NCBI GenBank assembly: GCA_947561715.1
Contig: OX387205.1
Span: 1,679,001-1,743,000 of the forward strand
Length of the DNA: 64,000 bases
Reading direction: 5' to 3'
Origin: Ascidia mentula
Taxonomy: Eukaryota > Chordata > Ascidiacea > Phlebobranchia > Ascidiidae
The notes under the pieces were generated by a model, which saw only the letters and a list, made by a program, of their open reading frames with translations, did not search any database and was not told the origin of the DNA. The position numbers and the translations under genes are program-made. This document shows, piece by piece, positions 1 to 64,000 of this stretch (positions are counted from its first letter, which is position 1; every line of letters starts with the position of its first letter).

Positions 1-2784
1 GTAATTAACTTCACTTAGCTTGGTAACTTGGTATGGAAAGAAGAATACCCTTCTAGTAAATTAAACGATGAAATGGACTTTTGGAAAGCAGGTAGACCGC
101 AAATTCCAAAGCTTAATCTGCAACCGGTTCGTGAGAAACTAACGAATGTCATTTGGAAAGAGGAACCCATTCCAGAGGGACTTAATTTATTTAAATTAAA
201 CGAACACTTGATTGGAAAGAAAAAAGTTCGATTTGAAAGTGTTTCTTATTATGTTGACGAGTTTGTTGAAATTTATGTTCCGTTGCAAGTGGACAAAATA
301 TACAGGTTTGTGACATTAAAATAGTAATATTACAGTCACATAATAAGACACGTTATGCATGTGCATCTTGTTTTTCTGCTTTTAAAATATTTTTGAATAT
401 ACTTTGTTCTTTTTCTCAGTGTATGCAGTTTAATAAAGAAACTAAAACATCTTGGAAATGAAGAAGAGTTGTCTCTCAAATATAATGATGCTAAAGAAGT
501 TATAAAGGTTTTATCAAAGTACTAATTATTCAAAATACTATTTATTAGAAACAATTATTTGTTATAAGGTGTTAAAATTACACTTGTTGGAGATTGAAAA
601 GTTGGAAAGTCATATTTGTGATGAAGATTTTGATGATTTTGAGCTTCAAATTCAGCCTGCAAAGCAAAAGCTTAAAGATGCTGCTGATTATCTCCTAAAA
701 ACAAACGGACACAAAATTGCCGGCTCCACTAGCAGCTCACAACCAACAGAATGTCAAAGTATAATAGAAGAACTACCACCTGTAAGATCTCCAAAAGCCA
801 GGGACCTTCTGAGCTTTTTGTCTGATGATGCTGATCATCCTGGTTTTGAAGAGTCATCATTTAGTGGACAACAAACTCAAATTGGTAAATTATTCCTAAA
901 GTCTTGGGTCACGTTGCATCAAAAAATAATTTGCTAATTTTTGTGGCTTACAGTGGAGCAGTTGCCTGAGATTAAACAACTAGAAGATGATGAAATGACC
1001 TCGATTAATTTTACTTCCAACGAAAACTGTGAGGAGTCGTTACAAAATCTAAACAATGTAAGTAGTATACAATGTTATTTTTTACTGCACTGGCCATTTC
1101 TAAGATTAGAACACTAGTAAAAGTTTGGTCAGCAAAGTCGTCTGATAGTCACACCAGCTGCACTGATGAGACCTTTTGGGAAACAGTGGCCATCTGTATG
1201 CAGCTTACACAATTCATATTATTGACTCCACTTTGCTTATCACTAGTAAAAGAATTGGACATTTAAATGTAATACACCAATAAATACAATTTGCTGTTAA
1301 ATGTTTCAAAGAACTTTTAATATTTAAAATGTAAAATAAATGTAATATAACAGGAGCTGGTGGAACTTCAGGGCCTTATGAGCGAGTTTCATCAGTTTGT
1401 TCATTTGCAAGGTGAAGTGGTCGATGGAATTGCTGATAATGTTGATGTTGCTCAAGAAAATGTTACACAGGGCAACATCCAACTTAAAAAGGCGAATATT
1501 CTGAAGGTAAGTCAATGTTATGAAACTGTCAGAACTTTCAAATTGAAAGTTATTTATTAGCAATCTTAAAAAATTGATTTTGCTTGCATGGGCATCCTCA
1601 GTTTCTGCAAATACGAAATTGCAAGTAAACCTGATAGCTATACGGTAAAATAAATCAAAGAATAAGTACAAAAACAAATTCTAAAGATATCTACTGTTAA
1701 AACCTAACTATTTGAACCAACAAAATAAAGCTTAATTATACCTTGTTGTGTGTTTTGTTTTATGCTGCAGTGATTAACTGTTGGTTTTAGGCTGCTATGT
1801 TTCCAATACTTGGTGCTGTCATTGGTGGTGTTGTTGGAGGGCCAATTGGTTTGGTTGCTGGCATGAAAGTGGGGAGTGTAACTGGTGGTTTGGCAATGGC
1901 TGGTGTCACTGGAACTGTGGTGGGATATCAAGTAAGCAATAACCCTCCTACATACATTTTGCTGAATGTTAAAACCTTTGGTTTGAGTCGACAATTGCTA
2001 TAGTAACAGGTCTTAGTAAGTTATCGCATATGCTTCAAAAATCACCAGCATTTCATTTGTCATAACAACAGACTGAGTAACAGTTGCTTATGTCATACAA
2101 TATAATTTGTAGTGGCGTAAGTAGTTTCAGTGCTTTGGTTTCAGGCTGTATAAATAACATATTTTGTTGGTTTATTCTGAAAACTGACATAAACACTTTG
2201 TGTAGTCATTAAAAATTACCTGTTACCAGTCTGAGCTGTTCGTTTTTCTTATCATTGGCACTCGAAACTTGTTATATGTATAAAGATCTGATTTTTAAAA
2301 CGATTAAATAAAAATTAAAAAAAAATTAAAATATCAGTTATGAACACTATTTACAAATTTGCTCATAGTTCTGAGAATGAAGTGTTTTGTATGAAACATG
2401 ACAATGTTGATGATAGTATGGGTCAGTTTCTTCATTCTCAGAATATCACTTATATGTAGAACACAACGGTCACGTGATTAACGATCTTATTGCTGCGTAG
2501 TGTTGGAAATCCTGTGTTTCGCATTGTCAGTTACAACAGAAATCGTGTTTAAGTTGTCATTGTGATATCTCACCGGCGCCGTCCGGCGGTGCATCAAATG
2601 TTTTTAACAACTATATTGTGTTCATCGCCAGCATCGATCGTTTTTAAATCTGTTCGCCCTTGCGACTTTATATTGCAGAAATTTAAAATCAACACTGTGT
2701 GTGTTTCAGGGTGGAAAAATGCTGAAGAAACGACAGCAAGAACAAATTGAATTAAACACTTTGAACGAAGAAGACGACAGATGA
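1..2784 (+). CDS. STX17: Syntaxin-17 (Qa-SNARE), 5' end beyond the window
   Basis: Syntaxin-17 is the autophagosomal Qa-SNARE that drives autophagosome-lysosome fusion and also acts at ER/mitochondria contacts. Visible exons are about 19-305, 420-507, 569-884, 954-1057, 1354-1506, 1791-1931 and 2710-2784; all phases agree. The N-terminal helical part (YVDEFVEIYVPLQ, then LHLLEIEKLESH) aligns with human STX17. The SNARE motif is in the 1354-1506 exon, with the zero-layer Gln in HLQGEVVDGIADNV. The 1791 exon encodes the family's unusual glycine-rich double membrane hairpin (GAVIGGVVGGPIGL, then GMKVGSVTGG). The tail GGKMLKKRQQEQIEL matches the basic cytosolic end of the human protein. About 70 residues precede the point where human STX17 starts; they contain two WKEE motifs and I do not recognise them. 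They may be a true N-terminal extension or start further upstream. Identity is very likely; the 5' end is uncertain. Confidence 0.9.
508..568 (+). other. 61-nt minimal intron of STX17
   Basis: This intron runs from GTTTTATC to TTATAAG and contains the branch-point-like TACTAAT at about 520-526. If it were read through, translation would stop at TAA 523-525. Removing it joins AAG to GTG in phase and restores the alignment with human STX17. It is short but has all the signals. Confidence 0.8.
1155..1207 (+). repeat. Decayed type I hammerhead element in STX17 intron
   Basis: AGCTGCA, CTGATGA, stem III ACAG/CTGT and TGCAGCT are all present. Stem II has lost its 3' arm pairing (AGGTC has become GG), and the cleavage triplet is GUA instead of GUC. 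The surrounding element shares a 5' flank (TTTGGTCAGCAAAGTC) with the copy at 7415-7529, and a 3' flank (ACAATTCATATTATTG) with the copy near 49771. It lies in the sense orientation in the intron 1058-1353. Confidence 0.8.
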
Positions 2785-3838
2785 CCCAACGAAGATACAT
2801 GTTGATGAAATTTTCAATTTTACTTTTTACGTTTTAAAGAGACTATCTGCTCACAGTGATGTGATGATTATGTAACTTTAATAAATGTTGATCATTTTAC
2901 TTGTTCCAATTTGAAAGGAATTTACTGCGTAAGCCTGTGCGTCACCTAGAAAATGATGTCATCACAATTTGCGAAAGCAAATTCAGGTGTCTTTTTGGGG
3001 GATTTCGCGGTCATAAACAAAGGCCAACATTCCCTAGAACCACAATCTTATCCAGTCAAACGCCCAAGCACTTAGTGGCCACTGGGATTCGACTTCTTTT
3101 ATGTAAACGAAATTTTTCAGGACCAAAAAATTTAAAATTGAAGAAAGATCATTATAATACTGTATGTGCTTCATTCAGGAACAAGTTCGCTTTGACTTTC
3201 GCCTGCTCATAGTTATCGTCCACTGATCTTCATTAAACAAATGTTTAAGGCGGTATAAAAGTTTTTGTCGGCCAAAAAGATGACCGAAGATCACGCCATC
3301 GTAAATTTGCATGCACTAAAATTTAGGGCAAATTTTTTTTTTTTTTGTGGATTAATGGAAGAATGCTGTGGGTGATCAGTATATTTTTTAATATCTGTCT
3401 GTTGACAATGAGTTCCATCTTGGCTTGACGCAAAACAGAAGAAAAATATTAGCTGACTACTTGCGTGTGCGCGCTTTTCCCTCATCCAATTAACCAATGA
3501 GCGAAAATAAAAACATCTGACTATGTGATGAACACGGTATCGTTCGAGAACATTCTGTTTACATTCACGTTTTGTTAAATGTTGTTCCGTTTCTTTGTGC
3601 GTATTTGAAGTTCTATGACCAAACTACGCATTGCAATTTAAGGATTATAACATTTATATGCTTTTATCACCTACTTGACAATAACAATACGAAAGCTTTT
3701 ATTTCTGCCTTGTCTTAAAACAATAACCAGAAAAAACGCGCAAAAATGTTCTTGAAATGGAAATGTGCCACTTAATGTTTATGTATAACTTTTTGTATGT
3801 ATGAAGTGCTCTTACTTAGGAACATAGTGAGTGTTTTT
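2785..3838. other. STX17-DNAJC7 intergenic spacer
   Basis: This ~1 kb holds the STX17 3' UTR and the DNAJC7 5' region. A polyadenylation signal AATAAA lies at 2880-2885, about 100 nt after the STX17 stop. Short reading frames on both strands show no family signature and no splice context. A 14-base poly-T run lies near 3335. I see no RNA gene. Confidence 0.6.
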
Positions 3839-6800
3839 ATGAAGATCGAAACGCCGTTGGTTAACATGGAGGAAAGTAGTAGTGTAGATCCCACCACCAA
3901 CGGTGTCGCTGAAGAAATGGATGTAAGCGAACCTCCTATTGACCCACAACTGTAAGTTGATTTTAGACTGTTGTTTTAAAATTTATCTAGTCATCTAAAT
4001 TCTGCACAATCGTAAGGGCTGGTAAGGCCATATAATTTCGAAATTATTGTGTCTGAAATGTATTGTGTTTATTACTGGCTATTGCCAAATGTCACTGCAC
4101 GACTGCAGGTCATTTGAGGGCATTTGTTTAATGTTTTGAAACTAAAAGTTCATTTAAAATAGACTGATCTTCTGGCATAAAATTAACACACTGTATTCTC
4201 GACGTTTCATCTGCCATACGGCCAGATTACAATGTGCCTGGCAGCAACAGCAGTACATTAAAAGTTAATTTTAAAAGCTTATCCTCAATTGCTTGGAAAA
4301 CCTTTAGGTATGAATATTTTATTGATGTTTTTGCTTGAAGATCTGCAGAACAACATAAAGATGAAGGAAACCAATTCTACAAGAAAAAAGATTACAAGTC
4401 TGCCATAGACCATTACTCAAAAGCTATCGGTAAGCTATTTGCTGAACCTAATTGTCTAAAGTGGTTTTATCAAAAAGAAAAAAAAAATTTCAACATTTTA
4501 TTAGTAATCTTTGCCTAAAAGGTTTACCGATACACAGTGGCGGATCTAGAAAAAAATGAGGGGGGTGTCCGAGTTTGGTCACGCCAATTTTGCGTTTGGT
4601 TTAGGCTAAAATAGGTATCTGGCGGTTAAGAAAAACAACCCTTAGCGCCAGACTATTTCCGTCTTCGTTGCGTGTAATTAGATTCATGATACACATTAAC
4701 ATGAATTCTCAAAGAACGTTGACATAATCTGTGTAATTAACATTTGCTAATTCCAACTAACAACTAGTTGTGGACAACACTACAGTTTACAGTTTTGAAT
4801 TTGTAGACAGTTGTCCACAAAATGCAAGTTACTATAGCAACAGAAGTGCAGCGCGCATGATGATGAATCAATACAAAGAAGCATTAAAGGATGCACAAAC
4901 AGCTGTCAAGGTGGACAACACATTTGCCAAAGTGAGTAATTTAAAAACTTTTTTGTGGTATTATCTAGATGCATAATTTTTATTGGTACACTTGTTGCAC
5001 AATTTTTCTAAGTTCAGTTTGCATTTAGAACCATGCGGGCCAAACGTTTTACATAAAGGTATGCAAATGAATTAATTTTGGACATTTTTTGGAGTGAAAT
5101 CAATTTTTTTGAAAAGGCTTTGCAGTAAAACAGTTAAACATTTTTTTAAAGATAAACTAAACTGAACACTATGCATTTTATTTGAAGGCATATCTGCGAG
5201 AGGCAAAGTGCCACATTGCATTGGGTAACTCACAAGCTGCCTTGATTTCACTACAAACTGCGAAAGACCTGGATGCAAGCAGTGATCATGCTATCATGGC
5301 TGAGGTATGTGTCTGCAACCACAATTGTTTGAAATGTTATTAGCATGACAATGACAAGTTTGTTAGTGGCCTAAAAACAGTCTGAAGCTTAATATACTGG
5401 TTGTATAACAATTATTGGATGTGTATACTGACAAGTTGCAGCATTTTTTCTTTTGTAATAATGAGTATATGATATTCTTCATTTTAGTGGCAGCATGCTG
5501 TGAATGGAAGTTGCACAGTTTTTTTTTGAGAGTTAGTGATTGCCAGCATGTCGTTACACAGATCTGTCAGCTGCTTTGCATCTGTCTTCACAGCACAGTT
5601 AAACAGCATGCCAATTAACTCTTATACCAGGTTGATGTAGTCAGAAGTGTGAAATTGACAGATGGTTGATTGGGAAAGCTCTCTGCCACCATCAAGTGTT
5701 GAAAAGCTGGAGGAAGTGCATGACCTTGTTAACGAAGGCATGGCTTCCATAATGAGTGTGATTGGAAAAGAGATTGAACGAGATTTTCAAGAAAGGGAAA
5801 AGAGAGAATTACAGGGAAAGAAGACAAATGAGAGTCTCTTTGTAAAAGGGAAGAAGAAAAAATGGATTCGATGCAAAGATGGAAAATACAGAAACATTGA
5901 ACAACTTGAGGAATAACTGACAGATTTATGATAATTTTCTTCTAATGTTATTTCTTGCATTAATTCTTCTTTTTTCCATAAGTAACAATTTAAGGTTTGA
6001 TGATAATTCTTTATAATGACACATTGAAACTTTTCGGTTTTGTTCAAATATTTATTTTCTTATGAATTTGGCATGTCATTGATTTGTTCAAGCAAAATAT
6101 TATGTTTGTTGTTTTATAAAAGTTGTCAAAAACATGACATGTTTATGTCTAATGTAAAATAAATCATTGAAAAAAATGTGATGTTGTTTGCAACGTTTCT
6201 TTTTGGTTTAATTTTTGCATCGACATCTTTCTTGAGTTTTTAGTATTTCGTCGTAATGTTTCTTATATTTACAGGTCCGCAATGCGAGCCAACTTACCCA
6301 ATACACGGAACAAGCCAATGCTGCAGCAACCGACAAAGATTATCGACAGGTTTGTCTGTGTCTGATTTTAATGCCACAATTCCAGAAAAGTTAATTCCTG
6401 GCTAAAATCCGTACTGACCGGAAATTTTGTTTCTGTGATTGTGGTATAATTATAAATGGAAATAGTCACGGCCAATTGCAACAGAATGGGGAATGATTCC
6501 AAGAATCAATTAACATGCATAACACTTTTTGATGCTAACTTCTTTAGATTGTCAAAAATAATTTTTAGGTGGAATACTACATGCGCTGTGCTTCAAAAAT
6601 TGCCCCTGCTTGTAATCAGTTCAGAATACGACAAGCTGAAAACCTTGCTCTCATGGGAAAATACGAGGAGGCACAAGCCATTGCAATGTATGTATTAATA
6701 AACTATATGTACAACTTTTTGATTGGTGAACCAAGCTTTATACAAAAATACACAAATCATTTGAGCACAATTACTTAACAGTGAATTATTGGTTGGAATA

Positions 6801-9800
6801 TTTACACTATGAAAACTTGACAGATTAGGATAGCTACATATTAGGCTATTTGGGAACTTAAGTTAATATTCAAAGCGAAGATGAACACAATTAGTGTTTG
6901 AGACATTTGCATAACAATACCGAGCCGAGTGGTTATTTTCCAGCTATGGTTTTTGCATTCGATAAATTAATTCTCAAACAAAAAAACTCACAATGTGTTG
7001 AACTGAATACCATAATGGAAATATATTTGTTGCAGGGACATTTTACGTGGCGACAAAATGAATGCAGATGCCGTTTACATCAGGGGAATTTGTTTATATT
7101 TCGATGACAACATCGACAAAGCCGTAGCCTTTTTTACACACGCTTTAAAGTTGTCTCCTGACCATGCAAACGCAAGGCGAAATTTAAAGGTTTGTGATAT
7201 TAAGACAGAACACAAAGTTTTGTTGTATGATAAAAAACATTGTATTGTCACAGTAGACCTATGGTGGGCTGTTTTTTACATTAAATGAAGTCAAAGCACT
7301 TGATAAAAAAGCAGCATCAGTCTGGGTTTACGCAATGTTTTGAACGCATTTTCTTATGTTTTTAGACGTTTTAACATGTGTTTTATTCTTGTACGTTGGG
7401 TTTACATTACAGAAGTGGAAGTCTTTGCTTGGCCGTTTGGTCAGCAAAGTCATCTTATAGTCACACCAGCTGCACTGATGAGACCTTTTAGGTCGAAACA
7501 GTGGCCATCTGTCTGCAGCTTATACACAATTACATTACAGAACTAATGATGCCCATTCGGCAAACTGTATGTACATTGTAATACTTATTCGTCTTTAGCA
7601 TGGAAAGTGCTTTGTGTGAATTAACAATGACAGGCTGGTGATCACCAGGTTGTCATTCTCAGTTCATCCGTTTAATGTTCAAATGTAAACATTGAGAAAT
7701 CATCTCTGAGTTCCATTGATGATATGTTAATTTGTGTGTTTAGAAAGCAAAATTACTGGCCAGCAAAAAAGCTGAAGGCAATGAAGCTTTTAAAGTGGGA
7801 CAAACCCGGAAAGCATATGATCTCTATGGAGAGGCACTTGCGGTCGACCCAAACAACCGGAGAACGAATGCAAAACTTTTCTGCAATCGAGCCCTGGTTG
7901 GAAATAAGGTATAAACTTTTCTGTTGCCGCTTTTTAATGAGATACTTTAACACAGCCTTACTCACACTTGTGTTGGTTCTATAGTTGGGAAATCACCAGG
8001 AAGCGCTAGAGGATTGCAACCGTGCGATTGAATTGGATAGCAACTATGTCAAAGCCTTTCAACGACGGGCGAAATGGTAAATAAGATTTAAGTGTTGTTA
8101 GAATGTTTTGAACGTTTTTTTGGTATGTGATGAAGTGATGCCAACATATATATATATATAAAGACCATGCATTTATTTCTCTTTCTATGGATTATGAGAA
8201 AGCTGTGTGACAATTTCTGTGTGGTTGTCAAGACAATCCTTTGTATTTTTAGTTACCTGGACTTGGAAATGTACGATGAAGCTGTCCACGAATATAACAA
8301 GGTCCTACAAATGGAGCGAACTAGAGGTAAGTGATCAATTGTTTGAGCAGCTTTTGTTTCTGGTATATTCTGTGTAAAAAAATATGTCGCATTGCAATAA
8401 TTGTTTAAAGAGTGTTTTTTTTACAGTAGGAACTGTGAATTTAATGTCACCATTGACCATAAATTGTTTCCGGTAATTTATGTTACATTTTTTGGTTCTA
8501 TAGATTTTAACTAGTTTCATTTCTTTAAATAGAAAACCAGAAGCTTCTCAAAGAAGCTGAAGCCCAACTGAAACGAAGCAAGAGGAAAGATTATTACAAG
8601 ATCCTGGGGATACCCAAAGATGCAAATGATGATCAAATAAAGAAGGCTTACCGCAAACAAGCACTTATTCACCATCCAGGTAAAATGACTTGTATTTGCT
8701 GAATTAATGTCACATAATATAAGCAATGTGGAGCCAATAATATGAATTGTGTATAAGCTGCAGACAGATGGCCACTGTTATAGTCACACCAGTTGCACTG
8801 ATGAGACCTTTTAGGCTGAAACAGTGGCCATCTGTCTACATCTTATACACAGCTTATCTACCATCTTTCATACCTTTTTGGTCAATGGTTCCAAAACATC
8901 TTTAACCTAGGCCTCTGTTTTATCTTTAATAATATTTCAGTTTCAACAAGAATCCAGTCATAAACCATATTCTCCAGTCATAAACCATAAAAAATGATTA
9001 GAATTTCTTGTTCCTTTTGTAAATGTTAACCAGCAACTTGTTTTAACTTTGTTTACACGACATTTTGCAGATCGTCATGCAAACAAGACCGACGAGGAAA
9101 AAAAGAAAACTGAACAAAAGTTTAAGGAAGTTGGTGAAGCTTACACTATATTATCAGACAAACAAAAAAGGTAAAATACGATAGTAATTATCATTTGCTT
9201 GTTGTATATATTTGACATTTTGTTATTTTGAAATAAATAAAATATCTGACCAAAAGAGCCACAATAATCAATGAGAGCATTAGATAATAGTGTACACTAT
9301 TTCGATATTAACCAAACAGTACCACCAAGTAGAAGTTCTGTATCTGCTATTTTAAAAATAAGCCACACTGATAAGACCTCGTAGGTCCAAATAGTGTGTG
9401 CACCTGTCTGCAGCTTTCCATATATAGGGTTAAGCAGCAAGATTTGGTTGAAAATTTTTAGGTAACAACAAAATAATTTGAAAAAAAATAAGGAAACGTC
9501 AACACACTTTCTGTTGATTTCAGGGGGAGATATGACCGAGGCGAGGACCTTGATGGGCATTCAATGCAAGACTTCGACCCCAATAATATTTTCCAGATGT
9601 TTTTCGGAGGAGGAGGAGGTGGTGGTGGTGGACATCAGCACTTTACACGTAAGAAACACTTCTGTTCTGGATTATTTGTAATTGATTTTGGAAATCATTA
9701 GTACCATGTGGTTTTACTTCATAACTTGTTTTACAGACGGACACGAAGGCTTTGGCAGCAGCGGTGGGGGTTTCCCAGGGGGCTTTACCTTCCAGTTCGG

Positions 9801-9804
9801 TTGA
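3839..9804 (+). CDS. DNAJC7: DnaJ homolog subfamily C member 7 (TPR2)
   Basis: DNAJC7 is a cytosolic co-chaperone; its TPR clamps bind Hsp70 and Hsp90, and its J domain stimulates Hsp70 ATPase. Exons are 3839-3951, 4341-4429, ~4786-4931, 5188-5304, 6275-6349, 6569-6687, 7036-7189, 7744-7908, 7985-8076, 8253-8326, 8533-8679, 9071-9170, 9524-9648 and 9737-9804. Phases agree throughout, giving about 527 residues against 494 in human. The first TPR block includes [20 protein letters not shown], and the middle one [18 protein letters not shown]. The J domain starts at [13 protein letters not shown]; its HPD is split across the 8679/9071 junction (HHPD-RHANK). A Gly run follows, and the protein ends FTFQFG, matching human FFFQFG. 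The start ATG is the first one in frame, followed by an acidic leader. The 5' border of exon 3 could instead be 4768, adding six residues. Three introns carry hammerhead elements. Confidence 0.95.
5662..5916 (+). CDS. Alternative terminal exon of DNAJC7, or a nested 84-aa gene
   Basis: This open frame lies in the DNAJC7 intron 5305-6274. It begins directly after an AG (TTGACAG/ATGG). Because the upstream exon ends at 5304 on a codon boundary, splicing 5304 to 5662 would stay in frame. The frame ends at TAA 5914-5916, and a poly(A) signal AATAAA follows at 6158-6163, so a complete 3' end is present. The peptide is charged: [19 protein letters not shown], an E/R-rich helix, then [20 protein letters not shown] do not recognise a family. 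Two readings fit: a DNAJC7 isoform that keeps the first TPR block but lacks the J domain, or a separate small gene whose acceptor takes a trans-spliced leader. The acceptor and poly(A) signal argue against a chance frame. Confidence 0.6.
   Translation: MVDWESSLPPSSVEKLEEVHDLVNEGMASIMSVIGKEIERDFQEREKRELQGKKTNESLFVKGKKKKWIRCKDGKYRNIEQLEE
6158..6163 (+). terminator. Poly(A) signal for the intronic terminal exon
   Basis: A canonical AATAAA lies about 240 nt after the stop of the 5662-5916 frame and upstream of the next DNAJC7 exon at 6275. Its position suits intronic polyadenylation. Confidence 0.5.
7415..7529 (+). mobile_element. Retroposed hammerhead-bearing element with 13-bp TSD
   Basis: The 115-nt element is bounded by exact direct repeats TTACATTACAGAA at 7402-7414 and 7530-7542. 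It starts GTGGAAGTCTTTGC, passes through TTTGGTCAGCAAAGTC and ends ...CAGCTTATACACAA. It contains the intact ribozyme at 7468-7520. Variable-length target duplications of this kind suit target-primed retroposition, not a cut-and-paste transposon. No reading frame is present, so it would be non-autonomous. It lies in the DNAJC7 intron 7190-7743, sense to the gene. Confidence 0.8.
7468..7520 (+). ncRNA. Type I hammerhead ribozyme, intact
   Basis: All conserved parts are in order. Stem I 5' strand is AGCTGCA (7468-7474). The core CTGATGA is 7475-7481. Stem II is GACCT/AGGTC with a TTT loop (7482-7494). GAAA is 7495-7498. Stem III is ACAG/CTGT (7498-7501 with 7509-7512) closing TGGCCAT. C17 is at 7513, giving a GUC cleavage triplet, and the stem I 3' strand is TGCAGCT (7514-7520). 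Stem I pairs perfectly over seven bases and is the open stem, which defines type I. The predicted cut is between 7513 and 7514. Activity is inferred from sequence. Confidence 0.88.
8749..8850 (+). mobile_element. Hammerhead element with inverted ends, ribozyme degraded
   Basis: The left end GTGTATAAGCTGCAGACAG... is the reverse complement of the right end, so arms of about 30 bp (8749-8779 and 8821-8850) flank a central hammerhead-like core at 8791-8847. The core CTGATGA and GAAAC are kept, but stem II ends in GGCT and stem I carries mismatches. The inverted left end is what a 5' inversion during retroposition (twin priming) can leave. It sits in the DNAJC7 intron 8680-9070, sense to the gene. 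Confidence 0.7.
9363..9416 (+). repeat. Strongly decayed hammerhead element
   Basis: CTGATAA, GACCT..AGGTC, CAAAT and CTGTCTGCAGCT keep the order of the family's ribozyme parts, but essential core bases have changed. It lies in the DNAJC7 intron 9171-9523. Its relationship rests on the shared order of motifs and the preserved 3' end. Confidence 0.6.
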
Positions 9805-9998
9805 TATTTTTTATGAATTATGCTTCTTCGTTAGCACGTGCTGCGCGGGTTCCTTTCGCCTGCTACATGTGGGTAGTCATGCACGGCTGCACACAAACCG
9901 ACGAACTCGAAACTTTTCTCCGAGCCGATTGTTCGTTTTCTTTTCTTTGCTCTCAGCGAATCTCAAGGGATATCCTGTTTAGAAATATTTTTAAAAAA

Positions 9999-10105
9999 AA
10001 CTTAAAAAGCTCATCTGGCAAAAAAATATTTGCTATGTTTAAGGTTTTGTCGTAATTCTACAGACCTTCCTCAAATTATTTTTTGCCAGATGAGCTTTTT
10101 AAGTT
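9999..10105. repeat. Inverted repeat, 27-bp perfect arms
   Basis: Arm 9999-10025 (centre AAAAAGCTCATCTGGCAAAA) is the reverse complement of 10079-10105, with a 53-nt loop. It lies about 200 nt after the DNAJC7 stop. It could be a small foldback transposon remnant or a 3' UTR hairpin. Confidence 0.75.
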
Positions 10106-10837
10106 GGGTTGTTATTATGCCTGATATTTAAAAAAACACATTCAGGCGTTGCGCTGTATCAGCATTCGCTGCTACGATGAAAGATATATTGTTGAAATGA
10201 AAATTTGCAAGAATGCAGAATTTATTAAGGGTGCAAATATGTGCAGATGTTTACGCTAGTGGGCGTAAGACAGCATTTTCTTTCGGGTGGGTGATACTGC
10301 GGCGGAAACTAATATTGTAAAGGAATTAAAACCGCCAAGTTATGGTAGGCTAAGGCTTTGTTGTGAAAGTTCTATTCCCCCAAAAATCACTTCATTGTTC
10401 AACAAGTTAATATTTCAGCATCATGAAACCTCATCGCCCTTTTGCCTTTGGGCCTTGTCCATTAGTCCTTTTTGCCCGAAATGTAAATGCGCCCGAAATT
10501 CTTTCACTTATAAATTTGTGAATGCATCTTCTCTCAAATGCTCCTATTGTCATCGTTATTTTTATTTGTAGTCGTAACTTAAAATGCGGTTTTATAGTAA
10601 TTTAAGTCCGGCTCTATGTTCATTGTTTGCTTCTGTGTAAATTTGTACTGGGCTACATAGTTTTACGCGTTGGATTTGGTTGTCGACGTATCCGTGACGT
10701 GAAAGCGAAATTACAATCAGCAACATTACAACGCACAGCAGATGTTTTGAACATACATGAACGTTGCAACTTATTTCAAAAAGATTGGCGGTTGAATGTT
10801 TAATTTGTGGGTAAAGGAAGGTTCACTGGCATCGCAG

Positions 10838-11070
10838 GCAAGGCATTGTAGTCTAGCTGGATCAGCCACTGTTTTCAATAAGTTAGAGCGAGATCTGAAA
10901 AATCAAGCTCCCGTTGAGGTTTGAACTCATGACCCTGAGCTTACCAGACGATAAAAGTTGCTAATCCAGGTGGGCGGCAATACCAGTAAACACTGAAGGC
11001 TCATATCGCCAAGTATGAAGGGCCTGCGCAGTGTGGCGATCCTGTCTCGTCATGCGATAGCTTGTAACAC
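10838..11070 (-). mobile_element. tRNA-derived SINE copy
   Basis: On the minus strand a B-box-like stretch (GGTCATGAGTTCAAACC) and ACGGGAGCTTGATTTTTC match the element at 22593-22974, followed by the same tail with GTGGCTGATCCAGCTAG. The plus-strand right part shares CCTGCGCAGTG and GGCGATC with that element. The tRNA part is degenerate. Exact ends and target duplications were not found. Confidence 0.7.
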
Positions 11071-14000
11071 TTGTGAGGTACGATACAACTTCTCATACCA
11101 TATCATAACCAAATTGGAACGATTTTTTGTGACAATTTTATAGTAAAGTTATGTTCTTTGCCAACCTTTTGCGCCGATTTGCTGCATAAAGAGGAAGAGT
11201 TGGGTAATACTAAGAAAAAGGAAAATTGAGACGATGCAAACTATGTTCTACTGCCATGAGGACCTTTTTCGGATATCCACACGTAATTGTCAGAATGCCT
11301 TTTCCGGAAAAAACCCTCGATTTTAAAGCAAGCAACGGTGTTCGTGAGCCCCCGGGCTCGTTGCGGTGAACCAACTACACCAAGTGGCGTAGTCAGCCCG
11401 AAAGTTTGGCAAGTGGTATATATCTTGTGGGTTTCGACGAGTAATTGTTTCTGGTTTAAATCATCGCGACAAAACAACTGAAGAATCTATGACTTCGATA
11501 TTTGGGAGGTACATTTGCTACTGTCGCCCCACTACGCCAGTAACTGTACCCACCCTGCAGCGTACCAATAGGATTCCCCAGTCGCTGCTTTGCTAAAGCT
11601 AAAGTCTGTTTGCGTGTTCTTGCTGATATAGACTACTGAATTAAAAGGCTTAGCGCTTGTAAAGAAATATTAACGTTCCAGAGATCTGGAAAATAATTGT
11701 AAATCAACAAGGAATATTTTTAGTGTTGGTCTTCGGTGAAGTTTATTGTGTGGCGTCACTTTAATTGTGCTCTCATCCGCAAAATATTTTTTTGCGTTTT
11801 GAAATAAATGGCGGCAAATTGATGTTGATTATCTGCCTTTGAGAAGTTTCTGGCTTGCAGTTTGCAGACACATCATTCCGTTATCTGTTAGCTGCTGTTA
11901 CAACAACTAAATAGAAGCGAAAGCCAGTTTATATATGGGGCCATTTTGGTGCTGATTTTAGTTACAAAAAGAAACTTAATAAGTGGAATTTCTGACTAAG
12001 AAGCTCACTCAATTGTGTATGAAGAGGTTTCACAAAATCAATGTCGTCCATTTTTGACAAGAAAACAAGATCAACGGCATCAAGTAAAGTGTACTTACTT
12101 ATATACAACTGTATGCTGCATAATCAAAGCTATTAATGTCTTAAATTTTCTTTCAAAATGTTTTGCATTTTTAACAATATGGTGTTTGCATGTAATGGAT
12201 AAAACGCAAGTTCATTGTTAAAAATGACACCAAAGCTGCATCTTTGGTTTATCTTTGTAGTGGGATTCATAATCGAAATGCTAGGTTTGTGTTACTGTAA
12301 CTTGACAACAACCAAACAAAAATGCTCCTATGAATAGTTATGTATATGATATTTTTCCATTTGTTCATTTTTCTTCATTACTTCCTCTTGAGAGGATGGT
12401 ATTGCAAAGAGAAATTTACAATTACCAAAAAATCTGTTTTTTATTATGAAAGGTGATGTTTTGGAAAGAAACCACACTTATAAAATTTATTCTTTTGTGT
12501 GGGTATTGCCGAAAACTGAACACGGAAAGCCTGATTTAATTGCATTTCTTGTCGTATAACTTGTTGCGGCGGGTCAAAGTTTCGCGCGCCGAACCTCTTT
12601 TGTTTGTCAGTTGGCAGTGGATCCCATTCTTGGGATTGCAATCGCAATGTGAAGACAGGCAAATATGTAGCTTGAATGCTGCGGGTGCGGCGGGAACATA
12701 TCAAAAGCACCCAAGGTACGATAGTAACTAAACCAACATAGCGTGGAACGTATTAAACACGTTGTTGGTAGCATTAATTAGTTTATGTTCAGAACAAGCT
12801 TGAATCGATGGTTATTTAACATTCACAATTACCACTGTTTGTTGGAGTGTATGGACAAAACGTTTATCGTGTGGCATTTAACCCGGGTACTTGGCGTTTT
12901 TGTGTAAGACACTAATTTTGACCACTGTTATTGACACCAAAGGCAGACCGCGTAAATTTGTATTTGGTATGGATGTTGGCCGAAACAAGTCTAATATCGG
13001 CTGGTTATACTTTGTTGGACTTAATTTAAGTAAACTTACTATTCGTGTTTTAGTTTGGTAATATTGCAAACAATTTTGTTTGTTCGAGTTTGGCCGCCGT
13101 CCGCAGCGTTTTTTTTTCAAAAAAATCAACAGATGAAAATAAATCTCTAACAAAAGCAATGCAACTCGTTGCAGTTTTATTTGAAATTGATCGACAACGA
13201 CAAGACAACGTTGGTTTTGTAGTTTTCAAAAGTTAGATTTTCCAGGTTCTGTTAGGAATTACAGAAATTTTAAATAAACAAAAGCTACAAATCAGGGCAC
13301 CAGCTTTGCGGAAACATCACAGAAAATGAGCTAACGACTCATCGAAATGAATTAATTAAACAAAAGCATAAATGAAGACTTTCAGGTTCGGAAATGGATA
13401 CAAAACACAAAGCCCACACACAAATTACTGGCAAGTGACATTTTTAACACTAAAAAGCGACCGACAAAAAGCTTTGAATATTTAAGCCACCAAAACCACA
13501 CATAATTAAGAAAGTTGGTTGGCATTCGAACACATCAATTTATAAACTTAGGCATGACTGGTCGTTACCTACGAAAACCGGCAAAATTACCGCACAAATT
13601 TTACCTGCACACGAACAAATTAATCACCAGCAACTTATTAGTGATGAAGAGAATAATACCCATAGATTAACAGAATTTGGTGTTTTGGAGAATTTTATGA
13701 TAAACCACCTACACGCAACCTTGGAACACGCACATAAAACGTAACAAAGCATAAAATGAAACAGAATAGCTGGTTGAAAACAAGCATTGGCGTTTAAAAT
13801 GAACTTTTCGAGAAAGAACTGAACAGTGACATCACAAAATGAAATATTTTTCAAGCTAGTAACTTGCTCTACAGAGCGTAGATCATAAAGACTCGCATTG
13901 TGATGTGACAATCACAACTCTATTAGCATTTTTATATCAACAATAACACAAGAGACGTTGAGCAACTGAGATTTGCTGGCGTGTATTTTTCCATTCAATT

Positions 14001-14149
14001 CGTCAAAAAGATTAAAATTATTGGTGAAAACGTTGTAGGAAACCTTAAACTGAAAAAAACTTATTACATTTCCCGACTTAATATTGAAACCCAACTTTTT
14101 ACCGAGGGTCACAAAAATCAACAAGTAACTTGGGACAAGTAGCTCAGGT

Positions 14150-17100
14150 TTACTTGTAAGTAATCAGATACGATGGATAAACACTGGAATCCTTGAACAC
14201 GACGAATATGCGTGGCCTCTTGGCATCATCAACGACGCTGTCGTACAGTTGGTTGCTGTTTGAAGGACCGGGTTTGGCAGGCGGTGCTTTCAGATCTGGG
14301 CTTCCCCTACAGTAATCGCCAGTGATGACGTTGGCAAGGAACATGTAAGAGAGATGGGTTGAGCCGCTCGCGTAAGCGGCAGAGAAGGACGAGTCGACGG
14401 CGAAGTAGGAACCCTTGCCGAAAAGAGTGGCTGCAGAGGCAAAAAGGGAAAGAGTTAATAGAAAATTGAACAAATAAATTTCAAAGAATCTGCCTTTCGG
14501 TTGCAATGTCACGTTGATTTTTTTAATTACCACCGTTTCGCCTGCTTTCAACAAAGCTTTATCAGGGTAATCTACGATTATTGTACCAGAAGACATATTC
14601 TTTGACATTGCAATATGCCTGACAACAACACAATATTTGCCAAAAATATGTGTCGCATGACGAAAAGATGCGAAATAACGACAGTTGCATTGACTGAATT
14701 TTACTTGTTAAGTATCTGCTTATGAGTAACGTGAAGGATGCGGAATTTACAAGTTGGGCCTTTTGCCTACTTTGACCACGGAATATTTAGATTTTGATGG
14801 ACTCAATTTTCACGTTCCCTTTTGGAGAACCCCCAAAAGTTGTATTTTCAGACTACATTCTATTCCGCCGAATCCTGAGACAATTTACACAACACCCTGA
14901 ATATTTAACATACATTTGGAATAAGTCAGTGTTAATTATTTGTCCAATTACCATTTTTGCCGGCGAACCCGCGATCGAAACCATGGGCGCAAATCTTTTC
15001 CGCATCTTCCTCAGATGTGCCGTGGAATAATTCCTTTTCCACCGGGTTTTTTGTCGTCATGCGACGGGCGACGTCGTTCTTTTTCAGTAGATATTGCTGA
15101 TACAGTGCCGGGTTTTGAATCCTTTCCACCTGTCAGGGGTTTGTTTAGCTTACAAGATTGGGACTGTTCCTTTAACCCTTACTTCACTATTTTTTCTTTA
15201 TCATAGCAGCCTTTTTGAATAATAGTCCCTAAGGGTAGCTGGGTCTCTGCAAGCCAAATGTTGCCGACCTCTAAACTAGTATGTACCACAAACATGATCA
15301 TGCAATCATTTTAATGGTATAATCTAGGTGGTTGGATACTTACTGTAGGTATGCGGTAGATTATGGTTCAATGACAAGGTATTCTAGTTGGAATCACATA
15401 CCTTTATCAGGATTTGATATAGAGGGTTGCTTGCAATAAACTTTTTCTGCACCATTTCAAACTCTTGGCTCTCTCTTTTCACAAAGACCTTGGCCCAAGG
15501 GCGTCCTCCCAAATCAACCCAGTTTGACGGCAAACCTGTAAACAAATTTAAGGCTGAATTGAAATAAATTTGCATGCATGAAAGCCATTGTGGTTATTTC
15601 TAAAAACTTGCTTATTTAAAAAAAACAAATTTTACCGCCCAATGATTTTGCTCAATCTAAATTAAAATGTAATGAATGCGACATAATGATACAACTGAGT
15701 AACTAATGATGAAAATACTGCTGTTCACCTTCACCACTTATCACCACTCTTTTGATTCTTCCATGTGTTTCTTTGAAAGTGTATTCCATGGAGGAAAAGT
15801 TCAGCTTGATTTCACTTCCTTCAAATGCAAGAGTCTGTGAAGCAGTGGAGTTTCTCTGCAGAAAGTCGAAAGTCTTGGTCACTAGAAAAGACTGCAGCAC
15901 TATTATTATGCACACCAACTATACAAGAGTATGACAGATACCTGATATTGGATCTGTAATTAAACCAAGCTACCTTGACAGTCTTTAACCATCTTTTTCT
16001 GTGTAAAAATGAAAACATGGATCTAACGACTTTGTGTTAATGTAGCTTAACTTGTTTCTGTTTTACATTCTGTCAGTTTCAGAAACTGATGATGTCTTTT
16101 GGGATGAAACATACTTTTTCTGATATAGCTGTCTGTATGACCAATGTTTTCAGCTTCACAAAGAAACACAAAGCATACCAAACCTTCAAACTATAGCAAG
16201 TTGGTTCAAGAATAAATAGAATATAAAGTTTTGACAAAACACATCAACTTCTCAGTCAAACCTTGAAGAGGCGCTCAACAGTGAGTGAAATTCTTGGTGG
16301 AAAATCCTGAAAAGTATTTTGTTGTTTTGTCCATTTCCAGACGCAACTTTTTGCAAGTGTCTCTGCTTCATGTAACTCCAAAATGATCTTTTTTACAAAA
16401 TCATTCATGTTGCCAACATTCAGTGTGGACCCAGAAACTTTAATGCCGGTAGATCTACAATGCATTAAGTGTGGGTTACCATTACTGTGTGATATTTTTC
16501 TTGCCAATGTGAATTAATAAGTAACAACACAACCTTGTTCCTAAATTAAAGTTCCTGCATAACTGAAATATTTTGCAGTACTTGCACTGATGGGTACAAT
16601 GGTCAATAAACATAATTTTTCAATCAAGTCAACTATATTATCAATAAACTTAACTGTTTTAAGACAGACACATTGTTAGCCATAGCAAACTGATAAACAT
16701 CAATCCATTCACTAGGAGTAAATTTTGAAATGGCTGCATCGTTAATGGTCTTTTTGTCGATGGCTTGCTTGACGTGTGTCTCAATCATCAACTTTCCCTG
16801 GAAAGAATCACACATAAACTTTGTCATAAAAAACATTGCTTTCCTTTTTTACTTTCATATGAATGGGAACATTTTAGGGTAAAAAAGTATGACAATAGTA
16901 AACCTGCTCATAGGACCACAGTTCCTCGTATGTTAGCTCCACTTTTGCGGTGTCGTTACACTTCTTTGGGTTGCAATCGGCAGCCAATTGTTTCACCAGA
17001 GTTGCACTTTCAACTGATGTTTCTGTGGCAATAAGTTTATAGAAGGTAACTTTTTTTAAAATTATTTCAACACCAATCTCTAATCTTCACAATCCATAAA

Positions 17101-20100
17101 AATCATAGAATTTGAATACACACTATTCTTAGTGATCATTACACCAATAAATAAATCAGTGTTTTTTAACCAGGGGCCAACTATAGTGCTGTTTTTATTG
17201 GCTACTATGCCTCAAACTCCAGTAACTGACTGTTGTAAATACAATCGGTGATTTTGGTAATGCTAAGTTGGAAGAAAGAAATTTACTTTTACAAATCTTT
17301 GCCACATTATGAAAGAGGTCGCCATGGAACGTTAACACTTACCACCAGCAGACGTTTTCCCTTGCAAAATTGCATTTTCGAATATAGACCATAGCTTTTT
17401 GTCAAACACAACAATCTTGATCATTTTTACTGATTTCTGGCCACTGTTTGAAAACTCCCTAATAGCTTTGGCCATTGAAGATGCAATTTCATCTTCCTTT
17501 AAACCGATTCGACCTATGTGGAAAAAGTTTGAAATTGCATCAAACAACATAAATGTTTCACAAAAATGACAACCAAATGAGTAAAAAATAGTTAATATTG
17601 AGTTTAAAATGTACATGACATTCAAACACAATATTGTGAAGCAATTACAACATCAGACACCAATTAAAAACATCTTGTTTCAAACAAATTGATTACAACA
17701 TCATCAGGATTTATGAAATATTTCATTGCATTTTCACAACAGTTTACATAGTGGGACAAAAATACCATTCCTCGGGAACAACAAGGACGACAGAAGTTTA
17801 TATTATTGTCCATACACCTATCTGTCAAAATTTACTTTTAAATGCATCGTTGACTCACCACAACCCAATGTTGGAACCGCCACAGAGGAGCAACCAAGGA
17901 CAGCAGCATAATCCAGGGCACTGCGGACCCTTGTACAATATTCTTTGATAGACCTGGGTGTCACAAGGTGAATGACGTATTTGCATTCCAACTTGCCAAA
18001 AGCATTTGTTACACGCAGGACAGAGGTTTTGCCAACAGGATTTTTATTGCATTCGTTTTGCATTCCTTTTCCTGCCTTGTCGAGGATTGCTTTCGATAGT
18101 GGGCCTGTTGCAATAATGAGCTTTTAAATCATTTGCACAAAAATCAAGTCATAATTTTAAGAATATTTTGTTGCAAATTTTATTTCTAGTATTGAGGATC
18201 TGAACCAGTACTGCAGACAACAGTGATTACTGTCCTTTTAATAAAATACACACATAAGCACTTGCTCCAACAGGATCGGCCAATTAAACATGATTTGTGT
18301 GTGTATTGTTGCCTTTTCATTCCTTTAAGTGATAGTTATTTACAAACACTTGACGTTAACAGGTTGCATTAACTTGATTAACTATTTTTGAAAGACATTT
18401 CAAATGTTGCTTCATCCTAAAAATGATGTATTGGTATTGACGTAGTACCTTGTGGGTCATTTGGAGGTAGTTTATGACAGGAAATAATAAAAGCGTCATA
18501 AGAGAGGTGTGCATGACTGTGGAGTTACACATACTGGTTTAAACTCTGTGGTTTCATAGCAAGCGTCATAACCATTAATAACTTACCTCTTGACAAATTA
18601 AAGTCAGGTGTGCAACCATTAACAATCGCCTCTGACGCGTCCTTTGTGATGTCATTGTTGCACACCAGCACCCTGATGTCCGCATAGTGTGTCTCTTCTG
18701 AAAGAGACATCCGCCCCATTCTTCTACTGTAACAATAACATGTTTTTGTAAGGTTATGTGGCCAGTAGCCTTATAAATAGTTGTTCTTTTTGAGTGATTC
18801 TGGGAATTATCCTAATTCTGTTGCAATTGTCCTGACAATGTCTATCTTGTTTATCATTACACCACAATCGCAGAAACATTTACATTCAGGTTTTGAACAG
18901 TCCGATTTTAACTTGGAAATAAAGGGTTTTGTGACTGTAATAAATAGTTGTGTAGCCCTTTCAAATGAATTGCCAAATCATTATGCTCATTAAATTGTCC
19001 ATGATTTTATAAAAGCTTTTTGCTTTCTTAGTGTATCGGAGTTGTTGTCATTTACAGTAATTTGTATATGTTGGGTTTTAGTGACAAATTTACTGAAATT
19101 AAACATCCACAACCTTGGGCTCGGCGGTGGCCTTTCTTCAAACACTGGGCTTTCTCCATTAGCTGAGGTGCCCTGTGTAAAAAATAATGTAAAAAAAACA
19201 TCGCACCATCAATAGTGCACCAAATTTTAAAAAGAATTTTTACATCAATTTCAGTTAATAAATATTACAACTTCACTGGTTTCATTTGAAGAATACTTGA
19301 AATGTTGAAATTAAGTTTCTTTGACCATTTCAATACTTACCAAAAGTACATTAATGGAACACCTTGCATTTTTTTCCACATAACTGACGTATGCTATCCA
19401 TTGGTCAGAGGAAAAATATTTGTGTAAGCCTTGTTCACAGAAGGTGATTGTTTCAGTTGAACAATTTAGGCTTTGCAGATGTTTCAATGCTAAATGGTAA
19501 GATTAAATGACAATGTCAGCTATGGATTGTTAAACCAAAATTTTTTTAACAACCCCTATGGAAAATGATTTAGGATAAATAACAAAGCTAAGGTGACATT
19601 TGCACAACGTTAAAATGCGATTCTGAAGTTGTTGAACACAGATGTCAGATCGCCATAAATGTTTAGTCAGGCTTATGATAGAGCAGTTTTGATGGAACTA
19701 TTTGTGCATGATATCTAAATATATGGAAACGGCTAAAGTGTGCATCATACCTTTATGGGCGTTACTTGGAGGTCCCAGAAGTTGCAACCCAAATTTTACA
19801 ACATTCACATTAACACCTTGTGGAAAATTTGTGTCAGTCGAATGATGCTTTGCAACAAACTGGGCAACTTTGACGTCACAAGCGTGATTCAAAATCACAT
19901 TTTTTGAGTGGTTGAAGAAGGTTTTTAGCAGGGCCGTTGTACGGTCCACCTCATTCTCATCAACACCAACAATCCAAATGATATTGTCCTGTGAAAATAA
20001 ACCATCATTAAAAGTTCAACAGTTCAGTATCTGATAAAAAAATATAAGTCGGTAAATGTACCAAACTTTTGTGGTATTATTTTTTATCCAATTTTTTTCT

Positions 20101-23100
20101 TTACTGCCAATAACATAGAACTGTTCTTACTTCTTACTACTTTAACCCTTGGCAAAGTTAATGCAGAGTAAATACAACTCTAGAGGGCAACAAAAAAATT
20201 TGAAAATCTGCTACGTTTTCTTTGCTTTCAATTTTATAAACTTACTTTTTCTCTGACAATGATTTCGCTGGATTGTGACATGTTTTCAACCAAGTCTTGT
20301 GTGGCATCTTGTTGTGCATTTGTAGGCACTGTGACCAAGTTCATGTGGATAATTCTTTCCAACAGACTGCTGCCATGGGTAAAATCTTTCCCGTCTGTTG
20401 CAACCAGGATCACTTCATCCTCGCGAATCACCAATGCCCCTAAACACCAAATACAGGATTTACACAACTGTTTTTTTTAATGTGACAGCAGTTAGAATCT
20501 TGCCTCTGACACTTTCCTCAGAAAATTGTTGGTATATAATATCAACATATTTTTTGTTTTCTTTTTTGATCAGAACTTTCAATAGTTCTAGTTTGAGTTC
20601 ATTCATTTGTGGAGATCTTTCAATCAATTTCTGCAAAAATGTCCAGCTTACTCACCATAGTCAATATTTGTACAGGTAAGTGAAACTTAAATTTACAGCA
20701 TGGCAAATTTTACCATGCTTGAGATTTGCTCCTCTGCAGCTTGGATACATCTGCTGTCACCTTTAAACTCAACCAATTCTTTCTCCAGTGAGCATGAAAC
20801 CTCAACGGCTCCAGCAAACATTTCATTCACTTGTTTGATGACTTCGCAGTTGATTAAAATCCTAAACAGGCATCAGTGTGGGACAGGTCATATATCTGTT
20901 GTATTGTTCTTAATTTGTGGACATGACTGTTAATCAGCTGCACTGATGAGACCTTTTAGGTCGAAACAGTGGCCATCTGTCTGCAGCTTACACATGACAG
21001 TTAATGTCCATCACAAACTATATGGCAGCCAAATTTAAATTGTTTTTGCAGCAAATACTGGAGTTGTAAATTGACGTATTATCAAAAAAATCTTAATTAT
21101 TGAGCTGCTGGTAGTGAAAACTGTTTTGACCTACAAGGTCTCATCAGTGCAATGTAGCACTGAAATAGCTTTAAAACTAACAGGCACAGAGATTTCCAAT
21201 TATGGTACTTTTCAGTCAATGTACCAAACCCAATATTTGTATTACAAAAGGAACAAGGGACTTTTGGCATTTTTATACCTGCATATGTCTTTTGAACAAG
21301 GTTTGCGTTTGTTTGATGACCCAACATGTTGCTTTATGACATCACAAACGTCCTCTACATCTTGTGCCAAACCACCAACACAAATGTTGTCATCACCCAA
21401 CCTGGAACGATTCACTTGTGTTTATTTCTAGTTTAAACCTATAATAGACTTATTTCTGTAATGTTGCTACAAAGGACAACTAAAGCTTGAAAAGGATTTG
21501 AACCATTCTTTCATGCTTTTAAATGGCCCGTGGTGTGGAACACATACAAAGCCATAATCTACGTATTGTTATTTCTTAATCAAAACCTTAACTTCTATTG
21601 TGTTTCGAAAAATAAAACATTGCTTACTGTATGCCAACAGCCTTGGCTTTGTCCTGTCGTAAATCCCCCAACCATTTTGGTTGGTTGGATTTCAAGGTTT
21701 TTAAATCTTCTGGACCCAGTTCAATTTTTTCCATCACAAATTGGCAAACAAATGCCTGAATTTTTTTTGTAACTTGTTGTAAAAACCCTGCTTTGTTTTG
21801 GATCTGGCAAACCAAAAATTAAGGATTGATTAACTAAAAGAATACCTAGTGTTTACATGATTTAAAGAATGACTTAGAAACACAAGCGAACCAAAAATTA
21901 AAATTACAATTCATGTTTAAACAAAGAAATCAACACATAGTATTCATATAAAAAGTAAAAAGTTTGTTTTGTTTTATTCAAAATAATCTATTTTGCCAAA
22001 AAGGCATCATCTGTTTTACAATTGACACATGCCATATTGACAAAAGCTTAAACACATATTATATTTGAGTAATAATGTTTACTGTATCAACACTTCTTTG
22101 TAAGTATTGCATAATACAGTGACAGAATATTGATCTGGCCAACGCTATAATTTGTTTCACTTGTTTTAAAAGAATGGAAAACCGATGCATGTTAAAATCT
22201 CACCGGGCTTTGTGTTGGTGCCAGGTTTAGTGGAACTTTTTTGCCACTCACAGTGCACAAGCCTTTGCAAGTTTCATTGAGTTTGGATTTCAGGGTGCTG
22301 TATTTCATGATAAACAGTAGATTATCTTTATCTTTGTTCAATGGATGATATTCGATTTTCTCTGCAGTGGGTTCAGGCGTTTTCTTCTTGGTTGTTGTTT
22401 CACTTGTACTTGGCCTTAAAGATTCAAGTACACCAGTTACACATATTTTTTTGTTATTAACATGAAAAGAAAACTGAGCCATTTGGTAAAATTTACCACA
22501 ATAACTGGTCTGTACATGTTATTGTGATGCAATTCCACTGTATTAATGCGATGTGAGTCGGAGGTTTTAAACAACACACATACAATGAACATGAGGTTTT
22601 TAGGCTTGACAGCCCAGGCAATGCAGCCCAGCTGGATCAGCCACTTTTTCCTGACGTGGTAGGGATCCCCTACGTATATGTGAATGTTGCCTGGCAAGTT
22701 GTGCGCTTGCGCACAATATACCCTGTGAAACCACTGAGCTCCTGTAGCTCAGTTGGTAGAGCGTTGGGCCTGGTTAGCCCAGGGTCGTGAGTTCAAACCT
22801 TACCGGGAGCTTGATTTTTCAAATCTCGCTCCGAAAATGTGGCTGATCCAGCTAGGCTGCATTGCCTGGGCTGTCAAGCCTGAAAACCTCATGATCGCGA
22901 TACGTTAGCTGTGATGGCCAAGCAAGGACCTGCGCAGTGGGGCGATCATGCCATTGCATGTAATATTACTGCGTCATACAATGAACATTAATTTTTTTTA
23001 ACAATATTGGCTGTTTTGAAAAGAACAGACACTACTAAAACCAACACACTAGGAATTTACACAAACTCAGCAGTTACACAACTGATCATGTTGTAGGAAA

Positions 23101-26100
23101 TGACCATGTTTGCACCTAAATTTACAACATTCATTATGTAGTTACTGTTGAAGTTAATGGTTTATTTTAAGTAAGTGATGCCTCCTCACCCGCCAGATGT
23201 TTTTATCACATCATCCATCATTTTTAAGAAAATCTGCACATATTCGTCCACCCCGACCACAATGAAAGTGTTGTTGTTCCACACAGAGAATGTGTGAGGT
23301 TGCTGCATTGTCCAGAATGGCCCAGTGATTTTTTGCTTTGCAGTTTTGACCCTCTGAGCTTCATACACCCTTTGAGTGTACGAATACTCCGAAAAGAACT
23401 TTTTCATTATTGGACCAATTTTGGGGAAAAAGGGTTCTGTCTAAAAATGAAATGATGTAGTTTTTGTAAAACCAATGCACAACATTTTCCTGAAGTACAA
23501 AATCTTTTTATCACAAAACTTGGTTTTGTCAAAGAACAAAAAGATTTTCATAATGGTCAAGAAACATCATTAGGAGAAGTTACTATAATTTTTTTTTTAT
23601 TTTTGTTAATGCATTATGAAATCATCAAAATTACTTCTAACAGTTATTCGTACCAGGGAGGGAACAGGATTAAGCTTCAATCCAGTTGGTTGCTTGATAT
23701 CTGGAATTGCTTCATAGAAAGCAACACCCTTCAGCGCCTGGCGCAATTTCTGTGTTTCCTCTTTATCACGAAGCACAAACTTCAAAATTGCAGGAAACGC
23801 AGGAGCCGCTTTCTGGTAAACAAATGCGTTGTTGTTCTGAGCTTGATCATCACTCGTGCTGAAATTGTCAAATGTAAAGCAGAATGAAAAGATCGATTAT
23901 AGGATAGCATAAGTTGTGCAACTACAAATTTAGGCTATTGTACCTCCATATTGTCTACTAGGAATGTTGTACCATAATGGCCGGTATCAATCAAACACAC
24001 AAGAAGTCCTTGCTAAAAACAACATCAGCGAATATATATTTAACTTTAGGGGCGTCATTAGGTCATATTTCATTAGGAATCTGGCGATGCCCATAGGATA
24101 AAATATATATTCCTGAATTTTACAAGGCTGATCCTTTTTTGGCAAGTGCTTCTTGTGTGTACTAATATTACTGGATTCTGGCACCGGGTTACCAGGTAAT
24201 CATCTGCTCTTGTGGTTTACACCCACACACTCCAAACTAATATAGGCCGGTGGTGGTTCATCTTGCATGTAGGCAACTATGTGTAAGTGTAATGTTCAAC
24301 ACATATTTATATACCTGTTCGGCTGACTTGGGACAATATTCTTCACAACGCCCTCTATTAAAGAAAATGCTGCTGCCACTTTGTCTTTTTGGCCAACAAT
24401 GAGAATGGTTGGAGCGTTCACCCAGCGAACGTACACACCCAGATGTGTGAGGCTATCAAAGACACTGGCGAACTTTTCTCTGGCTTCAGTAAGTTGCTGC
24501 TGGTTGTATGACCGTGATTCACAAGTGTAGTTGCTGAAGAAGTCATTCAGACGTTTGTTTATCAAGTCAGTGCTCTGTGAAGACTGCACAACAAGAAAAT
24601 TGTGTGCATTATAATTATTATAAAGCAAACAAACACCTTCATTTTTTTTAAAGGAAAACTTGAATAATTATGTTAAAATCTAAAAGTCAAATTAAAATTA
24701 TAAACCCAGCAACTAAATTTAGTTGTAAATGGTCAATTGAATAATCATTACAATGTCATGAAAAACTAACCTTAACAGAAAGTGATTCAGGGTTTTTTAA
24801 GTTGGGTAGAAATTCATAAGTTTCAAAATTTGAGATACATTTGTGCAACTCAGTTTTGGCAGTCTCATTTACAGCAAGAAACTTCAACGTTTCAAGAAAC
24901 GTTTCATTCTTTCGCTTATAGATGAAAGCTTTTGGATGAGACTTTGTCACTTTTTGTTGATTTTTGGCTATTGGGCTTGATTTTTGTTTGGTGAGGTTGT
25001 TCCAATGACCAGCAGTTCTCCTGCTAGGACATAATAACTATATAATATGTATGAAAAAAATGCACAAAGGGTATCAACACAAACTGAACAACTTTTGAAA
25101 AATCAATTGACCACAAAAGAGATGTAACTCTAATGAGTATTGCTTGCTTAAAAAAAACAAGTATTATTGTTCTTTCTTACTTTACACACAAAGAAGTAGA
25201 ACATTTGAGATTAATTTTTCAAGCCCCACCGATACAACTGAATTTATAAACGAACAACATGGTCTGTAAATATTTGTCACTCTATTTACCTTTTAAGCAA
25301 CCTTATCGGCAATAATACATAAAATTACGTGGGGCAATTTTTGACTGTCGGTATATTAAAGTATATTTGTAATTTTCTTCTACGTAAATAAAGTATATTA
25401 AAGCCCAAAATTGTAGATTTGTCTTAAAAAAAGCAATATGTTTGGCGAACACATGCTTTTCATTTCCAAGCCCCACTGAAACAATTGTTCTAATGTAAAC
25501 ATCGTCTCTTTAAACATTAACATATTTGCCCTCCTTCTTTGCCCTTCAAGCAACCTTGTCCACAACAAGTTACACAAAACTACTAACCTCCTTATATACT
25601 TATAAGTCTTTTTTAAAATGTTGTTCTATTAAAATCTGTTTTCTTGATGCTAAACATTATAACCCCAAAACAACATTGTAATGTAAAACTCACAGATAGT
25701 TGGTAAGAACTTCCATTTGACCAGGAACCAAGTGTCGTTCACCACAAACCGTCAACACACCATCCTGATCAAAACTCGCCACTACCTGAGGGTAACCCAG
25801 TGTTTGTGAGTTTTTGAAAAGTTCCTTTTTTTCCGAGTACAATGCTTTTAGTTTCATAATGTCAAAGTGAGCAGTTGCAGAAGCAAAATCATTCAGGAAA
25901 GATCCGATTAAGGTAAAACATCGTCTACGAATGGAGTCATCGTGCTAGAAATAAAAAGTAAATCCTGTGTTCAGGCGTAAATATTATTAGAACCCAAGGA
26001 ATCTGTCCATGCTGCTCAGTGGTGACTACTGGATCCTTACTTGTCAGGTATCGAGAATATTAATATGTGTGGTTGGTGTCTAAATATAATTGAATAAAGT

Positions 26101-27719
26101 GAGCTGCAGACAGACAGCCACTGTTTCGACGTATTAGGTCTTATTAGTGCACTATCGAAGAAACTTTAGTTTCAGGCTGAAATCTGTCAGTCTTGTTACT
26201 TTGACAAATATATTTCGCCTTGTTAAAAGAATCATCAGTGTCTATAAAAAAGAAAAGCAAGAATAAGGTTTAGTGCAGTTTGGAAATGTGTGACTCTTCT
26301 AGATGACTTGAATAGGTCAGAAACAGACAATGGCATTATTAATATTTTTGTTGCTGTTGTAATAAAAGATTGACACTGATTGTCTGCCACACTTTTCGAG
26401 TATTGTTTGTGGTGTCTACTATATTAAAAATTGCGACCAACCAAGTTTATGTGGATAAAAATTTCATGGCTCAATTAAATATTATTTAATTTGAAATGAC
26501 CGCCAGTGTTCAATAAACTGATTGCAGTTTCTGCACTTACTTTGTTTCTGAACACAAACACTTTGCTTTCTTCTACACTCAGTTCAACTCTTCCAAATGG
26601 CAGACATCGTTCTTCCAGTTGCTTGAAGTAAACATGGTAGGAAGTTATAAAGTTCAGGACATTTTTGTCAGGAGCGTTATACACCCATCGACACCGGCTT
26701 CCTGATGTTTGTGGCGCCATTGACATTTTGCTTGGAGAAAGGTCAGTCATCGACTTACTTCTATGAATACAAAATTAAGTTTTGTCAGAATCATGCAATT
26801 GCACACAAATAAACAGATGAACAATAACAGAAATGGCTTGGGCACTGATTAAACTTATAAAAGAATGTCCGATTGGATTGGGCTTTTTTGTTGTACAGCT
26901 TACATGTTTAAAAATACACTAAACAGTATTTCTCTAAGATTTTGCTATCCAGGCTAAATAAAAACCACTTATTCAGTTTACCTTTGCATATTTTTTGTTG
27001 GCATTGCAACCGCTTGTGGACAAATTTCATATAACATATTTGTAAAATTATCCACATCTGTCAAACGGCCAGTGACAGTAACACTGTTTTGTGAAAAATT
27101 CCATGTGATTTGGCAATCTTGGTTGTATGTTTCCAGATTACGACGTATTAGGTGTATATTTGCACTTATTTGGAAAGTGGATGAAGAAAACTTATTAAAA
27201 AAATTGTCCAATGCTTCGATTGTCTGATGTTTTGCCCCATAAACCTGCTACAGAAGCAAATGCAAAAGTTAAAACATTCATCAATTATGGCACATAAAAT
27301 GACAGAAATAGTATTTTAAATGGTTTCCAATCAGGTTTTTCATCAAATTTACTAGTAAACCACAACTAAATTACGAACATGATCTGAATATTTGAAAATT
27401 GTATCACAATATAGATTGTTTCACATAAAAAAATTATGATACTATTATGTTCAAAACATATCAAAAATGACAGAACAAAACCCTGTTTAAAACGATTTTT
27501 TTTATATTGAATAACTCATGGAAAACTTACAGGTCTAAAAGTCACTGCAACTTTTCCAACACCTTTGCTTTCCGAAATGTTATTTAAAGTAGCTGATTTT
27601 CCAATGTTAGATCTTATGTCATTGTGATATTGGGGATTTCTTTGAATGAATTCAATAATTTTTCCACTGCATCTGTACACAAAGCTCTCACCATGAGCAG
27701 AATTCTTTGGGCTGGACAT
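14150..27719 (-). CDS. PARP14: PARP14-like mono-ADP-ribosyltransferase (KH/RRM, macro, WWE, PARP)
   Basis: The gene has about 27 minus-strand exons and roughly 1,700 residues. It starts at ATG 27717-27719 and stops at TAA 14150-14152. The first exons (27531-27719, 26982-27247, 26541-26760 and on to about 19114) encode RRM/KH-like repeats such as LGDDNICVGGLAQDVEDVC. A macrodomain spans 18587-18723, 17859-18104 and 17343-17513 (IRVLVCNNDITKDASEAIVN; VAVPTLGCG). A WWE domain spans about 16262-16450 and 15729-15862 (CVWKWTKQQ; YTFKETHGRIKRVVIS). The catalytic domain is in 15402-15535, 14952-15129 and 14150-14430: LPSNWVDLGG, ELFHGTS (His), FAGKN-ATLFGKGSYFA (Tyr), and RIFVVFKD, where Ile takes the third catalytic place. 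H-Y-I is the pattern of mono- rather than poly-ADP-ribosylating members. Human PARP14 has three macrodomains; I find one. PARP15 is a less likely match because of the long N-terminus. The borders of the exon near 16670-16797 are unsure. Confidence 0.88.
20440..20503 (-). other. GC-AG intron in the PARP14-like gene
   Basis: On the minus strand the upstream exon ends ...GTCAGAG and the intron begins GCAAGATT, ending TTTAG before GGGCATTGG. Only the GC donor leaves the one nucleotide needed to continue GGG GCA TTG GTG; the nearby GT (TTGT/GTAAAT) has the wrong phase. The intron is 64 nt long. Confidence 0.65.
20935..20991 (+). mobile_element. 57-nt hammerhead insertion with 14-bp TSD
   Basis: Near-exact direct repeats ACATGACTGTTAAT (20921-20934) and ACATGACAGTTAAT (20992-21005) flank an insert that is almost only the ribozyme. 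It lacks the ~53 nt of 5' sequence present in the 7415-7529 copy, as expected from 5' truncation during reverse transcription. It lies in an intron of the PARP14-like gene, antisense to it. Confidence 0.8.
20936..20988 (+). ncRNA. Type I hammerhead ribozyme, intact (second copy)
   Basis: This is identical in all 53 positions to the ribozyme at 7468-7520. Stem I is AGCTGCA/TGCAGCT, the core CTGATGA is at 20943-20949, stem II is GACCT-TTT-AGGTC, GAAA is at 20963-20966, and stem III is ACAG/CTGT. The predicted cleavage is after C 20981. A chance match is not credible. Confidence 0.88.
21106..21150 (-). repeat. Decayed hammerhead element, minus strand
   Basis: Read on the minus strand, TGCACTGATGA and GACCT-TGT-AGGTC are intact, but the GAAA core is AAAA and stem III is lost. 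It sits about 120 nt from the intact copy at 20936, in the same intron. Confidence 0.65.
22593..22974 (+). mobile_element. tRNA-derived SINE with inverted flanking arms and 14-bp TSD
   Basis: Exact direct repeats CATACAATGAACAT at 22579-22592 and 22975-22988 bound the element. The centre (22738-22810) folds as a 73-nt tRNA-like body: a 7-bp acceptor GCTCCTG/CGGGAGC, a D arm GCTC/GAGC, an anticodon stem TGGGC/GCCCA with loop CTGGTTA, and a T arm GTGAG-TTCAAAC-CTTAC. There is one extra base before the anticodon stem and a T at position 37, so it is probably not a working tRNA gene. Around it, 22590-22644 is the reverse complement of 22839-22893 with about three mismatches. The copy at 10838-11070 shares the body and tail. 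It lies in an intron of the PARP14-like gene. Confidence 0.85.
26101..26153 (-). repeat. Decayed hammerhead element in PARP14-like intron
   Basis: On the minus strand GTCGAAACAGTGGC and GTCTGTCTGCAGCTC are kept, while the CTGATGA box reads CTAATAA. Two core changes should abolish cleavage. It is sense to the host gene. Confidence 0.65.
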
Positions 27720-29437
27720 TTTCTCTTTAATAATCTACACCACTTTGAAGGTTGTCCAGCCTGGATACAAAATTGTGTTTGTGTCAAATCTGATTAACTA
27801 ACTAAGTTAATTCTCACAACCACATTGGAAAAATTTTTGTGGATAAATCCTCTGCTCACTTTTGCGAAAATTTGCCAATAATCTGCGCAATCTTAATTGG
27901 CTAATGCGATACCATAGGAAAAAACATTGCGATCGACCTGCAAATTAACTATCGCAGATAAAATCCTAAGCGCAAAAAGCAAACTTTCCAATCTGGCACA
28001 TAAACAGGTCAACATAGCAAGACTGCAGTTTACCTTTCTTGACAGCTTTAGAGATCAAGCAAACAGTGAATGTAACCTAGATACATATTTTGAACGAGCC
28101 AGACATTAACAACTCAACTTTTGGATACACAAAGTTCATTTTTTAATAAACCATTAACAACCTAGCGCATGACGACATAGCAAAACCAAACATTGTGTTG
28201 ACAGATACTGCAGTTTCACAGAGCGTATTTTCCTTCTGTATTTGCGCGTCTTGTTTGAAGTATTTCTACTAAAGCAACAATGCGTTACGATATGATTGCA
28301 GTAGCAAGCAAGTGAAGCACGCAACCACAAACAACTTGACTTCCCCAATTGGTCAAAAACTCCGTTTTCATCACGGGGAGTTCCCTTATTACTCCCTCCC
28401 TGATTGGCTGAATCATTCGAGCATGAAAGCTTGATAAATAAATAAAGTAACGTCAATATTACCGATCTGTTTTAATGTTAAACTTTTTAGCAATGGCTAT
28501 AATTTTTCATTTTGACTTGGTGGAATTAACTAACCGATGATCATTCGATTAACTTACCCAGGGATCTGTTCTTCCAGAAAACTTGTAAAAAATTAGAATT
28601 CCAATCGTTCGTCATGATTAAAGTACGTATATTTGTTGCTGACCTTTATCTTTTAACTTATGCTGCAGATGGTTTTGTCTGAACGCGGAGATTGTGGTAA
28701 TACCAGCCTATCACAAGCTGTTCATTTGCATTGGCTCAATCAAAACAGGAACAGATTGGTCACACTCAATAAACTGAAAGTTAAAACATATATGCGGTTG
28801 TTAAAAAGTTTGGGTGAACTAAATAAGTCATCTCATATTATTGTGCACCAAAAGTTACATGTAAATGGCAAAACGGCAAGACCAGCAGACCGTATAGACT
28901 TTATCTGACGTCATAAACTTCACTCTCGTCATGGAGATAAGGAACGCTATTGTTTAGTGGACTGACAGCGGGAAATCAATCTGTTGGTGTCGCGTTGCTT
29001 TCGTACCTGTACGACATGGCTGCGCTAATAGTTTGTCATTGAAGACTATTTGGACCCTAAACATACGTGAAATAAAACTGTAAATATTGTTTTGGCATTT
29101 AAAAATCGACGTGCAGTTAAATAGGACACCAGGTTAAGTTAGGGAACGTTTTACGTCAATTGGCAGTTTGCACAAGAATATCTCATGGGAAATAATGGCG
29201 CTTTTTAATAAAGAAGTCAGTTAATGTTACAGAGATATGAAAAAATGAAAACTAATGGTTTGTAATGAGTTAAGCCAGTCAATTTGTTGACGCAGTGATG
29301 TTTTCTGACATTGCACAATTATAATTATGTTTAACTTTTTGCAATGTCTCCTTGCATACACATTAACTTAAATCCCATAAATTTCAGTTCCAGCAAAAAG
29401 AAATATCTTAGGTAAGGCAGAACTGTCATTTACGTGA
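27720..29437. other. Divergent intergenic spacer
   Basis: This 1.7 kb separates the starts of two genes transcribed away from each other (PARP14-like on -, KIAA2012-like on +) and should hold both promoters. Short frames (for example 28154-28456 and 28660-28908) have no recognisable signature. AAATTTCAG at 29380-29388, about 50 nt before the KIAA2012-like ATG, has a 3' splice site look and could be a 5' UTR or trans-splice acceptor. Confidence 0.5.
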
Positions 29438-32400
29438 ATGGCAGCTTCATACTTGCCATTGTCCTTACTGTCAAAAGGGGTTGGTCAGGTAAGTTACAAC
29501 CTTCGTTAAACAATTCCCAGATTTCTGAAAATTTTCTTTTTTTTGCAAAGGTTTCAAAGAATGGAAACGAGCGCCTGGACGTGTTTTTGGAGCCAGAAGA
29601 TTATTATAACTTGGACTCAAAGTATCAATATCAGGTAAGTAACTCCTCACCTGATATATCGTTTTATAAACATCTGGTAAATCTTTTTGATATCCATACC
29701 TAAAGTTCAGCATAGCACAAATACAAGGTGTCTGTGTTTTTCAATAATAACAATTTATCACAAACTAGAGCATGAAAACCTTTTTTCAGGTAGCTCAGTT
29801 TCAACATCAAGCAACCCGAAGTGACAATGGAGGTAATGGTAAAGACAAAGCTGTACCACTACATAAGACATTTCTAACCAGAAAAGGTGATAAAATGAAT
29901 GTGTGATTGTAGCAAGTATGTTAGTATTCCTTCAATATAAATGAACTATACGGGGCAAAAGGTAAAATGGCACGAACACTTATAAAACCTAGGTTCCAGT
30001 TAACCCATATGAGGATGATTTGGGTACGGAGAATTGCACTAGGGGGTGACCTCCTTGCCGTTTCACTCACTCATTATATTTATATCAGGAGCTCTGCTTC
30101 TCTTTGCTGAGGAACTTGCATGTAAAACTGGTGAAGAAGATGAATCAATCACCACAGGAAGGGTAATACTGCAGGAAGGGTTGAAGGGTAATAGGAGGTT
30201 ACAGAATAATGTTTGTATATTTTACAGCAAGAAACATCTTGGGAAAATGACCTTCGTTTTACCGTCAAAGACGAAGAAGTCAAAGAGGAACCAGTTCTTA
30301 AAACTTGCCATGATTTGAGTTGGGCAATTTTAAACTATGGAAGACAAAGACCAACCTACAGAAGAAAGGGTAAGTTTGTTAAATAGTTAGTTTATAAATT
30401 GATCCTAATCTTGTATTTTCTCTGACATTAGGGGACGATTTGTATTTACGGTTTCTGTATGAGCCGAAAGGTGCTTTTGCAGAACGCAGGATACGTCCAG
30501 GTTTCAGCCCTAAGAGATATATATCCACTTGGTCCAAACAATGGAATGAAGGTTAACAAAGCAATTGTTTATATGGATGTTCAATGCATTTAAAAAAAAA
30601 TTAAGTTGTCATAATTGCAAATGGACAAAAATAACCACATTATGATAGACATGAATGCACAATAAATTCCTACACTATACCATAGCTCATTCTGTATAAA
30701 AGCAAATGCTTTGTGTGTATTATTGTTAAAATTGTAACCAGTATGTCATTCTCTGCAGTTCTGGTTCAGATCCTCATAATAAACATCATACGTTTGTTAA
30801 CATCTACATTTTTCAGCCATGCTGCAAAAACTTCGAAACAATGGACTAATATCTGACAAAACACTTTACCGGCAAAACCCTTTGCTTCCACACCTGTATA
30901 AGAATGCGACTTACAATTTATCGTCCATGCCACCTCCCTACCGGGTGACAAAAAGCATGTTGCTGGCCCCTGGAAATGTACCTTCTTATGAATTCTACAG
31001 GTATGTGTAGGACTCAAAGGTGGATTTGGTGTAAAATATTACAGTGGCCAAAAGTTTTCAATTAAATTAAAATGCAGTATAATTAAAAACAAAATGTTTT
31101 TGGGATAAATTAACTTTGTTAGTGACAAATCATGTACAAATTAACTGAAATTAGTCGAAGAATCCAAAAAATATAAAAGTCCTATTTCTACACATTTCAG
31201 TTCATAGTTTCTTCAAAACTTTTTTCAAACTCTTTTCCACTTAACCTTTAGGGTCAGGGGTCAAGGTGGGCCCGGGTCTGTGGAATCTTTTGACACGAGC
31301 AGTCGTGTCCCCCCTCCATCACAGCAAGACGACCCAACCGGAACCCTTATACCGGCCAATCGCATCCAGGCAGTAAAATATCATGAGTCAGGAGAAATAT
31401 TGGAAGTTACCTACGCTGATCTAAAGCCTAAAGAAAAACAAGAGGTATTTGTTAGTTTGTATAAAAAATTAGCTTGCTTTGCAATCAGAACATATTTGTC
31501 AACACTAATGTGTTCATCTGTTAGTATACATGCCATAAATCAGGGTTTTTAAATTTCATTGGTTGCATGGACCCCACTTTTTCTAAAAAACTTAGTGAAC
31601 CCCCAATCTCTGATAAAATTTCAAAAACTTTTTTTTCTTGGTGACCCCAATACAAACAAATTTTAAAGTGACTGGCAGATGAGGTCACTGTTATTATTTG
31701 TATCAATATTAATCCTGTGCCCCCCCCCCCCCCCCCCCAATAGGTTGCTGCGGGCCATAAAAATGTTTCAACACAAACAGTTTTCCCTCTAGTTTTATTT
31801 TTGGGTAAAAATGTTTGTATATATAGTTCGAAACCACAACTTATTATGTGGGTGCAGATTCTCACAGAGTTGTTGATAGCTGCACACGAACACCAGAAAC
31901 ATATCCGCGAGACCCTTGAACTTGTCATGACGAAAAATAGGAAGCAAGTTGACAATGATGGGGAAGGTTCATCGTCAGGTGCCAGTGAACTTATGGTGGA
32001 TATGCAGCGCGCTATTATGGTAAAGATTGCAAGTGTGGGCTTGTGTGTATTTCCATGTTTGAGTGATTTTGCTGTGACATATTTTCTGTGTAAACATATA
32101 ATTATCAACAACTGAGTACACAGATAAACAAAGATTGTATTTAATTTGTTGATGGTCGATGCCAGGAGCAACAATTAGGATATTTACATTATGCCTGGCA
32201 ACCACAGTAGTGACAGATAATTTAACTCTTCTGATGTGCTTGTTTTGAAAACAGCCCTTAAGATTTAATCTATTTTACATGACAACAGAGTTTGGTGGAA
32301 TCTCCAGTCAGACAACAGATGCGGGAACGACAAAAACTTCTCAAGGAGCAGGAGGAGAAACTACAGGAGCAGAAGAGGAAGCAACAGGAGAAGGAAGAGA

Positions 32401-35400
32401 GAAGGCAAAAGCGGAGGCAGATGCGATTGGAGAAAGAGGCAGAAAAACAGAGGAAGAAAACTAAACCTGCTGTCCCAGAACCGGTGAAAACAACTCTTGT
32501 CGAGCAACCAACGCCGGTTAAAACTGAAGTGCGTAAAAGAGAGGAACCGGTTAAAGAGGAACCCAGCAAAGAAAAAGTTTGTGGTGTTTTTTGTTTTAGT
32601 AGAGTTTATGTGTATGGTACTTGATTGTAATTGTATTGTTTCTATTGTTTTACATTCGTGTTCTTAAATGAGTTTTGCGTGATGTCTTTCCAACAAATCC
32701 GAAATATAAGCATTTTTTAATTAAGTTTAAACATTGCATTTCTGTGTGGTATACTAATGTAATTAGGGCTACATTTGTTATTCAAGATTTTGTGGGTATT
32801 TGTTTGAACTTGTAAAAATATTTGTACTTAGGTTGACCCCAAAGAGGAGGAAAAGAGAGAAAAAGAGGAGAGGAGAAGAAAGAGAAGGGAAGAGAGAGAG
32901 ATGAGGAGGAAGCAAAGAGAGGAAAAATTGCAAGCTGAGGAAAGAAAAAAGGTAAGTTCAAAATCTCTGCATGCATTAACACGTCCATTGTTGATTTACA
33001 ACATACTCCTAAACAGACTGAAGAGGCTGCTGCCATCGCTGCACAAGAACAACAAAAAATTGAAAGGTTGGTTGTTTTAAATGATGTGAGCAGTGGTGGC
33101 ATTCGCAGGGTTCACAGGCATTTCCCCCCCTTCTAAGAACATTGCAATCCTGCATATATTGATATGTCCTGTGAAACCCATTAGTGTCACAACTTGTATT
33201 TCTATGTCCTGTGTTTATTTCATGTTTTATTGATAGAAGTTATATTCTTAAAATTATTGTATACCACCACTTAGCAAAATGCTTGTAGTCTATTATAGGA
33301 CGTATCTAGATGAAAGTGCCACCACTAGACACAAGTGAGCAAATAAACTTTGTTAAATCCTATCGTAATACAACATTACAAGGTATGATCATTTTCCTGT
33401 TGTGCTGTCAGACAAAATTTGCCCTTTACATTTTCAACCTGTGTGGTGAATGTGGCCGATTGGCTTCATGAATTCAACTTGTGTAATTTTCATTGAATGT
33501 CGCAGGCCCCCAGCAAGAGATGAACCTAGACATTCACCAGAAGCGGCCGATGAAGGTCGCAAACATCACAGGCGTCATAAACATAGACATGCACATGAGG
33601 GTGGAGAAACTGCTGAGGTTTTACCCCAAGGTCAGATAACTCTACCATGTCTGGCAAATGTGCTTATAAGTAAAGGAGTAACCTTTTGCACTGAACTTCT
33701 GTTCCAGCATGTATTTTATAATACAGGACACGTAGCTTTGTTTTAAAATGGTTTGCAAATAACTTTTTTTTGTGCAAACCCGCTATTACTTTATAGGCAT
33801 GTTTATTTCACGAAAATTAATGTAATAGCCATTTTCTTTGCACAGAAGATGACCACAAGCATAGAAGACACAGAAGGGATGAAAAACGTGAGCACAGGTA
33901 AGCTGTTGTTTGTTTCAAGCTGGTGATTTTTATTTTTAACATGTGCTTGTTATCAGACACAGACATAGAGGGGAAGTCCAAGAAGAGAAAAGCCCAAGGC
34001 AAATTGACAACATGACCTCACAAAGGAGACCTGTTGTCATGGAAACAAGTATTTCCGGTAATCACAATGCTGAATTGTAACTTATACCATTAGTGTAGTG
34101 TAGTTATAGCTCTTCACACAGTATCCCGAAGCAGCTTTGTTTTTATATAAATCAATGGATCGTGAACCCAATGATCTCACAAAAAAGACCCATTGTCATG
34201 GAAACAAGCATTACCGGTGCACCTGTTGTTGAATTGTGACTCCATCTATCTATAGTTTTGGCCTTAAACATTGTCCCTCAGTATCGTTGCTTAATTAAAT
34301 CGATGAATCATAGACTGTCACTGGTTGGTAATTATACATATTTAATTGAAAGTTCCACTTGGTGTAAATGAATGGTTGGGGCTTGGTTTCAATTGATGCA
34401 AAGTTGTAAATGCTGTCATTGCTTCAAACTTAAATTCTCATTTCTAGTTTAATGAGGTGAGGCGTTTAATTTGAAAGTCTTTATCCTTCCATTGTAGCAA
34501 TTGTTTTGGGTCCTTAGCAGAACAAGAGGTCGTTGGCTTGGGAAAATGAATTAAAGGTAGTGTTGTTAAATGCTGTTCTGTTTTGGCATCAACCCAAACA
34601 CACTACACACGGGCTTTAACAGGGGTTGCGTTTCAAAGTCACTTGGTCTAGAAGTGGAAACCAAACACTTAAGCCAACGTAAGCATAAGCACATGCTTTA
34701 GCGAGCAACTTTCATTTCCCTTTGTGTGGTGAAGGGCTATTGAAAAGCTTATAGCCCTTAACGGAGTGATTGACAGTTCAATATGCCATAAATTGTGGAA
34801 TGTCTACAAATCATTTGGCATAATGCTTGTACTGGGGTACTCTGTCATTGCAGCTGTTTCTGGAGAACATGTGTTCTGCATTGTATGGCAAAATCCTTTT
34901 GTTTTGGGCTTATGTTTGACCTAATCAGGTTACAAAAAGTGTGTCCTTCCTCCCAGTTAAGTAATGTGACCCATAATTGGGCGCCGTGCTTGTCATTGCG
35001 CGACATACAATACAATTGATGTCCCTTCAGCCAGCGTGGACCAAACCAGACAAATTTCTGCTATGATTTACATTAAGTGGTGTAATTATGCTTGATACGT
35101 TCATTGGTAGCTTAAGCTACATAATGAATTGTACACTTTATCATTCCTATTGTACAGTAATCCTTATCAGTCTTCTAGTGTATTGCCACTTATTGAGTCT
35201 GATTATTTTAAATAATGTGAGGTTTTATGTTGCACTACTCGCTTATCTGGTGTGACAAATTTTCCTTTGCCTACAGGTAGCAAAACACTATAAATTGTAC
35301 CAAAAAATCACATAGAACAATACTTTTCAATGTACAAGCAAAACAAAATTTGGTTATGTCAGTGATCTTTACTATCAAAATGTAACAGCAACACGCCCTA

Positions 35401-38400
35401 AAAATGTTTAAGACTAATTCACTTACAAATCACAATACATTTTTTTGTCACTGCAATACATCAAAAGTTGCTATGTAATGTGGCCATAAAATTCCTTAAG
35501 CTTGTTTAAAAATTGAGGAGCATTGTGCAAATGCTAGGGAAGTATGTTGCAACAATATCAAAACTATGCACCAGTGCATGGGGATGATTTTGGAAACTGA
35601 CATGCAATGCTGATTAAATGCAGAAATCTTCCTATTTCCACCACTACTTTTGACATTAGAGATAATGTATTTTTTGTTTGTTTTAGTTTATGATGATGGC
35701 ACACACCCTAAGGATGCATATGTAGTGATTGAAAAACCTCAACCAGGGACCATCACAGAAATACAGGTTGGTTTGATGTCTTAATTGCATGCATGAAATC
35801 CGAATGTAAAAATGAAGATTAACACTACTATTGTACTTATTATGCTAAACACTTGTTACAAAATCACATATCGCTGAATGAGATTTGATTTTTACATATT
35901 TAATGAGGACTTTTCATTGTTAAACCATTGCAATCGATGATTCTTTTACTGATCTGTAAACAAAGCATTACTAAAGTTTAATATTAGGATTTAAAACTTA
36001 ACAAAGCATGTTATTTCTATCTAACTCCGCTAATAAGGCATGCCTTATCTTAACCTGTTAACAGCATGTGAGTAAAGAGAAGCACCACAAATTAGTAAGA
36101 CGTGATGCAAATCTTGGTGCTTCCATACAAGTGCCAACCAACACACCTGCAGTAGACTCAAGGCTGTTGGCAAAAACAAAACCACAGCCTGACCGAGAGG
36201 TAAAATTATGGCATTTGAACTTTATTCAATGATGGACAAGATTGCAATAAAATTTCACAGTAAAAGTGTACTTGAAATATCAAATGCATAAAACACATGT
36301 AAATGACAGGCAAGCATATTCTACAGTTCATACACTTGCAAATCAAAGTGAAACAAATTCAAGTGTATTCTCTTTGTAAAACCTAAATTAAACGCCTAAA
36401 TTACAGTTAAATTTACCAGTAAAAACTACCAGGAATAGTTTTCTAAGCAAATGTAAATGTTTCAGATTGAATATGATGATGTGTATGTTGTCAAGCGATT
36501 AAGTGGCAGCCACCGATCATCAGTAGGCGACACTGATGCTGCACTTGCGGCTGTGGCAGGTGGCGCATATGTCATTAATCCCACTGAAGAGGTGATGCTG
36601 CCGGAGGAAGCCAGACACCGTGGTCCAAAATCAACAACATCAAGTCACTCTTCTGGAGCCAAGCAGGTAGTTACACTTGTTTTAATTAGTCTCTTGTACC
36701 CAAGGTTGCCATACCATGCTTATTTGTAAGAAACATATTTATTTTGAATTTGCATGCTTAGTTCATATTAAAACATGCAGGGTCGATAGTAATTCTGTTG
36801 GTTATTAAAGTTTAGGCAGTAATGAGTAATCAAAAATCATTTGGAATGTGAGAGTCAAAACTATGAAATTGGTAGTTGGAATGATAATGTAAATGGTTTG
36901 ACTGTGCTTATCTTCTGTCCAATTGACCTTTCACTGAAATGACCTTTCATTGACACAGTTTTGTTGTAAACATTTGAATAATAAATCAACCAGCAAATTT
37001 GTGAATTACATTTAATACTCAAGATCATATGCTCCCAAGTATTTGCACCTAAACAAATTCTGTTTTGAGCGAAGATCCCCAAAACACATTCAATTGTGGG
37101 GGGAAGAAACCTTTCCAATATGTAACTAAAGTTTTTATTGTTTTGGGGCATGTTTAAGATGATTAATGACCCATTTGCTTTAGTTGCCCTAATTACATCC
37201 GGCAAATACTTGATCATGCGATGATAATGTTACAAAATACACACACTGTACTTGATCATAGGGGGTGAAAAGAAAGTAGTTTGATGTGTTTGTTTTGTAA
37301 CTTCCGATATTCCTAGATCCTGTTTGCTCCGAAACTTCCAGGCGACATGGAAACATCATCACAGAAACAAAACTCAAGTTTTTATGGAGGTGCAATGCCA
37401 ATATCAAGTAACCTTGGTAAGCCAGGACCCCATTTGCTCTGGTTGCTCATTATATTTAAAATAAGACCATATACAATGCCGCTGATCGTTTTGTTACCCT
37501 TTTTCAAGTTATCAGATTGTACTGCTACATACTAAGACCTATCCGTTGTTCAAAACCTACCTGTACCGTCTGATCCCTGTAGTTATTTCATGGCATTCTT
37601 CTCTTATATTTAACAAATAATAAAAACACGATTTTGTGATCAATTGTTGTATTGCTGAATAAAGCTGATACAAATGGATAACTGGAATGGATTTGTATTG
37701 TAAGGTTCAATATATTGTGCTTTATTGCGCCAACAATGTATGACATAAGACCTGCCAAACTGTTTAAAAACATTTTTGTCTTGTATGTCAATTTAAAAGT
37801 TTGTATGATTTTTAGTGAAACAGACATTGTCAGACAAGGTGTCCATCTTATCTGCCAGCCAAGGACCTTCTGAGGGTGGAAGTGTCCAAAGTGAATCTAA
37901 AAAATCTCACTCATTATCTCACCACTCGTCGAAACATCGCAGAGTTCCTTCAACAAAAAGAAGTTATCATGAAAGTGAAGCAAAAGTATGTGAAGTTTTG
38001 TGATGTTTGAGGTGGCTTTGTTTATGTGTGCGATATGTCAACAGGAACCTTGTTAAAAACATGTGTCACTCACTAGAGCATTGGCACAGGGTTCACTGCA
38101 ACTTCTAGATTCTTACTATGTGTGATTGATAAACTCCAATTAAAAAAAAAATATTGATGCATTTTGCAAAGTAAGCCTGGAAACATGCAAAATTACAGAT
38201 GTTTGTGAATATTTTTCTTCCTGTGCATCGTTTTCGCTTTTCATTTAGATGTATTACAACTTTCACATCTTTCATTGTTTCAAAGTGCCCTAATCTTAGA
38301 TTAGAATTAAATTCAGTAAAACTCGCCACCAGCTATGTGTGACCTGCATTCATACTTTTTTCTAAAAATCATTTTTTTGTGATATCCACTGCTGGCCTAA

Positions 38401-41400
38401 TCCATGCTCTTCCACTGATACAGTTTCCCTTTTGCAGACATCAGACTTACCTGTCCCATCTATCGGCATTGAGCCTGCCACACCAATGTTGACGGGTCAG
38501 CAGAAAAGCTCAACACCTCAGCAAGCTTCACTGCCTGGCTCCCAATACCTTGCTCCATCTGGTTCGTTACCAGGAAGCCAACATGCTTACTTCAGGAAAA
38601 GATCAGTTGATGAAGATGAACAGGATGGATCTGAAGGTGATAGAGGTTATTCTGATGATGAGAGGGATCATCACAAGAAACTTCCATCCAGGAAAGGTAA
38701 CTTGTCTAATGTACAGTTGGTTTAGAAATTATGTGAAGCAAAAAATACAATATTTTTACTGAAAATGTGGTTAAATGTGAATGGTGTTTTTATATAAAAT
38801 ACAAACATAATGTGCAAAAGTGTGTCATAAACAGGAAAGGTGTATGTATGTTGTAAAATAAAGACCTCATTTTTGATTTTTTATCTATATTTTATATTAT
38901 ATGCCAAGTTGTTTCATGTAGTGCACAAATCAAACATGTATATATTATAACTTATGATTTTGCAGACTCGGAAAATGAGGACTCCGACCAAAGTGACAGA
39001 ATGTCCAAGTCGTCAAAATCGACCGAACGCAAATCATCAAAGCGTGAATTTGTTTCAAAGTCAAGCCAAACAAGTAGTTCAAAATCAAAGAAAGGTATTT
39101 TCACTTTAGGATTTTAGCTGGTGCATGGATCCCATTTTTGCAACTCACTAGAAGTAACAATGCTTGCATGTTAAAACATAGTCACTCATTCCCAGATCAT
39201 CGCTTGCACATGATTTTAATTTTTATGTATGTCAGCATGCTAAGTTTGTCAAGTGAAAATCTCAGTATTTAGTGGATAGTATTTTACATAAATGCTTGTA
39301 AAAAGGCCAAGTCTTGCTTGCCTATGCTTGCTACAGTTCTAATGTGCATATTAGTGTAGTGTGTAAATTAAATGTATAGCAAGAGTATATTTAATTTTAT
39401 CATTACCTAATGCTAAACCTTCACAAAACTAACTTGCATGTTGTAGCTTCCAAGCGATCCAAGTATTCTTCATCAATTAAAAGCAAAGTAGAAGTTACCA
39501 GTGAAGTTGAGGCCCCTGTTTATGGTATGCATGTGTATTGGGGTCATTCAAGTAACTTAAGCACTTGTGTTAGTTGCAAACTATAGCTGTTCACTTTCTC
39601 GGATTACATTAAACTATTACCCAACTTTGTGTTAACATATTTTAACATTTCTGATAATTTTCGTTCTCTTTCAACGAAATTCATATTTTATATTATAAAA
39701 TATAACAAATATCACTTTCAAAATTTGTTACATTTATAATTTACCCAAAGTAACCAACATAGAGTAAACAGTGCCGATAAAATCTTACCAGCATTGCAGG
39801 GATATGTGTGTGTGTGTTTTTACAAATGTTGTGCTTATGGATGTCATGCAGTATTGTTCATTTAGTGTGTTAAAGCTAAAAATTTAAACAAATGTTATCA
39901 ACAGGACTGAAAGGCTACAGTGGACCTGGAAGCCAGTCATCAGCTTCTTTCCTCAAATCATCATCAAGCAAGAAGGTATTTGCAACCTCTACACAATTAT
40001 TGCATTTCTATTGTTAACAAGTAAAAAATGTATTATATATGCATCCAACAGAAGGCAATTCAAACAATATCTGAAACTGTAGTGAAAACAAAAAAAATAC
40101 AACAAGGGAATAAAAGAAGAACAAAAATACATCAATTTTAATGAAAAGACTGTGTTTACTCATTCAAGAATAAAACATTTCATGGACGCTTTACGGGTTC
40201 ACAAACCCTAGATTGCGAAACACTGGATTAAACACAAAATAGTAAAAAAATGGCATCACTTAGTCTCTAATTGTTGCTTGCCAGAGTTCCAGCACAAGAG
40301 GAAGTCTCCCATCTGTGATGAGGAGGAGCCGACTTCCTGCTGCATCTCTGAAGATGCCAGATGGGGAAGTGGTCCCTGTTGGGGGGTCGATCGCAAGGTC
40401 AGGTGGCAAAGATGTCAGTGAAACAGAAGATGAAGACGCTATGTCTGTAACCACAAAATGTAAGTCATTTTTAGGCTTTTAACCTTTGACATTTTGGAGT
40501 CTATGATTTGTATTTTTAACCTAATGATAGGGTTTTAAAAACAACTTCTTGGATTTTGTGTGCAACAAAACCTATCTTATGCTTTCATTTAATTTCTACC
40601 ACTGATCAATTACCACACAGCATCTTCTTATGACAAGAAGGCATCAGTGACAGTTTCATCAAAACATGACCTGAAAGTTGCGGAAAGTGACCCAAGTACT
40701 TTCAGTGTCCCAGAGAGGTAACGATTAATCATTTTAGATTTTTTCTAAAGGCTATAGTGGCTTTTGCATGACATTGTACCAAAGTCTTCAGACTGTTTAT
40801 TGGATTATCATGTTTTTAAGGTTGTTTGTACTTTCTGAAGACACTGTTAAAATTCCACATTTGCCTCTGTTTTTTAGTTCAGTCAAACAGCAGAGCAGTA
40901 GACGAGTATCCTTTGCTGAAGTGGACAAATCTAAACACGCCACCACCACCACCACTGATGATGACGAGGATTATGATGAAGTTAAAGCCGAATCCTATGT
41001 GTCCGAGGTTATTGTAACTAAACGGGAAGAGAAAAAAGTAAAGGAGGAATCTGAATATGAAGAGGACGAATCGGAATATGTCACTGAGACTGAAGAGGAA
41101 TCTTCTTCTGATGCAAAAGAAAAGGTTTGGAAAATACAAAATTTTTTTGTCAAGCTAGTTCCAATGGGAAATTGGAAATAAGTTGATTTCTTGTCGTTTA
41201 AACTTTGTTTCCTACGTGTTCTTTCCATAATTGACAATTGCAAATTTTAAATAGATTGCGAAACAATCGGATTCATTAAGTGCGGATTCCCGCCCAATAT
41301 CCAGCCGATCGGAAAAGCTAACTGCGCATGCGCAGAAGGTGAGTTTGCACGATGGTGGATGAGCAATACAATTAGTAGTCAAAATATTTGAAAAACTGGG

Positions 41401-44400
41401 TTTTAAGCTCACAAAAAACGTTGTTAGGTTGCTTACTTTTGGTTTAATTTCCAATTTAAAGGGTTGTGTATTGGCTTCGCAAATGAGAAAAAAAATTAAG
41501 AGTTTAAATTTTGAAAGTATAAAAGATTACAAAAGAAAAAGTTTAAAATTAAAAACGCAAAAAGAAATATATTAAACGTGATTTATGATATCACCTAGTG
41601 CAGCGTGAAGCGAAATCCCATTAAGATCATAAGATCAAATTAGAGTTTGGTTTTAATTGACTTTTGCAGGTTGCGGCTCTTGTGGTGAAAAAACAACGAC
41701 CAAAGAGCGGATTGGATGAGGATGCAAAGGAAGCTGCGGCGCTTTGGAATGAATCGATTAAAGGAGAGGAGGAGGAGGAGGAAGAAGAAGATGAGTTTGA
41801 GGATGAAGAAACTGAGGAAGAAGAGACAAGTGATGAGACTGAGGTAACTTTTAAGTAATTATCTGGGGAAGCTTGTAGGTATTTAAAATCAATTATGTTG
41901 GCAAACGCCTCGCAATATGTATCTTAATTGGTTTTGCCCAAGCAAATTTCTGTATTGTACGAATTTTTTAAGAAGCAAACAGTGTCAAACCACAATGGTC
42001 TGTTTAACAAAACTTCATAGCAATGACGTGGGAAAAAAAACAGTTAATACTGCAATGAACGATGATTCTCTATGAGTCAAATGCAATTTTTATTTTATTG
42101 ATCACAGGCAACCACTACACAGGCCGACGTGGAGTCCAAACGTACAGATGTTCAACAAAAGGTATAAAATTGTTTTTCCTTAATGTTGTTATGATTCCCT
42201 AATGGTTTCATTGTTGATAAAATGTGGCATGGTTTGTTGTTATTCTGTTTATAGTTGTGACATCAAATATATATTGAAAAAGTTTGGCTCGCGCGTATAT
42301 TTTGTGATTGGTCAGGCTCATGCAAAGTTTTGAAATCAGTGCGACTGAAAATTGTAATCATAGGAACGAATCCTGATAGATTGATAAAAACTGATGCGTC
42401 CTAAGTGCCCTAAACCTTTCTAAATGCATCTTTAAAAGAGCGTCGTACGCAAAGAAGTTTGAGAACTACTGCAATTATGGCGTTTCGTGGATGAACATGA
42501 TAAATATAATGAAGAAGGCTTAAATCGTGTGTAACCTTTTCCATATTTTTCTAAATATTATTTGTAAATATTTTCTAGTGGTGGCTGTTACATCTTCTTG
42601 GTCAACTTTTCATCGTATTTGGAAATAGTTTGGTGATCACAAACAATTTTATTACAAACGTATTATGTTTTCCTTCTCCAGGCGATCGAGGAGGAGGAAG
42701 CAAAGAAACAGGAGAAACTGAAGAAGATCATGAAGGAGAAGAGAGAAGAACGAGTGATCGTTGCCAAGCCAACGCCAACCAAGAAAGAACTCTCGGTTCC
42801 CGGATCGGCAAAATCTGCCAGCTCCGTACCCAGTTCCATATCCTCAGTTCAGGCAAGAATATCAATATACCCACATAGGCCAAGGTGTACATACAGCAGA
42901 CACAGGCAAACTGCGGCCCTCGGACCAATTCTGGGCCGTTGGGTTTTTAAATATGGCCCACAAGGAGTTGATATATTAGCGTCACTCAGAAAATTTCCAT
43001 ACTGCTGTTTTGTTGGGTATTTTTTGGCTTTTCGGTTACAGTATTTCAACGGTGATTAATGCTAATAGGCTGATTAATAAATTGTGGTGACAACACTCGT
43101 ATTGTACACCTTTACCCATCTGCATTGGTCGACCTGTCGAATTTTTTACAATTTCCGGCCCGACAGTTTTGTACTCCTGGTGGAAATCGCGTACATTCTC
43201 AGTGTTTGGTTGCTTACGATAACAATTCATGCTCCCTCTTCTGCTGTAACAATCTAAAAATAATTCTTACAGGAAGAATTCGTGAACAAGATTCAGGAGA
43301 AAGCGTCTGACCTTGGAATCGAAGCGCGTGACCTTGAGTTCGAAGGTGATGTCGTCGATAAACTTGAGAAGTCGAATATTAAACCTGACGAAGTTGAAGT
43401 TGTTCATGATAAGGAGGCAGGAAGACATATTGGTAAGATGGCTTGAATCAGTCAGGTTGACTTTGTGGTTGGTTAAAATCGTGCTAAAACGTTTGTGAAA
43501 CCTCAGATTTCATGAGTTTAAACATTTCCATATATTGATGGAGCTACACCAACTGCGTCATTCAAACTCATGATGGCATAAGTTTTTGCCGAAACGTTTT
43601 TTCAAACATGACAATGTAAACAATATATAGGCTCTTTATTCTCGGAATTAAACATACTGTTTTACAATATATAAAACTATAAATAAGTGACATATGTATG
43701 AAGGTTTCTTTCCACCCGCATTCTGGTATTGCCCTTGGCCGTTTTTTCGGAATGTAACATTGCATCGTGACTTAAATAATTCCACACAAGTAACGAACAT
43801 ATGTGATACATTACGTGTTACATGTTTGTTTCTTAACTTTTAAAACGAAACATAACCTTCACTTGGTTTGGTGAAATGTAGTAGCAGAAAGTTTTGGTTG
43901 CTATATAATGTGGCGGCAAAACAAAAACGTATTCGTTGTTTGCTTCCATTTTATTGTAAACTCAGCATTTCGTCAAATACACTCATAAATATGGTTTTAA
44001 AACAATATTAGTTTGTAGTTGAGTAATTTCAAATTAAACCCTTCCTCAAGTTCGATCTCGCCGGAGTTCAACCACAGTCAGCTCCGTTCTAACGCCCACT
44101 AGCGGCGAGACGGCAAAAGAGTCTCCGAGGCAAGCGGCACCGGTTGTCAAGGAAACGACTAAACCTGTTAAAGAGGCGGCGCCTAAAAGGCAGAAGCTAG
44201 TGGTGGACTTGGTAAGTCAATGATCAAACGATTTGCTATACTGCCATTACTTCCGTGTTACCCGACATCAAATGTTACGTCATACATTGTGTGACAGTGG
44301 AAGCAATTTTTTTCGAATCTTTTACGTTAAGTAACTCTCTGGCTTTACTATTGGAAATTTTACCACTGGAAAAAGCTATTACACACATAAGCAATGAGAT

Positions 44401-47400
44401 ATAACGTTTCATACACAGTGTTCATATTAAACTTTCAGTAATATAATTTGATTATTACCTGTGTCTCATATATACAGTGTTTGTACTGTTATTCATGCGT
44501 TTTCAAAATTACCTTTGTAGAGTTGGTAGTTAACTGCTAGATATGTTGTTTAACAACAATCAAACGATATTACAAAAACCACCATATCCCACCCCCCACT
44601 CTATGTTGCTTATCGTGTTAACAATTGTTTATTTTGACGTCATAAAGCCACCAGCTGCCCCTTCAATGACCCCAAGTCGAGCTTCCAGCGTCACAACATC
44701 ACTTTCCTCAACGTCATCACGATCTCCGATCAGTCGAAGAAGCAGTTTGTCACCTGACAGAACTAAGTTTGTTTGTTTTTTCAAGAAACAAATATTTGTC
44801 AATATCAGTCCCTCGTCACTTGAATGTTCTTTTCTAATATCTTCGCCCTTTGAGGCAGTCAGACTTTTTTGAAAAAGTCCAACGATGCCTAATTGCTGGC
44901 GAAATATTCATATCGCTAAATGACTTGGAGATTTTTGTTATATATTATTTGTCGAATAAATCAGATATTAAGTCTCTGTTGCCTATAAGATTGTTTGGTG
45001 GATTCTCAAACTTTATCAAAGAGTTTTTTTGCACAAAGATCTTCCATACCAGCTGACAAGGACGGCGTCCAACTTGATTTTGACGTCACAACTTACGAAA
45101 GCAAACTCGGTGACCCGAAACCAGAAGAACCGACGATCCAGGGACGAACGAAAGTTGAACCGGAAAAAATTAAAGTCGACAAGAAAGTGAGTACAAACCG
45201 CTTGACTTTTGAATCGACCTCAAAAATTTGTGTTGTAAAAGTTAAGACTGGACTTTGTGTTTATGGGCGTGTGCCGACGGCAGTACGCAGCCAGTATTGC
45301 CCTGAGCAAAGTATTGCCCGTATGCGACCTACTGTTAATTAACTTTGTGGAACCGCAGGCATGTAAGGCAAAATAAACGGTAAATGTCGTAACACTGCGG
45401 TTTTTGTCTTTACCAGGGCGTGGGTGAACAAGCTAAAGGCAAGGTTGCAGCCATGAAAGCAGCTGGTGGAGTGGCCGAATCCGTTAAATCGGATAAGTCG
45501 TCAGTTAAGCCACCAGGAAAGGCTAAACCTGGATCAAAGGTCAAACAACCTGCAGCCCCCACTAAAGGACCCCAGAGAAAAGGTAAAAATTAAAACCATT
45601 TTGCTCTTTTTGTCATCACTCAATTAAAAATTCAGTTACAGTGGTCCTTATATTTAAAGCGAAACACACTGTTCAATTAATTTCCATGACTTTTGGCTGC
45701 CGCAAGTTTTAATATTTCAGTTTTTTTCAAATTCATTTGGTGAAACTGATCAAATTTTATTTCAATTAACCTGTTATTCTGGCACACTTAAACATGTGTT
45801 TTATTCACCGTCGTTTCGCCTGCTGTTAAACTAAGATGGGTAAAAATGGTGCGGCGCATAAATAAGTCAAGAGCCGCGAAAAATGGACGAAGTTTAGCTT
45901 TATTTTTTGTAAGGCCTTGCATGTGTTATTTTATGTTACTGTGTTTGCAATTCACTGTAATTGCGAGAAACAAATTAGGAGATAGAGAAAAGTTTTCTTG
46001 CTATAGCGGTCCTTACTTCTCAGGTTTAAAGGCTGCACAGCAAGATGCAGATAGCACTGTCGGTTCTGAAGCAACTGAAGGAAAAAAATCGGTCAAGGAA
46101 GCTGGAAAAGCGGCCGAGGTAAAAAAAACATAACGCACAAGAAACACTCGTTTAATACAAGACTTGCTGAAAGGGCAGTAAACGCCATGTTATTGTTTTG
46201 TGGTTTAGATGCACAATACCAGAAGTCGTTCTTTACAACTTAACAGAATGTTTTAAGTCTGTGTTTGAATACGTGTCGTGTTATGTTCATACTAATAATG
46301 CCCATAGGCAGATGAGATGTATTTTTAAGATATAAAATTAAGGGCAATACCAAACGACTTGGGGTGCAATACATTGGAGCTGATCAATGAACGTGTTCTT
46401 GTGGTTACTGATATCGTCGACATTGTGCCTATCTAGCAGCATGTTTGCGAATATTTCCATTTAGATTATTTAAGCAAGCGATATGCATTCACAATATTTT
46501 TGAAGCTTGCTACTTTGTAAAATCACTTCTCTTTGCTAAGACAAATTTTAATGACAACTGTATATGCCTGTACGTATGTTTCTATAGCAACGTGGTGGAA
46601 AGAAAGGTGATGCCAAGGGCAAAAAAGCGTCAGACAAGACGAAGGCAAAGGTCAGCGACGTCACCGATCGTGAGGTCACACAGAGTTCACCTGAGAAACA
46701 GCCGGCAAAAACTCCTGGTTGGTATTTTTTGTTGAGAAAAATCATTGGAAAATTTGAAATTGTTGTTAATTTTAGGCTTTAGGAGCAAAATACCTTTTTA
46801 AAATATTACTCTTAAATGCAAATGTCAATGCCAAGAAATTGATGATTAGCATTGTAATTATGCAACTGATAACCCAAGATGTCTTAAAACGTCTATGAAT
46901 TTACTATGCTCCATTTTCCTAGGCTTAATTTTACTTTTCATTAAGTTAACATCATAAAAAAGGTCATTTTGCAAAAGCACTGCCGATTTAGTTGTAAGTT
47001 AAACCTATTTTTTATTCGCTTCATAGCCAAAGACATAGTCTAACTCCATCACAAGGCGTTAATGTTTGTGATGTTTAAGAAACTCCATTCTTGGCTGGAA
47101 GACCGAAGGAGAAGAGAGTTCCAGAAGAACCGAGAACTTCTCCTCCGATTGAAGAGAAAGCTGAATCCGTGGCATCAGCGGCCAAGTCCAAGAAGGGAGA
47201 CAAGAGTAAAAAGAAAAAGGCAAGTGTTTGGTCATTAACATCCAGCCGCCTTATAAAGATACAAATCTTTGTTTGTGAATGACGTAAACAGTGATCGCAA
47301 GGACTGACCTAGATTGTTGTAGGCGAAATATATATTCTGAAAACCTGTATCTTGGATGATTATGCAGTAATTTAGATCAGTCCCAGTAATCACTTTTCGC

Positions 47401-50400
47401 AAGAATTTTAGTGCCACGCTCCCAAGACCACTCGAAGTTGTCAGCGGGGGATTTGTGCTTCAAATAAACATTTCTTAATGACGAAAATATCAATAAAATC
47501 CTGGTAACATTCATATTTCTTGCAGTTTCTGATGTTTTTGCTTTTGTTTCAGGAACCTTCCGCCACAGAGGTTAAAGTTGATGACGCAAAAGTGTCGCAA
47601 CCACCGAGAGATGACGTCACAAAGCCGCAGGTTACGGACAAGGCGAGAGCTTCGCCAGCAAAACAGGACAAAATAGTGAAAGGTGCGATGACAAAACGTC
47701 TTTGAAAACGTTTTCTCATTTCCTTGCCTGTTTATTGTCTCCTTTCCTGGAAGAATGTTAATACCAGTACTGTGTCATGGTGTATGGCAAACTGATAGGA
47801 ACATGCAGAGTAGATATAAACATAGGTCCGTTTCTTTGGTATAATTTTCAGTTACACGACGAGGGTGTAGCTGACACTGGGTTCATTGTTTTTTTTCACA
47901 ATCTATTGGCATTTCACTGTGACGTCAAAAATTATAACGACACTTTTGTGTTCAGCGAAACCTAAAAGCGCCGTTTCCGACAAAAAGGTGGAAGAAGATG
48001 AAGAGGATTATGAGGAAGACCTCCCTCCCCTGCCAGCCGAGACGTAAGAATTAAAAAAACTAAAGAAATTTTTACCTGCCATTAAACATATTATTTGCTC
48101 TGGGAAATCACCCACCTATTGCATCAATCGATAACAAATACAACCCAAGTTATTCCCTTACAGCAAACTTCACAATAGAAATCTTAATTAAGCCCAGAAA
48201 AAATCGTTTCACTTTAAATTATTAAAATCTGTGTTTTGTAAACAAAAATCATATAAGACAGCGTGCGGCGATTACTACACCTTTTTTTCCGGGCAGCTTC
48301 TCGGCAACCGCTTGCGGTTTAAAGTTGAGTTGGTTCTCGCCAGTTCACTGTACTCGTTTATGACGTAACTATACTTAAAATTATCAATTATAGGTTTTTG
48401 TCGTTAAGGTAAAAATGTAAATACTGGACCTTTTTTTAACATGAGATCCTTTCCGGGTAAAACCTTTCCGTTTTTAAGCGAACAATAGTGTTCTTGGGCC
48501 CTTTTTGATATTCATGGCCCCCCAGCCCCTTGGGGGCCGTACCCCCCGCGTGTTAACTCATTGAAATATTTTTTTCTTCACCAGACCTGAAGATGAGTAT
48601 GATTTTGTTCGTGTGGAGGACACTCCAGTGGAGGAACAAGTGAAGAGCCCGACTCCACCTCCTCCCGTTGTTGACGAGGTTGCTCCGGATGTGGAAAAGG
48701 GAGATGACTCTAAATCACAAATCTCCGACTTAACCGCTGTAAGTTCGTGACTACTCACTGGTTTTGATCAAACGAATGGTGGTCAATCTCGGGGGTATTT
48801 ATGCTTCAGTTGTGCGAAATGTTTTAACTCCAAAATTAATGACGTAAAGTTAAACATTTTTGAAGTCAATTTGTAGGATAATCCAAAATAGCGAGCAAAA
48901 ATAGTCTGATATTTTTCAACGGTTGCAAGAGATGTTGCAAACTTCCATGAAATACAGTAGAGTTTAGAGCACATCTTTGAGCTACAGATGGTAGCAAAGT
49001 GCACAGTACTTTGCACCTCTACTTAATTATGTTATTATGGCTCTTTTGTTTCTGTGAGTTGAGTGACATGAAAGTCTATGGCACTTTTGGATACCAAGCA
49101 GTTTTGATTGTCCATACTAATCTCCACGGAGTCAAAAAATAATCCAGTTTACATTTTTAAATCTTTTAAGGTAAATGGTTTGACATTGATCGTAAATATG
49201 AAAAATTTTACAAAAATCATTTCCTCCGCATTGTTTGACAGGGTACAGAGGGAACCGAAATCTCATCACAAGCTGCCGCTCAGAATGCGGAAGATGAGGC
49301 TGAGAGGCAAGCAAAACTCGCTGCCAAGCAAGAGAGGGAGCAGAAGAGAGCGGCAGCAGCTGAGAAGAGGAAGCAGGAAGTTGAGAAGAAGCGGAGGGAA
49401 AAAGAGGAACAGATCAGGCGGGAGAAGGAAGAGCAGGAACGTCAGGAACAAATGAGGTAAGTGATTCCTCCATATTTACCTCTTTTTACAAGTGGAACTA
49501 AAGGAAAACTCTCTTTTGATATCGGATATTGAATTGTGTACATCTGTGGCCTCTTAATACAATACAATAAACTGATGTTTTTCTCCTTAAAATGTACTGT
49601 AATAAAATGGAGATTAGCTAATTGCTTGTTTAAGTTTACAACAGTCCTAGTATTTGGATTGATTTGCCTCCGTGGTTTCTTCCTTGGGCACCAAACTAGG
49701 TGCAACCTTACGGTGAAAACAAGGTGGAAACACTACGGCCAAGCAAAGCTCAACCAATAGTGCCGTCAGGCCCCCTGTATGTGACCTTTTAGGTCGAAAC
49801 AGTGGCCATCTGTCTGCAGCTTATACACAATTCATATTATTGGCTCCACATTGCTTATCACAGTTCCTGTTTAATTAAATCTTTCGTGCAAGTTCTTTTG
49901 CTATTATCTGTGAATTTGGCTTCGCAAGTGAAAAATCATCTTCTGGAGTATATTTTTGTCACACATTATTAACTGCAGCCTGTCTGTTTTTTGTTGGAAA
50001 CTCAAGTCAGCCCACACCTTAAAAACAACTTCTTTACTTTAGGGAAGAGTTGGATGCAGAACGGAGGAAGAGGGAAGAAGCAACTCGACTCAAGAAGGAG
50101 GAAGCGGAGAGAGCCAAGCAACGGGAAAAAGAAGAGGAAGAATTGAGGCAGAGGAGACTCCTCCAACAGCAGGAGAGAGAGCGAAAGCAACAGGTTTGCT
50201 TCAAAGGGTTTTCTTAATTTTAAACATTGGTCATTTTAAACATACCAGAAAGGGGAGGGTGACACTGACTCAATGTTTTGTGGTGGCACCATGTGACCAC
50301 TTTATGGCCCAATACCCCTCTTGGCCCCGGGTTAATGCTTAACCCGGATATCTTTCGGTCAACGTAATGTGACTTATTTGTTAACCTTTTCATGAATTTT

Positions 50401-51379
50401 ATGCGTGGTTAATCTTCTCAGGAGGAATACAGACGCAAGATGGAGGAGGTACAGAGGAAGAAGCGTGAAGAGGAGGAGAGAAAGAAGCAGTTGGCTCTTG
50501 AAAAGGCAAAGGAGGAAGAAGAAAAACGACTACAGGTTAGGGACAAAATTTCCATGATAATAAAGGATGTTTTAAATCTTGTTTCCATGGACGCAACCTC
50601 CGGACTTTATTTCGTTCTCCTCATCATCAATGCTTTCTGGAAACTAAAAACTTCTTGAATCTCTGTTTTAGGAGCAAGAGCTCTTGGCTCAGATGGAGGA
50701 AAGCGAGAGGATCCTCTACGAACAACGGAAGAAGGAAGAGGAAGAAGAGAGGATAATCCGAGAGGAGGAACGACGGAAACGGGAGGAGGAGGAAGCAAGG
50801 ATCGCGATGGAACAAGCTCGAATCCAGGCCCTTATTAAAGCTAAGTGAGTCGACTCATCGTTTTTGTCCGACTTATTACTTTTGTCGCAAAGTTTTTGAT
50901 CGGTCGCGTTGGAATTTTTTTCATGAAACGTCTTGTGGGCCACCAGTGTCGGTCGTACGAAATCTAGGTGATAATTTTTTTGTCTTTCTTGCAAACTGAA
51001 GGAATCTTTTATTGAGCGAGTTGTCAAATTGGTGAAATGTGCAAAGTAACCAAACAAAAATTCTCAAAAATTGTTATTCAAAACAAAGCAATCATTTTAT
51101 AAAATGGTTTACTGTATTCAAAAAGCTCACTGGCTCATTTAAAAGTCTATTCGTGGTTCACTACTGGGTCATGGCGCACAGTTTAGGAACTACTTGCCTA
51201 GCAACTAAAGTACTCGCGTTGCCAGGCAACAAGCGGAGTTGGAGGAGAAGCTGAAGTTCGTGCGGGAATTTCTCCTGGAGGCGAACGGGATGGATCAGAC
51301 GCAGAACGTGAACAGAGCTTTCACTTTCTCTTACTTTGAACTGATGCAGATGCTCGGGTTGGACATTCCCATTGAATAG
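29438..51379 (+). CDS. KIAA2012: KIAA2012-like coiled-coil protein, 47 exons
   Basis: The first exons match the conserved start of vertebrate KIAA2012: MAASYLPLSLLSKGVGQ, then ERLDVFLEPEDYYNL, LHKTFLTRKGALLLFAEE, AILNYGRQ and RRIRPGFSPKRYIS. I traced 47 exons from ATG 29438-29440 (29438-29488, 29551-29634, 29790-29886 and so on to 51226-51379) to TAG 51377-51379. Every junction keeps phase, giving about 2121 residues against roughly 1,180 in human as I recall it. Order: conserved N-terminus (to about 31444); E/K/R-rich coiled coil (32289-33066); His/Arg-rich stretch (33506-34057); long Ser/Lys-rich low-complexity region; acidic run of Glu (41755-41830); Lys/Ala-rich histone-H1-like region (45417-47682); second long coiled coil (49242-50844); and a folded-looking end (FLLEANGMDQ, FTFSYFELMQMLGLDIPIE). 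The cell role is poorly known; I assign none. Two introns use GC donors. Confidence 0.88.
31720..31738 (+). repeat. Poly-C tract (~19 nt)
   Basis: An uninterrupted run of C lies in an intron of the KIAA2012-like gene, next to CCCC-rich debris (GTGGACCCC-like motifs at 31565-31640). It may be part of a degenerate repeat. Confidence 0.7.
34012..34320 (+). repeat. Degenerate tandem duplication covering the end of an exon
   Basis: The exon end ATGACCTCACAAAGGAGACC...ACAAGTATTTCCG/GTAAT at 34012-34059 is repeated 159 nt downstream at 34171-34218 (ATGATCTCAC, TGTCATGGAAACAAGCATTA). The following intron sequence repeats too (GAATTGTAACT/GAATTGTGACT, CACAGTATC/CTCAGTATC). The second copy still has CCG/GTGCAC at the old donor place, but no clear acceptor before it, so I treat it as non-exonic. 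Confidence 0.7.
42399..42478. repeat. Possible hAT-type transposon remnant
   Basis: AGTTTGAGAACTACTGC at the right side is, on the other strand, GCAGTAGTTCTCAAACT, which resembles the ends of many non-autonomous hAT elements. No matching partner end or 8-bp target duplication was found, so the assignment is weak. Confidence 0.3.
42853..43272 (+). other. GC-AG intron in the KIAA2012-like gene
   Basis: The exon ends TCAGTTCAG and the intron begins GCAAGAAT; the acceptor is TTCTTACAG at 43272. Phase 0 is kept on both sides (SSISSVQ to EEFVNKIQEK). No GT donor in reach fits as well. The intron also holds a GGCCCTCGG/TGGGCCG-rich stretch that may be repeat debris. Confidence 0.6.
47220..47552 (+). 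other. GC-AG intron in the KIAA2012-like gene
   Basis: The exon ends AAGAAAAAG and the intron begins GCAAGTGT, which matches the extended GC-donor consensus; the acceptor is TTTGTTTCAG. Phase 0 is kept (KKGDKSKKKK to EPSATEVKVD). Confidence 0.65.
49771..49860 (+). repeat. Hammerhead element with damaged core
   Basis: GACCT-TTT-AGGTC, GAAACAG, CATCTGTCTGCAGC and the 3' flank TTATACACAATTCATATTAT are kept, but the CTGATGA box is lost (CTGTATGT) and the stem I 5' strand is missing. It is sense in a KIAA2012-like intron (49457-50042). Together with the copy near 1155 it defines the family's 3' flank. Confidence 0.7.
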
Positions 51380-52629
51380 CTTCAACTTGTCGCGTACTGG
51401 GCATAGGCTGGATCGGATGCACTTTTTTTTTATTTTTACCATCATGTTTATCAATTTTTTGAGGGATGTAAGTTACCTCCTGTCACCTTCCATTGCTGAT
51501 CACAAAATTGTTAGTTATTATTTTTTGCAAAAATTAGGTTATAGTGGCTAAACGGTGTGTTTTTTGAATTACTTTGTGAAGCCGTTCACTTAAAATGTAC
51601 CTCGTAAGCAAGATACCAGGGTATTTCTAAACACCTTCCGTCTACTGATATTTCATGCTTAGTTGCTTACTAATGGTTTGCTTTGTGATCTTTACTCCAG
51701 CACTCAATTCCCGAATATGTTTTTCCGCCAGTGGGCGACATCGTGCTTGTTTATGAATAACGTTGTACAACTTACATCCAAAATTCAATATGGGAGCCGC
51801 CAAAGGAATGTTGTGTACTGTACATGACAATCTTTATATTTACAAGCAAAATTTCACGATAACTGGCTCAATTTACCGAGTATCGTTACGTAAAACGTTT
51901 TTGTTACTGAGATTTTTTTACCTATATGTTAGGCTTCCACTGTTCTAACCAATACTGATCTTCAAAAGGCTTCGAAGTGTTACTTGTCATAAAGTTCTTC
52001 CTACTAGCGTCGTGTTACCGTCAACTGACCTTTACCTGATCATGTACATTAACTTCGAAGTGTTGAATACGCAGCAAACTGTTAATTTTTTATTGATTAA
52101 GTGAGGTGCATTATATTCTGTTTGTTCTGTGCATAATGTGTCTTGTAAATAGAGCAGACACGATTTTGTGAATGTGCGAGTTTAGTTGTAAATACTTTGT
52201 CAAATACAGAACTTTAAACGAACTTAAACAAAACTAATGTTAACTTATCATAGCTTTGGGATATTTTACAATTAAATCATTTTGTTTATGTCATCAGGAA
52301 AATGGCTTAGTGGTGTAAGGAGTTAGTGGTGATACTGAAGGTTGCGAGTTCGAATCCTGTTTTAGCCTGAAGTTCTAAACGACCATCCAGGCAGCAGAGA
52401 AAAAACACATGCGATCGGGGCAGCAAGTCAAATAATTTCGACCGGAATTCGACAATCAGAAATCCGCAAGAGCGGGAAAAGTCTAAAACGAAGAAAACCA
52501 GGAAACTGAAAGTAACGCTGGCCGTGGAGTGAACACGAATTCATTATTACACTGTAAGGGGCCGTAATGCTGTGTGGGAGCTTAGTTGCGAAAATCTGGT
52601 ATGGCGGAAAATTGGGCTCTGAATGTCCG
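51380..52629. other. 3' flank of the KIAA2012-like gene
   Basis: The stretch has the KIAA2012-like 3' UTR at its left, then unique AT-rich sequence, then the tRNA-like fragment at about 52303-52372, then about 250 nt without a recognisable feature before the repeat array. No supported gene. Confidence 0.5.
52303..52372 (+). repeat. tRNA-like SINE head near the array border
   Basis: ATGGCTTAGTGGTG looks like an RNA polymerase III A box, and GGTTGCGAGTTCGAATCCTG contains a B box, about 40 nt apart. The fold is not a clean tRNA. It is unrelated in detail to the SINE at 22593 and probably heads a different SINE family. Confidence 0.55.
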
Positions 52630-53760
52630 CAGAAAACTTTGGGTTGAGACGATCCTGGGACATTATGAGAAGATGGTGTAACTTGTTGGCTGCTGGCGGG
52701 GAGGTAGCTGAGATTAGAGGTGTTGTGCTTGTTTACCAAAGTTCTGCATGGGATACGTGTACGCAGAATCGATCCAGATCTACTATGAGGTGCGTGGTGA
52801 TGGTGTTTTTTTACTCGGCGAATGGAACTCTAGTGTTCCCGCAAGAGTAGATCGAATAGTGCAGTGCCGGTGAGATTTTGGTTGGCGATCGCTTGTGAGT
52901 TCCTCGGATCCAGGATCCAGGATCCGCAACCACAACCACTTACGTGGCTCGATGGAGAACGGGCACGCAGAATCGATCCAGGTCTCCTATGAGGAGCGTT
53001 GTGATGGTGTTTGATTTCGCTCGGCGAAACGATAAAGTGATATTGCAACAGCGCCACCTGGCGCCCTTGTGGGCACCGATTTTTGGCGATTAGGTTTGCT
53101 GAAGAAGCCCACAGGTTTTTGTAGCAAACCAGGCAGTGAACGTAGAGTCGATTCTTGGCCCTCATGAGAAGATGGTGTTACCTATTGGCTGCTGGCTGGA
53201 GGTGGCTGATTTGCCTGATATTATAGGTGTTATGCTTGTTTTTCCAAGTTCTGCAAGGGATACGTGTACGCAGAATCGATCCAGATCTCCTATGAGGAGC
53301 GTTGTGATGGTGTTTGATTTCGCTCGGCAAAACGATAAAGTGATGACGCAACAGCGCCACCTGGCGCCCTTGTGAGCCCCAATTTTTGGCGATTAGATTT
53401 GCTGAAGAAGCCCACAGGTTTTTGGAGAAAACCAGGCAGTGGACGCAGAGTCGATCCTGGGCCATCATGAGAAGATGGTGTTAGTTGTTGGCCATTTGGG
53501 AGATAGCAGATTTGCGTGAGACTGGAGGTCTTGTGCTTGTTCCTGAAGCTCTTAGACGGAAACGTGCACGCAGAATCGATCCAGGCCTACTATATGGAGC
53601 GTGGTGATGGTGTTTGATTTCGCTCGGCGAAACAAAAAAGTTAAGTTGCAATAGCGGCACCTGGCGTCTTTGTCAGACTTGGTTAATGGCGATTGGAACG
53701 CTCTGTTAATTCAGTTGAATAATTGCTGGATTTGGGGACTGATATGGGAAATTAGCAAAT

Positions 53761-53920
53761 GGTGCGCGAACACCAAATCAAGCACTTTTCCTCGATCGGT
53801 TGTCCACATCTTGACTCGATCGTCGAGTTTTAGGTCGATTATTCGGCTATTAATCCGTCGTTCGAGCCTTGATGTGGGCATCCGATCGAGGAAAAGTGCT
53901 CGATTTGGTGCTCGCGCGCC
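53761..53920. repeat. Foldback in repeat unit (copy 1)
   Basis: Arm 1 runs from GGTGCGCGAACACC to CTCGATCGTCG, and arm 2 is its reverse complement from CGTCGTTCG to CTCGCGCGCC. The arms are about 65 nt with few mismatches around a ~30-nt loop. Further copies lie at 55585-55745, 57413-57572, 58670-58830, 60497-60656 and 62297-62456. Confidence 0.85.
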
Positions 53921-56900
53921 TTTTCTTCTGAAAATCTCAAATTTGGACCGACTCTGCGTTTTCAAAGAAGGAAAATCGCAAATTATGAGCAACTCTGTGT
54001 GCACGTAACAGAAAAAAGTACCCTGAAATGGTGAAAAAAGTGAATTTGGTCGACTCTGCGTTTACGTTTTGAGCGTATTTTGAAAATATTTTTTTGCTTT
54101 TTTTTCAAAAAAAATCAGGAAAAAAAAGCAACTCTGAACACCACCGAAGTGTCCAGAGTCGCTTCCTGTGTCACCAACCTCAACGCCTGTTTACAGTGGC
54201 AGTTTTGCATCTATTGTCACACATCAAACACACACGCACGCACATACCCACAAAGAACAACACTACCGTTCCATCGCGCGATGGTCTCTAACATACTCGA
54301 TAACGGTTATAGACTTACCTCGCCTTGTGCATAATCCAGCTCTTGTTCTCCAATGCTTTCACATTTTCGTCCCAGCTCGTTTCGCTCAGCATTAAAATCA
54401 ACCTCAATATTTGCTACTTTACCACGAAACCTCAGAGTTCAGTTTTCTGACACCTCCTGCCAAACATTAACGAGTTCCCTGCCACCAACCATTCAACTTT
54501 AAGTAAGGAAGCTCAAATACTTCACAACGTTGCGGTCAAATCTCGTATAGGCACGTATAGCTCGTACGTACCATGGTTAGTATTAGCTCTGAATCGGATA
54601 CAAACCCTCACAACGCACACGAGCGCTGTCTCTCATAGTAGGACAGAATCGATTCTGCGTCTACCGCCACGCAATTGCTTCGCGAAAAATGACGTTTGTC
54701 AAAGTGTGCACGCAGAACCGTTCATCCAGTGCTGCAAGGGGGCAAGTCGTACCGCTGTAGTAGGTTGGTTGCGCACATAGGAATGACGCAAATTAGGGCA
54801 CGGAATACCCATGGAAAACTTTGGGTTGATCCTGCGCCAATGATGCGTATGTCGCTTACCCGTTTTCTGTCGCATCGGACGCGGGTTAAATGTTTGTTGG
54901 GAGTGGATTCGCAAACAGATTTGCTGAAGACCCTCGCAGGTTTTTGTAGCAAACCAGGCAGTGAACGCAGAGTCGATCCTGGGCCATCATGAGAAGATGG
55001 TGTTACCTATTGGCTGCTCGCAGGAGGTGGCTGAATTGCCTGAGATTAGAGGTGTTATGCTTGTTTTTCCAAGCCCTGCAAGGGATACGTGTACGCAGAA
55101 TCGATCCAGATCTCCTATGAGGAGCGTTGTGATGGTGTTTGATTTCGCTCGGCAAAACGATAAAGTGATGACGCAACAGCGCCACCTGGCGCCCTTGTGA
55201 GCCCCGATTTTTGGCGATTAGATTTGCTGAAGAAGCCCACAGGTTTTTGGAGAAAACCAGGCAGTGGACGCAGAGTCGATCCCTGGCCATCATGAGAAGA
55301 TGGTGTTAGTTGTTGGCCATTTGGGAGATAGCAGATTTGCGTGAGACTAGAGGTCTTGTGCTTGTTCCTGAAGCTCTTAGACGGAAACGTGCACGCAGAA
55401 TCGATCCAGGCCTACTATATGGAGCGTGGTGATGATGTTTGATTTCGCTCGGCGAAACAAAAATGTTAAGTCGCAATAGCGCCACTTGGCGTCTTTGTCA
55501 GACTTGGTTAATGGCGATTCGAACGCCCTCTTAATTGAGTTGAATAATTGCTGGATTTGGGGACTGATATGGGAAATTAGCAAATGGTGAGCGAGCGCCA
55601 AATCAAGCACTTTTCCTCGATCGGTTGTCCACATCTTGGCTCGATCGTCGGGTTTTAGGTCGATTATTCGGCTTTTGATCCGTCGTTCGAGCCTTGATGT
55701 GGGCATCCGATCGAGGAAAAGTGCTCGATTTGGTGCTCGCGCGCCTTTTCTTCTGAAAATCTCAAATTTGGACCGACTCTGCGTTTTCAAAGAGGGAAAA
55801 TCGCAAATTATGAGCAACTCTGTGTGCACCTAACAGAAAAGAGTATCCTGAAATGGTGAAAAAAGTGAATTTGGTCGACTCTGCGTTTACGTTTTGAGCG
55901 TATTTTGAAAATATTTTTTTCCTTTTTTTTCAAAAAAAATTAGGAAAAAAAAGCAACTCTGAACACCACCCAAGTGTCCAGAGTCGCTTCCTGCGTCACC
56001 AACCATTCCGCCATTTACAGTGAAAGTTTTGCATCTATTGTCACACATCAAACACACACGCATACACATACCCACAAAGAACAACACTACCGTTCCATCG
56101 CGCGATGGTCTCTAACATACTCGATAACGGTCATAGACTTACCTCGGCTAGCGCATAATCCAGCTCTCATTCTCCAATGCTTTCACATCTTCGTCCCAGC
56201 TCGTTTCGCTCAACATTAAAATCAACCTCAATATTTGCTACTTTACCACGAAACCTCGAGTTTCAGTTTTCTGACAGTGCACCTCCTGCCAAACATTAAC
56301 GACTTCCCTGCCACCAACCATTCAACTTTAAGTGAGGAAGCTCAAATACTACACAACTTTGCGGTCAAATCTCGTATAGGCACGTATAGCTCGTACGTAC
56401 CATGGTTAGTATTAGCTCTGAATCGGATATAAACCCTCACAACGCACGAGCGCTGTCTCTCATAGTAGGGCAGAATCGATTCTGCGTCTACCGCCACGCA
56501 ATTTCTTCGCGAAAAATAACGTTTGTCAAAGCGTGCACGCAGACCCGTTCATCCAGTGCTGTAAGGGGGCAAGTCGTACCGCTGTAGTAGGTCGGTTGCG
56601 CACATAGGAATGACGCTAACTAGGGCACTGAATGCCCGTGGAAAACTTTGGGTTGGTCCTGCGCAAGTGATGCGTATGTCGCTTACCCGTTTTCTGTCGC
56701 ATCGGACGCGGGTTAAATGTTTGTTGGGAGTGGATTCGCAAACAGCTTTACTGAAGACACCCGCAGGTTTTTGTCGCAAACCAGGCAGTGAACGCAGAGT
56801 CGTTCCTGGGCCATCATGAGAAGATGGTGTTACGTGTTGGCTGCTGGCAGGAGGTGGCTGATTTGCCAGAGATTAGAGGTGTTATGCTTGTTTTTCCAAG

Positions 56901-58424
56901 CCCTGCATGGGATACGTGTACGCAGAATCGATCCAGATCTCCTATGAGGAGCGTTCTGATGGTGTTTGATTTCGCTCGGCGAAACAAAAATGTTAAGTCG
57001 CAATAGCGCCACTTGGCGCCTTTGTGAGCCTCGATTTTTGGCGATTAGATTTGTTGAAGAAGCCCACAGGTTTTTGGAGAAAACCAGGCAGTGGTCGCAG
57101 AGTCGATCCCTGGCCATCATGAGAAGATGGTGTTAGTTGTTGGCCATTTGGGAGATAGCAGATTTGCGTGAGACTATAGGTCTTGTGCTTGTTCCTAAAG
57201 CTCTTAGACAGAAACGTGCACGCAGAATCGATCCAGGCCTACTATATGGAGCGTGGTGGTGGTGTTTGATTTCGCTCGGCGAAACAAAAATGTTAAGTCG
57301 CAATAGCGCCACTTGGCGTCTTTGTCAGACTTGGTTAATGGCGATTCGAACGCCCTCTTAATTGAGTTGAATAATTGCTGGATTTGGGGACTGATATGGG
57401 AAATTAGCAAATGGTGCGCGAGCACCAAATCAAGCACTTTTCCTCGATCGCTTGTCTACATTTTGGCTCGATCGTCGGGTTTTAGGTCGATTATTCGGCT
57501 TTTGATCCGTCGTTCGAGCCTTGATGTGGGCATCCGATCGAGGAAAAGTGCTCGATTTGGTGCTCGCGCGCCTTTTCTTCTGAAAATCTCGAATTTGGAT
57601 CGACTCTTGCGTTTTCAAAGAAAGAAAATCGCAAATTATGAGCAACTCTGTGTGCACTTAACCGAAAAAAGTACCCTGAAATGGTGAAAAAAGTGAATTT
57701 GGTCGACTCTGCGTTTACGTTTCGGGCGTATTTTGAAAATTTTTTTTTTCCTTTTTTTTCAAAAAAAATTAGGAAAAAAAAGCAACTCTGAACACCAACC
57801 AAGTGTCCAGAGTTGCTTCCTGCGTCACCAACCATTCCGCCGTTTACAGTGAAAGTTTTTGGCTCTATTGTCATACATCAAACACACACACATACCCACA
57901 AAGAACTACACTACCGTTCCATCGCGCGATGGTCTCTAACATACTCGATAACGGTTATAGACTTACCTCGGCTTGCGTATAATCCAGCTCTTGTTCTCCA
58001 ATGCTTTCACATTTTCGTCCCAGCTCGTTTCGCTCAATTACAATCAACCTCAATATTTGCTACTTTACCACGAAACCTCAGAGTTTCAGTTTTCTGACAC
58101 CTCCTGCCAAAAACCTTAACGAGTTCCCTGCCACCAACCATTCAACTTTAAGTGAGGAAGCTCAAATACTTCACAACGTTGCGGTCAAATCTCGTATAGG
58201 CACGTATAGCTCGTACGTACCATGGTTAGTATTAGCTCTGAGTCGGATATAAACCCTCACAACGCACGATCGCTGTCTCTCATAGTAGGGCAGAATCGAT
58301 TCTGCGTCTACCGCCACGCAATTGCTTCGCGAAAAATAACGTTTGTCAAAGCGTGCACGCAGACTCGTTCATCCAGTGCTGCACGGGGGCAAGTCGTACC
58401 GCTGTAGTAGGTCGGTTGCGCACA

Positions 58425-58470
58425 TAGATGTGACGCAAATTAGGGCACTGACTGAAGCTCTCAGACGGAA
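58425..58470. other. Deletion junction within a repeat unit
   Basis: At about 58450 the sequence passes from TTAGGGCACTGA directly to CTGAAGCTCTCAGACGG. In other units these are separated by about 550 nt, namely the first sub-repeat and most of the second. This explains the 1263-nt spacing between units. Confidence 0.85.
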
Positions 58471-61400
58471 ACGTGCACGCAGAATCGATCCAGGCCTACT
58501 ATAAGGAGCATGGTGGTGGTGTTTGATTTCGCTCGGCGAAACAAAAATGTTAAGTCGCAATAGCGCCACTTGGCGTCTTTATCAGACTTGGTTAATGGCG
58601 ATTCGAACGCCCTCTTAATTGAGTTGAATAATTGCCGGATTTGGGGACTGATATGGGAAATTAGCAAATGGTGCGCGAGCACCAAATGAAGCACTTTTCC
58701 TCGATCGGTTGTCCACATTTTGGCTCGATCGTCGGGTTTGAGGTCGATTATTCGGCTTTTAATCCGTCGTTCGAGCCTTTGATGTGGGCATCTGATCGAG
58801 GAAAAGTGCTCGATTTGGTGCCCGCGCGCCTTTTCTTCTGAAAATCTCGAATTTGGAGCGACTCTGCGTTTTCAAAGAAGGAAAATCGCAAATTATGAGC
58901 AACTCTGTGTGCACGTAACCGAAAAAACGACCATGAAATGGTGAAAAAAAGTGAATTTGGTCGACTCTGCGTTTACGTTTTGGGCGTATTTTGAAAATTT
59001 TTTTTTCCTTTTTTTTCAAAAAAAAATTAGGAAAAAAAAGCAACTCTGAACACCACCCAAGTGTCCAGAGTCCAGAGTCGCTTCCTGCGTCACCAACCAT
59101 TCCGCCGTTTACAGTGGCAGTTTTGCATCTCACATCAAACACACACGCACGCACATACCCACAAAGAACTACACTATCGTTCCATCGCGCGATGGTCTCT
59201 TACATACTCGATAACGGTTATAGACTTACCTCGGCTTGCGCATAATCCAGCTCTTGTTCTCCAATGCTTTCACATTTTCGTCCCAGCTCGTTTTGCTCAA
59301 CATTAAAATCAACCTCAATATTTGCTACTTTACCACGAAACCTCAGAGTTTCAGTTTTCTGACACCTCCTGCCAAACATTAACGAGTTCCCTGCCACCAA
59401 CAATTCAACTTTAAGTGAGGAAGCTCAAATACTTCACAACGTTGCGGTCAAATCTCGTATAGGCACGTATAGCTCGTACGTACCATGGTTAGTATTAGCT
59501 CTGAGTCGGATATAAACCCTCACAACGCACGATCGCTGTCTCTCATAGTAGGGCAGAATCGATTCTGCGTCTACCGCCACGCAATTGCTTCGCGAAAAAT
59601 AACGTTTGTCAAAGCGTGCACGCAGACTCGTTCATCCAGTGCTGCACGGGGGCAAGTCGTACCGCTGTAGTAGGTCGGTTGCGCACATAGATGTGACGCA
59701 AATTAGGGCACTGAATGGCCGTGGAAAACTTTGGGTTGATCTGGCGCCAATGATGCGTATGTCGCTTTCCCGTTTTCTGTCGCATCGGACGCGGGTTAAA
59801 TGTTTGTTGGGAGTGGATTCGCAAACAGATTTGCTGAAGACACCCGCAGGTTTTTGTCGCAAACCAGGCAGTGAACGCAGAGTCGATCCAGGGCCATCAT
59901 GAGAAAATGGTGTTACATGTTGGCTGCTGGCAGGAGGTGGCTGATTTGCCTGAGATTAGAGGTGTTATGCTTGTTTTTCCAAGCCCTGCAAGGGATACGT
60001 GTACGCAGAATCGATCCAGATCTCCTATGAGGAGCGTTGTGATGGTGTTTGATTTCGCTCGGCAAAACGATAAAGTGATGACGCAACAGCGCCACCTGGC
60101 GCCCTTGTGAGCCCCAGATTTTTGGCGATTAGATTTGCTGAAGAAGCCCACAGGTTTTTGGAGAAAACCAGGCAGTGGACGCAGAGTCGATCCTTGGCCA
60201 TCATGAGAAGATGGTGTTAGTTGTTGGCCATTTGGGAGATAGCAGATTTGCGTGAGACTAGAGGTCTTGTGCTTGTTCCTGAAGCTCTTAGACGGAAACG
60301 TGCACGCAGAATCGATCCAGACCTACTATATGGAGCGTGGTGGTGGTGTTTGATTTCGCTCGGCGAAACAAAAATGTTAAGTCGCAATAGCGCCACCTGG
60401 CGTCTTTGTCAGACTTGGTTAATGGCGATTCGAACGCTCTCTTAATTGAGTTGAATAATTGCTGGATTTGGGGACTGATATGGGAAATTAGCAAATGGTG
60501 CGTGAACACCAAATCAAGCACTTTTCCTCGATCGGTAGTCCGCATCTTGACTCGATCGTCGGGTTTTAGGTCGATTATTCGGCTTTTGATCCGTCGTTCG
60601 AGCCTTGATGTGGGCATCCGATCGAGGAAAAGTGCTCGATTTGGTGCTCGCGCGCCTTTTCTTCTGAAAATCTCAAATTTGGACCGACTCTGCGTTTTCA
60701 AAGAGGGAAAATCGCAAATTATGAGCAACTTTGTGTGCACGTAACAGAAAAAAGTGAATTTGGTCGACTCTGCGTTTACGTTTTGAGCGTATTTTGAAAA
60801 TTTTTTTTTTTCTTTTTTTTCAAAAAAAATTAGGAAAAAAAAGCAACTCTGAACACCACCCAGGTGTCCAGAGTCGCTTCCTGCGTCACCAACCATTCCG
60901 CCATTTACAGTGAAAGTTTTGCATCTATTGTCACATGTCAAACACACACGCACATACCCACAAAGAACAACACTACCGTTCCATCGCGCGATGGTCTCTA
61001 ACATACTCGATAACGGTTCTAGACTTACCTCGGCTTGTGCATAATCCAGCCATTGTTCTGCAACGCTTTTACATTTTCGTCCCAGCTCGTTTCGCTCAAC
61101 ATTAAAATCAACCTCAATATTTGCTACTTTACCACGAAACCTCGAGTTTCAGTTTTCTGACACCTCCTGCCAAAAACCTTAACGAGTTCCCTGCCACCAA
61201 CCATTCAACTTCAAGCGAGGAAGCTCAAATACTTCACAACGTTGCGGTCAAATCTCGTATAGGCACGTATAGCTCGTACGTACCATGGTTAGTATTAGCT
61301 CTTAATCGGATATAAATCCTCACAACGCACGAGCGCTGTCTCTCATAGTAGGGCAGAATCGATTCTGCGTCTACCGCCACGCAATTGCTTCGCGAAAAAT

Positions 61401-62799
61401 AACGTTTGTCAAAGCGTGCACGCAGACTCGTTCATCCAGTGCTGTAAGGGGGGAAGTCGTACCGCTGTAGTAGATCGGTTGCGCACATAGGAATGACGCA
61501 AATAAGGTCACGGAATGCCCATGGAAAACTTTGGGTTGATCCGGCGCCAATGATGCGTATGTCGCTTACCCGTTTTCTGTCGCATCGGACGCGGGTTAAA
61601 TGTTTGTTGGGTGTGGATTCGCAAACAGATTTGCTGAAGACATCTGCAGGTTTTTGTCGCAAACCAGGCAGTGAACGAAGAGTCGATCCTGGGCCATCAT
61701 GAGAAGATGGTGTTACTTGTTGGCTGCTGGCGGGAGGTGTATGGCTGATTTGCCTGAGATTAGAGGTGTTATGCTTCTTTTTCCAAGCCCTGCAAGAGAC
61801 ACGTGTACGCAGAATCGATCCAGATCTCCTATGAGGAGCGTTGTGATGGTGTTTGATTTCGCTCGGCAAAACGTCAAAGTCATGACGCAACAGCGCCACC
61901 TGGCGCCCTTGTGAGCTCCAGATTTTTTGCGATTAGATTTGCTGAAGACACCCACAGATTTTTGGAGAAAACCAGGCAGTGGACGCAGAGTCGATCCCTG
62001 GCCATCATGAGAAGATGGTGTTAGTTGTTGGCCAGGAGATAGCAGATTTGCGTGAGACTAGAGGTCTTGTGCTTGTTCCTGAAGCTCTTAGACGAAAACG
62101 TGCACGCAGAATCGATCCAGGCCTACTATATGGAGCGTGGTGGTGGTGTTTGATTTCGCTCGGCGAAACAAAAATGTTAAGTCGCAATAGCGCCACCTGG
62201 CGTCTTTGTCAGACTTGGTTAATGGCGATTCGAACGCTCTCTTAATTGAGTTGAATAATTGCCGGATTTGGGGACTGATATGGGAAATTAGCAAATGGTG
62301 CGCGAGCACCAAATCAAGCACTTTTCCTCGATCGGTTGTCCACATCTTGGCTCGATCGTCGGGTTTTAGGTCGATTATTCGGCTTTTAATCCGTCGTTCG
62401 AGCCTTGATGTGGGCATCCGATCGAGGAAAAGTGCTCGATTTGGTGCTAGCGCGCCTTTTCTTCTGAAAATCTCGAATTTGGAGCGACTCTGCGTTTTCA
62501 AAGAAGGAAAATTGGAAATTATGAGCAACTCTGTGTGCACGTAACCGAAAAAGTGAATTTGGTCGACTCTGCGTTTACGTTTTGGGCGTATTTTGAAAAT
62601 TTTTTTTTTTGCTTTTTCAAAAAAATAATTTGGAAAAAAAAGCAACTCTGAACACCACCCAAGTGTCCAGAGTCGCTTCCAGCGTCACCAACCTTTCCGC
62701 CGTTTACAGTGGCAGTTTACGCACATACCCACAAAGAACAACACTACCGTTCCATCGCGCGATGGTCTCTAACATACTCGATAACGGTTATAGACTTAC

Positions 62800-62976
62800 C
62801 TCGGCCTGCGCATAATCCAGCTCTTGTTCTCCAATGCTTTCACATTTTCGTCCCAGCTCGTTTCGCTCAACATTAAAATCAACCTCGATATTTGCTACTT
62901 TACCACGAAACCTCAGAGTTTCAGTTTTCTGACACCTCCTGCCAAAAACCTTAACGAGTTCCCAGCCACCAACCAT
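62800..62976 (-). pseudogene. Exon-like 59-codon frame in repeat unit
   Basis: On the minus strand an ATG (62974-62976) opens a frame MVGGWELVKVFGRRCQKTE... ending ELDYAQAE exactly at a strong donor, GAG/GTAAGT. The same region occurs in every unit. It is frameshifted in the copies near 54430, 56250, 58040 and 61130, and the start codon is lost in the copy near 59400. I recognise no family and found no clear next exon in phase. It may be a captured first exon now decaying, or a chance frame. Confidence 0.35.
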
Positions 62977-64000
62977 TCAACTTTAAATGAGGAAGCTCCA
63001 ATACTTCACAACGTTGCGGTCAAATCTCGTATATGCACGTATAGCTCGTACGTACCATGGTTAGTATTAGCTCTGAGTCGGATACAAACCCTCACAACGC
63101 ACGAGCGCTGTCTCTCATAGTAGGGCAGAATCGATTCTGCGTCTACCGCCACGCAATTGCTTCGCGAAAAATAACGTTTGTCAAAGCGTGCACGCAGACC
63201 CGTTCATCCAGTGCTGTAAGGGGGCAAGTCGTACCGCTGTAGTAGGTCGGTTGCGCACAGGAATGACGCAAACTAGGGCACGGAATGCCCATGGAAAACT
63301 TTGGGTTGATCCTGCGCCAAGATGCGTATGTCGCTTATCCGTTTTCTGTCGCATCGGACGCGGGTTAAATGTTTGTTGGGTGTGGATTCGCACACTGATT
63401 TGTTGAAGACACCCTCAGGTTTTTGTAACAAACCAGGCAGTGAACGCAGAGTCGATCCTGGGCCATCAGGAGAAGATGGTGTTACTTGTTGGCTGCTGGC
63501 AGGAGGTGGCTGATTTGCCTGAGATTCGAGGTGTTATGCTTGTTTTTCCAAGCCCTGCATGGGATACGTGTACGCAGAATCGATCCAGATCTCCTATGAG
63601 GAGCATTGTGATGGTGTTTGATTTCGCTCGGCAAAACGATAAATTAATGACGCAACAGCGCCACCTGGCGCCCTTGTGAGCCTCGATTTTTGGCGATTAG
63701 ATTTGCTGAAGAAGCCCACAGGTTTTTGGAGAAAACTAGGCAGTGGACGCAGAGTCGATCCCTGGCCATCATGAGAAGATGGTGTTAGTTGTTGGCCATT
63801 TGGGAGATAGCAGATTTGCGTGAGACTAGAGGTCTTGTGCTTGTTCCTGAAGCTCTTAGACGGAAACGTGCACGCAGAATCGATCCAGGCCTACTATATG
63901 GAGCGTGGTGGTGGTGTTTGATTTCGCTCGGCGAAACAAAAATGTTAAGTCGCAATAGCGCCAATTGGCGTCTTTGTCAGACTTGGTTAATGGCGATTCG

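Follow-up and report, generated by a model that had tools for sequence, protein, structure and literature searches.

In an intron of a DNAJC7-type gene, the genome of Ascidia mentula carries a 5'-truncated copy of a retrozyme, named RZ1, which was probably copied in trans by the reverse transcriptase (RT) of a Penelope-like element (PLE) with a GIY-YIG endonuclease, starting from one or both of two sites in the retrozyme RNA, a and b. This reading draws on the scars that RZ1 and a second family, RZ2, have left across the genome and on those of the PLEs that share it. The window, that is the whole stretch of 64,000 nucleotides analysed here, was studied together with the rest of the assembly by a search of 195.8 Mb in 79 contigs.

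The insert in the DNAJC7-type intron

The host intron is flanked by exons 7037-7189 and 7744-7908, whose matches to TPR models (E 3e-5 and 5e-5) score slightly under the Pfam curated cut-offs, and is followed by two exon halves, 8529-8681 and 9070-9171, which make up a DnaJ domain above the cut-off. The combination of TPR and DnaJ fits DNAJC7, and the gene is here called DNAJC7-type. The features of the intron are the following:

7190..7743, + strand, host intron of the TPR and DnaJ (DNAJC7-type) gene, GT at 7190 and AG at 7742-7743, placed by eye
7402..7414, + strand, left target site duplication (TSD) TTACATTACAGAA, exact 13-bp direct repeat
7415..7529, + strand, 115-nt retrozyme RZ1 insert, 5'-truncated, 3' end at site a (...CTTATACACAA), from the unit match with ends corrected by the TSD
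7421..7451, + strand, hairpin upstream of the ribozyme (GTCTTTGCT...AGCAAAGTC), from the inverted repeat and fold
7468..7520, + strand, type I hammerhead ribozyme, predicted cut 7513|7514, from direct reading and the rule-based finder
7530..7542, + strand, right TSD, exact 13-bp direct repeat

Hammerheads were called by direct reading and by a custom rule-based finder that applies the hammerhead core rules. In the window ribozyme, stem I pairs AGCUGCA with UGCAGCU over 7 bp; the core CUGAUGA is followed by stem II (GACC/GGUC, 4 bp, or 5 with an extra U-A pair) and GAA; stem III is ACAG(UGGCCAU)CUGU, and the cleavage triplet is GUC. At the level of sequence, a complete type I hammerhead between exact TSDs is thus confirmed. 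A count of exact matches to the 53-nt ribozyme across the genome gave 467 (236 on the plus and 231 on the minus strand), and none for the reversed pattern.

The first-pass annotation had described an intact hammerhead of this type in a non-autonomous retroposed carrier, 115 nt long and bounded by exact 13-bp duplications, on the sense strand of a DNAJC7 intron, and had named other genomic copies of the ribozyme as a check. All of this stands: the core, stems, triplet and repeats are in place, the TPR exons, DnaJ halves and genome copies bear out the carrier and its host, and the further copies were found in hundreds. The exception concerns the extent of the element, since the 115-nt piece taken there for the whole derives from a 283-nt unit and is truncated at its 5' end. 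The unit matches window positions 7405-7531 at 97.6%, and because the copy spans only unit position ~186 to unit position 16, it holds a single ribozyme and is missing over half of the unit. A circle requires two ribozymes in the published scheme, as given in the accessible part of PMC7229834; therefore the usual circle could not arise from this truncated, single-ribozyme copy alone.

A covariance-model search, also suggested in the first-pass annotation, where the lack of a hit was named as refuting, gave no hit at the Rfam gathering cut-off. Weak Rfam matches were obtained for the window ribozyme, at 21.6 bits with the type III model (gathering cut-off 48.5) and 21.2 bits with RAGATH-1 (cut-off 56.3), and the ribozyme of RZ2 scored 24.8 and 29.1, respectively; in the scan of the whole window no hammerhead reached the gathering cut-off, and the sole family to pass was a tRNA, at 22738-22811. 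We give more weight to the abundance of copies and to the conservation seen across the two families than to this negative outcome. Folded in isolation, the window ribozyme has a minimum-energy structure of -17.4 kcal/mol versus -15.1 kcal/mol for the hammerhead, so that another fold is lower by 2.3 kcal/mol, and its folding energy is ordinary against shuffles (z -1.2 to -2.0). For the RZ2 ribozyme alone, the minimum-energy fold is the hammerhead.

The retrozyme families RZ1 and RZ2

In the genome search, at least 49 matches that are 95-100% alike were found on nine contigs (best 40 of 1762 candidates scored). The RZ1 unit is 283 nt long with a G+C content of 47.3%. In longer copies the ribozymes follow one another head to tail, 283-285 nt apart, with nothing between the units; among 100 of the 467 exact ribozyme places, all 11 steps between same-strand neighbours measure 284-285 nt, the step in L004/L017 is 283 nt, and C70:2677591-2678899 consists of five units in a row. 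RZ2, first met beside a PLE, has a unit of 293 nt with 47.8% G+C and at least 45 matches (best 40 of 1967 candidates scored). Outside the ribozyme the two families agree in 157 of 259 aligned columns (61%). Within it 49 of 62 are alike, the differences being confined to the loops of stems II and III, with none in the core or helices. Across four units, 6 of the 36 predicted pairs have changed on both sides, giving a small covariation term on which no conclusion is based. A tRNA-derived SINE was considered as well and rejected, as ARAGORN found no tRNA-like head in L017, L061 or L001, a search that diverged heads may escape.

Within the window alone, blastn with both units (E <= 1e-3) locates ten retrozyme inserts or pieces, while the reversed units give none, and the rule-based finder reports an intact ribozyme in only two of the ten. 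Besides the insert at 7415..7529, these are:

1123..1242, + strand, RZ1 insert whose 3' end falls at site b, flanked by TSD CACTAGTAAAAG and with a broken ribozyme
8713..8851, minus then plus arm, inverted RZ1 insert with ends b and a and a broken ribozyme, located between the exons for the two DnaJ halves of this host gene
9243..9278, - strand, short RZ2-like piece, 89% (blastn)
9366..9416, + strand, old RZ1-like piece, 80% (blastn)
20935..20994, + strand, RZ1 fragment with an intact 53-nt ribozyme at 20936-20988 (finder and blastn)
21120..21220, - strand, old RZ2-like piece, 77% (blastn)
26102..26151, - strand, old RZ1-like piece, 86% (blastn)
49032..49128, + strand, old RZ2-like piece, 69%, weak (blastn, E 3e-4)
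49684..49860, inverted RZ1 insert with its right end at site b and an irregular left end

Two other repeats were noted in passing. Loci L015 and L016 lie in 3.1-kb stretches that are 99.8% alike, inverted ~4.6 kb apart and carry the same retrozyme insert, which represents a recent inverted duplication. At window 53402-63734, CTGAAGAAGCCCACAGGTTTTTGGAGAAA occurs in four exact copies and one near copy on the plus strand, which probably stem from gene duplication or from repeats and have no relation to the retrozymes.

In every feature that can be tested on sequence, RZ1 and RZ2 agree with the metazoan non-LTR retrozymes, and we class them as members of this known kind. Animal retrozymes, as described in the accessible part of Cervera and de la Pena 2020 (PMC7229834), carry type I hammerheads in tandem units of 170-400 nt with low G+C content, are known from coral, mussel and axolotl, and give rise to RNA circles. 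Our families share with them the hammerhead type, a unit length within that range (the window copy being a single truncated piece), G+C below 50%, TSDs longer than 4 bp, a high copy number (about 5000 hammerheads in the mussel) and the presence of PLEs in the same genome. The sequence families themselves differ, and dispersed truncated and inverted copies are many here; two fixed starts and outward arms are not described in that part of the paper. Plant LTR retrozymes (PMC4918200) are likewise non-autonomous, hammerhead-bearing elements with circular RNA, but unlike RZ1 and RZ2 they have type III hammerheads, LTRs and 4-bp TSDs (as cited in the accessible part of PMC7229834). Of the two kinds of animal element mentioned in the first-pass annotation as carriers of hammerheads, retrozymes and PLEs, the retrozyme name is appropriate and the PLE name is not, the 283-nt unit having no RT or GIY-YIG reading frame.

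Insertion scars of the retrozymes and of PLEs

The scars were analysed in retrozyme loci L002-L030 and L048-L117 and in the window, with the units mapped onto each. They contain 119 inserts lying wholly inside the sequence (inserts cut by a locus end were omitted, uncounted), which were reduced to 103 unique ones by removal of 16 flank duplicates, and to 92 recent ones by dropping 11 that were short or below 88% identity. Two arms in inverted orientation make up 40 of the 92, and all 40 have the minus arm before the plus arm, with both RNA 3' ends facing outward. The same polarity is seen in opposite-strand neighbours within 1.2 kb, with 9 minus-plus pairs versus 1 plus-minus pair among the exact-ribozyme places listed for C1 and part of C2, and 10 versus 1 in a second list of places.

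The 3' ends fall on two sites. Site a lies at RZ1 unit positions ~10-20, after CTTATACACAA, and at ~9-15, once 23, in RZ2; site b lies at ~39-50 in RZ1 and ~35-43 in RZ2, the spacing between the two being ~28 nt. Direct inserts (n=52) end at a in 30 cases, at b in 21 and elsewhere in one. Inverted inserts combine a with b in 34 of 40 cases; two are a/a, none is b/b, and four have an irregular end. One of the two a/a inserts, L059, reads as a/b by eye. The other, at L077:1325-1951, is a chimera of RZ1 and RZ2 arms inside a single 9-bp repeat, possibly formed by template switching between the families or by nested insertion.

If the ends were independent and followed the proportions of the direct inserts, a/b would be expected in 48% of cases, an expectation that is itself biased, because the first 60 loci were chosen by similarity to queries ending near a and b and their a/b proportions are biased accordingly. 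The observed value is 34 of the 36 inverted inserts with both ends classed (3.5e-9 versus independent ends). A later sample, taken from the list of exact ribozymes, gave a/b in 11 of 11 inverted inserts (3.4e-4 versus independent ends); the a and b windows had been fixed after the first 60 loci, and once the ends of the later 40 loci were in view, those for a were extended by two to three bases; 10 of the 11 fit the original windows, with the right end of L100 clipped by the query. We did not find such a two-site rule for retrozymes in the literature searched, which covers subscription papers thinly and in part.

TSD-like repeats of at least 7 bp flank 68 of the 92 inserts (34 of 40 among the inverted and 34 of 52 among the direct ones), with a median length of 12 bp and 79% A+T, although some of the shortest may be due to chance and the 18-bp one in L069 is retrozyme sequence; over the outermost 300 nt of the loci that hold the first 53 inserts, A+T is 62%. 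The RZ1 5' stops gather near site a, with 9 at unit positions 12-26 versus 1 at 27-59, the former window having been picked after inspection of the list and one of the nine, the 30-nt arm of L022, not being a full round. This gathering fits one round of copying on a circle up to a start site, but may have other causes. Separately, 7 of 94 RZ1 5' stops fall at unit positions 172-174, perhaps a strong pause site. Stops at unit positions 1-3, such as run-off at a cut end might leave, number 5 of 132, which is too few for a claim.

PLEs of the same genome leave comparable scars. At least 121 GIY-YIG places were found (best 150 of 382 candidates scored), and among the 121 listed, neighbours within 5 kb are in minus-plus order in 17 cases, on the same strand in 6 and in plus-minus order in none. 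One cluster, C67:6134028-6146916, comprises five such places (frames of 559-892 aa), two minus and three plus, with same-strand steps of 2870 bp. The three inverted PLE inserts with both ends visible (L044, L036 and L033) have an extension of 30-40 nt on one end only; their TSDs are clear by script in L044 and L036, while L033 has none by script and 6 bp by eye. Both in the PLE families examined and in the retrozymes, copies end downstream of a hammerhead motif; in the PLEs this hammerhead-like motif has a sequence other than that of the retrozyme ribozyme. A search of 17 PLE-related loci (L031-L047; 121 GIY-YIG places listed) for PLEs with sequence in common with RZ1 gave none; the retrozyme matches there at E < 1e-3 were RZ2 beside a PLE in L045, where an inverted RZ2 copy (L045:3857-4101) adjoins a PLE stretch, and an old ribozyme-like piece in L032/L039. 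Matches of 12-18 nt between PLEs and retrozymes (E 0.6-3) were regarded as chance. Site a of RZ2 resembles PLE family A in 16 of 20 positions, which 9 of 2000 shuffles reach (~0.06 after 14 comparisons), and this likeness is only suggestive.

These scars agree with the descriptions of PLEs in PMC11167929 and in the accessible part of PMC3846280, where outward inverted arms, a tail at one end, AT-rich targets, short TSDs and a hammerhead upstream of the RT start are reported. In PMC11167929, the purified PLE protein, modelled as a dimer, cuts and extends both strands, prefers ATT motifs and starts at two adjacent RNA-internal sites, the stretch between them corresponding to the genomic "tail"; no strand difference in the start site is reported there. 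In vitro insertion was independent of hammerhead cleavage in the same study, and no RNA ends were seen at the cut site. RZ1 therefore appears to insert like a PLE without being one: its scars are of the PLE type, but PLEs encode an RT and a GIY-YIG endonuclease, for which the 283-nt unit is too short.

The candidate mover

In the accessible parts of PMC7229834 and PMC7761336, PLEs figure as movers of animal retrozymes by a guess from co-occurrence, and the former names them as candidates because type I hammerheads, tandem arrangement and co-existence are common to both. We consider PLE enzymes the likely movers because the geometry of the retrozyme scars matches that of the PLE scars in this genome and in the PLE papers. 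Our data support the published proposal that animal retrozymes are copied by PLEs, and two starts on a single circular RNA may be used.

The cycle may proceed as follows. Following the scheme in the available part of PMC7229834, source loci with two or more tandem units would be transcribed, each hammerhead would cut once per 283-nt unit, and a host ligase would close the unit into a circle. Judging from the scars, a PLE RT with its GIY-YIG endonuclease would then take the retrozyme RNA in trans, both strands of an AT-rich target would be nicked ~12 bp apart, and reverse transcription would start at one or both nicks, on one side from site a (~16 nt past the ribozyme cut) and on the other from site b (~28 nt further). 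Use of both arms would yield a two-arm insert with outward RNA 3' ends, and survival of one arm a simple 5'-truncated copy such as that in the window; copying once round would stop near site a, and continued copying would produce tandem arrays. The more specific model, in which a PLE RT, probably as a dimer, sits on one circular RNA with its two active sites in fixed register, one for a and the other for b, each strand of the staggered nick serving as the primer of one start, and with PLEs as the movers, we hold to be evenly balanced between true and false.

Among the other readings, the least improbable is that a LINE moved the retrozyme and that the inverted copies reflect ordinary twin priming. 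Variable TSDs, 5' truncations and 5' inversions are found with LINEs too. Twin priming generally starts the inverted arm at varied internal sites, whereas two fixed sites are used here; the insert ends inspected have no A-rich tail, and the same scar is found in PLEs of this genome, which formed the comparison set. It is slightly less probable still that a PLE enzyme copied the retrozyme and the inverted arms arose by self-priming of the cDNA rather than from two primed strands. The authors of PMC3846280, in its accessible part, attribute the inverted repeats of rotifer PLEs to self-priming with an antisense template, and outward head-to-head arms would be expected from that process too; however, an arm copied back should end at the start of the first arm, as a/a or b/b, whereas 34 of 40 are a/b, the two arms stop at differing unit positions, and both strands were extended in PMC11167929.

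Copying by a PLE enzyme from two primed strands is thus preferred. The PLEs here do have hammerhead-like motifs upstream of the RT start and the same scar, and the insert could on that ground be a degenerate PLE terminal repeat (a pLTR fragment) with no separate non-autonomous family; we think this very unlikely, as the units run head to tail with nothing between them and the PLEs examined carry other motifs and, at E 1e-3, share no sequence with RZ1 except nested or old retrozyme pieces. A chance resemblance to a hammerhead, to which the sub-threshold Rfam scores and the competing minimum-energy fold might point, is highly improbable in view of 467 exact copies versus none for the reversed control, and of a core and helices that are identical in RZ2, a family with 61% agreement elsewhere and with a ribozyme that, taken alone, adopts the hammerhead fold. 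Equally improbable is retention of the intronic ribozyme for a role in DNAJC7 expression. The ribozyme is intact and lies sense to the host gene, and as an intronic ribozyme it could thereby in principle cut the pre-mRNA; hundreds of identical ribozymes nevertheless occur in nearly equal numbers on both strands, the window alone holds ten inserts or pieces, and another copy in the same gene is broken, so that we see no sign of a host role.

If the model of two starts in fixed register is right, retrozyme copies would be clean natural records of that PLE reaction. The near-identical copies of so small an element, hundreds in number and with scars that follow a rule, make the mover question for retrozymes testable by counting, and the 283-nt unit offers a substrate for PLE biochemistry. 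The element also illustrates how a ribozyme may come to lie in introns again and again.
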